Shown piece after piece: positions 1-64,000 of a DNA stretch of 64,000 nucleotides. The stretch lies in NCBI RefSeq assembly GCF_000380165.1, contig NZ_KB904666.1, forward strand, positions 1 through 64,000, given 5' to 3'. Below the pieces are notes generated by a model. It was not told the DNA's origin, searched no databases, and saw nothing but the letters and a program-made list of their open reading frames with translations. The position numbers and the translations under genes were made by a program. Within the stretch, counting starts at the first letter, position 1; each line of letters starts with the position of its first letter. This DNA is from Wenjunlia vitaminophila DSM 41686. GTDB taxonomy: Bacteria > Actinomycetota > Actinomycetes > Streptomycetales > Streptomycetaceae.

Positions 1-395
1 GGCAGCGCGTCCCTCTTGCGCTTGACGCGGGGCATCCCGGCGCGCTGCCGTACCGGCAGCTTCGCCTTGATGTCCTTCATGGCCTTGGCGCGGGCCTTGG
101 CGAAGTCGCGGATGGCCTGCTGCTGCGACACGGAGGCGCCCTCGCGCAGCCAGGCCATCGTGTTGCGGGCCTGGGTCAGCATCTTGTCGAGCTGGGCCGG
201 GCCGCACGTCGTCTTCTCGGCCGTCCCCTGGTTCGCGGTGTGGACCTTGCGGGACATGGCCACGCACTCGTTCCACACCCAGCGGCAGCGCGCCCACTCG
301 GCCATCAGGCCCGTGCGGGCGGGCGACGACACACGAAGCCGGTACGTGTACCGGGCATGCCCGGCATCCTTCCGCCGCTCACCCGGTGTCGCCAT
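1..395 (-). CDS. tnpB: IS200/IS605-family TnpB, N-terminal part (cut by window edge)
   Basis: The frame opens at the ATG at 395 and runs off the left edge, so about 131 N-terminal residues are visible. They show the start of an OrfB/TnpB protein: a beta strand (RYTYRLRVSSP), then helices with RCRWVWNECVA and VSQQQAIRDFAKA, then a basic stretch (MPRVKRKRDAL), matching the helix-turn-helix OrfB_IS605 region. TnpB is an RNA-guided, RuvC-type nuclease that helps keep the element in place; its catalytic part would lie to the left and cannot be judged. A divergent ribbon-helix-helix gene starts 14 bp away, and an IS-end hairpin lies about 220 bp upstream. No tnpA is visible. Whether the protein is intact is unknown. 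Confidence 0.8.
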   Translation of the reverse strand, partial: MATPGERRKDAGHARYTYRLRVSSPARTGLMAEWARCRWVWNECVAMSRKVHTANQGTAEKTTCGPAQLDKMLTQARNTMAWLREGASVSQQQAIRDFAKARAKAMKDIKAKLPVRQRAGMPRVKRKRDAL

Positions 396-409
396 GGCAT
401 CATTTTAGC

Positions 410-568
410 ATGGAAGACGAGAAGCGGATTTCTCTCCGCCTGCCAACAGACCTGCATGCACGCCTGGTTGAAGCGGCCCGTTCCGACCGGCGGTCCCTCA
501 ACTCCGAGATCGTCCACCTGCTTGAGGTCGCACTCGGTCCCGCAGTCGAAGACGACCAATCGCCCTGA
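410..568 (+). CDS. Small ribbon-helix-helix (Arc/MetJ-type) DNA-binding protein
   Basis: A 52-residue protein starting at the ATG at 410. The N-terminal strand KRISLRLPTDLHARL is followed by two helices (VEAARSDRRSLNSEIVHLL), the standard layout of Arc-like dimeric repressors; the length fits the family. It is divergent from tnpB with only 14 bp between the two ATGs, so both genes must share a promoter region and this protein could bind there. It lies between tnpB and the hairpin at 617-636, that is, inside the apparent limits of the element, so it looks like cargo or a self-regulator of the insertion sequence. That role is inference; the fold assignment is firm. Confidence 0.75.
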   Translation: MEDEKRISLRLPTDLHARLVEAARSDRRSLNSEIVHLLEVALGPAVEDDQSP

Positions 569-610
569 CAGCGATTGCCCTGCCCCATGCCCCGCTACGC
601 GGGAGCTTCG

Positions 611-650
611 ATTCCTCCCCGCCCTCAAGGACGGGGCATCCTCGAAGGAG
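611..650. mobile_element. Likely end of the IS200/IS605-type element (subterminal hairpin)
   Basis: CCCCGCCCT at 617-625 and AGGACGGGG at 628-636 form a short hairpin with one mismatch, preceded by GATTCCT and followed by CATCCTC. Actinobacterial IS200/IS605 elements end in imperfect hairpins of this kind, flanked by ATTCCT-like sequence. It lies upstream of tnpB, so it would be the element's tnpB-proximal left end. The AAGGAG ribosome binding site of the next gene (645-650) follows at once, so the insertion abuts the marR translation start. The exact boundary cannot be fixed without an empty-site comparison. Confidence 0.55.
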
Positions 651-655
651 ACGCG

Positions 656-1108
656 GTGAACGCCGCAGTGGACAGGGACGGAGCGCTCCAGGCGCTGGAA
701 CGCGAGTTGTCGGTGCTGTTGCGCCGAGCCCGCGCCGCGCAACTGGAGATGGCCCGGGCGGTGCATCCGGAACTGGAGTCCGGCGCCTACGGGCTGCTGC
801 TGCGTCTGGAACAGGTGGGGCCCCAGCGGCCCACCGACCTGGCGGCCTACTTCGGCGTGGGCAAGGCGACCATGAGCCGCCAGTTGCGGAGCCTGAAGGA
901 CCTGGGGCTGGTCACCCGTGAGCCCGACCCGGCGGACGGCCGGGCCTTCCTGATGACGCTGACCCGTGAGGGCAGGCGCCGTTTCACCGGTGTCCGGGAG
1001 GCCCGTCGGGCCCGGTACCTCTCCCTGATGTCCGCCTGGGACCGGTCGGAGGTGGCGGAACTGGCCCGGCTGCTGCACCGGCTCAACGAACAGTCGCGGG
1101 AGGTCTGA
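656..1108 (+). CDS. MarR-family transcriptional regulator
   Basis: A 150-residue winged-helix regulator of normal MarR length. The GTG at 656 is chosen because AAGGAG (645-650) lies 5 bp upstream. The core reads HPELESGAYGLLLRL, then PTDLAAYFGVGKATMSRQL (recognition helix) and LVTREPDPADGRAFLMTLT (the DxR wing). MarR proteins act as dimers, usually repress neighbouring or self promoters, and release DNA on binding a phenolic or oxidant ligand; the ligand here is unknown. The IS end lies directly upstream, so the native promoter may have been separated from the gene and replaced by sequence within the element. It is convergent with the PP2C-like gene and shares a terminator with it. Confidence 0.88.
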   Translation: MNAAVDRDGALQALERELSVLLRRARAAQLEMARAVHPELESGAYGLLLRLEQVGPQRPTDLAAYFGVGKATMSRQLRSLKDLGLVTREPDPADGRAFLMTLTREGRRRFTGVREARRARYLSLMSAWDRSEVAELARLLHRLNEQSREV

Positions 1109-1109
1109 G

Positions 1110-1133
1110 GCCCCTGGCCGGTGGGCCGGGGGC
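1110..1133. terminator. Hairpin terminator between convergent genes
   Basis: GCCCCTGGCC (1110-1119) pairs with GGCCGGGGGC (1124-1133) over ten base pairs, including one G-U wobble, with a four-base loop. It begins two bases after the marR stop and lies just beyond the PP2C stop, so it can serve both strands. There is no U-tract, as is common at this G+C. Confidence 0.6.
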
Positions 1134-1147
1134 GGTCCGGCGACGCG

Positions 1148-1999
1148 TCAGAGCTCCACCAGCGCCGCCGTGGCGTCGTCGTGCGCCTTGTGGCGCCGGT
1201 TGCCCGCCGCGAGGTCCGCGTCCTCCGCCGCGCGCACCCGGTTGATCAGTTCCTCGGCGCCCTCCTTGCGCAGCAACTCCAGAGCCCCGGTCCAGTCCAC
1301 CGCACCGAAGAGCTCCACGAGTCGGGAGGCGCCGTCGGTCAGTGCGGCCACCGCGCGCACCCCGTCCCGGGGAAGGGTTCCGGTCACCGCGAGGTCGGCC
1401 ACCTCCGGGTCGGCCGCAGCGGTGTGGAAGCCGCCCTCCGCGTTCCGCAGTGACTCGACCGCGGCGATGTACGCGCTCACCGTGGCCGGCCGCTCGGGGG
1501 CCTGTTGGGGCAGGGCGCGGACGCGGGCGCGCAGGGTGCCCACCGGCTCGGGCAGTCGGTCCAGTCGGTCGTCGAGCACCGGTTCGACGTGGGTCCCGTG
1601 GTCCAGCAGCAGGACCGAGTCGGACAGCACCAGGTACTCCACGGTCCGCTCGGACCAGCGGACGGCCACCGCGGTCGCCTGGGGGGTGCGGGGGTGGGTC
1701 AGGTCACATCCGCCACCGTGGGCCCGTGCGGTGCGGGAGATCGCCGCGGCCAGGCAGCGGGGGAGTGGTGTGGCGGGGTCGGACACCGCGAGTTCCACAA
1801 GCGCCCCGCCCAGTCGGGCGGTGTACCAGGGCACCCCGTGCACACACCCGTCATCGCCGTCGGCGGGCGGGGTGACCCCGTCCAGCACCACCAGGACCCC
1901 ACCGTGCCCGGAGGCGGGCAGCGCGGCCGAGACGAAGTCCTCGTTGGGACGGGTAGGGCTACTGGGATTAGTGGCGATATCGAGGCGCATGCGAACCAT
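1148..1999 (-). CDS. PP2C-like serine/threonine phosphatase domain protein
   Basis: A 283-residue cytosolic protein. The N-terminus has the PP2C-type segments RPNEDFV and VLVVLDGVT (metal-binding Asp region), the middle has TAVAVRWSERTVEYLVLSDS, and the C-terminal part has AALTDGASRL and HDDATAALVEL, giving the scattered aspartates of the PPM fold over the whole length. Members of this short actinobacterial subgroup are predicted phosphoprotein phosphatases; the substrate is unknown. There is no transmembrane segment or sensor domain. The start is either 1999 or the internal ATG at 1990; neither has a strong Shine-Dalgarno sequence. It is transcribed towards marR and stands alone. Confidence 0.82.
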   Translation of the reverse strand: MVRMRLDIATNPSSPTRPNEDFVSAALPASGHGGVLVVLDGVTPPADGDDGCVHGVPWYTARLGGALVELAVSDPATPLPRCLAAAISRTARAHGGGCDLTHPRTPQATAVAVRWSERTVEYLVLSDSVLLLDHGTHVEPVLDDRLDRLPEPVGTLRARVRALPQQAPERPATVSAYIAAVESLRNAEGGFHTAAADPEVADLAVTGTLPRDGVRAVAALTDGASRLVELFGAVDWTGALELLRKEGAEELINRVRAAEDADLAAGNRRHKAHDDATAALVEL

Positions 2000-2667
2000 T
2001 GTGCATAGGCGGTGTACAAGGTGTTCGAATTACCTGAGACGTGTTGAGGGTGGCTGCCGGCGTGCGGACTCGGGCGGCGCGGTGGTGGCCGGATCGGCCT
2101 GCCCGGCGCCGAAGTTCACCTCCTGTTCCCCGAGTGACAGGATGGGTCCGGAAACGATGTGATGCCGAACGGGCACCTAAGCGGAATGACGTATCCTGTC
2201 ACCTTTGCGGGTCTGGTTCGGGCTTAACGAGCCCTGGTTCCCGACTTGTTGAGGCCGTGGAAGTAATGTTCACTCGTTCGGGTGGCTGAGCGGGGGATGC
2301 GCGGCTCCTACCGGCGTGGACTGCGAAGGTCGAGATCATGCCGGGATGGATCGATCGCGTGTGCGGTAACCGTGAAGCTGGTCTCTGGGCAGCTCGCGGA
2401 GTCGGTGATGTGAACGCGAGACGAGGACACGAGGTCGGGTGCTGACAGGGCAGATGCCGCGGAGGCGGCACGGCACGCTCGCGGCCCGGTGCCACTCCCC
2501 GGTGACGCCGCCGGGGTCCAGCCGGCGCCTGGCCGTGCCGGGCGAGTGCGGCCGGCACGGTGTGGACCTGGCAGGGCGGAGCACCTCGGGACACGCGCTT
2601 GTCGAGAGGGTGCTCGGTGGACGTCAAGACCTCCAGGACAACGCCGGTGGTGCGCGAAGGAGAATCG
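2000..2667. other. Non-coding stretch upstream of the conservon GTPase
   Basis: No gene with convincing coding signal is seen in these 668 bp between the divergent PP2C-like and GTPase genes. It presumably holds both promoters. The last part carries a short stretch resembling the C-terminus of a conservon DUF742 protein (listed separately), which suggests that part of a conservon has been lost here. Confidence 0.5.
2589..2633 (+). pseudogene. Possible remnant of a DUF742 (CvnC-like) gene, 3' end only
   Basis: Codons in this stretch spell GHALVERVLGGRQDL. DUF742/CvnC proteins typically end in a helix of the form LLERVLxGLRxL directly before cvnD, which is where this piece lies. The rest of the DUF742 winged helix (P-S-VAE-AAHL-LPLGVVRVLL) was looked for upstream and is not there. 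If real, it is a decayed fragment of a once complete conservon; it is short enough to be chance. Confidence 0.25.
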
Positions 2668-3252
2668 GTGCAGACCTCTGACGTCGAAACAAAGGCCCCG
2701 GTCTCCACGAAGATCGTGGTGTCCGGCGGCTTCGGTGTGGGCAAGACGACCTTCGTCGGGGCCGTCTCGGAGATCACCCCCCTGACCACCGAGGCGGTGA
2801 TGACCCAGGCCAGTGAGGGCCTTGACGACCTGCGCTCCACTCCGGGCAAGACCACCACCACGGTGGCCATGGACTTCGGCCGGATCACGCTCGACGCCGA
2901 CCTGGTGCTGTACCTGTTCGGCACCCCGGGGCAGCACCGGTTCTGGTTCATGTGGGACGACCTGGTGCGCGGGGCGATCGGCGCGGTGGTCCTCGCCGAC
3001 ACCAGGCGCCTCGCGGACTGTTTCCCCTCGCTCGACTACTTCGAGAGCAGCGGCCTCCCGTTCGTCGTGGCCGTCAACCAGTTCGAGGGCACACCCGCCT
3101 ACACGGTCGCCGACGTGCGGGACGCCCTCTCGCTGCCCGCTCCGGTCCCCGTGGTGATCTGTGACGCGCGTAACCGCCCCTCGGCGGTGGCCACCCTGAT
3201 GTCCCTGGTGTCCCACGCGCTGACCGCCCAGACCGCCCAGACCGCCACCTGA
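2668..3252 (+). CDS. cvnD: Conservon-type small GTPase (CvnD family)
   Basis: A 194-residue cytosolic GTP-binding protein. The GTG at 2668 is chosen for GAAGGAG (2656-2662), and the protein then starts close to the family's first strand. Visible motifs: P-loop GGFGVGKTTF, switch I region TTTTVAMDFGRI, the G3 variant LFGTPGQHRFWFMWDDL, and VVAVNQFEG in place of the usual NKxD. The last is typical of this prokaryotic family. CvnD proteins work with a sensor-kinase-like CvnA, a roadblock protein CvnB and a DUF742 protein CvnC, normally as a four-gene operon. Here A, B and C are missing, with only a possible trace of C just upstream, so this is an orphan member that may act with another conservon. 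Confidence 0.9.
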   Translation: MQTSDVETKAPVSTKIVVSGGFGVGKTTFVGAVSEITPLTTEAVMTQASEGLDDLRSTPGKTTTTVAMDFGRITLDADLVLYLFGTPGQHRFWFMWDDLVRGAIGAVVLADTRRLADCFPSLDYFESSGLPFVVAVNQFEGTPAYTVADVRDALSLPAPVPVVICDARNRPSAVATLMSLVSHALTAQTAQTAT

Positions 3253-3469
3253 CGCACGCGGCCCCGCTCCGGGCTCCTGTGCGTACCCGCCGGCGTGCCG
3301 CGGGGGCCGAGGGGGCTCGAGCAGGGCACCTGCTGTCCTCCGCCGTGGGTTCCTAGCCTGACGCCCGCGATGCGGTGGCCCGACCGTCACCAGGGGACCG
3401 GACCCACCGGGTGCGTCCCCGGAGGTCGCGCCGCGGGGCCCAGTGGACCAACGGGAACGGGGGCAACAC

Positions 3470-4726
3470 GTGCGCAGGATCGCGATTGTGGGAGCCGGTC
3501 AGGCCGGCCTGCAACTGGCGCTCGGACTGCTTGCGGCCGACTACGAGGTGACCCTGGTGGCCGACCGGTCACCCGACGAGGTGCGCCAGGGACAGGTGAC
3601 ATCCACCCAGATCATGTTCCACACGGCGCTGGACCAGGAACGCGAGCTGGGGCTCAACCACTGGGAGGACCAGACGCCCCCCATCGAGGGGCTGGGGATC
3701 ACGGTGGCGACCCCCGACGGTGTCCGTCGGGCCGACTGGATGGGGCGCCTCGACCACTACGCCCAGTCCGTCGACCAGCGGGTCAAGATGGCCGGCTGGA
3801 TGGAGGAGTTCACCGAACGCGGCGGGCACCTGGTGCTGCGCGCCGCCGGGGTGGCGGATCTCGAGGCGTTGTCCCGCGGGCACGACCTGGTGGTGGTCGC
3901 CACCGGCAAGGGCGAGCTGTCCACGCTCTTCGCCCGCGACCCCCTGCACTCGCCTTTCCTGACCCCGCAGCGGGCGCTGTCGGCGGCCTATGTGCACGGT
4001 CTCGGACCGCGGCTGGACCACGACAGGCCCGGGCTCTCGGCGAGCTTCGTCGCCGGGGTGGGAGCGCTGTTCGTCCTGCCGTCGTACACCACCTCGGGCC
4101 CCTGCGGCGCCCTGTTGTGGGAGGCGGTCCCCGGCGGCCCGGCGGACGTCTTCGCCGGGGTGCGGGACCCGGGGGAGCGGCTGCGGCTGATCCTGGAACT
4201 GGTGGAGCGTCACACGCCGTGGGAGCACGCCAGGACGGCCAAGGTGGAGCTGACCGACGAGCGGGCGACCCTCACCGGCGGCTATCCGCCGGTGGTGCGG
4301 CACCCCGTCGCCGAACTGCCCTCGGGGGCACTGGTGCTCGGCGCGGGGGACGTGCTGGTGCTCGCCGACCCGGCCGGTGCGCAGGGCGCCAACTCGGCTG
4401 CCAAGTGCGCCACCGCGTACCTGCGGAGCATTGTCGAACACGGTGACGGCCCGTTCGATCGGGAATTCATGGAGCGGACCTTCGCCCGTTACTGGGACAC
4501 CGCGGGGGCGGCGATCACGCGATTCACCAACACCATGCTCGCCCCGTTGCCGGAGCACGTCCAACGGATGTTCATGGTCGCCAATGAGTATCCCGAGGTG
4601 GCGGATCGTTTCGTCAACGCGTTCGACGACCCGTCACTCCTGCGGGACTGGTTCTATCAACCGGAGGAAATGGCGCGCTATCTGGACGATGTCCGGATGC
4701 GCGGCGGCGCGGGAGCGGGGGCGTGA
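3470..4726 (+). CDS. StyA-like FAD-dependent monooxygenase (styrene/indole type)
   Basis: A 418-residue flavoprotein. The GTG at 3470 puts the Rossmann motif IAIVGAGQAGLQLALGLL at the very N-terminus, as in StyA/IndA; a GTG at 3443 would add nine residues. The segment QGQVTSTQIMFHTALDQERELGLN and the later LADPAGAQGANSAAKCA (FAD pyrophosphate/ribityl region) fit the whole-length StyA family. Two-component styrene monooxygenases epoxidise styrene or indole using FADH2 from a separate reductase StyB; no reductase is adjacent, so reduced flavin must come from elsewhere. The genuine substrate is unknown. No signal peptide. It is monocistronic as far as can be seen. Confidence 0.85.
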   Translation: MRRIAIVGAGQAGLQLALGLLAADYEVTLVADRSPDEVRQGQVTSTQIMFHTALDQERELGLNHWEDQTPPIEGLGITVATPDGVRRADWMGRLDHYAQSVDQRVKMAGWMEEFTERGGHLVLRAAGVADLEALSRGHDLVVVATGKGELSTLFARDPLHSPFLTPQRALSAAYVHGLGPRLDHDRPGLSASFVAGVGALFVLPSYTTSGPCGALLWEAVPGGPADVFAGVRDPGERLRLILELVERHTPWEHARTAKVELTDERATLTGGYPPVVRHPVAELPSGALVLGAGDVLVLADPAGAQGANSAAKCATAYLRSIVEHGDGPFDREFMERTFARYWDTAGAAITRFTNTMLAPLPEHVQRMFMVANEYPEVADRFVNAFDDPSLLRDWFYQPEEMARYLDDVRMRGGAGAGA

Positions 4727-5073
4727 CCGGAACCCCGACACCGCCGACGCCGACGCCCTGTGGGCCGGGGCGACCCCGGTGCGGCGGGCGGCGTCGCGAC
4801 GGGCCGGCCACCCGAGTGCCGTGGGGACCCCGGCGCGGGGCCTGTCACCGACACGACGGTCGCTGACCGCCGCCGCGGTAGTGGTACAGGAAATCCGCTC
4901 CGGTATTTGGCTTTCGTCCGGGTTCCGCGTTCACAGTTCCCTTTCGCTTCCCACCCCAGCGCCCTCAAATCCCTGTGTAATCCTCACGGGAATCCGTCGG
5001 ACGCCTGGGTAAGAGTCCTCACGGGGGATGCCTGACCGAACACCGAGCCAAGTGATAACCGGAGGGATCCGCC
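4727..5073. other. Intergenic region upstream of the SsgA-like gene
   Basis: These 347 bp hold no supportable gene. Base composition falls in the last 170 bp, as expected for a promoter region of the sporulation-type gene that follows. GGAGGGATCC at 5060-5069 provides its ribosome binding site. Confidence 0.5.
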
Positions 5074-5502
5074 ATGCGGATGGCGACCGTGGTCGAATGT
5101 GAGATCGACATGGACCTCATCGTCGGCATGGATTTGATCATTGGTGTGGATCGCACGTTGCCGGTGACGGCCCATTTCTCCTACAGCAGCGGTTACCCCT
5201 ATCAGGTGGTCGCCACTTTCCGGCACGGTGAGGAGAAGATCGCTACCTGGGTCTTCTGCCGGCGCCTGCTCCTGGAGGGCGCGTTCCGTCGGGCCGGGCA
5301 GGGCGACGTGCGGATCTGGCCGGACCACGCCCGCTCGCTCGTCTGCATCGGGCTGAGCGCGCCGGGCGGCAGTTCGCTGCTGCTCGCCCCGGCGGAGGCG
5401 GTCTTCCGGTGGAACGACCGGATGTGCCGGGTCGTGCCCCCGGGCACCGAGAGCGACCACGTGGACCTGGACCGGGAGGTCGCCGCGCTCCTGGGCGGCT
5501 GA
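5074..5502 (+). CDS. SsgA-like protein (SALP), sporulation cell-division regulator
   Basis: A 142-residue protein of normal SALP length. GGAGG lies upstream of the ATG at 5074. Family features are YSSGYPYQVVATF near residue 50, then a variant of the usual WxFSRDLL block (TWVFCRRLLLEGAF), GDVRIWPDH, and the C-terminal VPPGTESDHVDLDREVAALL. SALPs occur only in morphologically complex actinomycetes and control septum-site selection, peptidoglycan maintenance and autolysis during sporulation, without known enzymatic activity. The N-terminus carries an unusual methionine- and isoleucine-rich repeat (MDLIVGMDLIIGVD). It is convergent with an NlpC/P60 hydrolase gene; SALPs are known to influence such hydrolases, but a direct link here is inference. 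Confidence 0.9.
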   Translation: MRMATVVECEIDMDLIVGMDLIIGVDRTLPVTAHFSYSSGYPYQVVATFRHGEEKIATWVFCRRLLLEGAFRRAGQGDVRIWPDHARSLVCIGLSAPGGSSLLLAPAEAVFRWNDRMCRVVPPGTESDHVDLDREVAALLGG

Positions 5503-5550
5503 CCGGTGGCGCCGCCGAGCACGGGCCCACAGGTCCGGAGCCGTTCGACG

Positions 5551-5599
5551 CCGTGCCCCCGTGGTTCCGGACGGGAGGTCCGGCGCCACGGGGGCACGG
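5551..5599. terminator. Strong bidirectional hairpin terminator
   Basis: CCGTGCCCCCGTGG (5551-5564) and CCACGGGGGCACGG (5586-5599) form a perfect 14-bp stem, with a second smaller pairing inside the 21-base loop. It lies between the convergent SsgA-like and NlpC/P60 genes and can end transcripts from both sides. Confidence 0.75.
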
Positions 5600-5672
5600 A
5601 GGGGGAGGCGCGGTCGCCGCCGCGGCGGCGGTCCCGGTCCCGGGGCGCTCCCCACCAGGAAGGGGGAAGGCC

Positions 5673-6851
5673 CTAGCGCTCGGGGACCACCGGGACCTTG
5701 CCGTCGCCGGCTGAGGCACCCGGGTCGGGTCGGACCGCGCCCAGGATCGGCATGCCGCCGACCGGGGCCACCTTCACCACGTCCCCGGTGCGGGGCGCGT
5801 GCACGATCTTCCCGTTGCCGATGTACATCCCCACGTGGGTCGCCCCGGGGTAGTAGATGACCAGGTCGCCGGGGCGCAGCAGGTTCAGCGGGATGCGCGG
5901 GAGCTGCTTCCACTGCTCCTGGCTGGTCCGCGGGATCGGGGTCCCGGCGGCGGCCCACGCCTGGGAGGTGAGTCCCGAGCAGTCGAACGCGTCCGGTCCC
6001 TCGGCCCCCCACACGTAGGGGTCGCCGAGCTGCTTGAACGCCCAGGCGACGGCGGTCTGGCCGCCGTCCGAGGCGGCGCGGTTGCCCTTACCGAGCGCAC
6101 CGGAGGCCAGGAACTCGGCCTGGGCGGCGTCGAACCCGTCCTCCTCGAGCCGGCGCAGCTCCTCGAGCTGGACCCCGGTGAGGGTGCTGACGATGTCCTC
6201 GACCTTGGCGACCCGGTCCTCGACCCTGTCGCGGGCCTTGCGCTGGTCCTCGGCGTACCGCTCGGCCTTCTTCAGCGCCGCCCGCTGCTTGGTCACCACC
6301 TTGTCGAGGTTCTTCTGGGTGTCCTGCAACCGCCGGACCACCTCGGCCTGCGCCTCGGCCGCCCGGTTCAGGTCGTGGCTGCGGTCGAACGCCTCCTGCG
6401 GGTCGTCGCTGAGGAGCAGGATGCCGTAGTCCGAGAGCCCCGACTGCCGGTACTGCTTGCGGGCGAGCCGGCCGGCCTCGGCGCGGTTCTCCCTGACCTC
6501 CTCGCGCTGGTCGTCGAGCTCGCGGGTCAGGTCCTTGACGACCTGTCGCTGCCGGTCCCGCTTCTCCTTGGCGCCCTTGTACTGCTCCGTCGCCTCCTCG
6601 GCCTGCCGGTGCAGGTTCTGGAGCCGTTTGAGCAGGGAACGCAGCTCCTGCTGGGACAGGCCCAGCGGCGGGGCGGGCTGGTCCGGGGGCAGGTCGTGGA
6701 GGAAGCCGGAGTCCGACGCCTGCTCACCGGCGGAGGGGCTGGGGTCGGCGTGGGCGACCGGCGCGGGCAGCGCCAGCGCCGCACCGGCGAGGAGCGCGCC
6801 ACAGGTCAGGGCCCGGTACAGCCATCCCTGGGAGCGCCGAGCAACTGACAT
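5673..6851 (-). CDS. Secreted NlpC/P60 peptidoglycan endopeptidase with coiled coil
   Basis: A 392-residue exported hydrolase. The ATG at 6851 is preferred: GGAGGTGA precedes it, and a Sec signal peptide follows (basic start, then a hydrophobic run, cut after PAPVAHA at about residue 35). Residues about 60-270 form a long charged coiled coil, typical of RipA/CwlO-type enzymes, which keeps them inactive or docks them to a partner such as FtsEX. The C-terminal NlpC/P60 domain has the catalytic Cys in DAFDCSGLT, the His in ATHVGMYIG and the third polar residue in IVHAPRTG. It cleaves within the peptide stems of peptidoglycan. The order signal, coiled coil, NlpC/P60 is complete, and the length is usual. 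Confidence 0.93.
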   Translation of the reverse strand: MSVARRSQGWLYRALTCGALLAGAALALPAPVAHADPSPSAGEQASDSGFLHDLPPDQPAPPLGLSQQELRSLLKRLQNLHRQAEEATEQYKGAKEKRDRQRQVVKDLTRELDDQREEVRENRAEAGRLARKQYRQSGLSDYGILLLSDDPQEAFDRSHDLNRAAEAQAEVVRRLQDTQKNLDKVVTKQRAALKKAERYAEDQRKARDRVEDRVAKVEDIVSTLTGVQLEELRRLEEDGFDAAQAEFLASGALGKGNRAASDGGQTAVAWAFKQLGDPYVWGAEGPDAFDCSGLTSQAWAAAGTPIPRTSQEQWKQLPRIPLNLLRPGDLVIYYPGATHVGMYIGNGKIVHAPRTGDVVKVAPVGGMPILGAVRPDPGASAGDGKVPVVPER

Positions 6852-6965
6852 CCCATCACCTCCGCTATCGATCACTGTGTCCCGGATGATCCTGCCATGA
6901 TTCGTCGTACGAGTAACAGGGTTGTTTGCGGACAAGACGATCGTTCACCCGGTCGGGGCGCACCG

Positions 6966-7274
6966 TCAGTCGGCACCGTGGTCGTTGACGTCCCGCGCCC
7001 GCCCGGCGGTTCCGCGACCGCGTCGCCAGGGCCAACGGGGGCCGTCGTCCGCCGCGCCGTGCGGGTCGTACTCGTACCGCCAGCGGGTGGCCCGAAGCCG
7101 CTGCGGACCGGGGCTGAGCACCCGTCGGTACACGTACACCGTGGGCTCCCCGCCGTCCTCGGCGGGCACCGGCACCGGGTACGTCCTGGGTGGGTGCCCG
7201 GTCATCCCGCACAGCACCGGCAACACCCGTCCGTCCAGGGGACCGCCGACGAACGCCGTCCGCTCGCTCCTCAC
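6966..7274 (-). CDS. Small conserved actinobacterial protein of unknown function
   Basis: A 102-residue protein read from the GTG at 7274. The segment RTAFVGGPLDGRVLPV followed by VYVYRRVLSPGPQ and RWRYEYDPHG is the pattern of a widespread small actinobacterial family (G-GGP-DGR... then a Y-rich strand region); no function is known to me. The last third is rich in Arg and Gly and may be disordered. There is no signal peptide. No good Shine-Dalgarno sequence is seen, so the start is uncertain. It lies upstream of and co-directional with the NlpC/P60 gene, 115 bp apart. Confidence 0.6.
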   Translation of the reverse strand: MRSERTAFVGGPLDGRVLPVLCGMTGHPPRTYPVPVPAEDGGEPTVYVYRRVLSPGPQRLRATRWRYEYDPHGAADDGPRWPWRRGRGTAGRARDVNDHGAD

Positions 7275-7474
7275 GCCGCCCCCGTCCCCCGCGCCCGCGC
7301 GCCGTCACGCGCCGGGCACGGGTCCGGGGGGCCGATGACCGCCGGGACGCCCTCCGCCGGGTTGACGTCCCCCACGCACTCCTCCGCCAGCATGCGGGTA
7401 GTCTGCCCCCTCCGCCGGCCCGGGGGAACCGTGACCGCCTGACGCTCACCGCGGCCCGCCCACCCGCGCGCGGG

Positions 7475-8206
7475 TCACCTCAGGTGCGCCACCGCCGCGC
7501 TGATCCCGTCGAGGCGACGGGCCAGGCTCCCGGCGGGGCTGGCGCGGTTCTCCGCGGCGAACACCGGACGGAGCTGCGCGGCGACGGTCGCGTCCCCCGC
7601 CGCCGTCACCACCAGCAGTCCGACGAAGTGGTCCACCAACCAGCTCCGCAACTCGTCGGCGGGCGGCTGCTTGCCCTGGTCGAGCCAGGCCAGCGAGACC
7701 ATCTCCACGGAGGCGATCCAGGAGCGCAGCGCCAGCACCAGCCGTGGGCTCGGCTCCGGCAGCGCCAGGTGCGCCAGGATCTGCTCGAGGGCGCCGCGGC
7801 GGACCCCGTCCACGATGGCGGTGGTGCGGCTGGTCTCCGTCACGTACCCGCCGCGGAGCAGTGCCGCGTACCCCGCGTCGCGTTCGTCGACGAAGGCCAG
7901 GTAGCGGTCGAGGGCGTTGGACAGGCGCTGGGTGGGGGTGCCGGTGGCCGGCTCGAGGAACCGCCCGGACAGGTCGTCGGCGGCGGTGCGCAGCGCCGCC
8001 TCGTACAACTGCTGCTTGCCGCCGGGGAAGTAGCGGTACACCAGCGGCCGGGAGACCCCGGCCGCCGCCGCGACGTCGTCCAACGACACGTCCTCGGGGG
8101 CGTGCCGACCGAACAGGTCCAGGGCGGCGTCGAGCAGTTGCTCGCGGCGCTGCGCCACGGGCAGTCGCCGGTGGGCGCCGCGGTTGACCGCTCCAGGTGC
8201 TGCCAT
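7475..8206 (-). CDS. TetR-family transcriptional regulator
   Basis: About 243 residues from the ATG at 8206. The N-terminal helix-turn-helix is clear: RREQLLDAALDLFGRHAPE, then VSLDDVAAAAGVSRPLVYRYF. The remaining helical domain would hold the ligand pocket; LRSWIASVEMVSLAWLDQG is typical of actinobacterial TetR proteins in lipid or xenobiotic metabolism. It is the last gene of a three-gene unit, 63 bp after the Baeyer-Villiger monooxygenase, so it most likely represses the operon promoter at about 10,800, where a partial palindrome sits between -35 and -10. The inducer is unknown; substrates of the two oxygenases are candidates. Confidence 0.88.
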   Translation of the reverse strand: MAAPGAVNRGAHRRLPVAQRREQLLDAALDLFGRHAPEDVSLDDVAAAAGVSRPLVYRYFPGGKQQLYEAALRTAADDLSGRFLEPATGTPTQRLSNALDRYLAFVDERDAGYAALLRGGYVTETSRTTAIVDGVRRGALEQILAHLALPEPSPRLVLALRSWIASVEMVSLAWLDQGKQPPADELRSWLVDHFVGLLVVTAAGDATVAAQLRPVFAAENRASPAGSLARRLDGISAAVAHLR

Positions 8207-8269
8207 GCCTGGCAGCGTAGCTCCGACCGGCGCTCCGGTCGTGGTCGCTCGGGTTCCCCTCAACTTGAG

Positions 8270-9754
8270 CTAGCGCCCGGGCCGCAGCACCCGGTAGTGC
8301 TCGGGGCGGGGCCGGCGGGTGCGGAGCCGGTACTGCCAGGTCCAGCCAGGCCAGGCGGCCCGGTTGACGCCCTCCCCGTCGAGGTACCAGCTCGTGCAGT
8401 TGTCGGCGGTCCACACCTCCCCGGCCAGGGCACCCTGGATGCGCTCGTTGAACGCGCGCTGTTCCGGTTCCAGGACCTCCAGCGCCTGGCCGCCGCTGCG
8501 GTCCAACAGGTCGAGGCAGCGGGCGACGTAACGGGTCTGGGACTCGATCATGAAGATCATCGAGTTGTGGCCGAGGCCCGTGTTGGGGCCGAGCAGCAGG
8601 AACAGGTTGGGGAAGCCGCTCACCGTGGTGCCCAGGTACGCCTCGATCCCGTCCGCCCACACCTCCTGGATCGCGCGTCCGCCGCGCCCGGTGAGCGGCA
8701 ACTGCTGGTAGGCGTCGGTGACGTGGAACCCGGTGCCCAGGATCAGCACGTCAGCCGGGTGCTCGGTGCCGTCCCGGGTCACCACCCTGTCGTCGCGCAC
8801 CTCGGCGACCGCGGAGGTCACCAGGTCCACGTTGGGCCGGGTCAGCGCCGGGTAGTAGTCGTTGGAGAGCAGGGTGCGCTTGCAGCCCATGCGGTAGTCG
8901 GGGGTCAGCGCCCGCCGTAGCTGCGGGTCCTTGACCTGACGGCGCAGGTGCCACTGGGCGACCTGCTGCGCCGCCCACATCAGCCGCGGGTGCTCGAACG
9001 CGGCGAACCGGCTCTCCAGACGCCAGTAGATGGCGTTGCGGTAGGCCCGCTGGGCGGCGGGGACCCGGGCGAACAGCCTGCGTTCGAGGTCGGTGACGGA
9101 CCGGTCCGCCTTGGGCAGCACCCAGGGGGGCGTGCGCTGGAAGACGGTGAGCCGGCCCGCCCGCGGGGCGATCCGCGGCACGAACTGGATGGCGCTCGCC
9201 CCGGTCCCCACCACGGCGACGTTCCTGCCGTCGAGGTCCACCTCGTGGTCCCATCGCGCGGAGTGGAACACCGGTCCCCGGAAGCCGTCGAGTCCGGGGA
9301 GGTCCGGGATGCTGGGCTGGTGCAGCGGGCCCATGCCGAGCACCAGCGCCCGGCAGGTGAGGACGGCGCCGTCCGCGGTGGTGACCCGCCACCGGCCCGT
9401 CCGGTCGTCGTAGGTGGCCCCGCTGAACTCGGAACGGAACCGGATGTGCCGGCGCAGCCCGTACCGGTCCGCGCAGCGCCGCAGGTAGTCGAGGATCTCG
9501 GCCTGCTGGGGGAACATCCGTGACCAGCCGGCGTTGAGCTCGAAGGAGTACGAGTACACGTGGGACTGCACGTCACAGGCGCACCCCGGGTAGGTGTTCT
9601 CCCGCCAGGTGCCGCCGACCTCGTCGGCCTTCTCCAGGATGACGTAGTCCTCGCGGCCGGCCCGGCTCAACTCGATCGCCATGCCGAGGCCGGAGAACCC
9701 GGCGCCGACGATGACGACGTCCGGGTCCGGCGGCGTGCTGTCCTGGACGCGCAT
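8270..9754 (-). CDS. Flavin-containing Baeyer-Villiger-type monooxygenase
   Basis: A 494-residue enzyme with AGGAGG directly upstream of its ATG. It has the FAD Rossmann motif VVIVGAGFSGLGMAI at residues 13-27, the second Rossmann motif VAVVGTGASAIQFV for NADPH near residue 185, and between them the Baeyer-Villiger fingerprint FRGPVFHSARWD (FxGxxxHxxxW/D). Also present are EVGGTWREN and YPGCACDV, usual in this class. It would insert one oxygen atom next to a ketone, giving an ester or lactone, with NADPH and O2. It is cytosolic, 78 bp downstream of the diiron oxygenase and upstream of the TetR gene, so the three act as one regulated oxidation pathway. The substrate cannot be read from sequence. 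Confidence 0.92.
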   Translation of the reverse strand: MRVQDSTPPDPDVVIVGAGFSGLGMAIELSRAGREDYVILEKADEVGGTWRENTYPGCACDVQSHVYSYSFELNAGWSRMFPQQAEILDYLRRCADRYGLRRHIRFRSEFSGATYDDRTGRWRVTTADGAVLTCRALVLGMGPLHQPSIPDLPGLDGFRGPVFHSARWDHEVDLDGRNVAVVGTGASAIQFVPRIAPRAGRLTVFQRTPPWVLPKADRSVTDLERRLFARVPAAQRAYRNAIYWRLESRFAAFEHPRLMWAAQQVAQWHLRRQVKDPQLRRALTPDYRMGCKRTLLSNDYYPALTRPNVDLVTSAVAEVRDDRVVTRDGTEHPADVLILGTGFHVTDAYQQLPLTGRGGRAIQEVWADGIEAYLGTTVSGFPNLFLLLGPNTGLGHNSMIFMIESQTRYVARCLDLLDRSGGQALEVLEPEQRAFNERIQGALAGEVWTADNCTSWYLDGEGVNRAAWPGWTWQYRLRTRRPRPEHYRVLRPGR

Positions 9755-9832
9755 CAGGTCCTCCTACCGACTACCGACTACCACGACCGACTAGCGACGG
9801 GGGGGAACAGACGGCCTGGACCGCAGGCACGG

Positions 9833-10726
9833 CTACAGCAGCCCGGAGCTGCGCCACAACCGGACCGAGGGCCCGCTGAGCAGGCCGATCTCCTGTAGGA
9901 ACCCGGTCAGCCGGCGGGCCGAGGTGCGCATCACCTCGCGGCGGTGGGCGCTGCCCGCGGCCTGGGCCACGGCGAGCCTGGTGGGCAGTCCCACCGAGGC
10001 GTAGACCCGGGGGCTGATCAGCGACCTGGCCACCACCCTGGAGACCTCGCCGGTGACCGTCCGGGAGAGGCCGCGCAGGGGCGCCGGACTGGTGACGGCC
10101 TGGCGGCGCAGCTCCTCGCGGGCGTACCGCACGTGCCGGGACTCCTCGACCACGTGGATGCGGGTGATCTGCCGGACCAGGGGCTGCACCGACTCGTCCG
10201 GGAAGGTCTGGCGCTGCATCCAGTCAAGGATCTCCTCCACCAGCAACGTGGCCGCGAACGACCCGGTGGTGGTCGAGACGCTCTTCATCACCCGGGCGAG
10301 GTTGTGGTCGAGCAGGCTCGGCCGGTAGACCGGGGTCTCCAGCTTCTCGATCATCCGGGCGAACATCATGGAGTGCCGGCACTCGTCGGCGATCTCGGTG
10401 AGCGCGTACCGCACGTGCCGGCTGGTGGGGTCGTGGTCGTAGGCGTGCCGGGCGAGCAACTGCATCAGGATCAGCTCGAACCAGATGCCCATCGAGGCGA
10501 GGCTGGTGGCCTCGTGGCGGGAGAGCTCGATCCGCTGTTCCTCGGACATGGTGCGCCACAGCGGGGTGTCGTAGAGGGAGACCAGGGACGCGGGGAGGAA
10601 CCACTTGCCGGGCTCGAGCGGTGCCGTCCAGTCGACCTCGACCTCGGGGTCGAACGAGTGCTTGGCGGACGCGGCGAGCAGGCGTTCCGCATGGAGTTCC
10701 CGGTCCACGAACTGGGTGGAGGTCAA
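9833..10726 (-). CDS. AurF-like diiron oxygenase
   Basis: A 297-residue protein from the TTG at 10726, chosen because AAGGAG lies 7 bp upstream; an upstream GTG start would add residues translated from the promoter region. The non-haem diiron ligands are visible as paired carboxylate/histidine motifs: HEATSLASMGIWFE, EIADECRHSMMFA, VEEILDW and HVVEESRHVRYAREE. This is the AurF/p-aminobenzoate N-oxygenase family, whose members oxidise aryl amines or, in other branches, act on fatty acyl substrates. Genes of this family next to flavin monooxygenases and TetR regulators are common in actinobacteria. It is the first gene of the operon. Confidence 0.87.
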   Translation of the reverse strand: MTSTQFVDRELHAERLLAASAKHSFDPEVEVDWTAPLEPGKWFLPASLVSLYDTPLWRTMSEEQRIELSRHEATSLASMGIWFELILMQLLARHAYDHDPTSRHVRYALTEIADECRHSMMFARMIEKLETPVYRPSLLDHNLARVMKSVSTTTGSFAATLLVEEILDWMQRQTFPDESVQPLVRQITRIHVVEESRHVRYAREELRRQAVTSPAPLRGLSRTVTGEVSRVVARSLISPRVYASVGLPTRLAVAQAAGSAHRREVMRTSARRLTGFLQEIGLLSGPSVRLWRSSGLL

Positions 10727-10783
10727 CGTTCCGCTCCTTGCGGCGGGAGGGGCACGGGGCGGCGCCAGCAAGGCCCCGCCGGT

Positions 10784-10815
10784 CTTATGAGACTGCTTGT
10801 CAGTAAGCCCGTCAA
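10784..10815 (-). promoter_or_regulatory. Candidate promoter and TetR operator of the AurF/BVMO operon
   Basis: Read on the minus strand, TTGACG at 10815-10810 can serve as a -35 box. The following 24 bases (10807-10784) form an imperfect inverted repeat, CTTACTGAC ... GTCTCATAAG, and overlap the region where a -10 box must lie. It is 58-81 bp upstream of the TTG start of the diiron oxygenase. An AT-rich palindrome between -35 and -10 is the usual place for a TetR dimer to block transcription. The assignment to the TetR protein at 7475-8206 is inference. Confidence 0.4.
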
Positions 10816-10998
10816 TCCCTCTGGCCGGACGTGTTGACCTGTCGGTAACTCCCGTTGCCCAGCCAGATCGCACCGGTCACTGAACCCGTCCCCGGCCCCA
10901 CTGGCGTCGCCGGGGTGGGGAGGGCGGACGGGAGGCTCGGTGCGGGGCGCCGCCACGAGGGCGCGGGGGCAGGGCCGTTCGGCGGGCCCCGCCGCTCC

Positions 10999-11661
10999 TT
11001 ACTGGGTGGTCCGGGGCTCGATCGCCGCCACCGCGGTGGCCGGCGCGGGCCGCCGCTGGTGCCGGATGACGCGCAGGGCGAAGACGCCCGCCGCCACAAG
11101 TGCCGCACAGGACAGCGCGGTGGCCAACCAGGAGGCGCCCAGCCACTGCCCGCCCAGGTAGCCGAGGCCCACGCTGTAGGCGGCCCAGGTCACCCCGGCC
11201 AGCGCCGACCACGGCAGGAAGTCCCCGAGGCGGCGCTGCCCCGCGCCGGCCGCGACGCTGACGATGGAACGCCCACCCGGAGCGAACCGGGCCAGCACGA
11301 CCAGCGGGCCACCGCCGTGCGACACCACCGTGCCCAACTGCCTCTTGGCCACCGAAAGGCGGCGCGAACGCTCGATCCGCAGCTCCAGCCAACGCCCACC
11401 GCGGCGGGCCAGGCGGTAGGCGACGAAGTCGCCGAGGCAGGAGGCCGCCGCGGCGCAGAGCATCAGCATGAGGATCTCGAAGACCGCGAACGCGTGTCCC
11501 GCGGCCGACCCCGCGGTGGCCGCGGCGATCAGCAGCACTCCACTGGGGAGCACCGGGAGGAAGACGTCCAGCATGATCGACAACGTGACGAGTGCATAGA
11601 CCCAGGGCGAACTGAGGAGCGCGCCCAGTTGATCGATCACGTCAATTTCCCCGCCCATCAT
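10999..11661 (-). CDS. DedA-family (VTT domain) membrane protein
   Basis: A 220-residue integral membrane protein with the DedA layout. A hydrophobic helix from about residue 18 is followed by re-entrant segments (LPSGVLLIAAATAG and CLGDFVAYRLARRGG). The conserved F/R-P-G motif appears as LARFAPGGRSIVSVAAG, then GDFLPWSALAGVTWA and a final helix pair. DedA proteins help keep membrane potential and flip phospholipids or undecaprenyl phosphate; the precise substrate varies. The C-terminal tail is basic. The start may be the first or second Met of MMGGEIDV. It is a single gene, transcribed away from the AurF operon promoter region. Confidence 0.88.
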   Translation of the reverse strand: MMGGEIDVIDQLGALLSSPWVYALVTLSIMLDVFLPVLPSGVLLIAAATAGSAAGHAFAVFEILMLMLCAAAASCLGDFVAYRLARRGGRWLELRIERSRRLSVAKRQLGTVVSHGGGPLVVLARFAPGGRSIVSVAAGAGQRRLGDFLPWSALAGVTWAAYSVGLGYLGGQWLGASWLATALSCAALVAAGVFALRVIRHQRRPAPATAVAAIEPRTTQ

Positions 11662-11831
11662 GCGTCACGCCCGGGCGTCTCCCGGGCGGCATCCACTCAC
11701 GGCCGCATGCGCCGGTGGAGCTGGAGCGGCAGGGGCGGCTTGCGTCCTCCCGAACGGCCCTCCCGGGCCATCCAACCGTACAGCGTACGCCGCACTCCGT
11801 GAGGGGTGTACACCGGTCCCCGTGATGCTGA

Positions 11832-13301
11832 TCACCTCGCCTGCGGAGGATTGTCGGGCTTTGCCCGGTTGAGGATAAGGGGCCGACCAACAGGCGTGGT
11901 CAGCCCCGGCTCGAGTGACCCGGCGCGGACCCGGTCCAGCGCGGCGCCGGCCACCGGGCGCGCGACCCCCCGGACCGACGTGGCCAGTTCGCCCTCGAGC
12001 GCGGACAACGCCGCGGTGACCCGGGGCGACGACGGGCACCGGGCCACCAGCCGACCCGCCTCGGCGGCGTGCGCCGCGGCCCCCTCGACGTCCCCGACGC
12101 GCACACAGGCCAGACCGGCCCTGGCCAGGTAGAGACCGCGGTCCCGGGTCAACGACCGGTCCTGGACCCGGAGCGCCCGCTCGAGCAACCCCCGCGCCTG
12201 GTGCGCCAGGCCGAGTTCGAGCAGGGCGAGGCCCGACTGGGCGGCGAGTTCCGCGGCGTCGAACCAGTACAGCCACGGGGGGCCCGGGTCGGTGTGGGCC
12301 GACCCCAGCAACGCCTCGGCCCGCTCCAGGGCCCGCCGGCAGCCCGGCTCGTCGTTGAGCAGGGCCAGTGCCCTGGCCCTGCGGGTCTCCACCATCGCGC
12401 GCAACCGCCCCGCGGCACCACCGGCCGCGCTGGCCGCCGCGTCCGCCGCCGCCAGCGCGTCCCGGGGCCGCCCGGACAACACCGCCTCCAAGCTCAACCC
12501 GGCGAGCAGGTTCGCCGCCAACGAACGGTCCCGCGCGGCGTGCGCCACCCGCAGCCCGGTGAGGAACAGCCGCTGGGCCGCCGCGGGGCGGCCGGTGTCC
12601 GCGGCGGCCCACCCACCGAGCTGCGCCAGGTCGGCGGCGACCGCGAACAGCCGACCGTCCACCGACCTGTCCCGGGCGCCACGGTGCAGCAGGTCGGCGA
12701 CGATCCGCAGGTCCGCCTCCACCCGGTGCCGCACCGCCGCCCCGCCGAGCCGGTCGTCCAGCCGACGCAGCCCCAGTACCCCCGCCTCCAGCCAGGCGAC
12801 GGTGGCCCCGTCGGCCACCGCGTCCGCGAGGTGGCCGTTCACCTGCCGGGCCACCGGCGCCGCCGCCGCCCAGTCGGCTATCGCCTCCCGCAACGCCTGC
12901 CCGGTGACCAGCGGTTGCTCCCGGGTGTCCTCGGCCGCCCAGCCGTCGGCGAGCAGCGTGCGCAGCGCCGCGACGCTCCCCGCCGCCGTCCAGGGAAGCC
13001 CGGACGGCACCGAGCCCGGCACCGGGAGCCAGTGCGGCCACGGCCGGTCCCGCAGTTCGCGAGGGGGCACCCCGAGCGCCCTGGCCAACGCCCGTTGGCT
13101 GTCCGGCTCCGGAACCACCCCCCAGTGTTCCCAGCGCCAGATCTTCTCCCGTCGGGCCGCCATCGGCACGCCGAGCGCGCGGGCGTTCTCCGCGACCACC
13201 CTGGCCAGGTCCTGGTAGCTCCATCCCCGGCTGCGGCGGACGTGCGCCAGCGGATGCGGGGACTCCTGGGGGAAGGCGTCGTTCAAAGCCGGGCTCCTCA
13301 T
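11832..13301 (-). CDS. XRE-type regulator with helical (TPR-like) sensor region
   Basis: About 489 residues. Residues about 15-70 form a helix-turn-helix of the Streptomyces Xre type (HPLAHVRRSRGWSYQDLARV ... KIWRWEHWGVVPEPDSQRAL). The rest is alanine-rich helical hairpins, probably degenerate tetratricopeptide repeats (ALAAADAAASAAGG, RRALERAEALLGSA, LLERALRVQDRSL). Such proteins are putative cytosolic regulators that may bind peptides or small ligands. The ATG at 13301 is given; a TTG at 13286 with GAGGAG seven bases upstream is an equally good or better start and would give a protein beginning NDAFPQESP. It has no partner gene next to it. Confidence 0.8.
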   Translation of the reverse strand: MRSPALNDAFPQESPHPLAHVRRSRGWSYQDLARVVAENARALGVPMAARREKIWRWEHWGVVPEPDSQRALARALGVPPRELRDRPWPHWLPVPGSVPSGLPWTAAGSVAALRTLLADGWAAEDTREQPLVTGQALREAIADWAAAAPVARQVNGHLADAVADGATVAWLEAGVLGLRRLDDRLGGAAVRHRVEADLRIVADLLHRGARDRSVDGRLFAVAADLAQLGGWAAADTGRPAAAQRLFLTGLRVAHAARDRSLAANLLAGLSLEAVLSGRPRDALAAADAAASAAGGAAGRLRAMVETRRARALALLNDEPGCRRALERAEALLGSAHTDPGPPWLYWFDAAELAAQSGLALLELGLAHQARGLLERALRVQDRSLTRDRGLYLARAGLACVRVGDVEGAAAHAAEAGRLVARCPSSPRVTAALSALEGELATSVRGVARPVAGAALDRVRAGSLEPGLTTPVGRPLILNRAKPDNPPQAR

Positions 13302-13979
13302 GGCCAGGGTCGCCGGGGCGCGTTGGTTCTCCGTCGGGGCTCGTGCCGGTCCTCGCTGCCGGTGTCGGGTCGGTGCCCCGGACCCGGCGCCGGGTCCGCC
13401 CGGGACGGTTGTCGGGTCCGGCGCTCGGCTCTGGTTCTTCGGGGCGGCAGGATACCCAGCGGTGGTTTCCGACGTCCCCCGGGAACCCTGGAGTTCGCGG
13501 GGGCGTCCTGGTGGAGAGGGAGGGTGGGCCGGGGCCCGCCGGCCCCGGGGAGGTTCGCGACGGGCCGCCGCGGCGGGGCACGCGGCCGGCACGCGACGTC
13601 CCGGGCGGCGGCTCCGGGGCCCGGACCCCGGACGGGTGACGGACTCCGTGAGCCGGGCCGCACCGGCACGTTCGCCACCAGCCGGGCCGCAGCGGCACGT
13701 TCGCCACCAGCGGGGACAGGGCCGGGAAACCGGGCGAATCGGTTGATGGGGCCCGCTAACGGCTCCCGACTCCACGTCTGGGACAACACCGAGACAACGG
13801 ACGCGGCCTTGAAGCGTACGAGCGGTTACCGCTTGGCTGTGGTCGATCACCGTGCGTCGGCGGCACCTGGCGTCCCGCCGCGGCCCGCCACCGCGGCCCC
13901 GTCGCCCGCGGGCGTTCCCGCACGCACCCGATCAACGAGCCCACATGCCCGGAGCTGGAGGTGACCACGCCGTGGACCA
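13302..13979. other. Gene-free divergent region
   Basis: 678 bp between the divergent XRE gene and the next plus-strand gene contain no frame with convincing protein features, although open frames exist in all phases because of the G+C content. The only marked structure is the two-copy tandem repeat at 13651-13708. Confidence 0.5.
13651..13708. repeat. Two-copy 29-bp tandem repeat
   Basis: Two adjacent 29-bp units (13651-13679 and 13680-13708), beginning AGCCGGGCCGCA and ending ACGTTCGCCACC, differ at one position. A third partial copy (AGCGGGG) follows. It lies between divergent genes and could be a recent local duplication or a double regulator site. Confidence 0.7.
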
Positions 13980-15014
13980 GTGCCGTCGGAGCCCACGGCG
14001 TTCCGCCCGCTCTTCCCGATCCGCGTGCGCCGCCGCTCGCCCGACCGCCTCCGCCCGCTGATGCCGCCTCCGCCCTTCCGGTTCTCCCTGACCAGGAACG
14101 ACTTCACCCTGGACCCGGCGCTCGACGACACGGCGCTCGCGGCGGCGCGGGACGCCATGGCCCTGGGCCGCTGGTCGCAGGCCCGCGCCCTGCTCGCGAA
14201 GACGGGTGACGACTGGGACCTCCGCGGCCACCGGCTGGTGGTGCTCGGCGAGGTGGCGGCCAACGGCTGGGCGCAGGACTGGCTGCTCGCCGAGCCGGAC
14301 AGCGTGGACGCCGCGACGTTGCACGCCTTCGCGTCGGTGCTGCTGGCCGCCCGGGGCAGGGGCAGGCCGGAGCCGGCGCGGGAGGCGTGCCTGGCCGCGG
14401 CCCGCCTCGTCCCCGCCGATCCCTCGCCCTGGCTGGCCATGCTGATCCTGGCCCGGTACACCGGGACGGACGACGAACGCATGCGGGCGTTCGACCAGGT
14501 GCGGGGCCGGCACCGCGAGCACCACCACGCCCACCACCTGATGGCCGCCTGCCTGGCGGAACGACAGAAGGGCGACGGCGACGACCCGTTCCACGAGGTC
14601 TACGAGTTCGCGGAGTGGGCCGCCGGCGAGGCACCCCCCGGCTCGCCGCTCGCGGTGCTGCCGGTGGTCGCCCACGTCGAGCGCTACCGGGTGCTCGCCG
14701 AGGCGGGACACGAGCCGCACAACCCCGCCAACTCCGACCAGTGGACCTCCTGGCGGGCGGGCCACGCGCATGCCGCCGCGTTCAGTTGGTGGCTCGACTG
14801 GGACGGCAGGGACCACCCCCGGCTCAAGGTCGATCTGAACTTCCTCGCCTACGCGAAGTTCCACGAGGGACGGATGGCCGAGGCCGCGGGCCTCTTCGGC
14901 AGCATCGGCCGGAACGCCACGCGGATCCCCTGGTCCTACCCGGGGCGCGACCCCGAGAAGGCGTTCCGTGCCGCCCGCACCACGGCAGTCGGCCTCGGAG
15001 CCGCCGGCGCGTGA
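13980..15014 (+). CDS. Hypothetical alpha-helical protein (TPR-like)
   Basis: Up to 344 residues from the GTG at 13980; the ATG at 14061 (MPPPPFRFSL) is a plausible shorter start, since GGAGG at 13957 is too far from 13980. I do not recognise the family with certainty. After a proline-rich start come helical hairpins rich in alanine (AAARDAMALGRWSQARALL, REACLAAARLVPADPSPWLAML) and a conserved-looking centre with histidines (RHREHHHAHHLMAACLAER) and tryptophans (WTSWRAGHAHAAAFSWWLDW). No signal peptide or membrane segment. It is followed after 86 bp by an amino-acid permease, possibly in one transcript. Confidence 0.7.
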   Translation: MPSEPTAFRPLFPIRVRRRSPDRLRPLMPPPPFRFSLTRNDFTLDPALDDTALAAARDAMALGRWSQARALLAKTGDDWDLRGHRLVVLGEVAANGWAQDWLLAEPDSVDAATLHAFASVLLAARGRGRPEPAREACLAAARLVPADPSPWLAMLILARYTGTDDERMRAFDQVRGRHREHHHAHHLMAACLAERQKGDGDDPFHEVYEFAEWAAGEAPPGSPLAVLPVVAHVERYRVLAEAGHEPHNPANSDQWTSWRAGHAHAAAFSWWLDWDGRDHPRLKVDLNFLAYAKFHEGRMAEAAGLFGSIGRNATRIPWSYPGRDPEKAFRAARTTAVGLGAAGA

Positions 15015-15100
15015 CCCCGCACCCCCAGGCCAGCCCCTCCGGTCACCCGAACCCCTCCCCACGGCCGGAGTCCCCCCGCCACCACCGGAAGGACCCCCTC

Positions 15101-16642
15101 ATGCGCACGGGCCGTGACATCGCCCCCAGCCCTCCGCGCGGACGACCAGCCATCAACACCTACAAGGGCGAGGACCGGGCCCTGCGCGGCGGCCGCCTCG
15201 GCCCCCTCGGGCTGCTGCTCTCCGTCCTGGCGGCGTCGGCCCCGATGACCGTGGTCGCGACCGGTCTCTCCCTCGGGTACGCGGTGACCCAGGTCAGGTC
15301 GGAGCCCCTGGCCTACCTGCTGATGGGCGCCGTGCTCGCGCTGTTCGCCGTGGGGTACTCCGAACTCGGCCGCCACGTGCACAACGCGGGCGCCTTCTAC
15401 GCGTACATCGCCCGGGGCCTGGGCAGCACCCCGGCGATCAGCGCCTCGTTCGTCGCGCTGATCGCCTACAACGCCATGCAGATCGGCCTGTACGGCATGT
15501 TCGGGGTGCACAGCGCCCACCTGCTCGACGAGTACTTCGGCCTGGACGTCGCCTGGTGGGTCTGCGCCCTGGTCTGTGTCGCGCTGGTCACCCTGCTCGG
15601 TGTGCTGAAGACCGACCTCAACGTCCGGGTGCTCGGGGGGCTGTTGGCGGTCGAGTGCGTCCTGGTGCTCGTCTGCGACGTCGCCTTCCTCGGCGACCCC
15701 GGTCCTTCCGGGGTGTCCGCGGCGGCCTGGGGGCTGGACGGCCTCAGTGGTGACGGCGTCGGGGTGGTCTTCGTCTTCGCGGTCGCCAGCTTCATGGGCC
15801 TGGAGTCGGCACCGGTCTACGCCGAGGAGGCGCACGACCCGCAGGTGTCGGTGGGCCGCACCACCTTCCTCGCCGTGGCGGTCACCGCGGTCCTGTACTC
15901 CCTCAGCTCGTGGGCCGTCGGGGTGGCCGCCGGACCGGACGATGTCATCGGGGCCGCGGCGGGCAACGAGAACGTGGTCATCGCCATGGCCGGCGACAGG
16001 CTCGGCCCCGTCTTCGGGGACCTGCTCCAGGTCTCCCTGCTGACCAGCCTGTTCGTCGCGCTGCTCAGCTTCCACAACGTCGTCGCCCGCTACTCCTTCG
16101 CGATGGGCCGGGAGGGCCTGCTGCCCAGGGCGGTCGGCCGCGCCTCGCGCGGCGGCGGCGCCCCGGCGCTGGGCAGCCTGTTGCAGTCCGCGCTGGCGCT
16201 GCTGACCCTGGCGCTCTTCGTGCTGACGGACCGGGACCCCGTCTACGACCTGTACGGCTGGATGCCCAACGTGGGCGCCCTGGGCGTGGTGCTGCTGATG
16301 GCGACCACCTCGGTGGCGGCGGTGGCGTTCTTCGTCAAGCGCCGCGTCGCCCGTGCCCTGGCCTGGCGGCTGGGCACCGCGGTGCTCTCCGCGGTGCTCC
16401 TGTTCGCCGTCTTCCTGCTGGCCGTCGCCAGGTTCGACGTACTGGCCGGCGCGGAGCCGGACTCCCCGCTGCGCTGGGCGCTGCCCGGCCTGATCGTCGC
16501 CACCGCCGTGCTCGGGTTGCTGTACGGGGCGCTGCTGCGGGTCCGCGACCCCGAACTGCACGCCAGGGTCGGCCTGGGCAACGAGGCGTTCCAGCTCGAG
16601 AAGGTGGCGGGGGGCGTCGCCGGTCAGCCCGCGGGTGCCTGA
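15101..16642 (+). CDS. APC-superfamily amino acid permease
   Basis: A 513-residue membrane transporter starting at the ATG at 15101 (GGAAGGA eight bases upstream). The first helix carries GLLLSVLAASAPMTVVATG, followed by SELGRHVHNAGAFYAYIARG, the APC consensus around helix 3. About 12 hydrophobic helices follow, with FMGLESAPVYAEEAHDPQ after helix 6, which is the conserved intracellular gate region. Members import amino acids or amines with protons or by exchange; specificity is not evident. It has a normal length and is intact. The preceding helical protein may be co-transcribed. A strong terminator follows at 16723-16768. Confidence 0.9.
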   Translation: MRTGRDIAPSPPRGRPAINTYKGEDRALRGGRLGPLGLLLSVLAASAPMTVVATGLSLGYAVTQVRSEPLAYLLMGAVLALFAVGYSELGRHVHNAGAFYAYIARGLGSTPAISASFVALIAYNAMQIGLYGMFGVHSAHLLDEYFGLDVAWWVCALVCVALVTLLGVLKTDLNVRVLGGLLAVECVLVLVCDVAFLGDPGPSGVSAAAWGLDGLSGDGVGVVFVFAVASFMGLESAPVYAEEAHDPQVSVGRTTFLAVAVTAVLYSLSSWAVGVAAGPDDVIGAAAGNENVVIAMAGDRLGPVFGDLLQVSLLTSLFVALLSFHNVVARYSFAMGREGLLPRAVGRASRGGGAPALGSLLQSALALLTLALFVLTDRDPVYDLYGWMPNVGALGVVLLMATTSVAAVAFFVKRRVARALAWRLGTAVLSAVLLFAVFLLAVARFDVLAGAEPDSPLRWALPGLIVATAVLGLLYGALLRVRDPELHARVGLGNEAFQLEKVAGGVAGQPAGA

Positions 16643-16722
16643 CCGCGGCACCCGGTGTCGACGTCGGCGCCGCCGGTCCCTGCGCCCGGCCTGCCCAGGA
16701 CGCCACGCCGGGGCGCTGAGGA

Positions 16723-16768
16723 GGTCCCGCGGGCCGCTGTCGAACCCCCGCCCTGGGCCCGCGGGACC
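16723..16768. terminator. Strong bidirectional hairpin terminator
   Basis: GGTCCCGCGGGCC (16723-16735) and GGCCCGCGGGACC (16756-16768) give a perfect 13-bp stem with a 20-base loop. It separates the permease gene from the convergent small gene at 16802-17035. Confidence 0.75.
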
Positions 16769-16801
16769 GGACTCACCCTCGGTCGCTGCCGGGCGTCCCG
16801 C

Positions 16802-17035
16802 TCAGTCGGGCCCCGGCTGCCACCGCACGGTCATGCCCGAGGGGCCCGGCTCCATCCGCAGCCGCGCGTGCAGCTCGGACAGGGACAGGCCAGCGAACTC
16901 CTCCGGGACGTCGATCTCCGTCACCTCCCGGCCGTCCATCGGCAGGAGACGGACGCTCAGACCCCCGTCCCCGCTGTCCGACTCCGCGAGGGCGACCACG
17001 CGTCCGTCGGGTTCATGGGCCACGTGCACGCGCAT
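16802..17035 (-). CDS. Small hypothetical protein, 77 residues
   Basis: The ATG at 17035 has AAGGAGG upstream with nine bases of spacing, a strong initiation signal. The protein reads as one small alpha/beta unit: MRVHVAHEPDGRVVALAES, a strand pair, then EEFAGLSLSELHARLRMEP and a final strand MTVRWQPG. I do not recognise a family. It follows the 94-residue gene at 17056-17340 by 20 bp and is very likely in the same operon. Soluble, no cysteines. Confidence 0.7.
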   Translation of the reverse strand: MRVHVAHEPDGRVVALAESDSGDGGLSVRLLPMDGREVTEIDVPEEFAGLSLSELHARLRMEPGPSGMTVRWQPGPD

Positions 17036-17055
17036 GGGAACCGTCCTCCTTCCGC

Positions 17056-17340
17056 TCACTGGTCCACGTTGACGGCGCTCACGACGAAGTCCGCGTTCCC
17101 GTTGCGGGCCCGGATCAGCAGGTTCCACCCGGTGTGGGGCGACCCGTTGGCGTCCCACAGCGCCAACTCCTCCACGATGTCGAGGTAGGAGAACCGGTCG
17201 CTGAAGGTGGTGTGTCCCACCGACCACCGGTTGAAGCTCCGTGCCGGAGCGTCCACGTTGATGTACACGAAACCGAACCACTGCTGGGTGTTGACCGCGA
17301 GGAACATGCGGCCCGAATAGCGGTGCGTGACACTGGCCAT
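17056..17340 (-). CDS. Small hypothetical protein, 94 residues
   Basis: The ATG at 17340 has GAAGGGG five bases upstream. The sequence is rich in aromatics and beta-prone (YSGRMFLAVNTQQWFGFVYI, NRWSVGHTTFSDRFSYLDIV, GWNLLIRARNGNADFVVSAV), suggesting a small beta-sandwich or barrel; I do not recognise it. There is no signal peptide. It is the first gene of a two-gene unit with the 77-residue protein, and lies 145 bp downstream of the second SsgA-like gene in the same direction, so all three may be developmentally co-expressed (inference). Confidence 0.65.
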   Translation of the reverse strand: MASVTHRYSGRMFLAVNTQQWFGFVYINVDAPARSFNRWSVGHTTFSDRFSYLDIVEELALWDANGSPHTGWNLLIRARNGNADFVVSAVNVDQ

Positions 17341-17485
17341 GAGCACCCCTTCGTTGTCAGTCGCCCTGTTCCTCCCCTTTCCTCCGGTGGGGGATGCCCA
17401 TAGCGCCGCACTCGTCAGGATGACGCGGAGCCGCCTGTTCGGGTTCGCCCGCTCGGTGCGCCGACGTCCGACCGCGGTCCGGGGA

Positions 17486-17887
17486 TCAGGGCCCGGGGCG
17501 GCGGTCCGGGGCGGAGTGCCCGTGGTGGCGCTCGGAGCCCGCGGGGACCGCCGCGTAACTCCGGTCGAGGAAGCGCAGCAGGTCCGAACTGTCGGCCTGG
17601 AGCAGCACCGTCCCGTCGGGGTCCTCCAGGGCGATCCTGGTGTGCTCCGGGGGCACGGGCCAGATCCAGACGCCGTCCAGGTGCGAGGAACGGCAGAGTC
17701 CCGCGCCGAGCAGGTCGCGAGAGAAAGTCCACCTGGTGCCCGTACCGAGAGGGGTGGCTGGCGGGAGGTGGATGTGAACGGAGTACGGCTCCTCCGGGAG
17801 GTAGCACAGCTCGGCTGTGATCGGCACGGCGGTCCTCGGGGTGGAGACCACCTCCAGCCGGATCGCCTGGCGCACGGCCGTCAACAC
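17486..17887 (-). CDS. SsgA-like protein (SALP), second copy
   Basis: A 133-residue protein from the GTG at 17887, preceded by GGGAGGGGG. It has the SALP pattern: an opening strand with PITAELCYLPEEPYSVHIH, then TRWTFSRDLLGAGL (the WxFSRDLL signature is complete here, unlike the copy at 5074), GVWIWPVPPEH and LLRFLDRSYAAVPAGSE near the end. The C-terminal tail is short and lacks the usual GxE-rich extension. SALPs direct septation and wall maintenance in sporulating hyphae. Presence of two divergent SALPs in one window supports a sporulating actinomycete host. Confidence 0.87.
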   Translation of the reverse strand: MLTAVRQAIRLEVVSTPRTAVPITAELCYLPEEPYSVHIHLPPATPLGTGTRWTFSRDLLGAGLCRSSHLDGVWIWPVPPEHTRIALEDPDGTVLLQADSSDLLRFLDRSYAAVPAGSERHHGHSAPDRRPGP

Positions 17888-18235
17888 GCGTACCCCCTCC
17901 CGGGTTTCTGGCTCGTTCCGTCACAGGGGAAGACGCGCGTCCGGGCGGAGAGGTCACCACTCTTCCCCAAGGTTTCCGCTATGACCTCCACCACGTGTGA
18001 ACTGCCACACTGTCCAGTTCGGAGGGGTTCACGGGCGCGGAAGCAGATCGGGAACCTTCCCCCGGCACATGCCGGTGGCGATATCGCCCCCTGGACACGG
18101 GGCTCCGGCCCGGCGACAGTCATTCGGAGAACGCCATCCGACGGGTGCCGCTATGAGAAAGTCGTCATGCGACGCCGTTGCGTAACCGGGGCGCAGCGCT
18201 CACCGTCAGTCCAAGGTAGACGAGGCAGGTGTGAG
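17888..18235. promoter_or_regulatory. Divergent promoter region with inverted repeat
   Basis: 348 bp between the SsgA-like and MEDS-STAS genes. GAACTG (17999-18004) and CAGTTC (18015-18020) form a six-base inverted repeat with a ten-base spacer, a possible operator. The area is less G+C-rich than its surroundings. No gene is supported, although an open frame crosses it. Confidence 0.35.
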
Positions 18236-19099
18236 GTGGGGGCAGACACCGAGCAACGGGCCAGTGAGCGGGAGTGGGACGGCCATCTCCTGCTGCTGCA
18301 CGGAACGGAACCGGAGCGCCGGGCCCGGCTGGCGCGCTGGGTCCGGCGGGGCCTGGAACGCGAGGAGAAGGTGGTGTACGCGGAGGACGTCTCCGCGGTG
18401 CCGCGGCAGGCGAGCCTGGCCACGGTCCTGCGCGAACAGGGCATCGACGTGGACGAGGCCGTCCTCGAGGGCCGCTTACAGGTGTTACCACCGCGGGAGT
18501 TCTACCCGCCGGGGGCGGTGACGGAACTGGCCCGCCGGGCCGTGGCCGAGGGCCACCGCGGGGTCAGGCTCTCCGGCCAGGCCGCATCGGCCGCCTACCC
18601 CCTGGACCAGCACGACCACGAGAAGCTCGAGCGGTCCATCGACCGGCTCTGCGAGAGCGGACTGGCCACCTCGGTGCTGTGCCAGTACGACACGACCGCC
18701 ACCACCGGCGGTGCGCTCCGGCAGGCCGCCACCGCCCACGTCACCGGCATCAGGCAACGGTTGCTGCGCACCGGGACCCGGGGCCGTGACCTGGTGATCG
18801 CCGGGGAGGTGGACAACTCCAACGACGCGCTGCTGCACGAGGTGCTGCGGGCGGCCACCGAGACCACGCGGGAGTCGGTGCGGCTCGACCTGAGCCGGGT
18901 CTCCTTCATCAGCGTCGCCGGCTGGCGGGCCCTGGCCCGCGGCAGCGAGCGCTACCGCAGGCGCGGTGGCTGGCTGGTGCTGCTGGCGGTGCAGCCCGGC
19001 GTCGCCAGGATCGCCCGGCTGATCGGGGTGGACCGGCTCACCAGGATCCGGATGGTGCCCGCGGAGGGACGCGTGGTCCCACTCAGGTACGCAAAATGA
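18236..19099 (+). CDS. MEDS-STAS protein (anti-sigma antagonist type)
   Basis: About 287 residues from the GTG at 18236 (weak Shine-Dalgarno; longer forms are possible). Residues 15-185 match the MEDS sensory fold of DcmR-like proteins: HLLLLHGTEPERRARLARWV, EEKVVYAEDV, then GALRQAATAHVTGIRQRLL. The C-terminal 95 residues form a STAS domain: RDLVIAGEVDNSNDALLHEVL, VRLDLSRVSFISVAGWRAL (phosphorylatable Ser in the usual loop) and VLLAVQPGVARIARLIGVD. MEDS-STAS proteins act in partner-switching with HATPase anti-sigma factors and respond to small ligands. The STAND gene starts 39 bp later, so the two are probably co-transcribed. Confidence 0.85.
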   Translation: MGADTEQRASEREWDGHLLLLHGTEPERRARLARWVRRGLEREEKVVYAEDVSAVPRQASLATVLREQGIDVDEAVLEGRLQVLPPREFYPPGAVTELARRAVAEGHRGVRLSGQAASAAYPLDQHDHEKLERSIDRLCESGLATSVLCQYDTTATTGGALRQAATAHVTGIRQRLLRTGTRGRDLVIAGEVDNSNDALLHEVLRAATETTRESVRLDLSRVSFISVAGWRALARGSERYRRRGGWLVLLAVQPGVARIARLIGVDRLTRIRMVPAEGRVVPLRYAK

Positions 19100-19138
19100 G
19101 GTACCGTCAGCCAACCGCGCGGACGTGATGGAGTGGGC

Positions 19139-21361
19139 ATGGGTGACCCAGGCGGCGGAGCCGCCCGGCTGAGCAACGACCTCTCAGGTACCGTCCACGC
19201 ACCCGTGGTGCAGGCCGGCCGCGTCACCGGGGACGTCACCATCCACCACTGGCAGTCGCCCCCTCAGGAGCAGCCCCCGGTACCCCGGCAGATCCCCCCG
19301 TTCACGTCCTCCTTCGTCAACCGCACGGCCGACCTGGCCGGCATCGACGCGGCCCTGACCCCGCGCCCCGACCGCCCGGTGCGGCTCGCGGTGCTCAGCG
19401 GGCTGCCCGGGGTGGGCAAGAGCAGCACCGCGCGCCACTGGGCGGAGTCGGCCCGGCAGCGGTTCCCCGGAGGGGAGCTGTACGTGGACTTCGCCGAACT
19501 GCGCGACCGGGCCGGGGGCGACGTCAGCGAGGGCCTGCGCAGGTGCCTGCGCGCCCTGGGCGTGCAGGAGGGACACATCCCGCCCACCCTCGCCGAGCGC
19601 GCCGCCCTCTACCGCTCGCGCACCGCGGGCGGCGCCAGCATGCTGGTGCTCCTCGACGACGTCACCGAACCCGCCCAGGTCACCCCGCTGATCCCGAGCG
19701 CCCCGGGCAGCGCGGTCCTCGCCACGAGCACCGGGCAACTCGCGGACCTGCTGCTGGACGGCGCCGAGCTGATGCCGCTCGACCCCCTGGACGCGGCCAG
19801 CGGCACCCGGTTGCTGGCCGAGCGCTGCAGCGCCGCCAGGACGGCCGCGGAGCCCGAAGCCGTGGCCCGGCTCGTCGAGTTGTGCGCGGGGCTGCCCATC
19901 GCCCTGCACGTCGCCGCCGCCCGGCTGATCACCCGCCCCAGGATGACCGTGGCGGCCCTGCTCGGCGAACTGACCGACGAGGACAGCCGCCTGGCGGCAT
20001 TCACCCTGGAGGGGGAGAGCCGCGTGTCCGCGGTGTTCACCAACGCCTACCGCCAGTTGCCAGCCGAGGCGGCCGGCGCCTACCGGCGCCTGGGGCTGCT
20101 GCCCGGCCGCACCTTCGACCTCCCGGCCGCCGCCGTCGCCTGTGACACCGACCCGACCACCGCGGGCGCGCTGCTGGACGCCCTGCTGGCGGCGAGTCTG
20201 CTGGAGCAGGAGGGCCAGGACCGCTACCGGTTCCACGACCTGGTCCGGCTGCACGCCCGCAGCAGCGCCGTGCGGGAGGAGACGGAGAGCGAGCGGCACG
20301 CCGTGCTCCGGCGGGTCGTGGACCACTACCTGGTCCGGGCGGCGCTCGCCGACCGGGCGCTGACCGGCGAGCGGCTGCGGATCACCGACCACGCCGTGCT
20401 GCTTCGGGGCCAGGCCGACCCCTTCCAGGGCGATCCGTGCGGGCAGGGCGCCGGCCCCGACGGGCAACCGCACCCAGGGCGCCTCGCCCTGGCCTGGCTG
20501 TCCACCGAACGGGCCAACCTGCTGGCCGTGCTGCGGGCAGCGACCCGACACCGCCTCGACGAACAGGCGTGGCGGCTGGCCGAGGCGATGTGCGCGCTGT
20601 ACCTGCACCACCGCCACCTGGCGGACTGGGTGGAGGCCACCGAGCTCGGCGCCGCAGCCGCGCACCGGGTCGGCCAGCCCGCCGCCGAGGCCCGGCTCCG
20701 CGCCCTGCTCTCCCGCCCCCTGCTCGACCTGGGGCAACTCGACCGCGCCGGCCGGGAGCTGCACACCGCGGTGGAACTGGCCGACGCCTCGGGGCACCCG
20801 GTGCTCCGGGCCTCCGTACGCGAGTTCCTCGGCCGTTACCTCGACCGGACCGACCACGCCCGGGCGATCGACGTCTACGAGCAGGCGCTCGCCCTCAACC
20901 AGCAGGCCGGCGAGGCCCGCGGCGCCGCCCTGGCCCGCTACTTCCTGGGCTGCGCGCAGGACCGGGCCGGGGACCCCGGCGGCGCCCTGACCACGCTGCG
21001 CCGGGCCCACGGGGAACTCCTCGCCCTCGGCGACCAGCGGATGGCCGCCCGGACCCTGGCCGCCGTCGGGCTCGCCCAGGACCACGTGGGCGAAACCGCC
21101 GCGGCGGTGACGGCCCTCGAGGACGCCGCGGCGCGGCTCGAGCACGCCGAGGCGTTCCACTACCAGGCGCAGGCGTTGGAAGCCCTCGCGGACATCGCCG
21201 AGCGGGCCGGGGACTGGGCGTCCGTGCGGCGTCACCTGCGGCGCGCGGTGGAGATCCTCGCCGCGGGCGGCAGCCCCCGGGCCGACGACCTGCGGGCCAG
21301 GCTCAGTGCGGCCCCGGCCCAGCCCGACCAGGCCCAGCCCGACCAGGAGTCCCGCGGCTGA
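19139..21361 (+). CDS. STAND/NLR-type ATPase with TPRs and N-terminal amyloid motif
   Basis: A 740-residue protein; the ATG at 19139 has GGAG five bases upstream. Residues 13-35 hold a short beta-type motif (NDLSGTVHAPVVQAG, then RVTGDVTIH) of the RHIM/PP-like class of bacterial amyloid signalling sequences, with the G-x-VVQAG-x-xGDV core. Then come the NB-ARC-type ATPase with Walker A GLPGVGKSS (88-96), Walker B MLVLLDDV and GLPIALHVAA, a winged-helix region (YRFHDLVRLHARS), and C-terminal TPR-like repeats from about residue 440. STAND proteins oligomerise on sensing a signal in the repeats. This one has no effector domain of its own, so the motif would template a partner carrying the same motif. 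No such partner is visible in this window. Confidence 0.88.
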   Translation: MGDPGGGAARLSNDLSGTVHAPVVQAGRVTGDVTIHHWQSPPQEQPPVPRQIPPFTSSFVNRTADLAGIDAALTPRPDRPVRLAVLSGLPGVGKSSTARHWAESARQRFPGGELYVDFAELRDRAGGDVSEGLRRCLRALGVQEGHIPPTLAERAALYRSRTAGGASMLVLLDDVTEPAQVTPLIPSAPGSAVLATSTGQLADLLLDGAELMPLDPLDAASGTRLLAERCSAARTAAEPEAVARLVELCAGLPIALHVAAARLITRPRMTVAALLGELTDEDSRLAAFTLEGESRVSAVFTNAYRQLPAEAAGAYRRLGLLPGRTFDLPAAAVACDTDPTTAGALLDALLAASLLEQEGQDRYRFHDLVRLHARSSAVREETESERHAVLRRVVDHYLVRAALADRALTGERLRITDHAVLLRGQADPFQGDPCGQGAGPDGQPHPGRLALAWLSTERANLLAVLRAATRHRLDEQAWRLAEAMCALYLHHRHLADWVEATELGAAAAHRVGQPAAEARLRALLSRPLLDLGQLDRAGRELHTAVELADASGHPVLRASVREFLGRYLDRTDHARAIDVYEQALALNQQAGEARGAALARYFLGCAQDRAGDPGGALTTLRRAHGELLALGDQRMAARTLAAVGLAQDHVGETAAAVTALEDAAARLEHAEAFHYQAQALEALADIAERAGDWASVRRHLRRAVEILAAGGSPRADDLRARLSAAPAQPDQAQPDQESRG

Positions 21362-23171
21362 GGTCCCCGCCCGGGAGCGCCGCCACCCCGGGCCTGGTGC
21401 GCAGCGCCACGTCCACCACCCGTTCCCCGACGGACACCTCCACGGTGCCCTCGAGCGGCAGTCCCGCCCGCAGCCGGGCGTGCACCACCGCGCAGAACAG
21501 CGCCGGGTCCCGCAGCGGACCGGTCGCCGCGACCTCCACGACCCGACCGTCCCGGAGCCCCACCAGGCCGAGCCCTGACGCCACCGCCGCCGCCAGCCGC
21601 CGCCCCGGGTGCTCCGCCAACGCCTCCCGGACCCAGCGCACCGCGGCCACGACGGTGCGGGTGTCACCGCCGCGCACCACGGCGGCGGCGCTCTCCGCCA
21701 GCCGCAGGTCCGGTTCCTCCTCGTCCGTCACCAACAGCCGGACCGCGCCCGGCGGTTCCACGAGGCCCCCGGCGACCGCCGCCGGAAAGCGCTCCACGGT
21801 GACCCGGTCCCAGCCGCCGACGCCTTCGGTGGGCACCCGTTCCCCCCGTGCCGACGGGGCGCCGCCCTCCCGTGCCGCCGACGGGCCCCCGGCGCTCCCG
21901 GCCGGCCGGGAGAGCACCACCCAGGACGTCACCTCGCGCACCACGGGCTCCGGGACGGGGAACGCCCCCACCGACGGGGGCGCCCCGGGTTCGTCCAGCT
22001 CCAGCAGCCGGTACACCGCGGAACGCAACCGCTCGAGGGCCCGTCCCGGCAGGGCGAAGGTCCGCCCGACGAGCTCCGCCTGGTCACCCGGCCGGTGCTC
22101 GTCGATCGTCCGTTCGAGCTGGGCGCGCACTCCTGTCCGCGGGTCGAGCCGGGGAACCCGCCGCCCCAGCCCGGCCAACGGGGTCCCGGACACCGCCTCC
22201 GGGCCGAACGCGCCGAGCAGCAGCGGGATGCCCAGGGCCGCCCCGTACAGGGTCACCGAACCGTGGTCCCCGACGAGCGCGTCCGCCGCGACCAGCGTGC
22301 CGTGCCACCCCCGCTCCGGCGGGACCAGCAGCAGCCCGGCGTCCGCCGGGTCGGCGAGCCGTCTGACCACCTCCCACTCGCCGTGCGCGGACCGGACGTT
22401 GGGGTGGGTGACCAGGGCCACCCGGTAGCGGTCCGCGGGCAGCTCGGCGAGCAACCTCGCCGGGAGGTCAGGCCAGCGGCCGACCAGCGACTGCTCCCCC
22501 CAGGTGGAGCTGACCACCACCAACCGCTGCCCAGGCCGGAGCCCCAGGGCGTCCCGGTACCGCCGCCGCCAGCGGACGCTGGCCACCAACCGGTCGTACC
22601 ACGGGTCCCCGAGGAGCAGGGTGCGCCCGACCGTGCGCGGCTCGGCCGCCGCGAGCTGGTCGGCCTGGTCCGGGTGCGACACGGCCAGCCAGGTGCGACC
22701 CGCCTCCAGCAACCCGGGCGGCACCAGGCCGGACAACCGCCGCCGGTCGGCCCTGGAGTCCGGGACCTGCTTGTGGAAGCCGACCCCGTGCGGCAGCACG
22801 AGTATCGGCGAGGTGACGTCGCCGAGGTCGGCGTTCTCGGTCGCGGTGATCACGAGGTGGCAGTCCACCTCGGCGAGTTGGTCCCACGGCATCACGCGGA
22901 CCCCGGCGGAACGGAGCAGCCGGCGCACCCCGTCGCCGAACGCCGACGTCGGGTCGTGGGTGAACACCACGCTCACCCTGCGGTCCGCCCGCAGCAGCGG
23001 CGGCAGCACCTCGAGCACCCGGACCGTCGAGGTCACCGTCCGGGTCACCACCACCACGGTCCGCTCCGCGGGGAACGTCCACCAGCGGTGCGCGTCGGGA
23101 CCCACCGGGACGCGCAGCGGGGGGTCACCACCCACGACTACCACGGACCGCCGCCGCGGCCCCGGCAGCAA
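21303..23171 (-). CDS. Glycosyltransferase-like protein (CDP-glycerol transferase-type fold)
   Basis: About 622 residues from a TTG at 23171; GTG codons just downstream are alternatives. Two Rossmann-like halves appear: VTSTVRVLEVLPPLLRADRR and VVFTHD at the N-terminus, LVLPHGVGFHKQ and LAVSHPDQADQL in the middle, then LVVVSSTWGEQSLVGRWP and DALVGDHGSVTLYGAALGIP, which resembles the nucleotide-sugar loop of GT-B and teichoic-acid-type enzymes. The last 200 residues form a separate alpha/beta part. The donor and acceptor are unknown. Its 3' end overlaps the STAND gene's 3' end by 59 bp, tail to tail. A run of eleven 7-bp repeats lies 30 bp upstream of the start. Confidence 0.7.
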   Translation of the reverse strand: MLPGPRRRSVVVVGGDPPLRVPVGPDAHRWWTFPAERTVVVVTRTVTSTVRVLEVLPPLLRADRRVSVVFTHDPTSAFGDGVRRLLRSAGVRVMPWDQLAEVDCHLVITATENADLGDVTSPILVLPHGVGFHKQVPDSRADRRRLSGLVPPGLLEAGRTWLAVSHPDQADQLAAAEPRTVGRTLLLGDPWYDRLVASVRWRRRYRDALGLRPGQRLVVVSSTWGEQSLVGRWPDLPARLLAELPADRYRVALVTHPNVRSAHGEWEVVRRLADPADAGLLLVPPERGWHGTLVAADALVGDHGSVTLYGAALGIPLLLGAFGPEAVSGTPLAGLGRRVPRLDPRTGVRAQLERTIDEHRPGDQAELVGRTFALPGRALERLRSAVYRLLELDEPGAPPSVGAFPVPEPVVREVTSWVVLSRPAGSAGGPSAAREGGAPSARGERVPTEGVGGWDRVTVERFPAAVAGGLVEPPGAVRLLVTDEEEPDLRLAESAAAVVRGGDTRTVVAAVRWVREALAEHPGRRLAAAVASGLGLVGLRDGRVVEVAATGPLRDPALFCAVVHARLRAGLPLEGTVEVSVGERVVDVALRTRPGVAALPGGDLSRGTPGRAGPGRAGPGPH

Positions 23172-23200
23172 CCGCGCTCAGCCCCCGACCCTGTGCCCCC

Positions 23201-23277
23201 AGGCTCCAGGCTCCAGGCTCCAGGCTCCAGGCTCCAGGCTCCAGGCTCCAGGCTCCAGGCTCCAGGCTCCAGGCTCC
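23201..23277. repeat. Eleven perfect copies of a 7-bp tandem repeat
   Basis: AGGCTCC is repeated eleven times without error (77 bp). Read in the direction of the downstream gene it is GGAGCCT, so each unit contains a GGAG. It sits 30-106 bp upstream of the TTG of the glycosyltransferase-like gene. Unit length is not a multiple of three, and no stop codon occurs in any frame of the repeat. Confidence 0.95.
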
Positions 23278-23382
23278 CCTACTACATCCTGGGTCGGTTC
23301 ACCACCGGGGGGCGGATCGCCTGGGGGTGGGGCGCCTGGGCGCCCTTCGAAGGAACGGGTCATCTCCGGAGGCTTCCCCTGT

Positions 23383-23970
23383 TCAGGTGAGTCCGCGGGT
23401 GGTCTGCGTCTTGCGCACGCCGCGGTAGATCCCGGGCCCGAAGTCCTGCAGGCCCCGGTCCAGTCGGGGAATGGCCCTGCGGAAAGGACCCAGCGGGAAA
23501 CGGTATCCACGTTCGACCCCCTCCAGCTCCCACAGGTGCATCAACTCCGGGTGACGCGCCACGACCCGCTGGTCGGCAGGGAAGAGGTCCACGCGCACCA
23601 GCACCATCGCGCCGTTCCTGGCCGGTGTCACGGCTACGCGGCTGAGCTCGTCCCAGCGCAGCGACCACGGCTGTCCCTCGGGGTCGTCCCAGTGCACGCC
23701 GGCGCTGTCCACGATCAGGCGGCAGGTGCGGGTGACGGCCTTCCAGCTCCGCAGCGGGAACAGCGAGAGCAGGGTGAACACCGCGCCCACCACGCCGAGG
23801 AGCAGCCCGCCCCCGCCGGAGAAGCCCCTGCGGGACGCCTCGATGAGCGCGGTCACGCCGAACGCCAGGCAGACTGCGGAGGTGCCGAAGACCTTGAGTT
23901 TGGTGTTGGCCGAGACGTTGATCACCACGGGCTCGCCCGACCCCTGTGGTTCCCCCGAATGCGTGTCCAT
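23383..23970 (-). CDS. Membrane protein with PH-like domain, unknown function
   Basis: A 195-residue protein from the ATG at 23970. Two hydrophobic helices (KVFGTSAVCLAFGVTALIEA and GLLLGVVGAVFTLLSLFPL, about residues 26-72) are followed by a beta-rich cytosolic part typical of bacterial PH-like domains: RTCRLIVDSAGVHWDD, WSLRWDELSRVAVTPA, MVLVRVDLFPAD, ending in FRRAIPRLDRGLQDFGPGIY. Small actinobacterial proteins of this layout are common and uncharacterised. No clear Shine-Dalgarno sequence. It is co-directional with the glycosyltransferase-like gene, 211 bp upstream of it. Confidence 0.75.
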   Translation of the reverse strand: MDTHSGEPQGSGEPVVINVSANTKLKVFGTSAVCLAFGVTALIEASRRGFSGGGGLLLGVVGAVFTLLSLFPLRSWKAVTRTCRLIVDSAGVHWDDPEGQPWSLRWDELSRVAVTPARNGAMVLVRVDLFPADQRVVARHPELMHLWELEGVERGYRFPLGPFRRAIPRLDRGLQDFGPGIYRGVRKTQTTRGLT

Positions 23971-24355
23971 CGTGACATGCTAGCCAGCCCGAACGACGCC
24001 CTCCGAGGCGGTGAGCCACCGGGCTTCCCGGAGCGGGACGCGTTCCTCCCGGGGCCCGCCGAGGCTCAGGAGATGTGCCGATTTGCAGCGGTTTGTGACC
24101 GGGGTTAGAACAGACGGGGAACGGCGGGGCACCAGGTCGGCCCCGGGAGCACGCCCGACGACGAGTTCCGGGCCGTCGATCACCGCCGTCACCGCAGTCA
24201 CCGCCGCACAGCCGGGAGCGCCCCCCATGACCTGCACGCACCTCCACGCCCCCGCCGGTGCCCGCGGCCGGCGGCTCCGCGGGGCCCGTCCTCCGCCGTA
24301 CGGGTTGCCGGGAGCGAACGGGGGTGCCCGCGGCACGACGGAGCCGGATGGTCAG
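23971..24355. promoter_or_regulatory. Divergent intergenic region with a candidate promoter
   Basis: 385 bp without a clear gene. TTGCAG (24083-24088) and TAGAAC (24106-24111) are separated by exactly 17 bp and could drive the plus-strand ornithine-cyclodeaminase-like gene with a leader of about 240 bases. GGGAG at 24213-24217 followed by ATG at 24227 offers an upstream in-frame start for that gene. Confidence 0.4.
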
Positions 24356-25414
24356 ATGACGGACGAGGTGCTGTTCCTGGACCGCAGCGGGGTCCGCGCC
24401 GCCATGGCGCAGGTGGACCCGTGCGCCACCGTGGAGCGGGTGCTGCGCCACCACGCGCGGGGTCGGGTCACCCGGTCCCCTGGGGGCTCCCTGTCCTGGA
24501 CCAACGGCGCGGACGGCCGGTGCCACGCCCGGGCCACCCTCGGCGCGGTGGAGGCGGACACCGACCCGGCGGTGCTCGGGGTGACGTTGGCCAGCGCGTC
24601 CTCCGACGATCCGGCGCGCGGCCGGGAACGGGCCGGCGGGATGGGCGTGCTTCTCGACGCCGGGACCGCCCGCCCCCGCCTGCTCGCCGAGACGGGCTGG
24701 CTCGGCGTCGCCCGCACCGCTGCCTACACCGCGGTGAGCGTGCGGCACCTCGGGCCGGCGCAGTGGGACGCGGTCTCCCTGGTCGGCTGCGGCACGGTGG
24801 CCCGCGCCCATCTCGAGCTGCTGGCCAGGGAGTTCCCCCGGGCGATCCGGGTCCACCTGCACGACCAGGTGGACGCGCGGGCCCGGACCCTCGCCGACTG
24901 GGTCTCCCGTCACCACCCCCGGATGACCCCCGAGGTCCACGACACCCCGGAGCGAGCCGTGCGGGCGGCCCCGGTCGTCCTGACCACCGCCACGGCCGGT
25001 CACGGCTACCTGCCGGCGTCCTGGCTCCGCCCCGGCACGTTCGTCGCCCACGTCTGTCCGGACGCCCTGTTGCCCGACGCGTTCCCCACCGCCCAGGGCC
25101 TGTTCGTGGACGACGTCGAGCTGGTCGCGGACGACCCGCACGTCCTGGGGCGGCTGCTGCGGAACGGGGAGGTCGCCGCCGGGCGCACCGCGGGCGGGGC
25201 CCAGGGACGCCGGGCCGGGGGACCGGGCGCCCCCAGGCCGCTGGACGGCACCCTGGGGCAGGTCCTCGTCGGTGAGCGCCCGGCCATCCGCCCGACCGTC
25301 GGGCACGTGATCAGCAACCCGATCGGCATGACCGCCCTGGACCTCGGCCTCCTGGACGAGCTCCACCGGGCGGCCACGACCCACGGCCACGGCCGTCGCC
25401 TGACCCTGCGCTGA
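24356..25414 (+). CDS. Ornithine cyclodeaminase / mu-crystallin family protein
   Basis: A 352-residue protein from the ATG at 24356, which places the family's opening DEVLFLDRSGVRAAM at the N-terminus; an in-frame ATG at 24227 with a better ribosome binding site would add 43 basic, glycine-rich residues. The NAD-binding Rossmann motif is VSLVGCGTVARAHLELL near residue 145, preceded by RTAAYTAVSVRHL and followed by VVLTTATAGHGYLPASWL. Family members range from ornithine cyclodeaminase to alanine dehydrogenase, ketimine reductase and SbnB/VioK-type enzymes of amino-acid-derived natural products. Here a methyltransferase follows 111 bp downstream, so a small specialised pathway is likely. The substrate is not predictable. 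Confidence 0.85.
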   Translation: MTDEVLFLDRSGVRAAMAQVDPCATVERVLRHHARGRVTRSPGGSLSWTNGADGRCHARATLGAVEADTDPAVLGVTLASASSDDPARGRERAGGMGVLLDAGTARPRLLAETGWLGVARTAAYTAVSVRHLGPAQWDAVSLVGCGTVARAHLELLAREFPRAIRVHLHDQVDARARTLADWVSRHHPRMTPEVHDTPERAVRAAPVVLTTATAGHGYLPASWLRPGTFVAHVCPDALLPDAFPTAQGLFVDDVELVADDPHVLGRLLRNGEVAAGRTAGGAQGRRAGGPGAPRPLDGTLGQVLVGERPAIRPTVGHVISNPIGMTALDLGLLDELHRAATTHGHGRRLTLR

Positions 25415-25525
25415 CCCGCGGCAACCCCGCGGTTCGGGCGTCCCCCCGCGAGAGCGAAGGGACCCGGAGCGGGCCGCGGTGACACCGGGCCCGCAGGCGA
25501 GCGGCACCAAGAGTGAGGACCAGAG

Positions 25526-26467
25526 ATGTCGAACATTGCTCGGGTGAGTGGCTATGCGCATCTGACGACGGATGACCTGGTTCCCCCCGACTCCCCGCAC
25601 GTCTTCTTCGACCCGGCCGACACCGAGACCGGCGTCTGGGTGGCCAACGACCTGTTGACCGACGGGTGCTCCGTCCTCGACCTGGGTTCCGGGAGCGGCG
25701 CCGCAGCCGCGGCGATGGTCCGGGCCGGTGCGGCGCGCGTGCACGGCGTGGACGCGGGCGCGGAGAGCGTGGCCTGGGCGATGGAGCACTACGCGTCGCC
25801 GCGGACCGATCCCCGGGTGACCGTGGCGCAGGGGGACTTCTCCGAGCTGTCCACCAACGAACTGCTGGCCACGGCGCCGACCCCGCTGGGCCGGCCGATC
25901 ATCGTGACCAGCACCCTCCCGTACGTTCCGCTGCCGGAGCAGGTGAACGGACAGCGGCGTTCCATCGCCGGCGGTGACGACGGGCTGAAGTGGGCGCCGA
26001 CGGTCATCAGACACGCCCGGTCGCTCGGCTCCGACCTGGGACTCAGCATCGCCAGCTACTCCAGCCCGCGCCGGGCGCTGCGGCTGTTGCGCTCGGCCGG
26101 GTACCGGGTGGAGTCGGTGACGCTGGCGGCGCTCCCCCTGGGGGAGTTCACGTTGCAGCACAGCGAACGGGTGCTGGCCCTGGAGGAGACCGGAGAGGCG
26201 GTGCTGTGGCGGACCGGCGGGGGACCGACCCGCTACTTCATCCTGGGGCTGGCCTGCCGGTGGGTGGGCGCCGAGGACCCCCTCGAGGAGGGCAGGCTCA
26301 CCGGGGACATGCTGCTGCGGCTGCTCAGGGTCGCCGCCCGGTCGCGCACCGGCGCGTTGGAGGCGCTGGACGAGCGGGGCGCCAGCGACTGGTCGGGGAC
26401 GACGGGCTGGTCCGGGCCGGTGCGGGTGCTCGACCTGCCCCCGGCCCCCGTGCGCCAGCACTGTTGA
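25526..26467 (+). CDS. SAM-dependent methyltransferase (class I)
   Basis: A 313-residue protein. Motif I is VLDLGSGSGAAAAAMV (residues about 50-65) with the acidic end of strand 2 in VHGVDAGAESV. The motif IV region reads VTSTLPYVPLPEQV, similar to the NPPY-type loop of N-methyltransferases but with Thr-Leu in place of Asn-Pro. A long C-terminal part (SIASYSSPRRALRLLRSAGY) completes the fold. It could methylate a small molecule or a protein; the altered loop argues against a DNA methyltransferase. It is coupled in direction and spacing to the ornithine-cyclodeaminase-like gene and probably works on that product (inference). Confidence 0.82.
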   Translation: MSNIARVSGYAHLTTDDLVPPDSPHVFFDPADTETGVWVANDLLTDGCSVLDLGSGSGAAAAAMVRAGAARVHGVDAGAESVAWAMEHYASPRTDPRVTVAQGDFSELSTNELLATAPTPLGRPIIVTSTLPYVPLPEQVNGQRRSIAGGDDGLKWAPTVIRHARSLGSDLGLSIASYSSPRRALRLLRSAGYRVESVTLAALPLGEFTLQHSERVLALEETGEAVLWRTGGGPTRYFILGLACRWVGAEDPLEEGRLTGDMLLRLLRVAARSRTGALEALDERGASDWSGTTGWSGPVRVLDLPPAPVRQHC

Positions 26468-26548
26468 CGAACGAAGCAACCCCAGTCAACGGCCCGAAAC
26501 TGGCGGCGGCCGGGTCAGCCGCCACCGCTCGTGGTCGGACGCCGCCGG

Positions 26549-27265
26549 TCAGGCACGGACCGCCGTCCGCACCTCCTGCGCCGCCTTGTTGTCGAACGAC
26601 GCCCTGACCAGGCCGGCGGCCAGCCTTGCCGGTGCCTCTCCGTCCCGGGTCCGGCCGGGGCGTCCACGCCCGGCCTTCCCGCCCCCGCGCTCCGCCCCGT
26701 CCTCGGCGAGTCGGCCGAGCCGCTCGGGGGAGGTGGGCAGGCCGAGCCGTTCCGCGCCCTTGCGGGCCCGCTGGTCGAAGTACGGCGCGTACTCCGGCCA
26801 CACGGCCTGGGCTTCCCGCAGGAAGATGTCCACCCCGACCGGGCCGATGCCGGGGAACTGCTGGAGGAGCTCCTTGGGGTCGCCTTCGGCGCGCATCCGC
26901 CGCAGGTCCCCGCCGTACCGTTCCAGCAGCATCTCCGCCTCGTTCCCGAGCTGGGTGGCGGTGCGTTCGTCGTAGCGGCGGTACCCGCCCTCACCGAGCG
27001 CGTCCACCCGTTCCTGCCAGGTGGCCTGCGCCATGCGTTTGGGGTCCCGCAGACCGTGCGCGAACAGCGCCCGTGCCGCGTCCACCGCGATGTCCGCCTT
27101 GATGCGGGCGCTCAGCAGGTGGGCGAGGACCAACAACTGGTACAGCGACGCGGGTGTGTCCCGCAGCCGGATGCCGGCCTCGGCGGCGTACGTCTCACCG
27201 CAGCGCTCCAGCAGTGCCCGCGCCACGGCCTGGGGGTCCTTGGTGGCTTCTGGCTTGTCAGTCAC
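26549..27265 (-). CDS. Endonuclease III-like HhH-GPD protein
   Basis: A 238-residue protein from the GTG at 27265 (GGAG close upstream). The helix-hairpin-helix is LLQQFPGIGPVGVDIFL, with the preceding helices YQLLVLAHLLSARIKADIAV typical of the DNA glycosylase superfamily. The C-terminal four-cysteine iron-sulfur motif of classical Nth is absent; instead the protein ends in a glycine- and arginine-rich tail after LGLPTSPERLGRLA. In the position of the catalytic lysine/aspartate pair the sequence reads FPGIGPVGVD, so the Asp is present and the Lys is missing. This subgroup is widespread in actinobacteria and its activity is unproven. Confidence 0.8.
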   Translation of the reverse strand: MTDKPEATKDPQAVARALLERCGETYAAEAGIRLRDTPASLYQLLVLAHLLSARIKADIAVDAARALFAHGLRDPKRMAQATWQERVDALGEGGYRRYDERTATQLGNEAEMLLERYGGDLRRMRAEGDPKELLQQFPGIGPVGVDIFLREAQAVWPEYAPYFDQRARKGAERLGLPTSPERLGRLAEDGAERGGGKAGRGRPGRTRDGEAPARLAAGLVRASFDNKAAQEVRTAVRA

Positions 27266-27341
27266 GCGCTCCGGGTACCCGCCCGGTCGGGCGTCAACCA
27301 CCCGGGTGAGCCGCGCACCGCCGGCGGGCACCCCCGCCCGG

Positions 27342-28133
27342 TCAGTTCCACTGGGTCTGGTGGCTGACCCTGCGGTCGGCCCGGTCGTACTCGTCCACGG
27401 CGGCCACGGTCTCGCCGGGGAGCAGGGGGATCGCGTAGGCCCGGTAGGTGGTTCCGGGCAGCGACGTCACCCCGGCGGTGCGAGTGCCCCCGCCGTCGAG
27501 CGTCAGGACCGCGCGGGTGACCTCGGCACCGGGTTGGACGACCAGGACCCGGAAGCCGCGCACTGCCTTGTCGGTGTGGCCGAAGAGACCGGCCTGCTCG
27601 TTGAAGCCGTGGGCGCCCTCGACGACGGCGCAGCCGGACCAGGGGCCGCCCTGGTGGTCCACCCGCACCCCACCGATCACGGTGCGCTGACAGAGCAGGC
27701 TGGTGCCCGGCTCCGGTGAGGTGCCGGACGGCGGGGGGAACCGGGGGTCATCCCCCGGGTAGTCATCGGGGATCTCCCGGTACAGCTCCAGGGTCACCGA
27801 CCAGGTCGTCCCTCCCGCGGTGCCCCCGCCGACGCGCTCGGTGACCTTCGCCGGAACCGACGCGGGGGAGTGCGGCGACCCCGCGGGGGGCAGGGGAGTT
27901 GCGCGCCCGTCACCGGAGCCGGACCACTGGTGGACGACGGCGCCCCCGCAGCCCAGCACCACCGTGCAGACCACCGCGGCCAACGCGCGGTGGCGGGCAC
28001 GACGCCGGGCACGTCCGACGCGCAGGATCGCGTCCACCGGCGCGGGGGACGGCTCCCACCGGGTGGCGGCGTCCTGCATGGCCGTGCGCAGCTCCCGTTC
28101 CACCGGGTCGGGACGGTCGGGCGGCGCGGTCAT
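27342..28133 (-). CDS. Membrane-anchored anti-sigma-like protein with extracytoplasmic sensor
   Basis: A 263-residue protein with a cytosolic basic N-terminus (VERELRTAMQDAATRWEPSP, RVGRARRRARHRA), one transmembrane helix at about residues 49-66, and an extracytoplasmic domain of 190 residues. That domain is clearly paralogous to the secreted protein at 28756-29466: both share RTVI-GVRVDHQGGPWSGC, a second cysteine nearby (LLC), FNEQ, and a C-terminal PGTTYRAYAIPL / PGTNYRGFAVPI block. Its ATG overlaps the stop of the ECF sigma gene (ATGA), so the two are translationally coupled, the usual arrangement of sigma and anti-sigma genes. The anti-sigma role is inferred from context; no ZAS zinc motif is present. 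Confidence 0.8.
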   Translation of the reverse strand: MTAPPDRPDPVERELRTAMQDAATRWEPSPAPVDAILRVGRARRRARHRALAAVVCTVVLGCGGAVVHQWSGSGDGRATPLPPAGSPHSPASVPAKVTERVGGGTAGGTTWSVTLELYREIPDDYPGDDPRFPPPSGTSPEPGTSLLCQRTVIGGVRVDHQGGPWSGCAVVEGAHGFNEQAGLFGHTDKAVRGFRVLVVQPGAEVTRAVLTLDGGGTRTAGVTSLPGTTYRAYAIPLLPGETVAAVDEYDRADRRVSHQTQWN

Positions 28134-28663
28134 GTCGGCTCACCGGGCGGGACGAGGGCGAAACCGGTGAGCGCGGGGTGGGCGCGGAGCTTGGTCAGTG
28201 CCCGGGACGCCTGGCTCTTGACCGTGCCCACCGAGCACCCCAGGGTGCGCGCCGTGTCCTGTTCGCTCAGGTCCTCCCAGTACCGGAGCACGATCACCGC
28301 CCGTTGACGCTGGGGCAGTGCGGCGAGTGCCTCCATCAGCACCTCCCGTTGTTCGACGTGCTGGTTCCTGCCGGACCCGCCGGGGGTGTCCGGCAGGAAC
28401 GGGGTCAGCAGGTGGGCCACCCGCCGTCTGCGGTGGCGGCTGCGGTTGTTGTTGATCAGGGCGCGGCGGACGTACAGGTCGGCCTCGTCCCGCCGTACCC
28501 GGGGCCACTGGGCGTAGACCTTGATCAGTGTGGTCTGCACCAGGTCCTCGGCCTCGTGGAAGTCGCCGGTGAGCATGTGGGCCATGCGGACCAGGTACGG
28601 CCAGCGGGCCGCGGTGAACTCCGTGAAGTCGGCGTCGCCGCCGCGCTGGTTACGGGTGAGCAC
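28130..28663 (-). CDS. ECF sigma factor (SigE-family actinobacterial type)
   Basis: A 177-residue sigma factor from the GTG at 28663. Region 2 reads FTEFTAARWPYLVRMAHMLTG, then DFHEAEDLVQTTLIKVYAQWPRV (core-binding and -10 recognition). Region 4 reads EALAALPQRQRAVIVLRYWE, then DLSEQDTARTLGCSVGTVKS (-35 recognition helix). This is the SigE-family signature common in actinomycetes. The length is standard and no C-terminal extension is present. It overlaps the coupled membrane protein gene by four bases. The secreted paralogue gene lies 92 bp upstream and is likely part of the same regulon or operon. Confidence 0.93.
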   Translation of the reverse strand: MLTRNQRGGDADFTEFTAARWPYLVRMAHMLTGDFHEAEDLVQTTLIKVYAQWPRVRRDEADLYVRRALINNNRSRHRRRRVAHLLTPFLPDTPGGSGRNQHVEQREVLMEALAALPQRQRAVIVLRYWEDLSEQDTARTLGCSVGTVKSQASRALTKLRAHPALTGFALVPPGEPT

Positions 28664-28755
28664 AAAGACATGTCCTGGCGTCGGGGGAGGCCGTGACGGC
28701 CTGCGGGGGAGGGGAACGCGGGCGGTGCGGGGAGCGGGCCCCGCACCGCCACTGG

Positions 28756-29466
28756 TCAGCGCCAGTTGGTGTCGTGGCTGACGAGGTCGTTCTGCGCGTC
28801 GTAGGTGTCCACGGCCTCGATGGTCTCGCCTTCGGCGATCGGGACCGCGAACCCGCGGTAGTTGGTGCCCGGCAGGGCGACCACGCGGGCGGAGCGGGTC
28901 TCGCCGTCGCTGAACGTGACCGTGGCGCGGGCCACCGTGGCACCGGGCTGGGCGGTGAGGACCCGGGTGCCGGTGGTGCCCTTGTCACTGAGGCCGCGCA
29001 GCGCCATCTGCTCGTTGAAGTCCTTCGCGCCGTCAACGACGGTGCAGCCGGACCAGGGGCCGCCCTGGTGGTCCACCCGCACTCCGTCGATCACGGTGCG
29101 CTCGCAGAGCAGGCTCTCGCCCTCCGGGGCGTCCATCCCCGGGAAGGACGGCGGGGTGTAGCCGTCCGGCAGGGTGCGGTGGAACTCCAGCGTCACCGAC
29201 CACGGCACCCCGTCAACGGTCCCGGAGCCGACCACCCGGGAGAGCGGACCGGCCTTGGCCGTCCGCGCTTCCGCCCCGGCGGCCTTCTCGCCCCGCGCGG
29301 GTCCGGCGGCCTGTTCGGCGGTGACCTGCCGGGTCACCGACGTGTTCCCGGCCGGGTCGGCGGTCCCGGCGGAGGACCCCCCGGAGGCCAGGGCCGAGGC
29401 CGTGGGCACCGCGACCGCGGTGGCGACCACCGCGGCGGCGATGGCGAACTTCCTGATTCGGGTCAT
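28756..29466 (-). CDS. Secreted paralogue of the neighbouring sensor domain
   Basis: A 236-residue exported protein. The signal peptide is clear (MTRIRKFAIAAAVVATAVAV, cleavage after SALA at about residue 27). A low-complexity Ala/Gly/Thr linker to residue 75 follows, then a domain of 160 residues matching the extracytoplasmic domain of the protein at 27342: GTVDGVPWSVTLEFHRTLP, RTVIDGVRVDHQGGPWSGC, FNEQMALRG, PGTNYRGFAVPIAEGE. Two conserved cysteines could form a disulfide. No function is known. As the first gene of the ECF locus it may be the product that the anti-sigma-like protein mimics or competes with. Confidence 0.82.
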   Translation of the reverse strand: MTRIRKFAIAAAVVATAVAVPTASALASGGSSAGTADPAGNTSVTRQVTAEQAAGPARGEKAAGAEARTAKAGPLSRVVGSGTVDGVPWSVTLEFHRTLPDGYTPPSFPGMDAPEGESLLCERTVIDGVRVDHQGGPWSGCTVVDGAKDFNEQMALRGLSDKGTTGTRVLTAQPGATVARATVTFSDGETRSARVVALPGTNYRGFAVPIAEGETIEAVDTYDAQNDLVSHDTNWR

Positions 29467-29667
29467 CAGAATCGTTACTCCTCACACAGAGCGGACAGAC
29501 AGGAGAGGCGCCCTCCTGCCCCTCCCTACTCCGCCCCGTGCCGCCGGGTTGCACGCCCGACCCACCGACTTCCGCGATCCCTCCACGCCGCGCCCCGGGC
29601 GAGCGGGCGCACCGTACCGCGCCGGCTCCCCTCCCGGACGGACGGCCGCCACGGGGTTCCGGCACGG

Positions 29668-30034
29668 TCACTCCTCGTCGCCCTCGACCGTTCCCCGGAG
29701 CGCGCCCTCCGCCGCCTGGGGGCGCAGTTCGGTGGCGAGCACGTACGCCACCCGGATCGCCTCGTAGTCCACCTGCTCGGCGACCCGCTCCGGCAGGTTC
29801 TCACGGTCGCTCTCCGACATCGAACGACCGCGCCACTCGCCTTCGAAGGTCACCCGGGGCGCCGGGGCGCGCTCGAAACGCAGGTGGTCGGCCTCGACCC
29901 AGGCGCGGAAGTCGATGTCGGGTCGCCACGGTCCTCCCCGCCAGGGTCGCCACTGGTCCGGCCGGCCCCGCCACGGCCGGCCGGACCGGGGTTCCGGCTG
30001 TTCAGGCAGGTACGCGGACTCCGGTGACCTTCAT
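29668..30034 (-). pseudogene. Small hypothetical gene with apparent single-base frameshift
   Basis: The upstream gene ends in an ATGA overlap whose ATG (30034) opens a frame that stops after ten residues (MKVTGVRVPA, stop at 30004-30002). In the next frame, directly across that stop, the reading continues without interruption to 29668 as a coherent polar protein: PEQPEPRSGRPWRGRP, RPDIDFRAWVEADHLRFERA, SDRENLPERVAEQVDYEAIR, TELRPQAAEGAL. Removing one base near 30003 would join both parts into a protein of about 121 residues. Alternatively only the last 61 residues are made, from a GTG at 29853. I do not recognise the family. It is the fourth gene of the gas-vesicle-accessory-type operon. Confidence 0.4.
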
Positions 30035-30756
30035 GGCGGACGGCCCTCGTCCCCGGTCGTGGCCTCGCCCGCCCCCTTCGCCGTGTCGCCGGCCTCCTTC
30101 GCCGTGTCGCCGGCCTCGCCCGCGGCCTTCCCCGCGCCCTCGCCGACCTGGGATGCGGCGTCCCCGGCGCCTTCGCCGACTTCGCCTGCGGCCTTCCCGG
30201 CGCCCTGGCCCACCTGGGAGGTGGCTTCCCCGGCGCCCTCGCCGACCTGACCGACCGCCTTCCCAGCTCCCTCGCCGACCTGGGATGCGGCGTCCCCGGC
30301 GCCTTCGCCGACTTCGCCCACCGCCTTCCCCGCGCCCTGGCCGACCTCGCCGACGGCCTTCCCGGCGCCCTGGCCGAGCTGGGAGGTGGCCTTCTCGGCG
30401 CCCCCGGCGACATGGCCGACCGCCGACTCGGCGGTGGCTGCCAGACGGTCCAGGATCTGCGGGTTGTTGTCGAGGGTCTGGAGCACCCGCTCGACGATCG
30501 CCGCCACGTTGTCGAGCCGGACCTTGAGCAGTGCCTGGGCCTCCACCCCCTTGATGGTCAGCTTGGTCTCCCCCAGGCCCACGTCCGCGCCGACGTGCAG
30601 CTTCACCAGGTCCAGCACCTCCGCGCGGAGCGAGACCCGGGCCCGCAGGTCCCTGACCTCGAGGTCGATCTCATCGACCTTGACCACCGGCACGTCAAGG
30701 AAGACGTCGGAGTCCTCCGAGCCGTCGTTCTCCCGGGCCGTCTCCTCACTTCCCAT
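30031..30756 (-). CDS. Gas-vesicle-accessory-type protein with eleven-residue repeats
   Basis: A 241-residue soluble protein. Residues 18-110 form the conserved part (VFLDVPVVKVDEIDLEVRDL, VLDLVKLHVGADVGLGETKL, LLKVRLDNVAAIVERVLQTL), a segment found in actinobacterial proteins near SRPBCC and gas vesicle genes. Residues 118-216 are nine copies of an 11-residue unit (consensus EGAGKAVGEVG), like the 11-mers of LEA proteins and other amphipathic helices that lie on surfaces. The start codon at 30756 overlaps the upstream SRPBCC gene by 11 bases, so synthesis is coupled. No membrane segment. A structural role on a protein shell or lipid surface is suggested, not shown. Confidence 0.75.
   Translation of the reverse strand: MGSEETARENDGSEDSDVFLDVPVVKVDEIDLEVRDLRARVSLRAEVLDLVKLHVGADVGLGETKLTIKGVEAQALLKVRLDNVAAIVERVLQTLDNNPQILDRLAATAESAVGHVAGGAEKATSQLGQGAGKAVGEVGQGAGKAVGEVGEGAGDAASQVGEGAGKAVGQVGEGAGEATSQVGQGAGKAAGEVGEGAGDAASQVGEGAGKAAGEAGDTAKEAGDTAKGAGEATTGDEGRPP
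30109..30405. repeat. Nine 33-bp tandem repeats encoding 11-residue units
   Basis: The repeats lie inside the gene at 30031-30756. They are degenerate at the DNA level but regular at the protein level: each unit is xGAGxAxxxxG with alternating K/D/E at position 5. Two neighbouring units (residues 129-139 and 140-150) are identical, as are the units at 151-161 and 195-205, which suggests recent unequal crossover. Confidence 0.85.
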
Positions 30757-31753
30757 TCTTCCGCCCGTTCTGACCGTTGCCCCCGCCGCCGTTGCCGCCG
30801 TTCCCGTTCCCGTTCCCGTTGCCTTCCGCGCCGCGCTCGCCGTTGCCCTCGCCCTGGTCCTCCCCGTTGGTCTCCCCGTTGCCTTCGCCCTCCCCGTTCT
30901 CGCCCTGTTCCTCCTCCCGGACGGCGTCCTCGTGGCTGCGCACCACCTCGCCGTCCCTGACCTCGCCACGCCAGCCCTGGACGTCCTCCGCGGCGAGGGT
31001 GACGTACCGCTGGAAGTGCTTCAGGTCCAGCCGCAGCCGGCGCCCCTGCGCCCGCCAGATGTTGCCGAGCTTCTCGATGAAGCCGGACGGGTAGTACTCC
31101 ACGACCGCGACCACCCGGGTCAGCGTGGGCGTCAGCTCGTGGAACGAGACGGCGCCCCGGGTTGTCCCCTGGCTGCCCTCGGAGTTCCACACGATCCGGT
31201 CGTCCGGCACCTGCTCCTCGACGGTGGCCTCGAAGGTCCGTTCGAAGAACGAGATCTTGACCTTCCACTGGGACGTGACCTCGTCCGACTGATCGACGTT
31301 GGCGACCCCCTTGGTGAACACACCGAACTTCTCGTACTGGGTCCAGTGGTCATAGACGGTGCGCAGCGGCACGCCGATGTCGATGGTTTCGACGATGTTC
31401 GTGACCTTGGTGTTGCCGGCCTCGGACTCCTTGCTGCCCCCGCCGTTCCCCCCGTTGCCGTCCTGGCCGCCGCCCTTGCCTCCACCACCCATGACCCGGT
31501 CCTTCACTCCGCGCAGCGCGCCGCCGGCCGCCGCGGTGGGCTTCTTCCCGCTCAACACCCCGGCCGCGAGGTCGGGCACCACCCCACCACCGCCGGCGGA
31601 CTGGGTGATCCGTTGCGTCGCGTCGGTCAGCCGGGAGCTCGCGGCGTCCACCAGACGGTCCGCACCCGTGCTGACCAGCCGCATCAGTTCGTCGCCGATC
31701 CGGTCCAACGGCGAGGGGGTCTGCCCGTCGCCCTGCTTCTCCTCGCCGGCCAT
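30746..31753 (-). CDS. SRPBCC-domain protein of the gas-vesicle-accessory type
   Basis: A 335-residue protein. The N-terminal 90 residues (PLDRIGDELMRLVSTGADRL ... DATQRITQSAGGG) are helical. Residues about 125-270 are an SRPBCC (polyketide cyclase-like) domain: TNIVETIDIGVPLRTVYDHW, FGVFTKGVANVDQSDEV, WKVKISFFERTFEATVEEQ, GFIEKLGNIWRAQGRRL. The C-terminal 65 residues are a Glu/Gly/Asn-rich disordered tail. Proteins with this start plus SRPBCC domain occur in Streptomyces gas vesicle clusters (GvpZ-like); here no GvpA, F, G, J, K, L, S or O gene is present. Its ATG overlaps the stop codon of the preceding gene (TGATG). Confidence 0.78.
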   Translation of the reverse strand: MAGEEKQGDGQTPSPLDRIGDELMRLVSTGADRLVDAASSRLTDATQRITQSAGGGGVVPDLAAGVLSGKKPTAAAGGALRGVKDRVMGGGGKGGGQDGNGGNGGGSKESEAGNTKVTNIVETIDIGVPLRTVYDHWTQYEKFGVFTKGVANVDQSDEVTSQWKVKISFFERTFEATVEEQVPDDRIVWNSEGSQGTTRGAVSFHELTPTLTRVVAVVEYYPSGFIEKLGNIWRAQGRRLRLDLKHFQRYVTLAAEDVQGWRGEVRDGEVVRSHEDAVREEEQGENGEGEGNGETNGEDQGEGNGERGAEGNGNGNGNGGNGGGGNGQNGRKNGK

Positions 31754-32568
31754 CAGCGGTCACCTCCACGGCGTGCCGAAACCTGGGGCGTGGACGAGCG
31801 CACCGGGCGCAGCGGCCTGGGCCGGCGGGACGGCAGCGGCTCCCCGGGCTTGCGGCCACCGGCCGGCTTGGTCGGGGGGGTCTCGCCCCGCCCCTTCGGC
31901 TCCGCCTTCGAGGGACGCCTGCGCTGCTGGGTGCCCCGCCCCGTGCCCGAGGGTTCGCCCTGCTCCTTGGCCTCGCCCTGCTGTTCCTCCCCGCCTTGTT
32001 CCTGTTCCTTGGCCTCGCCCCGCTGCTCGTCCCCGCCCTGTTCTTGTTCCTGTTCCTCCCCCTCGCCCTCGCCCTGCCCCTTGGCCTCCTCCCCTTCCCC
32101 GGCCTGTTCCTCCCCTTCGCCCTGTTCCTCGCCCTCGGCCTCGGCTGGCTCCTGCTTCTGCTCCTGCTTCTGCTCGCGCTGGCCCTCGGCCTCGGCCTCG
32201 CCCTCGTCCCCACCGGCGCCCTCGCCCTCGTCGCGCCCGGGCTTCCCCCCGCCGGCGAGCGACCGGGTGAATCCGGCCAGCGTGTCGGCGATGGCGTCGC
32301 AACCACACTTGACGGTGGCGTTGACCGCGGACCGTCCGTTGGCCGCGAGCTCTCCGCGGACCCGGTCCTTGACCTGGCCGAACTGCGGGGACGACCCGAG
32401 TTTGCGCAGCCCCTCGGTGACCATGGTCCTGGGGTTCATCTGTGCCCGCCGGCCCAGGGCGAACGAGGCGAGGGCGATGGCCAGCTTCGCCTTCTTGGTC
32501 CGCCCCAGCAGGTAGCCCGCGGCCATCCCGGCCGCCACGGCGGCCCGGGTGTTGTCGCTTTCACTCAT
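31753..32568 (-). CDS. Gas-vesicle-accessory-type protein with acidic disordered tail
   Basis: A 271-residue protein. Residues 1-95 are ordered: an N-terminal hydrophobic, glycine-rich segment (RAAVAAGMAAGYLLGRTKKA) that may sit at or in a membrane, then KLAIALASFALGRRAQ and a helical region with a CGCDAIAD motif. From residue about 110 the sequence is a run of Glu, Gln, Gly and Lys, with strong negative charge, and ends in a basic stretch (RRRPSK, PSRRPRPLRP). Homologues next to SRPBCC genes are sometimes labelled DNA primase; nothing primase-like is seen. It is the first gene of the coupled set, divergent from the cobalamin riboswitch. Confidence 0.72.
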   Translation of the reverse strand: MSESDNTRAAVAAGMAAGYLLGRTKKAKLAIALASFALGRRAQMNPRTMVTEGLRKLGSSPQFGQVKDRVRGELAANGRSAVNATVKCGCDAIADTLAGFTRSLAGGGKPGRDEGEGAGGDEGEAEAEGQREQKQEQKQEPAEAEGEEQGEGEEQAGEGEEAKGQGEGEGEEQEQEQGGDEQRGEAKEQEQGGEEQQGEAKEQGEPSGTGRGTQQRRRPSKAEPKGRGETPPTKPAGGRKPGEPLPSRRPRPLRPVRSSTPQVSARRGGDR

Positions 32569-32782
32569 GTCGCATATCCCTGTCCGTTCCGCTCCGTCCG
32601 GCTCGTCGCCCCTTCATTCGAAGACCGGGCGGACCGCGGCGCCACCGCTGATAGACCAGTCGGGTAGCGACACGCCCCGGACTCGGTGAACGCGCCCACG
32701 AGGGACAGACCCAACGTTTCCGCACGGCGGCAGCACCGCGTCCGGTGGCCGACGTCACAACCCGCCTCCTGGCGGGGGCCGA
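32569..32782. other. Divergent region upstream of the B12 locus
   Basis: 214 bp that should contain the promoters for the gas-vesicle-accessory operon (minus) and for the riboswitch-controlled locus (plus). No clear promoter boxes were identified, and no gene is supported. Confidence 0.4.
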
Positions 32783-32920
32783 CGCGTCGGGATACGCTTC
32801 CCCGTGCTCCGCCCGCGCGGGGCCCACAACTGAATGCGTACGCGACTGGGGAAAGCCGGTGAGATTCCGGCACTGACCTGCAACCGTGAGCAGCGCGAAC
32901 CCGCGCTGCGAGTCGGACCG
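32783..32920 (+). ncRNA. Cobalamin (adenosylcobalamin-type) riboswitch
   Basis: The conserved core is plain: GGGGAAAGCCGGTGAGATTC followed by CGGCACTGACCTGCAACCGTGA (32848-32889), matching the invariant parts of the B12 element (GGTGAAATCCGGC-type stem, then CTG-CCCGCAACTG-TGA). A further stem follows (GCAGCGCG with CGCGCTGC, 32890-32911), then GAGTCGGACC. Boundaries are estimated. In bacteria this RNA binds coenzyme B12 and lowers expression of B12 uptake or synthesis genes, so the locus starting at 33093 should be repressed when B12 is plentiful. The hairpin at 32995-33033 is the probable output. Confidence 0.9.
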
Positions 32921-32994
32921 CCCACCGCGCTACGTGCACTGCTTCTCACTGTCATGGTCTGCAGCGTGGAGCCTTGAGCCCGTCCGGTTCTTCG

Positions 32995-33033
32995 GCCCCT
33001 GTCGCTCGCGTTGGAAAACGCAACGTCAGGGGC
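32995..33033 (+). terminator. Expression-platform terminator of the riboswitch
   Basis: GCCCCTG (32995-33001) pairs with CAGGGGC (33027-33033). Inside, GCGTT and AACGC form a second stem around a GGAA loop, followed by TCGTCATTT. It lies between the B12 aptamer and the first gene, where a transcription terminator is expected. Confidence 0.65.
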
Positions 33034-33092
33034 TCGTCATTTGGGGGGCGCACGGGGTCCAGGTGCCGACCCCGGAACGAAGGGCACCTCCG

Positions 33093-34157
33093 ATGGCCGC
33101 TCCGACCCTTGCGTTGACCACCGCGTTCGGGCTGCTGGTCGCGGCCTCCAGCCTGGCCCTCGGCCCCTCCCCGGCGGAAGCCGTGGACACCAGTCGGGGC
33201 CTGCCCGGTTTCTGCCCCGACAGCAACGGCGTGACCGTGGTCGTGGACTTCCGCGAACTCGGCGGCACCACCATCGTCCGCTGCGCCGTGGGCCACCAGG
33301 ACACCGGCCTCGCCGCGCTGAAGGCGGCCGGCATCCAGGTCACCGGCACCAACCGGTGGGGCGAGTCCTTCGTCTGCCGGCTGGAGAACAAGCCGGGACC
33401 GGACAGCGAGCCCTGCATCGACACCCCGCCGGCCGACGCCTACTGGTCGTACTGGCACGCCGCGAACGGTGGGTCGTGGACCTACAGCCAGTTCGGGGCG
33501 ACCAACCGCACCCCGCAGGACGGCGGGTTCGAAGGCTGGTCGTTCTCCCTCAACCACGACGCCGGCGAGGCGCCGGCCCCCCGGGTCGCCCCCCGGCGGC
33601 CCACCCCCCAGCCGGGGGGCAGCTCGGGCGGGGACACCGGTGGGAGCACCGGCGGTACGGGAACCAGCACCACCAGCGGCGGCGGCAGCGGCGGTGGCAG
33701 TGGCGGTGACGCGCCTCCGGCCACCGACCCCGGCGGGACGGCCGCCGGCGGGACCACGGCTGGCCCCGGCGGAACGTCCACGGGGCCCTCCGGGACGTCG
33801 GGGACCACCCCGGACCGCGGCGACCGGCCCCGGGACCGCCACGGCGCCGGCGAGCGGCAGCCGAACGGGGGACGGGGCACCGACCGGAAGAGCGGCGCCC
33901 CACGCCCCTCCGCGTCCCGGCCCACCCCCTCGGGGTCCGCCGCCTCCGCCCCCGCGGGCCCCGGAGCGTCGGTCACCCCCACCGGGTCCGCCGACTGGAC
34001 CGGCGGCGAGGACACCACGACGGTGCAGGCCGCCCGCGACAGCGGGGTGCCCACCGGGACCGTCGTCGGGGCCGGAGCCGCCGCCGTCCTCGCCGGCGCC
34101 GCCGGTGTCACCGCCTGGCGTCGCCGCACCGCGTCCCGCGTGGGCGAGCCGCGGTGA
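33093..34157 (+). CDS. Secreted, membrane-anchored DUF4430-like (transcobalamin beta-domain-type) protein
   Basis: A 354-residue protein from the ATG at 33093. A signal peptide (ALTTAFGLLVAASSLALGP, cut after AEA at about residue 30) is followed by a domain at residues 38-150 with four cysteines: FCPDSNGVTVVVDFREL, LAALKAAGIQVTGTNRWG, FVCRLENKPGPDSEPC, DAYWSYWHAANGGSWTYSQ, FEGWSF. This is the small beta domain related to DUF4430 and to the C-terminal domain of transcobalamin. A long Gly/Pro/Thr/Ser-rich spacer reaches a final transmembrane helix and basic tail. It is the first gene under the B12 riboswitch and overlaps the ECF T-component gene by four bases. I infer a surface B12-binding role. 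Confidence 0.82.
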   Translation: MAAPTLALTTAFGLLVAASSLALGPSPAEAVDTSRGLPGFCPDSNGVTVVVDFRELGGTTIVRCAVGHQDTGLAALKAAGIQVTGTNRWGESFVCRLENKPGPDSEPCIDTPPADAYWSYWHAANGGSWTYSQFGATNRTPQDGGFEGWSFSLNHDAGEAPAPRVAPRRPTPQPGGSSGGDTGGSTGGTGTSTTSGGGSGGGSGGDAPPATDPGGTAAGGTTAGPGGTSTGPSGTSGTTPDRGDRPRDRHGAGERQPNGGRGTDRKSGAPRPSASRPTPSGSAASAPAGPGASVTPTGSADWTGGEDTTTVQAARDSGVPTGTVVGAGAAAVLAGAAGVTAWRRRTASRVGEPR

Positions 34158-35251
34158 GGGCCCTTCCCCGGTCCGTGCACCCCGGCGCCTGGTGGCTGTG
34201 GGCCCTGGGCCTGGCCGCGGCGGCCAGCCGCACCGCCAACCCGGTGCTGCTGGTGATGATCCTCGCCGTCGCGGGGTTCGTGGTGACCCAGCGGCGCGAC
34301 CACGCGCCGTGGGCGCTGGCCTTCCGGATGTACCTGGTGCTCGGCGCGGTGATCGTGGCGATGCGGGTGGTCTTCCGGATCGTCTTCGGCGGCGGGCAGG
34401 GCGACACCGTGCTGTTCACCCTCCCGGAGATCCCCCTGCCGCACTGGGTGGCCGGCGTCCGGCTGCTCGGTCCGGTCGCCGCCGAACAACTCCTCGGCGG
34501 CCTCTACGACGGACTCAGGCTCGCCACCATGGTCGCCTGCGTCGGCGCGGCCAACGCCCTGGCCAACCCCAAGCGGATGCTGAAGGCCCTGCCCGGCGCG
34601 CTCCACGAGATCGGCACCTCGGTCGTGGTGGCGCTCTCCGTCGCCCCGCAGCTCGTGGAGAGCGTCCAACGGGTGCGCCGCGCCCGGCTGCTGCGCGGCG
34701 GCACCGTGCGCAGGGGCCTGCGCGGCACGGACGCGCTCCGCGGCATCGTCATCCCCGTCCTGGAGGACGCGATGAACCGTTCCCTCGCCCTGGCCGCAGC
34801 GATGGCCTCCCACGGCTACGGCCACACCGGCCGCACCGCCCCCCGCACCCGGGCGCTCACCGGCGCGCTGGTGATCACCGGGCTGCTCGGGGTGTGCGGC
34901 GGCCTGTACGGGGTGATGGGCGCCAGCACCCCCGGCTACCTCGGCACCCCGCTGCTGCTGGCCGGACTCGCCCTGGCCGGCTGCGGGTTCGTCCTCGGCG
35001 GACGGCGGGTCACCCGCACCACCTACCGGCCGGACCCGTGGCGCGGCGCCGAGTGGCTCGTGACCGTTGCCGGGCTGGCCTCCGCCGGGCTGATGTACCT
35101 GGCGTCACGCACCGACGCCACGTCCCTGTACCCCTCCCTGGCCCCGCTGGCCTGGCCCGAGGTGGCCCTGCTGCCCGCGGTCGCCGCCCTGGTCGGGGTG
35201 GTCCCCGCCTGGCTGGCGCCCGGCCCACCACGACAGGCGGTGCGCCCGTGA
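34154..35251 (+). CDS. ECF transporter T component (CbiQ-like transmembrane subunit)
   Basis: A 365-residue integral membrane protein starting with GTG in a GTGA overlap. It has about eight hydrophobic helices and the EcfT coupling region ALSVAPQLVESVQRVRRARLL, followed by the second cytosolic motif ALAAAMASHGYGHTGR (usual form A-x-x-x-R-G/S-H-G-Y), which contact the ATPases. Energy-coupling factor transporters import vitamins with a substrate-binding S component. The preceding gene carries a B12 riboswitch and the following genes encode the A-A' ATPase and S component, so a cobalamin transporter is likely. It is longer than typical CbiQ owing to additional C-terminal helices. Confidence 0.88.
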   Translation: MRALPRSVHPGAWWLWALGLAAAASRTANPVLLVMILAVAGFVVTQRRDHAPWALAFRMYLVLGAVIVAMRVVFRIVFGGGQGDTVLFTLPEIPLPHWVAGVRLLGPVAAEQLLGGLYDGLRLATMVACVGAANALANPKRMLKALPGALHEIGTSVVVALSVAPQLVESVQRVRRARLLRGGTVRRGLRGTDALRGIVIPVLEDAMNRSLALAAAMASHGYGHTGRTAPRTRALTGALVITGLLGVCGGLYGVMGASTPGYLGTPLLLAGLALAGCGFVLGGRRVTRTTYRPDPWRGAEWLVTVAGLASAGLMYLASRTDATSLYPSLAPLAWPEVALLPAVAALVGVVPAWLAPGPPRQAVRP

Positions 35252-37023
35252 TCCGCTTCGACCAGGTGACGTTCACCTACTCCACCGCCGACCTGCCCAC
35301 CCTGCGCTCCGTTGACCTGCACGTCGGCGAGGGCGAGCTGTGCCTGGTCACCGGGCGCACCGGCGTCGGCAAGTCCACCCTGCTCAACGCGGTCAACGGG
35401 CTGGTGCCGCACTTCACCGGCGGCCACCTCCAAGGCAGCGTCATCGTGGCCGGACTGAGCACCGCCACCGCGCCGCCCCAGGAGTTCGCCCCGGTGGTCG
35501 GCGTCGTCGGGCAGGACCCCCTGGCGTCGTTCGTCACCGACACCGTCGAGGAGGAACTCGCCTACGGCATGGAGCAGTTGGGGGTGGCCCCGCCGGTGAT
35601 GCGCAGACGCGTCGAGGAGACCCTCGACCTGCTGGGCATCGCCGAGCTGCGCCGACGTCCGCTGCGCACCCTGTCGGGCGGCCAGCAACAGCGGGTCGCC
35701 ATCGGCTCCGTGCTCACCGCGCAGCCCCGCGTGCTGGTCCTGGACGAACCCACCTCGGCGCTCGACCCGACCGCGGCCGAGGAGGTGCTCGCCGCGATCA
35801 CCCGGCTCGTCCACGACCTCGGCACGACCGTGCTGATCGCCGAACACCGGGTGGAGCGCGTGGTGCAGTACGCCGACCGGCTGGTCCACCTGGCCGGCGA
35901 CGGGCGGGTCCTCGACGGCGCCCCCGCCGACCTGATGCGCACCTCGGACATCGCCCCTCCCGTGGTCCGGCTGGGGCGCCTCGCCGGCTGGGACCCGCTG
36001 CCGCTGTCGGTGCGCGACGCGCGGCGCCGGGCGGGGGACCTGCGGGACCTTCTGCGCGCACACCAGCCGCCGGCGCAGCGGACACCCGAGCCGGTGCCGG
36101 CCGTGGCGGGTACCACACCGGCTCCCGGGGCCGCCACCGCCCGCCGCCCCGCCCAGGCAGCGCCCCCCGTCCCCGCCTCCTCCGCCACCGCCACCTCCTC
36201 CGCCACCGCCGGTCACGGTCACGGCCACGGTCACAGTCACGGCCAGGATCACGGACAGGGTGGCGGTCCCGCCCTGTCCGCCCGCCGCCTGGTCGTCGCC
36301 TACCCCGACACCACGGCCGTCCGCGGGGTGGACCTCGACCTGCGCCGGGGCGAGGTCACCGCCCTCATGGGCCGCAACGGCTCCGGCAAGTCCTCGCTGC
36401 TGTGGGCGCTCCAGGGTTCCGGGCCGCGACGCTCCGGCACGGTGGACGTCGCCGGAACCGACCCGGGCCGGGTGCCGCCCCGGCGGGCCCGTTCCCTCGT
36501 CGGCCTCGTCCCGCAGACCGCCGCCGACCTGCTCTACCTGCACACCGTGGACGCCGAGTGCGCCCAGGCCGACCACGAGTCGCGGGCGCCGGCGGGAACC
36601 TGCCGGGCGCTGCTGGACTCCGTCGCCCCGGGGCTCCCCGGTGCCCGGCACCCCCGCGACCTCTCCGAGGGCCAGCAACTGGCGCTGGTCCTGGCCGTGC
36701 AGCTCACCGCGGCACCCGGCGTGGTCCTGCTCGACGAGCCGACCAGGGGCCTGGACTACCACGCCAAGGAGACCTTCGCCCGGCTGGCCCGCCGGCTCGC
36801 CGGGGAGGGCCGGGCGGTGGTGGTCGCCACCCACGACGTGGAGTTCACCGCGCGGGCGGCGGACCGGGTCGTGGTGATGGCCGAGGGAGACGTGGTGGCC
36901 GACGGCCCGACACCCGACGTCGTGGTCTCGTCGCCGGCGTTCGCACCCCAGGTCACCAAGGTGCTCGGCCCCCAACGGTGGCTCACCGTCGAACAGGTCC
37001 AGCAGGCCCTGGAGGCGGCGTGA
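35248..37023 (+). CDS. ECF transporter ATPase, two nucleotide-binding domains fused (A-A')
   Basis: A 591-residue protein starting in a GTGA overlap. First ABC domain: Walker A GRTGVGKSTLLN (about residue 37), signature LSGGQQQRVA, Walker B VLVLDEPTSALDP, switch His in LIAEHR. Second domain: Walker A GRNGSGKSSLLW, signature LSEGQQLALVLA, Walker B VVLLDEPTRGLD, switch His in VVATHD. The linker (about residues 270-340) is Pro/Ala-rich and contains a histidine cluster (GHGHGHGHSHGQDHG, about 322-336) able to bind metal. One polypeptide thus supplies both ATPases of the ECF module, and the order T, A-A', S in one coupled operon is complete. Confidence 0.92.
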   Translation: MIRFDQVTFTYSTADLPTLRSVDLHVGEGELCLVTGRTGVGKSTLLNAVNGLVPHFTGGHLQGSVIVAGLSTATAPPQEFAPVVGVVGQDPLASFVTDTVEEELAYGMEQLGVAPPVMRRRVEETLDLLGIAELRRRPLRTLSGGQQQRVAIGSVLTAQPRVLVLDEPTSALDPTAAEEVLAAITRLVHDLGTTVLIAEHRVERVVQYADRLVHLAGDGRVLDGAPADLMRTSDIAPPVVRLGRLAGWDPLPLSVRDARRRAGDLRDLLRAHQPPAQRTPEPVPAVAGTTPAPGAATARRPAQAAPPVPASSATATSSATAGHGHGHGHSHGQDHGQGGGPALSARRLVVAYPDTTAVRGVDLDLRRGEVTALMGRNGSGKSSLLWALQGSGPRRSGTVDVAGTDPGRVPPRRARSLVGLVPQTAADLLYLHTVDAECAQADHESRAPAGTCRALLDSVAPGLPGARHPRDLSEGQQLALVLAVQLTAAPGVVLLDEPTRGLDYHAKETFARLARRLAGEGRAVVVATHDVEFTARAADRVVVMAEGDVVADGPTPDVVVSSPAFAPQVTKVLGPQRWLTVEQVQQALEAA

Positions 37024-37907
37024 CGTCCCCCGCCACCGCCCGTCGCCGGCTGCCGGTGCTGCCGATCGGGGCGCGGCCCGCCGTCGTGCTGACCCTGGCC
37101 AGCGTCGCCGGACTCGCCATGTTCTTCTGGCCGCTGTTCGTCGCGCCCACCCCCGAGGCCACCGCGCACACCGCCGACGCCCCGCTGGTCTTCGTCCTGA
37201 CCATGCCGGTGCTGCTCGCCGTGGTCCTCGCCGAGATCTCCTCCGGCGGGATCGACGCCAAGGCCCTGGCCATGCTCGGTGTGCTCTCCGCGATCAACGC
37301 GGGCCTGCGGCCCCTGGGCGCCGGCACCGCCGGCATCGAGACCGTCTTCTTCCTGCTCGTCCTGGCGGGCCGGGTGTTCGGCCCCGGCTTCGGCTTCGTC
37401 CTCGGCTGCACCTCCCTGTTCGCCTCGGCGCTGCTGACCGCCGGCGTCGGGCCCTGGCTGCCGTTCCAGATGATCGCCTCGGGCTGGGTCGGACTCGGCG
37501 CGGGACTGCTGCCGAAACGCCCCACCGGGCGGGCCGAGATCGCCATGCTCACCGCCTACGGGATCCTCGTCGCCTACGGCTTCGGGTTCCTGATGAACAT
37601 GTGGTTCTGGCCGTTCACCACGGGAACGGACACCCAGCTCTCCTTCGTCGCCGGCGCCCCCGTCCTGGACAACCTGCACCGCTTCGCCGTCTTCACCCTC
37701 GTCACCTCCACCTGGGGCTGGGACACCGGACGCGCCGTCACCAACGCCGTCGCCCTCGTCACCCTCGGCCCGGCCGTGCTCGCGGTGCTGCGCCGCGCCG
37801 CCCGCCGAGCCGCGTTCGGTGCCCCCGTCACCATCACCCCCGCCCCACCCGGGGCGCCGCGCGAGGTGCCCCGCGCACTCACCACGCCACCCCGGGGCCG
37901 GCCCTGA
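37020..37907 (+). CDS. ECF transporter substrate-binding S component (probable cobalamin-type)
   Basis: A 295-residue membrane protein, again starting in a GTGA overlap. It has six to seven helices (VVLTLASVAGLAMFFWPLFV, LVFVLTMPVLLAVVLAEISS, FLLVLAGRVFGPGFGFVLG, IAMLTAYGILVAYGFGFLMN). The helix-1 and loop features (ALAMLGVLSAINAGLRPLGA and GCTSLFASALLTAGVGPWLP) are those of S components of the CblT/CbrT type. Conserved Trp residues in the C-terminal half may contact the ligand. Specificity for cobalamin or a corrinoid precursor is inferred from the riboswitch upstream and the transcobalamin-like genes downstream. Confidence 0.85.
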   Translation: MTSPATARRRLPVLPIGARPAVVLTLASVAGLAMFFWPLFVAPTPEATAHTADAPLVFVLTMPVLLAVVLAEISSGGIDAKALAMLGVLSAINAGLRPLGAGTAGIETVFFLLVLAGRVFGPGFGFVLGCTSLFASALLTAGVGPWLPFQMIASGWVGLGAGLLPKRPTGRAEIAMLTAYGILVAYGFGFLMNMWFWPFTTGTDTQLSFVAGAPVLDNLHRFAVFTLVTSTWGWDTGRAVTNAVALVTLGPAVLAVLRRAARRAAFGAPVTITPAPPGAPREVPRALTTPPRGRP

Positions 37908-38000
37908 CCCACGCCGCGGGCCCGCACCGCGGCCCACGTACCTCGACCAACAGCCAACGGACCACCCCCACCCACGAAGACACGACCGAGGAGCCGCACC

Positions 38001-39503
38001 GTGCCCCTGCTCACCCGGCGGAGAACCGCCGCCGCCGTCATCCCCTCCGCCGCACTGGTCACCGCCCTGCTGCTGCCGGCCCCCACGCACGCCGAACAGG
38101 CGCCCCCGCCGCTGAAGTCCCCGGCGAACGCCGGCGCCACCTGGATCGCCTCCAAGCTCACCGACGGCACCCACGCCTCCGGTGACCACGGCCTGACCGC
38201 CGACGTCGTCCTGGCCCTGGCCTCCACCGGCACCGGCGGCGCCACCGCGGACAAGGCCACCGACTGGCTGGCCGCCAACGCCGAGGCGTACATCACCCGC
38301 GGCACCCCCGGGGCCGTCTTCGCCGGAGGCGCCGCCAAGCTCGCCATGGTCGCCGCCGTCGAGCACCGCGACCCGCGGAACTTCGGCGGTCAGGACCTGG
38401 TCGGCACCCTCCTCGGCCGCCTCCAGGACAACGGGCGGTTCACCGACGACCTCCCCGGCGACGGCTCCAACCAGTTCACCCAGTCCCTGGCCGTGCTCGC
38501 CCTCCAGCGCACCGGGGACCTGCCCGCCAAGGCCGTGGACTTCCTCGCCGGCACCCGCTGCGCCGACGGCGGCTACCCGCTGTACTTCAAGACCGACCCG
38601 ACCAAGTGCAAGTCGCACACCGACAGCACCGGCCTCGCCGTCCAGGCACTGCTCGCCGCCGGCCGCACCGCCGACGCCAAGCCCGGCCTCGACTGGCTGG
38701 AGCAGCAGCAGCTCCCGGACGGCAGCTTCCGCGACAACGGTTTCGGCACCCCGCCGGGCAACTCCAACTCCACCGCCCTCGACGTCCAGGCGCTGGCCGC
38801 CGGGGGCCGCACCGAGGCCGCCGCCAAGGGCCTCACCTGGCTCAAGGGCGTGCAGGTGGACTGCTCGGGCGCCGCAGCCGACCGCGGCGCCGTCGGCTAC
38901 TCGGAACCCAAGGCCGACGGCGTCGCGCTGCGCGCCACTGCCCAGGCGGTCCCGGCCCTCGCCGGCAAGTCCCTGGGCGAGATCGACGGCAAGGGCGCGG
39001 CCAAGGACCTGGAACCCGTCGACTGCACCCCGGGCACCCCGGGCGGGGACCCCGGCGGCAACTCCGACGGCAACGCCAACGGCGACCCGGGCGGCAACCC
39101 GGGCGGCGGCGACCCCCAGGGCACCAGCTCGGGCAACGGAGATCCCCAGGGCACCTCCAACGGCACCGACTCCAACGGCACCGACTCCAACGGGACCGAG
39201 TCCAACGGCACCACCGACGGCACCGACACCCAGGGCGCCGACGGCGGCACCACCGACGGGAGCACCGGCGGCACCGACCCCACCCCTGACCCGTCGCCCT
39301 CCGCCTCGACCGGCGGCACCACGAGCACCACAGGCACCACCGGAGACGACTACACCTCGACCTCCGGCGGCACCACCGACGGCGGCAAGCTCGCCGCCAC
39401 CGGCTCCAGCACCCTCCCGCTCGCCGGAGGCGCCGCCGCCCTGCTGTTCGCCGGCGTCACCGCCGTCACCCTGACCCGCCTGCGCCGCCAGCGCCGCGCG
39501 TGA
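38001..39503 (+). CDS. Wall-anchored alpha/alpha-toroid protein (transcobalamin alpha-domain-like)
   Basis: A 500-residue protein from the GTG at 38001 (GAGGAG seven bases upstream). A signal peptide (cut after THA at about residue 32) is followed at 35-345 by repeated inner/outer helix pairs of the squalene-cyclase/prenyltransferase type: LTADVVLALASTGTGG, FTQSLAVLALQRTGDLP, DSTGLAVQALLAAGRT, NSTALDVQALAAGGRTE. The same alpha6/alpha6 barrel forms the large domain of transcobalamin. The usual DxDD catalytic motif of cyclases is absent. A Gly/Asn/Thr-rich spacer leads to LAATG, a hydrophobic helix and RRQRRA, a class E sortase signal. Thus it is displayed on the wall, and I infer it binds corrinoids for the ECF transporter. 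Confidence 0.85.
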   Translation: MPLLTRRRTAAAVIPSAALVTALLLPAPTHAEQAPPPLKSPANAGATWIASKLTDGTHASGDHGLTADVVLALASTGTGGATADKATDWLAANAEAYITRGTPGAVFAGGAAKLAMVAAVEHRDPRNFGGQDLVGTLLGRLQDNGRFTDDLPGDGSNQFTQSLAVLALQRTGDLPAKAVDFLAGTRCADGGYPLYFKTDPTKCKSHTDSTGLAVQALLAAGRTADAKPGLDWLEQQQLPDGSFRDNGFGTPPGNSNSTALDVQALAAGGRTEAAAKGLTWLKGVQVDCSGAAADRGAVGYSEPKADGVALRATAQAVPALAGKSLGEIDGKGAAKDLEPVDCTPGTPGGDPGGNSDGNANGDPGGNPGGGDPQGTSSGNGDPQGTSNGTDSNGTDSNGTESNGTTDGTDTQGADGGTTDGSTGGTDPTPDPSPSASTGGTTSTTGTTGDDYTSTSGGTTDGGKLAATGSSTLPLAGGAAALLFAGVTAVTLTRLRRQRRA

Positions 39504-39562
39504 CCGTCCCCGCCCAGCGTTCCCCCTCCCGTGCCCACCGGCACCCACCCGAAAGGTCACCC

Positions 39563-40054
39563 ATGTCCCTCGCCAGCGTCCTGCGCCGCACCGCCGTCGC
39601 AACCGCCGTCCTCGGTCTCACCCTGACCACGGCCTCGACGGCGACCGCCGCCCCCAAGCGGCCCGTCGTCAACGCCCCCGTCACCGTCAACCTCACCGTG
39701 CAGGGCCCCGCCAGCACCCTGTTCAGCGGCTCCCTCTCCACCACCGGCCACGACGTCACCACGGCGTCCGGCGGCACCCACCACTGCGACGGCACCAACG
39801 GCGGAGCCAACACCACCCCGGGCGCCACCCCCACCGCGGCCCTCGACGACGCCGCACACACCCAGGGCTTCACCTGGGACGGCACCTGGTACGCGTCCTT
39901 CGACGACTACTTCGTCACCAGCATCGCGTCCGTCCCCGGCGGCGCCGACGCCTACTGGAACATCTCCGTCAACGGCACCCCCATCCCCGTCGGCGGCTGC
40001 CAGTTCCGCCTGAACAGCGGCGACAAGGTCGCCTTCACCTGGACCGAGCTGTAG
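39563..40054 (+). CDS. Secreted DUF4430-domain protein (transcobalamin beta-domain-like)
   Basis: A 163-residue exported protein from the ATG at 39563. A signal peptide (AVATAVLGLTLTTASTATAA, cut near residue 27) is followed by a single domain: VTVNLTVQGPASTLFSGSL, HDVTTASGGTHHCDGTNGG, AHTQGFTWDGTWYASFDDYF, DAYWNISVNGTPIPVGGC, LNSGDKVAFTWTEL. The final strand-turn pattern (YW-I-VNG--...-GC--L--GD-V-F-W) is the DUF4430 signature, the fold of the small beta domain of transcobalamin and intrinsic factor. With the barrel protein upstream it would supply the second half of a two-domain corrinoid binder. It has no anchor and may be free or bound to the barrel protein. Confidence 0.85.
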   Translation: MSLASVLRRTAVATAVLGLTLTTASTATAAPKRPVVNAPVTVNLTVQGPASTLFSGSLSTTGHDVTTASGGTHHCDGTNGGANTTPGATPTAALDDAAHTQGFTWDGTWYASFDDYFVTSIASVPGGADAYWNISVNGTPIPVGGCQFRLNSGDKVAFTWTEL

Positions 40055-40077
40055 GAGCCCCCGGCCCCCACCGGCAG

Positions 40078-40108
40078 GTGCCCGTCCCGCCCCACGTGGG
40101 ACGGGCAC
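40078..40108. terminator. Bidirectional terminator after the B12 locus
   Basis: GTGCCCGTCCC (40078-40088) and GGGACGGGCAC (40098-40108) form a perfect 11-bp stem with a nine-base loop, between the convergent DUF4430 and FAD-oxidase genes. Confidence 0.8.
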
Positions 40109-40139
40109 CCCGGGGGGCCTCACGCCCCCCGGGCCCACC

Positions 40140-41768
40140 TCACGCCGGCGGGATCGACAACGCGTGGCGGAACACGTTCAACGGGTCCCAGCGGCGCTTG
40201 GCCGCGCGCAACCGCGGGGCGCTGCCCTTGTAGTAGAGCTCGTACCAGGGCACACCGGAGGTGTTCCACCGCGGGTCGGCCAGGTCCCGGTCCGGGTAGT
40301 TGACGAAGGCGCCGTCCAGCACGCCGTCCGGCACCGGAACACCCCCCGAGTCCGGGTGCGTGTCCCGGTACAGGCCGCGCAGCCAGGCGAGGTGCCGCTC
40401 GTCGTCGTCCGTCTGCTGCCAGGCCGTCAGGTACATCACCTTCAGGACCGCGTCGCGCTGCGCCACCACGGTGGCCCCGGGCGCCACGGCGTTCACCCGA
40501 CTCCCGTAGGTGTTCAGGCTCACCATCCCGCTGGTGAGGCCGGCGTCCCGGGTCAGGTAACGGTGGATGGTGCCGATGTCCCGGTGTGTCAGGGCCCGGC
40601 GGCGGTAACTCGACTTCACCTTCAGGCAGTACCGCAGGCCGGCCTCCTCGGGCGGGCCGAGCAGCGCGGACGACAGCCACGACATGCGGGTGACCCGACG
40701 CGTGCTGCTCAGCCCGAGGCCCTCGTCGAGAGCGGACAGGTGCGAGTCGAGCACCCGCCGGGCCGCCCCGCCGCCCCCGGCCACCTGGCCGATCATCATC
40801 ACGCTGCCCATGGACCGGTGGGACAGGACGAACTCGCTGTAGAAGCCGGCCTCCGGGACACCAGCCGCGCTGTTCCGCTCCACCCACGCGCCGTGGTTGT
40901 CCAGCAGCCGGGTGAACGTGGGGAGGTCGAGCTGCTCCCAGGGCCAGTGCACGGCGAAGTTCAGCACCTCCTCCGGCGGCGCCGGGAGCAGCCCCGCCGG
41001 GTCCGTACCCCGGGCCCCCGGCGACCGGAACCAGAAGCGGGTGGCGACTCCGAAGTTGCCGCCGCCACCCCCGGTGTGGGCCCACCACAGCTCCCGGTTC
41101 GGATCGTCCGGCTCACGGGTCGCCACCACCGGCCGCGCGACCCCCGAACCGTCCACCACCACGACCTCCACCGCGTAGAGGTGGTCCACCGACAGCCCGT
41201 ACATCCGGCACAGCGGTCCGTACCCACCACCGGGGACGTGCCCACCGACCCCCACGTCGGGGCACCACCCGGCGGGAACGGTCACCCCCCACCCCAGGAA
41301 CAGCCGCCGGTACGCCTCCCCCAGAGTCGAACCGGCCCCCACCACGAACGCCCGGCGCTCCGCGTCGTAGGACACCTCGTCCATCGCCGACATGTCGATC
41401 ATGACCCGCACCCGCGGGTCCTCCACGAAGTCCTCGAAGCAGTGCCCCCCGCTGCGCACCGCCAGCCGCCGGCCCGACCGCACGGCGTCCTGCACCGCCC
41501 GCACCACGTCCCGGGTCGAGGTGACGACGTGGACCGCCTCCGGGCTGCCCTGGAACCTCAGGTTGTAGTGCCGGTCAACGAGCGACGGGTACCGCGGGTC
41601 CCCCGGCCGCACCACGACGGGCCCCGGCCCGGCGGCGCCCGCCCCCTCCGCGGGACCCCCGGCCGCCGTCGCCGCGTCCGCCGTGGACCGCGCACCCCCC
41701 ACCGCGAGCCCGGCGGCGGTCACCGCCGCGGTGCCGCGCAGCACATGTCGTCGTGTGTGGTCAGCCAC
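40140..41768 (-). CDS. Secreted FAD-linked oxidase, BBE-type (bicovalent flavin)
   Basis: A 542-residue exported oxidoreductase. The start is GTG at 41768. A twin-arginine signal is likely (HTRRHVLRGTAAVTAAGLAV). The FAD-binding domain has RSGGHCFEDF, whose His normally bonds the flavin 8-alpha position, and VPAGWCPDVGVGGHVPGGGYG-type sequence, whose Cys gives the second bond. The C-terminal berberine-bridge-enzyme motif is DPLNVFRHALSIPP. Family members oxidise carbohydrates or alkaloid-like and polyketide products with O2. The substrate is unknown. It is a single gene, divergent from pglW and separated from the B12 locus by a terminator. Confidence 0.9.
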   Translation of the reverse strand: MADHTRRHVLRGTAAVTAAGLAVGGARSTADAATAAGGPAEGAGAAGPGPVVVRPGDPRYPSLVDRHYNLRFQGSPEAVHVVTSTRDVVRAVQDAVRSGRRLAVRSGGHCFEDFVEDPRVRVMIDMSAMDEVSYDAERRAFVVGAGSTLGEAYRRLFLGWGVTVPAGWCPDVGVGGHVPGGGYGPLCRMYGLSVDHLYAVEVVVVDGSGVARPVVATREPDDPNRELWWAHTGGGGGNFGVATRFWFRSPGARGTDPAGLLPAPPEEVLNFAVHWPWEQLDLPTFTRLLDNHGAWVERNSAAGVPEAGFYSEFVLSHRSMGSVMMIGQVAGGGGAARRVLDSHLSALDEGLGLSSTRRVTRMSWLSSALLGPPEEAGLRYCLKVKSSYRRRALTHRDIGTIHRYLTRDAGLTSGMVSLNTYGSRVNAVAPGATVVAQRDAVLKVMYLTAWQQTDDDERHLAWLRGLYRDTHPDSGGVPVPDGVLDGAFVNYPDRDLADPRWNTSGVPWYELYYKGSAPRLRAAKRRWDPLNVFRHALSIPPA

Positions 41769-42068
41769 CGATCACGTCCTTCCCTCGTCCCACGCCCACA
41801 CCGGAACGGCGGGGGCGAGGGCGACGCTACGGACGGCTACCGGGGAGCGACATGGTGTTGGGTACCGGGCCCATGGTGGCGCTGGCCCCATGGCACTCCG
41901 CCCGTCCCTCGTCCATCATGCGCCCCCCGCGGGCCGGCCCTACGACCGCGGCGCGACCACCGGCACCCAACGCCCGAAACCCCATGTCACGGCCCCCACC
42001 AGCGCGGTAGGGTCAGCCGCGAACGGCCCAAGTTGGGGACGGCGGCGACGCACACGGAGGTCGAACCG
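41769..42068. promoter_or_regulatory. Divergent promoter region before pglW
   Basis: 300 bp between the FAD-oxidase and pglW genes, presumably containing both promoters. CCATGG occurs three times between about 41,870 and 41,895. GGAGG at 42056-42060 is the pglW ribosome binding site. No gene seen. Confidence 0.4.
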
Positions 42069-45000
42069 GTGACGGCGGCAGGACGCTCCTCGGTACCGCG
42101 ACCCGCACCACCGCGCCCGGCCCAACAGTGGTTCCAGGAACGCCCCTCGCCGTACCCCCACGAGCAGGACGCCCTGGACCACGTCCGCCACCTGATGCCC
42201 CCCGCCGAGCCCTACCGCGCCTGGGCCACCTTCTCCTTCACCGCCCAGTCCGGCCGCGTCAACGAGTGCGACCTGCTGGTCGCCGTGCCGGCCGGGCTCT
42301 ACCTCATCGAGATCAAGGGCCATCCCGGTCGGCTGGAGAACACCGGCTCCACGTGGAAGTTCCGCGGCCCCGACCGGATGCGCACCATCAGCAACCCCCT
42401 GCACCTGACCGACCTGAAGTGCAAGGAGCTCAAGAGCCAGCTCCTGTGGGCCGCACGCAAAGCACGCATCCCCGAACGGGCCGTTCCCCGCGTCGAGCCC
42501 GCCGTCTTCCTCTCCGCCCCCAGCCTGGTCAGCCACCTCGACGAGATCCAGCGGATCAAGGTCTACGGCCGCGACGACGGCTCCAGCGGCCTCGCCCGCA
42601 TCTGGCAGGACTTCCTCGGCCGCCCACCGGAGCGGCCCGAGCGGCGCATCACCCCCGAGTTCTCCCGGCACCAGTTACCGCGCCTGCTCACCGCCATCGG
42701 CATCCGCCAGTCCACCGCCCACCTGCGGTTCGGCGAGTCCTGGAAGCTGGAGCCGCGCCCCCTCGACGCCGGCACCTCCTGGGAGGACCGCCTCGCCACC
42801 CGCGACGACGGCCTGGTCAAGGAGGAGGGCAGGGTCCGCGTCTACCTGGTCAACCGTCTCGCGACCGAGACCGCGAGGAAGACCGCCGACCGGGCGGCCC
42901 GCCGCGAGTACCAGGTGCTCCAGGGCATCCACCACCGAGGCATCGCCGAGGCGGTCGACTTCCGCGAACACATGGGCGGCCCGGCGATCCTGTTCCGCCA
43001 CCGCCACAGCGACCTGCGCCTCGACCAGTACCTCGACGCGTACGGCGACCGCCTCGCCCCCGAGGTGCGCCTCGACATGGTGCGCCAACTCGCCGAGGCC
43101 CTGCGCTACGCCCACAACCGCTCCCTGCACCACCGCGCCCTCGCCGCCCGCTCGGTGTACGTCACCTGCCGCACGGACGGCTCCCGCCCCGAACTGCGGA
43201 TCACCGACTGGCAGACCGCCGCCCGGGACTTCGACACCAACACCACCGTGCTGCGCTCCGTCGGCCGCTCCACCCTGGACGCCGCACTGATCGAGGACGC
43301 CTCCCAGGTCTACCTGGCGCCCGAGACCGACCAGCCGTACACCGACCCCGCGGACCTGGACATCTTCGGCCTCGGCGCCATCTCCCACCTGGTGCTCACC
43401 GGCCAGGCCCCCGCCCCGCAGCGCAGCGGCCTGCTGGAACGGCTGCGCACCGACGGCGGGCTGCACCTGTACGCGGTCGCCGACGGCTTCACCGACGCCC
43501 TGGACGACCTGGTCTTCCAGGCCACCCGCTCCGACGTCAACGAACGCCTCAGCTCCACCGAGGACTTCCTGTCCCTGCTGGACCAGGCCGAACAGGCCGC
43601 CCTCGTCCCCGAACCGGCCACCGCACCCGCGGTCGATCCCCTGGAGGCCCTGCCGGGCCAGTCGTTGGACGCCGAGTGGTCCGTGGCCCGGGTGCTGGGC
43701 ACCGGCGCCACCGCCCGCGCCCTGCTGGTGACCCGGGAGACCGAGGACGACGACGGCGAACCGGTGCGGGAGGAACGCGTCTTCAAGGTCGCCCTCGACG
43801 AGTCCAAGGACGAGCGCCTGCGCGCGGAGGCCCACGCGCTCGGACAGGTCGGCGGCGGCAACGTGGTGCGGCTGCGCGGCGACGGCCTGCGGCAGATCGG
43901 TCCACGGACCGTCCTGGAGCTGGAGTACGCCGGCCAGGAGTCGCTGGGCGCCCGGCTGCGCGCCGAGGGCAGGCTCAGCCCCCACCTGCTGGAACGCTTC
44001 GGCGACGACCTGTTCCGGGCCCTGGACCAGCTCGCGGCCAAGGGGGTGCGGCACCGCGACCTGAAACCGGACAACCTCGGCATCTACCGGCGCAAGGACC
44101 GCACCCTGCAACTGATGCTGTTCGACTTCTCCCTGGCCGACGCCTCAGACCGCGACCTGAGAGCCGGCACCCGCGGCTACCTCGACCCGTTCCTCGGCTC
44201 GACCCGCCGCGCCCTCTACGACGACCACGCCGAACGCTACGCCGCGGCCGTCACCCTGCACGAGATGGCCTCCGGTGAACGGCCCCTGTGGGGCGACGGG
44301 CAGGTGGACCCGCTCACCAACGAACAGGCAGAACTGTCCCTGTCCACCGAACTGTTCGAGCCGGAGCTGCGCGACGGGCTCGCCGGCTTCTTCCGCCGGG
44401 CCCTGCACCGCGACATCGAGCACCGCTTCGACACCCTGCGGCAGATGCAGGACGCCTGGCGCGAGGTCTTCCGGGCCGCCGACTCCGCCGACCTCGGCGC
44501 GAGGAACGAGGACACCGAGGAGGCCCGCGACCGGGCCGCCGCCACCGCGAGCCCCGGCACACCGCTCGACGAGGCCGGGCTCACCTGGCGCGCCGTCGCG
44601 GTGGCCCGCGCCCTCGGCGCCACCACCGTCGGCGAACTGCTGGACGTCCCGCCGTACGCGATCTCCAAGGCGCGCGGCGCCGGAGCCCTGGTCCGCCGCG
44701 AGCTCAACCGCCGCCGCAAGCAGTGGACGGCCCTGCGCGCCCCCACCACCCCCGTCCCAGCGCAGCGCACCGGTGTCGCACCGGCCACCGCCGCGGACTC
44801 GCCCGTCACCCCGGGGCAGGCGCAGGCACCGGACGCGGACGTGGTCCTGTCCGTGGACGAGATGGCCGAACGGCTGACCCCGGCGCCCAGCCGCAGGGCC
44901 CCCGCCCGCGCCGAGGCCGTCCGCCTCACCCTCGGCCTCCCCCCGGACGACGGCGGTCTCCCGCCGCTGGGCCCCTGGCCGGTCCAGGCCCGGGTCGCCG

Positions 45001-46487
45001 AGCGGGTCGCCGTCCAGCAGCCGCAGGTGTCCCGCTACCACCGGCAGGCCGCCAAGGAATGGGCACGGACCCCGTGGCTGGAACCGGTCAGGGACGAACT
45101 CGTCGAGATCGTCGAGACCGCCGGGCGGGTGATGACGGCCCAGGAGGCCGCCGTCGAGCTGAGGGTCCGCCACGGCGCCGTCGGCGACACCGCCGAACGT
45201 ACCCTCGCCAAGTCCCTCGCGGTCGTCCGGGCCGCCGTCGAGGCCGAGCTGTGGGAGGGCGACGACGGGGACGGGTCCCACGAGCCCCGCCTGGCCGTCC
45301 ACCGCCGCGGCGACACCGTCCTGCTCGCCGCCGAGTCCCTGCCCGGCACCGACGATCCCAACCCGCGGGAACTCGCCGAGTACGCCGCCGCGCTCGCTGA
45401 CGTCGCCGAACGCCTCGCCCGCCAGGACCCGCTGCCCGTCCGCGCCGCCGTCCTGGGCGACCTGCGGGCCGTCCCCGCCCCCGACGGCCTCACCCCGCTC
45501 CCGGACGACCGGCTGGTCGGGCTCGCCGCCGCCGTCGCCCCCACCGCCGCGGTCACCCCGCGCCTCGAGCTGTACCCGCGCGACCTGAGCCTGGTCCGGG
45601 CCCTGCGCGTCAGCCAGGCCGCCGCCGGGGTGCGCCGCGACCACGGCGTCACCACTGCCGAACTCCTCGCCCGGCTGCGCTCCCGGTTCCCCGAGCTGGC
45701 CCTGCTCACCGGCCGTGACCTGCCCACCCACGTGGAACTCGAGGACGCCCTCAGGGAAGCGGGGTTCGACCTCGGCCACGACCCGGAACACGACAGGTTC
45801 TTCCCGCCCGCCCCCGAGCCCCCCGTCACCGCCTCACTCACCAGCACCGGCACCAGCCTGCTGGCCCCACCCGCCCGCGCCGCCGCCCTCGCCGGCCAGG
45901 ACCCGCACACCGCCGTCCGCACCGAGCTCACCGCCCGCGTCGCCCGCGGCGGCTTCCTCGCCCTGACGGTGAAGGCCGACCGGCTCCCCGGCACGGCCGA
46001 GACGGTCGCGGCGGCGTGGCCGGTGACCGGTATCGACCTGGGCCGTGAGTTCATCGGCGTCTTCCGCGCCCTGGCCGAGGAGAAGGGCCAGGACTGGCAG
46101 AAGGTGCTGCGCGCCGACGCGGCCTCCGAGCCGGGCCGGATCAAGCCGGGCCTGGCGGCGTTCGTCCGCGTGGTGTGGCAACGGGTCGAACGCCTCGTGC
46201 TGGACCGGGCGGCCACCCCGCGCACCGTCCTGTTCCTGCACGACGCGGGCCTGCTCGCCCGCTACTGGGACGAGGGTGGACACGACCTGCTGGTCCGCCT
46301 CCAGGCCGCCGCCCGCCGCCCCGCCGAGCGCCCGCACGGGCTGTGGCTGCTGTGCCCCGTGGAGAGCCGTGCCCACCCGCCCCACCTGGACGGCCGCACC
46401 GTGGAGGTCATCGGCGGCGACGGGGAACGGCTGCACCTGGACCGGGCACTGCTGGACGATGTGCGAGCGCCGGCCCCGGCCCACTGA
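42069..46487 (+). CDS. pglW: BREX type 2 / Pgl serine-threonine kinase PglW
   Basis: A 1472-residue protein from the GTG at 42069 (GGAGG eight bases upstream). Residues about 25-150 form a NERD nuclease-related domain with NECDLLV and LIEIKGHPG (D and ExK positions kept). Two kinase-like domains follow. The first (about 240-530) has HHRALAARS where HRD is expected (residue 354), so it lacks the catalytic Asp and is probably a pseudokinase. The second (about 535-820) has HRDLKPDN at 661-668 and DFSLAD in the DFG place, and looks active. The C-terminal 600 residues contain helix-hairpin-helix and winged-helix-like segments. PglW is the kinase of the phage growth limitation (BREX-2) system with PglX, PglY and PglZ. 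Confidence 0.93.
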   Translation: MTAAGRSSVPRPAPPRPAQQWFQERPSPYPHEQDALDHVRHLMPPAEPYRAWATFSFTAQSGRVNECDLLVAVPAGLYLIEIKGHPGRLENTGSTWKFRGPDRMRTISNPLHLTDLKCKELKSQLLWAARKARIPERAVPRVEPAVFLSAPSLVSHLDEIQRIKVYGRDDGSSGLARIWQDFLGRPPERPERRITPEFSRHQLPRLLTAIGIRQSTAHLRFGESWKLEPRPLDAGTSWEDRLATRDDGLVKEEGRVRVYLVNRLATETARKTADRAARREYQVLQGIHHRGIAEAVDFREHMGGPAILFRHRHSDLRLDQYLDAYGDRLAPEVRLDMVRQLAEALRYAHNRSLHHRALAARSVYVTCRTDGSRPELRITDWQTAARDFDTNTTVLRSVGRSTLDAALIEDASQVYLAPETDQPYTDPADLDIFGLGAISHLVLTGQAPAPQRSGLLERLRTDGGLHLYAVADGFTDALDDLVFQATRSDVNERLSSTEDFLSLLDQAEQAALVPEPATAPAVDPLEALPGQSLDAEWSVARVLGTGATARALLVTRETEDDDGEPVREERVFKVALDESKDERLRAEAHALGQVGGGNVVRLRGDGLRQIGPRTVLELEYAGQESLGARLRAEGRLSPHLLERFGDDLFRALDQLAAKGVRHRDLKPDNLGIYRRKDRTLQLMLFDFSLADASDRDLRAGTRGYLDPFLGSTRRALYDDHAERYAAAVTLHEMASGERPLWGDGQVDPLTNEQAELSLSTELFEPELRDGLAGFFRRALHRDIEHRFDTLRQMQDAWREVFRAADSADLGARNEDTEEARDRAAATASPGTPLDEAGLTWRAVAVARALGATTVGELLDVPPYAISKARGAGALVRRELNRRRKQWTALRAPTTPVPAQRTGVAPATAADSPVTPGQAQAPDADVVLSVDEMAERLTPAPSRRAPARAEAVRLTLGLPPDDGGLPPLGPWPVQARVAERVAVQQPQVSRYHRQAAKEWARTPWLEPVRDELVEIVETAGRVMTAQEAAVELRVRHGAVGDTAERTLAKSLAVVRAAVEAELWEGDDGDGSHEPRLAVHRRGDTVLLAAESLPGTDDPNPRELAEYAAALADVAERLARQDPLPVRAAVLGDLRAVPAPDGLTPLPDDRLVGLAAAVAPTAAVTPRLELYPRDLSLVRALRVSQAAAGVRRDHGVTTAELLARLRSRFPELALLTGRDLPTHVELEDALREAGFDLGHDPEHDRFFPPAPEPPVTASLTSTGTSLLAPPARAAALAGQDPHTAVRTELTARVARGGFLALTVKADRLPGTAETVAAAWPVTGIDLGREFIGVFRALAEEKGQDWQKVLRADAASEPGRIKPGLAAFVRVVWQRVERLVLDRAATPRTVLFLHDAGLLARYWDEGGHDLLVRLQAAARRPAERPHGLWLLCPVESRAHPPHLDGRTVEVIGGDGERLHLDRALLDDVRAPAPAH

Positions 46488-47673
46488 CCGGCACCGGGCG
46501 GTCCGGGCTGTCCAGCCACGCCGTCTGGGCCTCCGGGGTGACGGTCAGTCCGAACCGCTCGAACCCGGGGCGACCGTTCCGCGCCCACCAGTGGTGGGCC
46601 TCCTCCACCTCGTCCCACAGGCGCCGCACGCCGTGCTGGTACACCACCGGCTCACCACCCGGCGGGTGCACGGCAGCCGCCCACGACCGGTCCCCGGCCA
46701 GGCTGTACAGCCACACGGTGGTCGCCCCGTCGCCCGGGGCGTGCACGGTGTGCGCGCACTCCCGCACCTGGAGGCCGATCGCGAACGTGACCGGAGCGAA
46801 GGTGCCGGCGGCCAACGCGACGGGGGCCAGGGCGGGAACGGACCGGTCGGCCGCAGCGAAGGACCCGCCGGTGACGTACTCGCCGTGCCGGGGCCACGCC
46901 AGCCGCTGGGAACGCGCCTTCATGAACTCCACCGGCCCGGTGAACCGCCCGCTCGCCGTCTCACCGTCCTCCGCGACACACAACCGCACCAGGGCGTCCC
47001 CGGAGGAGAACGCGGTGCCCCACGGCGCCACGACCAGTCCACCCGGCCTGGTCTGACGCACCCACGCCGCGGGCACGCTCCGCACCCCGCACGTCGCCAC
47101 CACCCGGTCGTACGGGGACCGGTCGGACCACCCCGCGAGCCCGTCCGCACACACCACCTGCGGTGCCCTCCCGGCGTCGCGCAGCCGGCCCCGGGCCGTG
47201 GCCGCCACCCCGGGATCGACCTCCACCGTCACCACCCGCTCCGCACCGAGGCGGTGGGAGAGCAGGGCCGCGTTCCAGCCCGTGCCGGTCCCGACCTCGA
47301 GCACGTCCATCCCGTCCCGCACGTCGAGGTTCCGCAGCATGGCGAGCACCACGGACGGCATGGACGCGGAGGAGGTGGGAACCTCCCCTGGGCCGTCGCC
47401 GGAGTGCCGGCCGTCGTCCCACTGGGTCACCACCGGAACGTCGGACTCCGCCCACCGCCACCACGCCTCCGGGTCGGAGCCCCGGTCCACCGGGAAGGAC
47501 CGCCCGGTCGCCGGGTCGTGCGGCCACATCAGCCCGGGCAGGAAGCCGGCCCTGGGCGTCGCGGCGAACGACGCGGCCCAGTCCGCCGTCATGGTCCCCG
47601 TGTCGAGGAGGTGACGGCCCAGCTCCTCCCAGCCGGGCCGCACCTGTCCCCGCACGGGCGGGACGCCGTTCAC
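46408..47673 (-). CDS. PCMT-like protein/peptide methyltransferase (FxLD-system type)
   Basis: A 421-residue protein. The central class I methyltransferase domain has LEVGTGTGWNAALLSHRLG (motif I), VTVEVDPGVAATARGRL and DRVVATCGVRSVP, a protein-L-isoaspartate O-methyltransferase pattern. The C-terminal 180 residues are an extension seen in actinobacterial homologues annotated as peptide-modifying methyltransferases. Its GTG overlaps the stop of the small proline-rich peptide gene (GTGA), which strongly suggests a dedicated peptide substrate. The 3' end overlaps the pglW 3' end by 80 bp on the other strand. It sits inside the BREX-2 locus, but in opposite direction. Confidence 0.82.
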   Translation of the reverse strand: MNGVPPVRGQVRPGWEELGRHLLDTGTMTADWAASFAATPRAGFLPGLMWPHDPATGRSFPVDRGSDPEAWWRWAESDVPVVTQWDDGRHSGDGPGEVPTSSASMPSVVLAMLRNLDVRDGMDVLEVGTGTGWNAALLSHRLGAERVVTVEVDPGVAATARGRLRDAGRAPQVVCADGLAGWSDRSPYDRVVATCGVRSVPAAWVRQTRPGGLVVAPWGTAFSSGDALVRLCVAEDGETASGRFTGPVEFMKARSQRLAWPRHGEYVTGGSFAAADRSVPALAPVALAAGTFAPVTFAIGLQVRECAHTVHAPGDGATTVWLYSLAGDRSWAAAVHPPGGEPVVYQHGVRRLWDEVEEAHHWWARNGRPGFERFGLTVTPEAQTAWLDSPDRPVPVSGPGPALAHRPAVPGPGAAVPRRRR

Positions 47674-47891
47674 CTACGGTGCCCCCCGTTGCCCGGGGGC
47701 GGCCCACTGTCGGGCGACGGGGGCGGCGGCGGGGGAGGGGGCTGGATCGGGGCGGGGTTACCGCCGTGTCCACCTTCCACGGTTCTCAACTCCTCCAGGT
47801 CGAACGTCGAACGGTGGGAAACGCGAGCCCGTTCCGGGAATCCGGGCGGACCGCGGGGCAGGGCAGGCCCGGGGGCCGGCAGCGGTACCAC
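47670..47891 (-). CDS. Small proline-rich peptide coupled to the methyltransferase
   Basis: Up to 73 residues. The frame ends in the GTGA that starts the methyltransferase, a sign of translational coupling. The useful part reads STFDLEELRTVEGGHGGNP, then PAPIQ, a run of eight prolines, SPDSGPPPGNGGHRR. FDLE resembles the FxLD leader motif of lanthipeptide-like precursors that go with PCMT-like methyltransferases; GG could be a cleavage site. The start is uncertain: a GTG at 47891 with weak initiation signal, or a GTG at 47780 with GGAGGAG nine bases upstream, giving 36 residues (MEGGHGGNP...). In the short form, the FDLE motif is not translated. Core lacks Cys, so a classical lanthipeptide is not expected. 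Confidence 0.5.
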   Translation of the reverse strand: MVPLPAPGPALPRGPPGFPERARVSHRSTFDLEELRTVEGGHGGNPAPIQPPPPPPPPSPDSGPPPGNGGHRR

Positions 47892-48042
47892 CGCCGTGGT
47901 ACGTCCCCGAGAGAACCACCTCGCCGACCCACCGCGCGTCTACGCTGGTCCCTGCGCAACCCGACCGTACGGGTTGCTCCGGTGGAGTAGGACTGACCGC
48001 GGGTACGTGTTGGGCGCGGCGGTCCGCGTTCGGGAGCCAGCC

Positions 48043-49149
48043 ATGACGCTCACCCCACGCGCACGCGCACGCGGACGCGCGGTCACCGGGACCGTCGCCG
48101 GCTACGTGCTGCGCCTGGCCAGGGAGAGCGCCGCCCACACCCAGGCCGGCATGGCCGAGGCCCTGGGCGTGGACCTGGCGACGGTGCAGGGCTGGGAGTC
48201 CGGCCGTCGTCCGCTGGCCAACACCAAGGCAGGCACCCTCCGCGACCTGCGGCGCCGGTTACCGGCACTCGGAGCCTGCCCCCGCGTCGTTCGCCACCTC
48301 GAGGCGGCCATAGACGCGGACCACGTCATCGGCGCCGCGCTGGACCCGCCGACCGACCCCCGAACCCACCCCCTCGCCCTGTGCGTCCACACCCGGGACA
48401 CCGCCCACATGATCGCCTGGGCGGTCAACGGCACCACCCCGCCCGCCCTCGCGGCGCTGCCCCCACCGGCCCGTCGGGGCCCCGTCCAGACCGCGCCCCT
48501 GCTCCCCGAGGCCGAGCGACACGCGTTCTTCACCCACCTGAGGCAGACCGTGCACACTACGGCCGGCACACCCCGCAACGGCACCCTGCTGCACCGCCAG
48601 GCCCTGTACCTCACCTCCTACGACCGCAGCCCGGAAGCGGCGGAGTGGACATCACACACCCTGCGCGGCCGGCGTTCCGTCCTCGGAGCCCGCGGGTGGA
48701 CGCCCCACTGGACCGAGGCCCGCTCGATCGTCACCGCCCTGGCACGCCGCGGCGACCAACAGCCCCTGGCTGACTTCGTCGAGCTGTCCCTCCTCGGCGA
48801 CGACACCGCCGAGGCGGCGAACCTCAACTACTGGGCGTACTGGCTCGGCGCCATGCCCGAGACCCAGACCGACGACGCCTTCATGCGCGAACGCACCCTG
48901 TCGGACCTGGACCCGGTGACCCTGCTGCGCCGTCTGACCCACGGTCTCGGCCAGGCCCCCGGCTACGTTGACCTGTACGTGCACTCCCTGTGGGCGCTGC
49001 TGACCGCCCACCGCTGGCTGCCGACGGCCGCCCCGCCCGTCGCGGACACCCTGGCCCGCAGCGTGGGGCTGCTCCTCGACGGCGGCCGGACCTCGTCCCG
49101 GGCACGCGGCGAACTCAGCGAGCTGCACTACCTTCTACGCCATAACTGA
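48043..49149 (+). CDS. XRE-family regulator
   Basis: A 368-residue protein from the ATG at 48043 (GGGAG upstream). The N-terminal helix-turn-helix reads YVLRLARESAAHTQAGMAEA, then GVDLATVQGWESGRRPLAN. A long helical region follows (AERHAFFTHLRQTVHTTAG, NLNYWAYWLGAMPETQTDD, GYVDLYVHSLWALLTAHRW), a layout widespread in Streptomyces regulators found next to HD-domain or nucleotide-metabolism genes. It is followed after 19 bp by the HD nucleotidase gene and then by pglX, all on the same strand, so it may control this part of the BREX locus. Confidence 0.85.
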   Translation: MTLTPRARARGRAVTGTVAGYVLRLARESAAHTQAGMAEALGVDLATVQGWESGRRPLANTKAGTLRDLRRRLPALGACPRVVRHLEAAIDADHVIGAALDPPTDPRTHPLALCVHTRDTAHMIAWAVNGTTPPALAALPPPARRGPVQTAPLLPEAERHAFFTHLRQTVHTTAGTPRNGTLLHRQALYLTSYDRSPEAAEWTSHTLRGRRSVLGARGWTPHWTEARSIVTALARRGDQQPLADFVELSLLGDDTAEAANLNYWAYWLGAMPETQTDDAFMRERTLSDLDPVTLLRRLTHGLGQAPGYVDLYVHSLWALLTAHRWLPTAAPPVADTLARSVGLLLDGGRTSSRARGELSELHYLLRHN

Positions 49150-49168
49150 CACCGAGGAAGGGCGTGGC

Positions 49169-49741
49169 ATGGCGGACGGGACGGCGCGGGGCACTGCCGG
49201 ATTCCTGCTGGAAATGGGGATGCTCAAGCGGGCCAGGCGGTCCGGCTGGTGGATCGTCGGCGTCAAGGACCCCGAGACCATCGCCGAGCACTCGTTCCGC
49301 ACCGGCGTGATCGGGGCGGTGCTGGCCATGATGGAGGGCGCGGACCCGGCGAAGGTCGCCCTGCTGTGCCTGTTCCACGACACCCAGGAGACCCGCGTCG
49401 GCGACATCCCCCACATCGGCCGCCGCTACCTCGACGCCGCCTCCAACGAGAAGGTCACCGCCGACCAGGTGTCCGCCGCGCACCCCGCCGTGCGGGCGGG
49501 CGTCCAGCAGGTCGTCGAGGAGTACGAGAACGGCGAGACCCTCGAGGTGGTCGTCGCCCACGACGCCGACAAGCTCGAATGTCTCGTCCAGGCCGTCGAG
49601 TACCGGGAGCAGGGCTACCAGAACGTGCAGGGCTGGATCGACTCCAGCCTCGCCAACCTCAGGACGGCGTCGGCGAGGGAACTCGCCACGGCGGCGCTGG
49701 ACATGAGCTCCGTGGAGTGGCAGCAGACCTACCTGCGGTGA
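49169..49741 (+). CDS. HD-domain 5'-nucleotidase-like protein (YfbR/HDDC2 type)
   Basis: A 190-residue metal-dependent phosphohydrolase. The HD ligands are in order: AEHSFRTGVIG (first His), CLFHDTQETRVGDIPHIGRR (HD pair), and AHDADKLECLVQAVEY (last Asp). This matches the YfbR/HDDC2 group, which removes phosphate from deoxynucleoside monophosphates. The length is normal and AGGAAGGG precedes the ATG. It is 19 bp after the XRE gene and 222 bp before pglX. Placement inside a BREX-2 locus suggests that nucleotide removal may be an added defence arm, but it could also be a housekeeping enzyme paired with the XRE regulator. Confidence 0.85.
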   Translation: MADGTARGTAGFLLEMGMLKRARRSGWWIVGVKDPETIAEHSFRTGVIGAVLAMMEGADPAKVALLCLFHDTQETRVGDIPHIGRRYLDAASNEKVTADQVSAAHPAVRAGVQQVVEEYENGETLEVVVAHDADKLECLVQAVEYREQGYQNVQGWIDSSLANLRTASARELATAALDMSSVEWQQTYLR

Positions 49742-49963
49742 GCGCGCCCGGCGCCGCGTCACGCCCCTTGACGGCATTCCCCTCCAGGCGGGCGACCGGC
49801 TCGCCGATCACTGCCCTCCGGACGCCCCGCCAGCGATAACCTGACGTGCCGATCACATCATCGTGCGACCAGGTAAGAGTTCGGCTGGGCCCGTCCGTGG
49901 GACGAGGAGCTGCCCCGGGCCGACCCCTGGGAACCGCGCGGGGCGACGAGGGGTACCGGAGCG

Positions 49964-52900
49964 ATGGCGAACTTAACCGAGGGCGTGGGCACGAGCGGCC
50001 GGCGACTGGACGCCGCGGCACTGCTGAAGGACCTGAAGAAGCAGGTCAACGCCCTCGAGGACGACCTGCGTGAACGCAGCGACTCCGTCGAGGAGTACCG
50101 CGAGGCACTCACCGCCGAGTACGACCGCGCACGCGCCGCCCAACGCACCGCCGCCACCTACGGCGCCTGGCGCGACGAACGCGTGACGCAGGCCGCCGTG
50201 GCATGGGTCCTCGGCTGCGTGTTCGTCCGTTTCTGCGAGGACAACGACCTGATCGAGTTCCCGTTCCTGGCCGGCCCCGGGGACCGGCTCGCCCAGGCGG
50301 AGGAACGGCACGAGGCGTTCTTCCGCGACAACCCGTCGCTCAACGACCGGGACTGGCTGATCGCCGCGTTCGACCACCTCATGGGCAGCCACGCCACCGC
50401 CGCGGGCCTCTTCGATCGCGCCCACAACCCGCTGTGGGAACTCGACCCGAGCTACGAGACCGCCACCGAACTGCTGAGGTTCTGGCGGAGGAGGGACGCC
50501 GACGGCGTCCTCGTCCACGACTTCACCGACCCCGACTGGGACACCCGGTTCCTCGGCGACCTGTACCAGGACCTCAGCGACCACGCCCGGAAGACGTACG
50601 CGCTGCTCCAGACCCCCGAGTTCGTCGAGGAGTTCATCCTCGACCTGACGCTCGAGCCCGCGATCGAGGAGTTCGGCCTGGACCCGGTCTGGGAAGGCCC
50701 GGACGGCACGGAACGACGCGGCCTGCGCACCATCGACCCGGCCTGCGGCTCGGGCCACTTCCTGCTGGGCATCTTCGCCCGCCTGGTGAAGAAGTGGCGC
50801 GACGCCGAGCCGGGCACCGACGACTGGACCATCGTCAGCCGGGCGCTGGAGTCCGTCCACGGCTGCGACAAGAACCCCTTCGCGGCAAGCATCGCCCGCT
50901 TCCGGCTCCTGGTCGCCGCCATGCGGGAAGCGGGGGAGCGACGTTTGGCCGACGCCCCGGCTTTCCCGGTGTACGTGGCGGTGGGGGACTCGCTGCTGCA
51001 CGGGCGGGGGGCGGCGGGGATTCAGGGTGACCTTTTCGTCGAGGAAGAAGGGGAGCGCGCATTCACATATGCCACGGAGGATGTGAAGGAGTATTTTAGT
51101 CGAATTGACATGCTGGGGCGTGGGTCGTATCACATTACAGTTGGAAATCCGCCATATATCACGGTAAAGGATAAACGCGAGAACGATAATTATCGTGCAG
51201 CCTATGACGCCACGTCAGGCACCTACGCATTGTCGGTCCCCTTTGCGCAGCGCCTCTTCCGTCTTGCGGTTCGCGGGATCGGCGGCGAGTCTGGCGGAGG
51301 AGGCTTTGTTGGGCAGATAACCGCCAATTCGTTCATGAAACGGGAGTTCGGGAAAAAGTTAATCGAGGATTTCTTTGTCAATGATGTAGAACTTTCGCAC
51401 CTGGTTGACACTTCCGGCGCTTACATTCCTGGACACGGGACTCCGACGGTGATATTTGTCGGGCGGAACCAGCTTCCAATCCAAGAGCGGAAAGTGCGAG
51501 TCGTTCTCGGCGTCCGTGGCGAACCTAGCCAACCTGATAATCCTGCAAATGGACTGGTGTGGTGTGCGATAACTGGCCAGATCCATAAACCCGGCAGTGA
51601 GTCGGAGTGGATTTCCGTCCAAGACCTTCCCGCTAAGGTGTTCTCGACGCACCCCTGGTCCCTCAGTGGCGGGGGAGCGAGAAGAGTCGTTGACGCAATT
51701 CTTGAAGGCTGTTCAAAGCTCGATGGCCGGATTGTTCCTCCCATCGGTCGGGCTATCCGGGCTGGCGCGGACGAAGCCTTTGTTCGCCCGCTGCGGGCGA
51801 CGCTCCCCGTGCGGGCAGATAAGAAAGGTATGCGCCCTCTATTATTGGGAGAAGTAATTCGAGATTGGAGTGCGGAGGCGGAGGTCGGCATCTGGTTTCC
51901 GTACGATAAAGCGCTTGCTGGCGGTGGCTTGAAAGCGGAACTCTGGCCTTGGCGTACAGTGCTTGCGGCCCGTCGAACTTTTCAGGGGGACATGGAGGAT
52001 GCAGGTCTTCAGTGGTGGGAGTATATGCAGTTCACGGCTTCGGCATACCGGGTGCCGTTGTCCATTGTTTTTGCTTTTGTGGCCACCCATAATCACTTTG
52101 TTTTGGATCGCGGCGGTAAAGTGTTCAATCGTTCTGCTCCTGTGATCAAACTGCCGGATGGTGCAGGGGAGGATGAACATCTTGAGCTACTCGGGGTGCT
52201 GAACTCGTCTACGGCTTGTTTCTGGCTGAAGCAGGTGAGTCAAGCAAAGGGGGGAAGCGGCCTGGGGCGTGGGCTTCAGGATGAGGAGTGGGAGGAGCGC
52301 TACGAGTTCACCGGCACGAAGCTCCAAGAGTTCCCGCTTCCGTCACGGCTTCCCCTGGAACTTGGCCGAGCGCTCGACGCGTTGGCGCAGGATCTGACAA
52401 GAGCGGAGCCCTCCGCGGTGTTGTCTGAAGGCTTGCCTTCTCGCGCTGCACTCGATGGTGCCCATGCCGACTACATCCGCGTCCGCCAGTCCATGATTGC
52501 CCTCCAAGAAGAGCTGGACTGGCAGGTATACGGGCTCTACGGCCTTCTCCGTGAGGACGAGGTCGCCCGCGTGACGGCATCCTCCCCCGACCCCACCACC
52601 GTCCCCGAAGTGCAGCTCGGCGAGCGTGCCTTCGAGATTGTTCTTGCCCGCAGGGTGGCACGCGGAGAGACCGAAACCGCGTGGTTCACCCGTCACGGCT
52701 CCACCCCCATCACCGAGGTTCCCGCTCACTGGCCGGACTGGTACCGCGACATTGTCCAGGCCAGGATCGACGTCATCGAGAGCCGCAAGGACATCGCGCT
52801 CATCGAGCGTCCCGAGTGTAAGCGTCGCTGGTCGGCTGAGCCCTGGGAGAAGAAGGAGAAGGCGGCCCTTCGGACCTGGCTGCTGGACCGGTGCGAGGAC

Positions 52901-53662
52901 GCCAGCCTCTGGTTCGCCCTCCGTGAAGGGGTGCGGCAACCACGAACTCTCACGGTCAGCCAGCTCGCTGACGGACTGCGCGACGACGCCGACATCAACT
53001 CCGTGGCGCAGCTCTACGCCGCGGACCACATGGGGAAGCCGGACCTGCCGCTGGCCGGGGTGCTCGCCGAGGTCATCGCCGACGAGCATGTGCCCTACCT
53101 GGCCGCCATGCGCTACAAGGACACCGGTCTGCGCAACCGTGAGCAGTGGGAGCACGTCTGGGAGCTTCAGCGCGAGGAGGACCGCACAGGGAAACGGCTC
53201 GACATCCCCGTGCCGCCCAAGTACAAGTCGTCGGACTTCCGCAAGCCCTCCTACTGGTCGCATCGCGGCAAGCTGGATGTGCCCAAGGAGCGGTTCATCT
53301 CCTACCTGGAGTCGGGGCCTGAGGCTGACCCGACCGTGTTGCTCGGCTGGGCCGGCTGGGATCACAAGGACCAGGCGCAGGCGTTGATCAACCTCATCGT
53401 GGACCGTGCCGAGCGGGACGGCTGGAGCACGCACCGGATTGCGCCGTTGCTGGCGGGACTCCAGGAGGTCATGCCCTGGGTTCGGCAGTGGCACGGTGAG
53501 TTCGATCCCGAGTGGGAGAGTGTCCCAGCCGATGACTGCGAGGCGTTCCTCGAGGAACAGATGGCCAAGCACCAAGTCAGCCAACGGGATCTGAAGGCGT
53601 GGCGGCCTGAGAAGACGACGCGCGGCAGGAAGAAGGCCGTTGTGGAGGTCGAGATGGAGTAA
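49964..53662 (+). CDS. pglX: BREX type 2 / Pgl adenine-specific DNA methyltransferase PglX
   Basis: A 1232-residue protein. After a coiled-coil start (ALLKDLKKQVNALEDDLRER) comes the N6-adenine methyltransferase core: motif I DPACGSGHFLLGIF at about residue 258 and motif IV NPPYITVK at 395-398. The following 300 residues would include the target-recognition part, and the C-terminal third is helical and charged. PglX marks host DNA in BREX; in the Streptomyces coelicolor Pgl system the modification marks phage progeny. Bases 51,050-52,300 are much richer in A and T, with codons rare elsewhere in the window (TAT, AAT, TTA), while both ends have typical high-G+C codons. This mosaic suggests acquisition of a foreign middle segment. 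The reading frame is intact. Confidence 0.95.
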   Translation: MANLTEGVGTSGRRLDAAALLKDLKKQVNALEDDLRERSDSVEEYREALTAEYDRARAAQRTAATYGAWRDERVTQAAVAWVLGCVFVRFCEDNDLIEFPFLAGPGDRLAQAEERHEAFFRDNPSLNDRDWLIAAFDHLMGSHATAAGLFDRAHNPLWELDPSYETATELLRFWRRRDADGVLVHDFTDPDWDTRFLGDLYQDLSDHARKTYALLQTPEFVEEFILDLTLEPAIEEFGLDPVWEGPDGTERRGLRTIDPACGSGHFLLGIFARLVKKWRDAEPGTDDWTIVSRALESVHGCDKNPFAASIARFRLLVAAMREAGERRLADAPAFPVYVAVGDSLLHGRGAAGIQGDLFVEEEGERAFTYATEDVKEYFSRIDMLGRGSYHITVGNPPYITVKDKRENDNYRAAYDATSGTYALSVPFAQRLFRLAVRGIGGESGGGGFVGQITANSFMKREFGKKLIEDFFVNDVELSHLVDTSGAYIPGHGTPTVIFVGRNQLPIQERKVRVVLGVRGEPSQPDNPANGLVWCAITGQIHKPGSESEWISVQDLPAKVFSTHPWSLSGGGARRVVDAILEGCSKLDGRIVPPIGRAIRAGADEAFVRPLRATLPVRADKKGMRPLLLGEVIRDWSAEAEVGIWFPYDKALAGGGLKAELWPWRTVLAARRTFQGDMEDAGLQWWEYMQFTASAYRVPLSIVFAFVATHNHFVLDRGGKVFNRSAPVIKLPDGAGEDEHLELLGVLNSSTACFWLKQVSQAKGGSGLGRGLQDEEWEERYEFTGTKLQEFPLPSRLPLELGRALDALAQDLTRAEPSAVLSEGLPSRAALDGAHADYIRVRQSMIALQEELDWQVYGLYGLLREDEVARVTASSPDPTTVPEVQLGERAFEIVLARRVARGETETAWFTRHGSTPITEVPAHWPDWYRDIVQARIDVIESRKDIALIERPECKRRWSAEPWEKKEKAALRTWLLDRCEDASLWFALREGVRQPRTLTVSQLADGLRDDADINSVAQLYAADHMGKPDLPLAGVLAEVIADEHVPYLAAMRYKDTGLRNREQWEHVWELQREEDRTGKRLDIPVPPKYKSSDFRKPSYWSHRGKLDVPKERFISYLESGPEADPTVLLGWAGWDHKDQAQALINLIVDRAERDGWSTHRIAPLLAGLQEVMPWVRQWHGEFDPEWESVPADDCEAFLEEQMAKHQVSQRDLKAWRPEKTTRGRKKAVVEVEME

Positions 53663-53732
53663 TCGGTGCGTTACCGGTAAGGCCGGATGCCTGGTTACGG
53701 GCCGACGGGGCACGCCCTATGCCGCTCGTTGG

Positions 53733-54011
53733 CTATCGCTTCCCCCCCAGCGATGCGCGTAGATTTATCAGTAGGGTAGTTGTCCGCAGGGAGAACCCGG
53801 TAGCGGCCACCCCGGTGGCCGCTAAATGGAATCTGTCCTCCATCCGCTCTCCCAAGTCTCCCAGCAGGGCAGGGCTTTTTATGAGAAAGAATAAAAGCGC
53901 TGCCACTAGAGCCCCAGAGAAGAGCGCGAAGGCGATTTCAATCGTAATGGCATCGCGCTGTCTCTGGCTGTGCGTTCCCGTGCTCCGTTGTCCACGATCT
54001 CCGCTGTCCAT
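53733..54011 (-). CDS. Possible small membrane protein
   Basis: A 92-residue frame with an ATG at 54011. It has a polar N-terminus (GQRSTGTHSQRQRDAITIEI), one transmembrane helix (IAFALFSGALVAALLFFLI, about residues 25-43), then PALLGDLGERMEDRF and a weakly hydrophobic tail. Composition is lower in G+C than the surroundings, like the middle of pglX. No strong Shine-Dalgarno sequence. The helix and the length without interruption in a less G+C-rich area favour a real gene, but I do not recognise it. The remaining 237 bp to the kinase gene hold nothing clear. Confidence 0.45.
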   Translation of the reverse strand: MDSGDRGQRSTGTHSQRQRDAITIEIAFALFSGALVAALLFFLIKSPALLGDLGERMEDRFHLAATGVAATGFSLRTTTLLINLRASLGGKR

Positions 54012-54248
54012 GACTTCATCATGTCACCTCGGGTCCGCCTTGGGGACTTTGTGTGCGTCGGCACGGGCAGTCAGGGCACTGATCTCCAGTGCCACGGCGA
54101 GTTGGACCCCGAGTTGGAGAGTGTCCCGGCCGCGGTGACGTCGACGAGACCAGCTAACGAGAGGGACCAGGACCCGGTGTGGCGGACAACTCTTTGGATG
54201 TCGGCCGAAGAACGAGGCAGCGGGCCGTCCGCTGATCCGGCGGGCGGG

Positions 54249-55802
54249 TCAGCTACTCCGGTGATTCTGGGGTCCGCAGGACGTCGCTGCCCGTTTTGCC
54301 GCGGCTCTGAGCCACGGCTTCAGCCAGCCGTCCTTGAGGAGATCGGTGCGGATGGCTCGGGCGGAGAACACATAGCGATGGCGGTAGGCATCGTGGGCCC
54401 AGCGGAATCCAGAGTCGAAGGTGCCCGGACGCGGGGTGTTGTCGTCACCGACCTGGGCGGACCAGATCGTCATCCGCCAACGTGCCTCGCCTATCAGGAG
54501 CTGGTAGACGCTCTTGGCCGTCGCGTAATCAGGCATCGGGAAGACGGCGACGGAAACCAGGACGGGAGGGTTGGGACCACCCTGCTCAAGGTAGACACCG
54601 GTCATGGCCTCGGTGCAGCCGCAGGCGGTGAGCACGGACACCAGATCGTCAGGGCCCGCCTCTTCACACGGCCGGGGTCCCGCGGCCACCCGGACGTACT
54701 CGATATCGAGGTCGTTGACGAACTTCGCGGGCAACAGGGCGTCCGCGGTGAACGGGGTCCGGTCGGTTGTCCTGCTGTTCCACGATCTCTTGTTGATTCC
54801 GTTGGGCTCCTGCGGATTCCCGGTGGTGGTCCCGCTGCCCATGGGCCGCAGCATCCCGGCGAGTTCGACGCGCTGCTCGCCGGTCAACCGGTGCACTCGA
54901 TGGGGCCACGGCCTGGCCGAGGCGGAGACGCGACCGATGAGCTCCCGAAGCTGGTTCAGGTCGGGGCGCTGGGCGGGATCCTTGGCCAGGCACGCCGCGG
55001 CGATCGCGCCCAGGCGAGGGGGAAGCCCGGACAGGTCGGCCTCGGTGTACACGACGTTGTGGAGTACGCGCTGGACCGAGGGCCCCGCGAATGGGCTCGA
55101 GCCGGTGCAGGCCATGACCAGCACGGCACCGAGCGAGAAGATGTCGCTGGCCGGCGTGATCGTGTCCCCCTCGATCTGCTCGGGAGACATGTAGGCAGGA
55201 GAGCCGACGAGCCACCCCGTCTGCGTCATCCTGGTGCTGCCCAAAGCATCGTCGGTGGCCAGCGAGATACCGAAGTCGATCACCCGGACGCCCGCGTCGT
55301 TGAGGAAGACGCCCCCTTGGTCAGAGAGAAGAATGTCCAGGTCCGTGGGTCCGCGGGTGAGGAGAATGTTCTCCGGCTTGAGGTCCCGGTGCACCAGGCC
55401 GACCTGGTGGATCTCAGCGAGCGCTGTGACCAGACCGTCGGCCAGCCGCAGGGCCGCCTCTTCGGGGAGCGGCTCACCGTCGGCCTCGTTCTCGATCACC
55501 TGCTGTAGTGACGGGCCGGCAATGAACGCCGACGCCAGCCACGGTGTGGGCGCGTCCAGGTCGGCTGCGATCACAGGCGCGGTGTAGAGGCCGGGCACCC
55601 TGCGCGCCGTGGCGACCTCCCGTCTGAATCGCCCCCTGTGCCGTTCGTCGTCGCGAAGGGCCTCGCGGATCAGTTTGACCGCCACCAGCCGACCGTCCGG
55701 GGAGACGCCCAGATAGACGCGGCCCATGCCGCCATGGCCCAGCTCGGCCAGCAACGGGTAGGGTCCGACCTGCCGTGGATCGGAATCCGCCAAGGGCTTC
55801 AC
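54249..55802 (-). CDS. Hanks-type serine/threonine protein kinase, soluble
   Basis: A 517-residue protein from the GTG at 55802 (AGGAGG ten bases upstream). The kinase domain (residues 14-270) has the G-loop LGHGGMGRVYLG, VAVKLI (catalytic Lys), HRDLKPENILL, DFGIS and GSPAYMSPEQ, so it is active by sequence. No transmembrane helix or PASTA repeat follows; the C-terminal 200 residues form a soluble domain with cysteines (LTACGCTEAMTGVYLEQGG) and a strand-rich pattern. The target is unknown. It lies between pglX and the whiJ-like trio. As PglW is also a kinase, two kinases are present in one defence-type island. Confidence 0.92.
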   Translation of the reverse strand: MKPLADSDPRQVGPYPLLAELGHGGMGRVYLGVSPDGRLVAVKLIREALRDDERHRGRFRREVATARRVPGLYTAPVIAADLDAPTPWLASAFIAGPSLQQVIENEADGEPLPEEAALRLADGLVTALAEIHQVGLVHRDLKPENILLTRGPTDLDILLSDQGGVFLNDAGVRVIDFGISLATDDALGSTRMTQTGWLVGSPAYMSPEQIEGDTITPASDIFSLGAVLVMACTGSSPFAGPSVQRVLHNVVYTEADLSGLPPRLGAIAAACLAKDPAQRPDLNQLRELIGRVSASARPWPHRVHRLTGEQRVELAGMLRPMGSGTTTGNPQEPNGINKRSWNSRTTDRTPFTADALLPAKFVNDLDIEYVRVAAGPRPCEEAGPDDLVSVLTACGCTEAMTGVYLEQGGPNPPVLVSVAVFPMPDYATAKSVYQLLIGEARWRMTIWSAQVGDDNTPRPGTFDSGFRWAHDAYRHRYVFSARAIRTDLLKDGWLKPWLRAAAKRAATSCGPQNHRSS

Positions 55803-56158
55803 GCAGCCGCCACCTCCTGGTCCAGATAATGGCGTGCAGCAGGGGCGGTTGGAAAGTCGGGCCCGGCAGAGACTGACGACAGCTCGTGCCAGGGCGATCC
55901 GGCAGGGCCTGCGTCGCCGGGGATCCAGGCGGTCGTCCCGGAACGGTCAGACCAGCAACCCAACCGGGTCCGCTGCGGCAGGACCGGCGGTCGGCTACCG
56001 GGACTCGGATGCGAATCCTGCGAATGAGTCAGCACCGTTGAAGGCCGCTCCAGCCGGTTCAGGCGTTTCCGGGTACTCGCCACTCGCTACCGAATCTTCA
56101 TGCAATCGGCTAGTAGGCAGAAGGGTGGGGCTGGAAGTGCCGGCCCCACCCTAGTGCC
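55803..56158. other. Intergenic region between kinase and DUF397 genes
   Basis: 356 bp without a well-supported gene; a 94-codon open frame on the minus strand lacks protein-like features. The right end holds the terminator at 56122-56152. The kinase promoter should lie here. Confidence 0.4.
56122..56152 (-). terminator. Terminator after the DUF397 gene
   Basis: AGGGTGGGGC (56122-56131) and GCCCCACCCT (56143-56152) form a perfect 10-bp stem with an 11-base loop, seven bases beyond the DUF397 stop codon. Confidence 0.8.
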
Positions 56159-56368
56159 TCAGCCCAAGCTTGCCGCGAGAACGATGAAATCCTCCCATGC
56201 GCTGGGTGAGAACGAGAGGTATGGCCCATTGCTGTTCTTAGAATCTCGCACCTGGACTGCGTCTGAGGCGTACGCCACTTCGATGCACTCGGCGCCCGCT
56301 GCCGTGCTGTAGCTGCTCTTTATCCATTCCCTGTCGGTGGTGCCGTTGTCCGAGACCTTGGCCGTCAT
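56159..56368 (-). CDS. DUF397 protein (BldB/WhiJ-associated type)
   Basis: A 69-residue protein with the DUF397 pattern REWIKSSYSTAAGAECIEVA, VQVRDSKNSNGPYLSF and AWEDFIVLAASL. Such proteins are small partners of DUF5753-type XRE regulators in streptomycetes, and the pair acts like a toxin-antitoxin-style or developmental control module (WhiJ system). Its ATG overlaps the stop of the XRE gene (ATGA), so the pair is coupled. A terminator follows. The length is normal. Confidence 0.92.
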   Translation of the reverse strand: MTAKVSDNGTTDREWIKSSYSTAAGAECIEVAYASDAVQVRDSKNSNGPYLSFSPSAWEDFIVLAASLG

Positions 56369-57243
56369 GTCTCTCCCTGCAACTGCTCGATGTATTCCAG
56401 TGACTCCGGTGGCGGCAACGCTTGTGCCCGCAGACTGCCGAGTCTCGAGTGCAGAACCCGCACGTCTTTGCGTTCAGTTACCACGCGACTGAAGTGCTGA
56501 ACTTCCACGTAGGTGATCATGTCGCCGCATTCGGATTCAAGGAGCAGGATGGAGCCACCTAAGGCTGCGTGGCTGGTCCGCTCCATCGGCATCACCTGGA
56601 TCTCCACGTGGCGCAACTTCCCGATTTCCAACAGTCGTTCGAGCTGTCCGCGCAGGACCATCTTCCCACCGATGGGTCGCCGTAGCGTCACCTCTTCCAG
56701 CACGAAGCTGAGGAACGGGGCGGGGTGCCGGTGCAGGATCTCCTGGCGAGCCATCCGGGCCGCCACGCTCCGCTCGACCGTGTCCTCGCTCAACGTGGGC
56801 CGGTGCATCTGGAACAGCGCGCGGGCGTAGTCCTCCGTCTGCAACAACCCGTGGATGACGGTGTCCGCGTACGCCCCCATCTCCACCGCGTCCGCCTCCA
56901 GTCGGGCCAGGTCCCGGACCTTCCTCGGGTACCTGGCCCGCGCCACGTCCTCCACGAGGGCCGCCAGGGTGCCGCAGGCGTCCAGGGCCTCGTCGGCGCT
57001 GGTGAGGAACTCGGGTTTGGGGATGCGGCGGGCCCGTTCCACGGAGGAGACCTGTTCCGCGCCGTAGCCGATCCTGGCGCCCAGCTCGGCCTGGGTGAGC
57101 CCGGCTCGTTCGCGCCAGACGCGCACCAGCTTGCCGACGGTGCGGACGACCTCCGAGATGTCCTCGTCCCATTCCTGCCACTCCTGCCTCTGCTGTGTCT
57201 GGGTCTCGTTGTTGGTGGGTTGCCTCTCCTGCTGGTCAGTCAT
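56365..57243 (-). CDS. XRE regulator with DUF5753 domain (WhiJ/AbaA-type)
   Basis: A 292-residue protein from the ATG at 57243 (GGAGG nine bases upstream). The helix-turn-helix (residues about 40-95) reads RVWRERAGLTQAELGARIGY, then GAEQVSSVERARRIP. The DUF5753 part has ADTVIHGLLQTEDYARALF, ARMARQEILHR, FVLEEVTLRRPIGGKMVLRG and HVEIQVMPMERTSHAALGG. These proteins act with a DUF397 protein, encoded directly downstream, and often with a HATPase encoded divergently, as here. They influence development and secondary metabolism in Streptomyces. The N-terminal 25 residues are glutamine-rich and probably disordered. Confidence 0.92.
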   Translation of the reverse strand: MTDQQERQPTNNETQTQQRQEWQEWDEDISEVVRTVGKLVRVWRERAGLTQAELGARIGYGAEQVSSVERARRIPKPEFLTSADEALDACGTLAALVEDVARARYPRKVRDLARLEADAVEMGAYADTVIHGLLQTEDYARALFQMHRPTLSEDTVERSVAARMARQEILHRHPAPFLSFVLEEVTLRRPIGGKMVLRGQLERLLEIGKLRHVEIQVMPMERTSHAALGGSILLLESECGDMITYVEVQHFSRVVTERKDVRVLHSRLGSLRAQALPPPESLEYIEQLQGET

Positions 57244-57401
57244 CGCCTGCCACCTCCATGTCCCTCCCGTGTCCAACCCCGCGCCCCCGCCGCACGGCAC
57301 GGTGCGCAGGCCGGACAACCCGGCCGGTCCGACTGGTCAGGGGTGGGCCGTACCGGTGTCGCCACGGCTCACGGTAGGCACGGTCGGACACGCTGAGTGA
57401 C

Positions 57402-57887
57402 ATGACGTCCACGATCCCCCCGGACGGGTTGCCGGCCGACGCGCCGTCTCCCGCCCGCTGCGTCCAATCCCTGTTGTCCTCCTGTCCCCGTGGGGCCCGC
57501 CGAGCCCGTTGGCTGGCGGTGCGGTGGCTCGAGGAGTGGGGGTGGCCGCCGAGGTGTGTCGCGTCGCAGGACGTGGCGCTGCTGGTGTCGGAGTTGGCGA
57601 CCAACGCCGTGCTGCACGGTGGGCGCCCCGGTTGGTACTTCGGGCTGCGACTGGCCGTCGCGGACGGCGGGACGACGCTGCTGGTCGAGGTGACCGACGT
57701 CGCGCCGGAGCAGGGGCCGACGAACGGGCAGGCGCTCGCCGTGCCCGGTACCGACTCCGAGACCGGGCGCGGAATGTTGCTGGTGGACACGATCGCGGAC
57801 CGGTGGGGCGTGCGCCACGCGGACCCGTTCACCAAGACCGTCTGGTGCCAACTCGACCTCGGCCGACCCGAACCGTCGGGTCGGTGA
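57402..57887 (+). CDS. RsbW-like HATPase (anti-sigma-type) of the whiJ-like trio
   Basis: A 161-residue protein with a GHKL-type ATPase fold: N-box LLVSELATNAVLHGGRPG, weak G1 box VEVTDVAPEQGPT, G2 box ETGRGMLLVDTIADRWGV. It is 159 bp from and divergent to the XRE gene, the standard arrangement of whiJ-like loci. Such proteins may sequester sigma factors or regulators; no cognate sigma gene is adjacent. RARWLAVRWLEEWGWP at the N-terminus is usual for the actinobacterial subgroup. Convergent with qatC, with a 9-bp gap and no hairpin seen. Confidence 0.9.
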   Translation: MTSTIPPDGLPADAPSPARCVQSLLSSCPRGARRARWLAVRWLEEWGWPPRCVASQDVALLVSELATNAVLHGGRPGWYFGLRLAVADGGTTLLVEVTDVAPEQGPTNGQALAVPGTDSETGRGMLLVDTIADRWGVRHADPFTKTVWCQLDLGRPEPSGR

Positions 57888-57896
57888 CCACAGCCC

Positions 57897-59201
57897 CTAA
57901 GCCGCTGCCCGCCGGTCAGGGAGGAGCGCGGCCAGTTCCTCCCGGCCCCGGTTGATCACCTCCCACAGCGCCCGGGGGTCGGCGTCGGGCGGCAGGGGTG
58001 CGTCGGCGAGCAGGTCTGCGACGGTGAACGGGCGGAGCAGCCAGCGTTGCAGCGCGCGCCAGTCGGCGGCCCTGGGGTCGGACGGGTCCACGGACCACGG
58101 GGCAAGCTCGTACCTGGTGTTGTCGGAGCCGGTGGCGCGGAGCAGGGCGGAGCGGCGGACCAGGCACGGGAAGCACACACCGCAGTTGTCCAGGCGCGGT
58201 CCGCCCTTGCGGCGACGGGGTGGTTTGCCGCAGCTCACCGTGGCTTCCAGGTCGGACGGGGACAGGCCGGCGTCGAGCGCGGTCCCGCACACCTCGCCCT
58301 TGGTCATGCCGGCCAGCGGGTTGACCACCTGGATCGGGGTGACGTCCGGGCACAGGGTGCGGAGGAGGGCGTTGAGGTGGTGGAGCGTCCACGGGTGTAC
58401 CGAGCGGGTGGAGCAGGCGCCGCGGCGTGCGGCGGTGAGCGGCGGGTTGACGGAGAGCTGGCCGTTCTCCGGAATGTGGACCTCCGGCGCATCGAGGGCG
58501 GCCGCGGCGCGGATCGCGCCGGCGACGTACAGCAGGCCCCGGCTGCGGGAGGAGGGCTCCAGGCGCTGCCCGGAGCCGTCGCCCGTTGGCGTCTGGCTCC
58601 ACCGCAGCCGGAGCACTTCCCGGCGGCTGCTGAGGTCCTGCACCGAACGGCACACCCGGTCCTGGAGCCGCAGCATGCTGACTTCGCGGAACCGGACCAG
58701 GAGCAGGGTGCCGGCGGTGTCCGCGCGGGCACGGGTGGCGGCCCAGGCAAGGGAGTCCAGGCCCCCGGAGAGCAGGATGACCTCCCTGCCCTTCACGGGG
58801 AACATGGCGGAAGGGGGCGAGTCCCGTGCGGGGTGGCGACGGAACGAGAGGTCCCACCGGTCCGAGGTGAGGGTGTTCAGCAAGGTGGTGAGGTGGCCGG
58901 CGACCTCGGGAGTGTGCCACAGACCCGGTTCGGCGACGGGAACCGACAGGTGGATGTGGCGGGTCCAGCGGTCGAGGCCGGGTTGCCGGCGGACGCGCTT
59001 GTCGGCGACGAAGATCGCCCTGGCCACCCGGAACAAGTCCTCCGCCCAGTCGGGGACGCTGTCGGGGAACGTGTACCTGCCGGTGATCCTGTCCTCCTTC
59101 TCCTGGAAGGAGTCCGTGCCGACCACGGTCCAGGAGTCGGGGGCCGGCGGCAGGTCCTTCTCGCCGCTCTTCCACCAGACGGCGGCTGTCCGTTCGGTCA
59201 C
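57897..59201 (-). CDS. qatC: QueC-like protein of the Qat anti-phage system (QatC)
   Basis: A 434-residue protein. The PP-loop ATP-pyrophosphatase motif SGGLDS is at residues 145-150. The QueC-type zinc site is present as Cys324, Cys340, Cys343 and Cys346 (NCGVCFPCLVRR). An extra N-terminal region of about 140 residues (WTRHIHLSVPV, PEVAGHLTTLLNTLTSDRWD) precedes the QueC core and is not found in housekeeping QueC of about 230 residues. QueC makes 7-cyano-7-deazaguanine; no queD, queE or folE is nearby, so a defence role is more likely. It overlaps the upstream gene by ATGA. In Qat systems, QatC works with QatA ATPase, QatB and QatD nuclease. Confidence 0.82.
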   Translation of the reverse strand: MTERTAAVWWKSGEKDLPPAPDSWTVVGTDSFQEKEDRITGRYTFPDSVPDWAEDLFRVARAIFVADKRVRRQPGLDRWTRHIHLSVPVAEPGLWHTPEVAGHLTTLLNTLTSDRWDLSFRRHPARDSPPSAMFPVKGREVILLSGGLDSLAWAATRARADTAGTLLLVRFREVSMLRLQDRVCRSVQDLSSRREVLRLRWSQTPTGDGSGQRLEPSSRSRGLLYVAGAIRAAAALDAPEVHIPENGQLSVNPPLTAARRGACSTRSVHPWTLHHLNALLRTLCPDVTPIQVVNPLAGMTKGEVCGTALDAGLSPSDLEATVSCGKPPRRRKGGPRLDNCGVCFPCLVRRSALLRATGSDNTRYELAPWSVDPSDPRAADWRALQRWLLRPFTVADLLADAPLPPDADPRALWEVINRGREELAALLPDRRAAA

Positions 59202-60091
59202 GCGACCTCCCCCTCCTCGCCGCCGGGCTCGGTGATCAGGCCGAGCACCCTGTCCACGGCCGTGGGAACCAGCCGGCGGGCGGTCGCCAGCACGCCGGCC
59301 CCGGACGCGGCGCCCGCCCCCGGTTCATCGGCCTCCCCGCTCCCGAACGCGCCCCCGACCACGTCCCCGAACGCGTCCCCGACCAAGTCCCCGAATCCGC
59401 CCCCGCCCACGGGCCCGACCACCCCCGCAGCCGCCTCGCACGGGTCCGGGACCAGCGGCTCCACCCGCTCGGCGACGAACTCGGCGAACCGGCCGTCGGG
59501 GTCGGCGAACCAGCCGACGGCGTCGATGGCCAGCAGTGGGGGCACGGCCAGCGTGATGTGTTCGGCGACCACGGACCGGAGGAACCCGGCCACGGTCTCG
59601 GCGAAGAACAGCCGGTAGAGCAGGCACAGGATGTCGGAGGGGAGACCCGGCCCGGCAGGGGCCCGCCCGTCGTTCCGGCCCTCGGCACCATCGGACAGGT
59701 CGGCCCGCAACGTGGGGTGGCGTTCGAGTGCCGCACGCCCGGCCGCCAGCGCCGCCGCCCGGGTCACGGCGTCGGCGACCGTTCCCCCGTCGCCTCCGAC
59801 CTCGGTGGCGAGCCGGGCCAGCAGGGCCTCGGCCGAGGCGGGGCACTGCGTCGCCAGTGAGCCGAGCGTGTCAGTGAGGCGTTCGCCGGCCGCGCGAGCG
59901 GCGTCACGCAGGCCGAACGCGGAGGGGTCGTCCCGCAGGGTCTGGTGCAGTGCCCGGAGGTACCTCTCGGCGATCCCGTCGAGCAGCTCCGCGCGGCCCC
60001 GGTCACGGTCGGGTCGCCACTGCGTCAGTTGCCGTCGGGCAGTGCTCCACGGGCCGCCGCGAGGCCCTGGCCACGCCGTCGATGTCCCCAC
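59198..60091 (-). CDS. qatB: QatB-like protein of the Qat anti-phage system
   Basis: A 297-residue protein from the GTG at 60091. It begins MGTSTAWPGPRGGPW, and QatB proteins share such an opening (MGTS, then GP-GG). The remainder is helical and alanine-rich (RYLRALHQTLRDDPSAFGLR, AAALAAGRAALERHP, DILCLLYRLFFAETVAGFLR), with a Gly/Asp/Phe-rich low-complexity part near residue 250. It is translationally coupled to qatC (ATGA). QatB function is not known. No KAP-type ATPase (QatA) or TatD nuclease (QatD) is next to it in this window; downstream of qatC is the whiJ-like trio and upstream is pglY in the opposite direction. Confidence 0.7.
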   Translation of the reverse strand: MGTSTAWPGPRGGPWSTARRQLTQWRPDRDRGRAELLDGIAERYLRALHQTLRDDPSAFGLRDAARAAGERLTDTLGSLATQCPASAEALLARLATEVGGDGGTVADAVTRAAALAAGRAALERHPTLRADLSDGAEGRNDGRAPAGPGLPSDILCLLYRLFFAETVAGFLRSVVAEHITLAVPPLLAIDAVGWFADPDGRFAEFVAERVEPLVPDPCEAAAGVVGPVGGGGFGDLVGDAFGDVVGGAFGSGEADEPGAGAASGAGVLATARRLVPTAVDRVLGLITEPGGEEGEVA

Positions 60092-60446
60092 CGTGCTTCC
60101 CCCTGTCCCCCCGGGCGCACCGTGGGCGCCCTCCCCCCGTCATGGTCATCGCTGGCCCACTGATCCGGGTAGGGCGCGTTTCCGGTCATGATCGCCCAGT
60201 GGGGGGCAACCCAGACCCGCCGGAGAAGGCCGGGAACATCCCGGTTCCGCGGGGGTGTCGTCGGGCACGGGGGAGCGCCCCTGTTGACCAAATCCGTTAC
60301 CACGGACCGGCGATGACGACTGATCAGCCCCTGGCAAGATGGGTTTCGCGTGCCGGCGGCGCGTGCCACGGGCGAACCGGGCCCGCTGCCCCCGCCGGAT
60401 CGTGCCGACCAGCCACCACGCCGCGGAATCGAGGGAAGTCCGGCCC
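60092..60446. promoter_or_regulatory. Divergent promoter region between qatB and pglY
   Basis: 355 bp with no supportable gene. CAAGAT at about 60,336 with GATGAC 17 bp upstream is a weak candidate promoter for pglY. GAGGGAAG at 60431-60438 is the pglY ribosome binding site. The two defence modules are therefore transcribed from this shared region. Confidence 0.4.
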
Positions 60447-63400
60447 ATGCCCACCAGCGAGCTCTTCCTACGGGATGTCATCGACATCAAGGAGGACGTC
60501 CATGCCGGCGACTTCAAGATCGAGCTGTCCGGGGGGTTCTCCGAGTCGGACGCCCGGGTCGCCGAGTACGTGGTCACCGAACAACTCCAGGGGGCGTTCC
60601 GGGAAGCGCTCGGTCTGGTGGGCGCCGCGGTGCGCTCGGGGAACTCGCACGCCGCCTACCTCCACGGCTCGTTCGGCGCCGGTAAGAGCCACTTCCTGAC
60701 CGTGCTGCACGCGGTGCTCAACAACCACCCGGCGGCCCGCGCCAAGCCCAGGCTCCAGGAGGTCATAGCCGCGCACGACGACTGGCTGCGGCACAAGCGG
60801 TTCCTCATGGTGCCGTACCACCTCGTCGGCTCCACCGACCTGGACTCGGCGCTGCTCGGCGGCTACGTCCACACCGTGCGGGCCCTGCACCCGGACCGGC
60901 CCACGCCGGCCGTCTACCGGGCCGACGCCGCGCTGGACGACGCCAGGCGCCAGCGGGAGTTCCTCGCCGACGACGCCGCGTTCCTGCGCTGGCTAGGGGC
61001 GGGGGCGGCGGCCCTGGAGCCGGGGGGCGGGGCGGACGACGAGGACCTCGACGCGAGCCTGGTCCGCGCCGAGACGGCCGTGCCGGACACCGCCGGCTGG
61101 ACGCCCGCCGACCTGGACCGTGCGTTAGCGGCGCCCGCCGGCGACCCGTACCGCGAGGCGCTGGTGTCGGCGCTGCTGTCCGGGCCCATGTCCGCGTACG
61201 CCCGTGGCGCGCGGGGCGACAAGGACGCCTTCGTGCCGCTGGAGAACGGCCTGTCGGTGATCTCCCGGCACGCACGGTCCCTCGGCTACGACGGGATCGT
61301 GCTGTTCCTGGACGAGCTGATCCTGTGGCTCCAGGCACACATGGGCGATCAGGACTTCGTCCGCGACCAGGTGCAGCGCCTGGACAAGTTGATCGAGTCC
61401 GGGGACGCGGACCGGCCCGTGCCGATCGTCTCGTTCATCTCCAGGCAGCGGGACCTGTCCCAGCTCATCGGCTCGGACGTGGCCGGCGCCGACGTGCAGA
61501 ACCTCGAACAGCAGGTCGAGTACCTCAGGGGTCGCCTCGACGTGGTGGACCTGGAGGACAGCAACCTCGTCGAGATCATCAAGCACCGGGTGCTGGCGCC
61601 CAAACCCGGCATGGAGGCCGTCCGCGACGAGGCGTTCCGGGGGCTGGAGTCGTCCAGGGACGAGGTCCGGCAGGTGCTGTTGGACGCCCACGGCCGCACC
61701 GAGGCCACCTGGGACGACTTCCGCACCCTCTACCCGCTCTCCCCGGCCCTGCTGAACGTGCTGGTCGAGCTCTCCGGCGCGCTCCAGCGCGAACGCACCG
61801 GCCTGAAGTTGGTGCATGAGCTGCTGCGCCGCCGCCGTGACGACCTGCGCCTCGGCGACCTGATCCCCATCGGCGACCTGTGGGACGTGATCGCGGCCGG
61901 CACCGGCGAGGCGTTCACCGCGCGGCTGCGCAAGGAGTCCGAGACCGCGCACCGCTTCCACACCCGGGTGCGGGCCCACCTGCTGGAGAAGTACGGCAGC
62001 GAGGACGACCCCCGGTTCCGGGGCGACGACCGGCTGGTCAAGACGCTGCTGCTGGCGGCCCTGGCGCCCAACGTGCCCGCGCTGACCCGGCTCACCGGCG
62101 GGCGGCTCGCGGCGCTGAACCACGGCACCATCCGGTCCCGGGTGGGGTCGGCCGGGTCGGTGGCGGTCAAGCGGCTGCGGGAACTCCAGGCCGACTTCGG
62201 CGAGCTGCGCAGCGAGGGCGAGAGCGACCCCGTCTTCCACCTGCACCTGTCAGACCTGGACATCGACCCGATCCTGGACGAGGTGCGCAGCGAGGACAAC
62301 CTCGGGCGCCGACGGCAGTGGATCAAGGACCGGCTGTGGTCGGCTCTGGGCATCGACGGGGCCGAGGCGTTCGTCTGCCAGCGGGAGGTCGTGTGGCGCG
62401 GCACCCGGCGCACCGCCGAGTTCGTGTTCGGCAACGTGTGCGACCCGCACCTGCCCGAGGAGCAGTTCCTCCCCGAGACCCCGGGAAACATCCGCTTCGT
62501 CATCGACTACCCGTTCGACGAGGAGCGGCGTGGGCCCATGGACGACGTGCGGCGCGTCGAGACCCTCAAACGCGCCGGGACGACCGCCCCCACCGTCGTC
62601 TGGCTGCCGCACTTCTTCTCCGAGCAGAAGGCCAACCAGCTCGGCCGCCTGCTGAAGATCAACTACCTGCTGGAGCGGAACCGGCTGGAGGACCACACCG
62701 CGACCCGCTCCGCCGACGAACGCGTCCAGATCCGCCACCAACTCAAGGCCCAGAGCGAGAACCTCACCTCACAGCTCACCGCCGTCCTCCAGCAGCTCTA
62801 CGGGATCAGCAAGCCCGACCCCGGCAGCGTCGGAACGGAAGTCCCCGAGAACCAGCACCTGTGGTCCCTGGAACCCGCCTGCCCCGACCCGCGGCCACAG
62901 CCGGGCAAGAGCTTCGAGCAGAACCTGTACGCCCTCGCCGACGCCCTGTTCGGCGCCCTGCACCCCAAGCACCCCGACTTCGACCCGCACCTGAGCCGCA
63001 AGGCCGTCACCACCCGCGAGCTGCGCACCGCCCACGAGTGGATCATCCGTGCCCTGGAGGACGGCTCCCGCCGGGCCGTGGTGGACCGCCACCACCTGCC
63101 CGTGGTGCGGAAGATCGTGCACGGCCTCGGTCTCGGCGAGGTCCACGACGGGCCGTTGAACGTCGGCACCGAGTGGCGGCTGCGCATCAACCAGAAGGCC
63201 GCCGAGGCGAAGGCCGGGCCCGACCTGGCGGTGGAGGACATCCGGCGCTGGATCACCGAACTCGGCTGGACCGGCCTCGACCGCACCGTCGCCAACCTCG
63301 TCATCGCCACCTACGCCCTGCTGGACGGCCGCACCTGGGTGTACCAGACGGAGCCCGTCAGCCAACCGCCCGAGCTCGAACGCATCGGCCCCGGCTACGC

Positions 63401-64000
63401 CCTGCGCGCCGTGGAACTCCCCACCGAGCAGGAGTTCGCCACCGCCCGGGAGCGCGCCGGGAGGATCTTCGGGGTGCCGGTGGCGCCGGCCCTGATCCCC
63501 GGGAACGTCAACAGGCTCGCCGACGGCGTGCGGCAGGCCGCCGCCCGCCACCGCGAGGCCGTCGGTGGAGTACGGGCCAGCCTGCGCAAACACACCGACG
63601 ACCTGGAACTGACCGGCCCGGACACACCCCGGGTGCGCTCCACCCGCGCCGCCGAGGACCTGATCGCCCGGCTGACCCGGACGACCGACGCCACCGCGCT
63701 GGTCCGGGAGTTGGCCGCCGTCACCTACGACGTCACCGACCTGGAACTGGCCTCCGCCATCACCCACGCACCCGACCTGCTGCGGGCGCTGGACGACACC
63801 AACTGGGCCCTGCTGCGCAGCGTGCGCAGCTTCGCCGGACGGGACGACGGGGTCGGCGACCGCACCGAGCGGCTGCTGACCCTGCTCCGGGAGACCGCCC
63901 GCGACCACGAGCAGGCACGCTCCCTGGTCCCCGTCCTGTCGCGCCTCCAGGACGAGACCGTGGCCCTGGTGGCGGAGGTGGCCAGGCTGGCGCAGGTCGC
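60447..64000 (+). CDS. pglY: BREX type 2 / Pgl ATPase PglY (runs off the right edge)
   Basis: The frame opens at the ATG at 60447 (GAGGGAAG eight bases upstream) and is still open at the window end, giving 1184 residues so far; PglY proteins are about 1200-1300. Walker A is LHGSFGAGKSHF (residues 72-83), Walker B is IVLFLDELILWL (about 284-295), in the DUF6079-type AAA ATPase arrangement of BREX. The N-terminus (LFLRDVIDIKEDVHAGDFKI) is highly typical of PglY/BrxC-like proteins. The C-terminal half is helical with coiled coils. It should be followed by pglZ (alkaline phosphatase domain) beyond the window. No frameshift is seen. Confidence 0.95.
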   Translation, partial: MPTSELFLRDVIDIKEDVHAGDFKIELSGGFSESDARVAEYVVTEQLQGAFREALGLVGAAVRSGNSHAAYLHGSFGAGKSHFLTVLHAVLNNHPAARAKPRLQEVIAAHDDWLRHKRFLMVPYHLVGSTDLDSALLGGYVHTVRALHPDRPTPAVYRADAALDDARRQREFLADDAAFLRWLGAGAAALEPGGGADDEDLDASLVRAETAVPDTAGWTPADLDRALAAPAGDPYREALVSALLSGPMSAYARGARGDKDAFVPLENGLSVISRHARSLGYDGIVLFLDELILWLQAHMGDQDFVRDQVQRLDKLIESGDADRPVPIVSFISRQRDLSQLIGSDVAGADVQNLEQQVEYLRGRLDVVDLEDSNLVEIIKHRVLAPKPGMEAVRDEAFRGLESSRDEVRQVLLDAHGRTEATWDDFRTLYPLSPALLNVLVELSGALQRERTGLKLVHELLRRRRDDLRLGDLIPIGDLWDVIAAGTGEAFTARLRKESETAHRFHTRVRAHLLEKYGSEDDPRFRGDDRLVKTLLLAALAPNVPALTRLTGGRLAALNHGTIRSRVGSAGSVAVKRLRELQADFGELRSEGESDPVFHLHLSDLDIDPILDEVRSEDNLGRRRQWIKDRLWSALGIDGAEAFVCQREVVWRGTRRTAEFVFGNVCDPHLPEEQFLPETPGNIRFVIDYPFDEERRGPMDDVRRVETLKRAGTTAPTVVWLPHFFSEQKANQLGRLLKINYLLERNRLEDHTATRSADERVQIRHQLKAQSENLTSQLTAVLQQLYGISKPDPGSVGTEVPENQHLWSLEPACPDPRPQPGKSFEQNLYALADALFGALHPKHPDFDPHLSRKAVTTRELRTAHEWIIRALEDGSRRAVVDRHHLPVVRKIVHGLGLGEVHDGPLNVGTEWRLRINQKAAEAKAGPDLAVEDIRRWITELGWTGLDRTVANLVIATYALLDGRTWVYQTEPVSQPPELERIGPGYALRAVELPTEQEFATARERAGRIFGVPVAPALIPGNVNRLADGVRQAAARHREAVGGVRASLRKHTDDLELTGPDTPRVRSTRAAEDLIARLTRTTDATALVRELAAVTYDVTDLELASAITHAPDLLRALDDTNWALLRSVRSFAGRDDGVGDRTERLLTLLRETARDHEQARSLVPVLSRLQDETVALVAEVARLAQV

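What the first reader, a model, noticed from the sequence alone, without database searches (positions are those of the whole stretch)
57897..60091. qatB-qatC pair inside a BREX-2 locus, without qatA and qatD
QatC (QueC-like with SGGLDS and a four-Cys site plus an extra N-terminal domain) and a QatB-like protein are translationally coupled and lie back to back with pglY. Known Qat systems need QatA (ATPase) and QatD (TatD nuclease) as well. Here the nearest large ATPase is PglY and no nuclease other than the NERD domain of PglW is visible. Either the rest is elsewhere, or a two-gene QatBC unit borrows BREX components. A QueC-like enzyme next to a DNA-methylating defence system also raises the possibility of deazaguanine modification of DNA or protein.
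Basis: partly seen in the sequence, partly recalled or inferred. Interest (0 to 1): 0.82.

Follow-up and report, generated by a model that had tools for sequence, protein, structure and literature searches.

The report
Two-gene Qat defence cassette inside BREX-2
Between two core genes of a streptomycete BREX-2 phage-defence locus sits a self-contained two-gene version of the Qat defence system (qatB-qatC, without qatA and qatD); it belongs to an actinomycete QatBC lineage that recurs in this slot and beside other defence systems, in hosts that mostly lack the deazaguanine pathway such enzymes were expected to use.

Summary
57897-59201(-) encodes a QatC: profile hits, Z 39 to solved QatC, catalytic and zinc residues present. 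59198-60091(-) is a QatB: no sequence-profile hit, but it starts MGTS, overlaps qatC by 4 nt, and its predicted fold matches only solved QatB (Z 11.6, next 4.9). The genome has no QatA, and its only TatD is remote and weak.

This does not look like a decayed Qat operon. A 42-member QatC clade (support 100/100), found only in Actinomycetes, has no qatA beside it at any locus examined; qatABCD operons of the same family form a separate clade. The pair fills a variable cargo slot between pglX and pglY in 10 BREX-2 loci; other BREX-2 loci carry OLD-type, PIN, helicase-PLD or other genes there, or nothing. Embedded copies are not one QatC clade, and sister copies lie beside Wadjet or type I restriction genes, so obligate use of BREX parts is unlikely.

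Published work shows QatBC alone defends against lambda. [quoted passage not shown] This genome lacks recognisable QueE, canonical QueC and TGT (9 of 11 two-gene carriers lack QueE), so home-made deazaguanine is a doubtful substrate.

The parts
57897..59201 (-). qatC, QueC-family enzyme of 434 aa, GTG start
59198..60091 (-). qatB, 297 aa, GTG start, N-terminus MGTS
59198..59201 (-). 4-nt overlap of the qatB stop and qatC start (translational coupling); the same overlap in 38 of 40 related loci with a called qatB
60080..60091 (-). codons of M-G-T-S, the motif whose Gly2 is essential in P. aeruginosa QatB
58752..58769 (-). QatC SGGLDS pyrophosphate-binding loop (residues 145-150)
58392..58418 (-). 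QatC ACSTRSVHP substrate-site motif (residues 262-270); equivalents of T278 and T280 are Thr265 and Ser267
58164..58232 (-). QatC zinc site, C324, C340, C343, C346
60092..60446 (.). divergent intergenic region between qatB and pglY
   Evidence: sequence; pglY start placed at 60447 by inspection (MPTSELF...)
60447..64000 (+). pglY (BrxC-type ATPase), continues to about 64364 on the contig
57402..57887 (+). RsbW-like ATPase gene at the edge of the slot, recurrent in cargo-bearing BREX-2 loci
56365..57243 (-). XRE-DUF5753 regulator gene at the edge of the slot, recurrent in cargo-bearing BREX-2 loci
49964..53662 (+). pglX, BREX-2 adenine methyltransferase
42123..46487 (+). pglW (start approximate, from the first profile-matched residues)

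Best explanation
It is an autonomous two-gene QatBC defence cassette carried as cargo in a variable slot between pglX and pglY of a streptomycete BREX-2 locus. SHOWN here by computation: membership of an actinomycete QatC clade without qatA beside it; intact QatC active site and zinc site; QatB with the MGTS motif and QatB fold; conserved 4-nt coupling; recurrence in the same slot, where other BREX-2 loci carry other cargo; sister copies outside BREX. INFERRED from published P. aeruginosa and E. coli QatBC: Met1 of QatB is removed, the Gly2 tail enters the QatC active site, QatC uses ATP to activate a carboxylate and join it to Gly2, and the QatBC complex alone restricts some phages while QatA/QatD affect the range. 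INFERRED here: the cassette adds an independent second layer to BREX-2, sharing its locus rather than its enzymes; the RsbW-like/XRE-DUF5753 pair at the slot edge may regulate the locus. The conjugated molecule is unlikely to be home-made 7-carboxy-7-deazaguanine (CDG), because the genome has no recognisable QueE.
For: QatC identity and fold; QatB motif and fold; residue conservation over 42 clade members; no QatA, only a remote weak TatD; no qatA beside any of 48 related loci, clade support 100/100; slot with alternative cargo; other loci next to Wadjet or type I R-M; embedded copies not one clade, AU p 1e-34; published sufficiency of QatBC and need for Gly2 (PMC13279940); QueE, canonical QueC and TGT missing.
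Against: No phage or biochemical data for this clade. QatB has no sequence-level match, and Z 11.6 is modest for a helical fold. Its N-terminal tail seems much shorter than in P. aeruginosa QatB (about 65 residues) and might not reach the active site in the same way. All BREX-embedded copies lie in one PglY sublineage, which leaves room for a functional link. The window's QatC stands alone on a long branch (0.58).
Confidence: 0.68

Rival explanations
1. QatBC is functionally wired into this BREX-2 sublineage: it uses or guards BREX proteins (PglY in place of QatA, PglW NERD or PglZ in place of QatD), so the two act as one system.
For: Same place and orientation, divergent from pglY, in 10 loci; all carriers in one PglY sublineage; other BREX-type genes near L055, L069, L083, L086 and L094.
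Against: Many close relatives lack BREX within 10 kb, including most of the window's sister group; the slot carries unrelated cargo or none in sister BREX-2 loci; QatBC alone suffices in E. coli. Eight of the carriers were found through QatC, so the enrichment in one PglY sublineage is biased.
Confidence: 0.2
2. It is the remnant of a degraded qatABCD operon that is decaying inside BREX-2.
For: qatA and qatD are absent; G108 carries a broken relative.
Against: Both genes are intact, with catalytic residues and coupling conserved across the clade; loss is shared by the whole clade, which is separate from qatABCD QatC.
Confidence: 0.06
3. The QueC-like enzyme makes a 7-deazaguanine for DNA or tRNA modification.
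For: QueC fold with SGGxDS and four cysteines; one isolated PTPS/QueD-like gene in the genome.
Against: No TGT-family, QueE or canonical QueC gene in the genome; the QueC substrate residues Tyr/Asp are Thr/Ser; E. coli QatC does not restore queuosine (PMC13329287).
Confidence: 0.03

Closest known systems
qatABCD system of P. aeruginosa and E. coli (PMC13279940; Gao et al. 2020 cited there)
   Same: QatC with N- and C-terminal extensions, SGGxDS, zinc site and substrate-site Thr; QatB with MGTS start and QatB fold; qatB directly before qatC with a short overlap
   Different: No QatA or QatD at the locus, throughout a whole clade; second substrate-site Thr is Ser; QatB tail seems shorter; QatB about 15% identical by structure alignment; found in BREX-2, Wadjet and type I R-M surroundings
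Type IV CBASS Cap9 (QueC-like) with its CD-NTase CdnD (PMC11996544)
   Same: QueC-family enzyme paired with a partner protein that exposes an N-terminal glycine
   Different: No CD-NTase or Cap10; partner fold unrelated; CDG-binding Tyr/Asp replaced by Thr/Ser; host mostly without QueE
BREX-2 / Pgl of Streptomyces coelicolor (PMC4365076)
   Same: pglW-pglX and pglY-pglZ blocks with other genes between (6 kb apart in S. coelicolor)
   Different: Here the intervening genes include qatBC; the review PMC12839542 does not mention Qat or QueC in its main text
BREX loci with additional effectors (PMC8565348; PMC12839542)
   Same: Extra defence genes lie within or beside a BREX locus
   Different: Here the cargo is a QueC-family protein-modifying pair, in the pglX-pglY slot of BREX-2

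Membership tests
Qat system, QatC | QueC core with QatC-specific N- and C-terminal extensions | tested here: met
   Model aligns to solved QatC at Z 39.2 over 395 residues, 4-430
Qat system, QatC | SGGxDS, zinc cysteines, D(x)nR..WxR, RxRxxxF/Y, ExG, HP, TK motifs of the QatC cluster | tested here: met
   against the motif list of PMC13329287
Qat system, QatC | Two invariant substrate-site threonines (T278, T280) | tested here: inconclusive
   Thr265 kept, Ser267 in all 42 clade members; 2 of 9 canonical QatC also have Ser
Qat system, QatC | NCBIfam QatC equivalog cut-off (280 bits) | tested here: not met
   221 bits; the fold and motifs place it in the family as a divergent clade
Qat system, QatB | N-terminal MGTS motif | tested here: met
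Qat system, QatB | QatB helical fold | tested here: met
   Z 11.6 over 190 residues to 9y01_A, next chain 4.9; modest Z for a helical protein
Qat system, QatB | Disordered N-terminal tail of 30-90 residues | tested here: inconclusive
   Predicted helix from residue 14, so the tail looks shorter
qatABCD operon | qatA (KAP-type ATPase) and qatD (TatD) in the operon | tested here: not met
   hence filed as a QatBC-only variant, not as a qatABCD system
BREX-2 core component | Present in BREX-2 loci generally | tested here: not met
   20 further BREX-2 loci of the family examined have no qatBC at the locus
Canonical QueC (preQ0 synthase) | CDG-recognising Tyr/Asp and a host preQ0/queuosine pathway | tested here: not met
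   Thr/Ser instead; no QueE or TGT in the genome
QueC-type N-terminal protein modification (Cap9-like) | Covalent modification of the partner's Gly2 | not testable with these tools
   Needs intact-protein mass spectrometry; not reconstituted even for canonical QatC (PMC13279940)

The most novel reading that the evidence does not exclude
[quoted passage not shown] Most hosts lack recognisable QueE (9 of 11 two-gene carriers), canonical QueC (10 of 11) and TGT (all), and the nucleobase-recognising residues are replaced, so this would be a new protein modification, mobile between BREX-2, Wadjet and type I R-M islands.
Probability: 0.4. Interest if true: 0.78.

Novelty: new variant of a known kind. 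Interest (0 to 1): 0.58.

Why it matters
The reaction catalysed by QatC is an open question (PMC13279940 could not reconstitute it). A natural lineage that has persisted without QatA and QatD in many species suggests that QatBC is an evolutionary unit, not only a laboratory truncation, and gives small, clean systems to work on. Because most hosts lack the known CDG pathway, these strains offer a natural test of whether QatC really uses a deazaguanine. The pglX-pglY slot also emerges as a cargo site where candidate defence genes could be sought.

Tried and rejected
Sequence searches for QatB relatives (Pfam, NCBIfam, PADLOC, PDB by single sequence and by profiles of 11 and 29 rows) found nothing; a fold search was needed. 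Canonical QatB were collected and aligned but are too diverse for a useful comparison by eye beyond MGTS. MADS-like PADLOC hits at 35248-37023 were set aside: the protein begins like an ABC-transporter ATPase and its neighbours have no defence hits. DpdF/DpdJ hits of brxHI are read as shared helicase domains, not a Dpd system. A consistent third partner of qatBC was sought by clustering the neighbours of 48 loci; none is universal. Three weak QatC hits in the family survey (G007, G045, G311) matched under 45 residues and were dropped. Gene calls of my own GC-frame script truncate some genes, so borders of cargo genes are approximate. BREX-2 co-occurrence at the genome level was not relied on: only 4 of 11 two-gene carriers also have pglY.

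Full report
WHAT IS THERE. The window is the first 64 kb of a 76.9-kb contig of a 6.4-Mb draft genome (99% complete). It belongs to the same family as genomes whose contigs carry Streptomyces names, so Streptomycetaceae. A BREX-2 locus runs pglW (about 42123-46487), pglX (49964-53662), pglY (60447 to about 64364), pglZ, brxD, brxHI. Between pglX and pglY, pointing left, lie qatB (59198-60091) and qatC (57897-59201), sharing 4 nt; qatB and pglY are divergent.

QATC. The protein matches the PADLOC and NCBIfam QatC models (2.3e-64; 2e-65, the latter below the equivalog cut-off) and solved QatC (1.2e-41). A model built with 26 clade members (pLDDT 84) superposes on solved QatC with Z 39.2 over 395 residues, against 13.4 for QueC and 12.7 for Cap9, so both QatC-specific extensions are present. 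SGGLDS, the zinc cysteines and the QatC motifs listed in PMC13329287 are kept in the window and in the other 41 clade members with few single exceptions. Of the two substrate-site threonines of PMC13279940, T278 is kept and T280 is serine throughout the clade; two of nine canonical QatC also have serine.

QATB. No profile finds it. It begins MGTS (GTG start), as do all ten homologues whose starts came from alignment to residue 1 or 3 and not from the motif. PMC13279940 shows that the motif's glycine is essential in P. aeruginosa QatB. The predicted structure (pLDDT 80) has QatB 9y01_A as its only strong PDB match: Z 11.6 over 190 of 215 residues, the next unrelated chain at 4.9. Z 11.6 is modest for a helical protein, so the identification rests on fold, motif, gene position and partner together. 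The first helix starts at residue 14, so the free tail looks short compared with about 65 residues in P. aeruginosa.

NO QATA OR QATD. The QatA model finds nothing in the genome. The QatD model finds one weak TatD on another contig, as it does in every genome tested, consistent with a housekeeping TatD. In the same family four genomes hold qatA-qatB-qatC-qatD operons with QatC only 33-39% identical to the window's, whereas the eleven two-gene carriers lack both partners near qatBC.

A CLADE OF TWO-GENE SYSTEMS. A scan of 84,980 species genomes with patterns from this lineage gave 48 loci, all actinomycete (Streptomyces, Micromonospora, Verrucosispora, Nocardia, Actinomadura, Kutzneria and others). 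None has qatA within the sequence held, tested with QatA queries from Streptomyces, Arthrobacter and Deinococcus; some loci are cut by contig ends. In 38 of 40 loci with a called qatB the 4-nt overlap is kept (that search itself required a GTS start, so it is no test of the motif). In a maximum-likelihood tree 42 two-gene QatC are separated from nine qatABCD QatC with 100/100 support. The scan was patterned on this clade, so it cannot say how many two-gene systems exist elsewhere. PMC13329287 reports qatA and qatD near only about a third of QatC-cluster proteins, which leaves room for others.

THE SLOT. Eight of the 48 loci, G009 and the window have qatBC in the same place and orientation between pglX and pglY. 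Of 20 further BREX-2 loci from the family, eight have pglX and pglY adjacent or nearly so, one has only the XRE-DUF5753 and RsbW-like genes, and eleven have these plus other genes, among them a helicase-PLD protein, an OLD-type ATPase-TOPRIM protein, PIN-domain proteins and PDC-M28 candidate defence proteins. S. coelicolor likewise has 6 kb between pglWX and pglYZ (PMC4365076). The slot is therefore a cargo site with a standing regulator-like pair. Embedded QatC do not form one clade (AU p about 1e-34), so the slot was entered or left more than once. All carriers fall in one PglY sublineage, but eight of them were found through QatC, so the enrichment is uncertain.

OUTSIDE BREX. Eight loci have type II Wadjet genes within 10 kb, four more a type I methyltransferase, and four have BREX-type genes outside the slot (BrxC, PglW-like, or brxD/brxHI pieces). 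L059, one of the nearest stand-alone relatives, has none of these. The pair travels with defence islands and is not tied to BREX.

MECHANISM. Published: QatBC alone protects E. coli against lambda-vir; QatB G2, the SGGxDS serines and the substrate-site threonines are essential; the reaction is unresolved (PMC13279940). With these elements conserved, ATP-driven modification of QatB Gly2 is the most likely action here (inferred). The substrate used by Cap9, CDG, needs QueE. The window's genome has no hit to two QueE models that do detect E. coli, B. subtilis and the QueE genes of related streptomycetes; no canonical QueC; no TGT; and only an isolated PTPS gene. Of eleven two-gene carriers only G287 and G108 have QueE. 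Unknown QueE forms, salvage or draft gaps could explain this, but it weakens deazaguanylation from endogenous CDG and makes a different conjugate worth testing. It also argues against DNA deazaguanine modification.

VERDICT. The 'borrowed BREX' idea is possible but not favoured. The novelty is a natural, lineage-stable QatBC-only variant of Qat and its place in a BREX-2 cargo slot; I found neither described in the papers searched, which exclude most subscription journals.

Noticed in passing
window 54249-55802 (-): A Ser/Thr protein kinase gene lies between pglX and the XRE-DUF5753 gene; a similar kinase (46% identity) lies just after qatC in L059 (11540-12364).
   Followed up: partly
window 48106-49741 (+): A possible helix-turn-helix gene (48106-49149, judged by eye) and an HD-domain gene (49169-49741) lie between pglW and pglX.
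   Followed up: no
L133-L151, pglX-pglY gaps: The BREX-2 pglX-pglY slot carries unclassified genes in several species, for example a 379-aa protein without Pfam or PADLOC hit (L133:12547-13683) and a 537-aa one (L141:4044-5654): candidate defence genes.
   Followed up: partly
G108:C2, G285:C16, G184:C1: Adjacent QueD-like and QueE-like genes without canonical QueC or TGT in the genome; they might make CDG for something other than queuosine.
   Followed up: no
L031 (G108:C5), qatC region 9423-10441: The qatC relative is interrupted by a stop or frameshift while its qatB is open: a probable pseudogene.
   Followed up: no
L056-L070 and L089, around qatBC: In one Streptomyces sub-clade qatBC sits between type II Wadjet genes and a type I methyltransferase, a recurrent defence-island arrangement.
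   Followed up: partly
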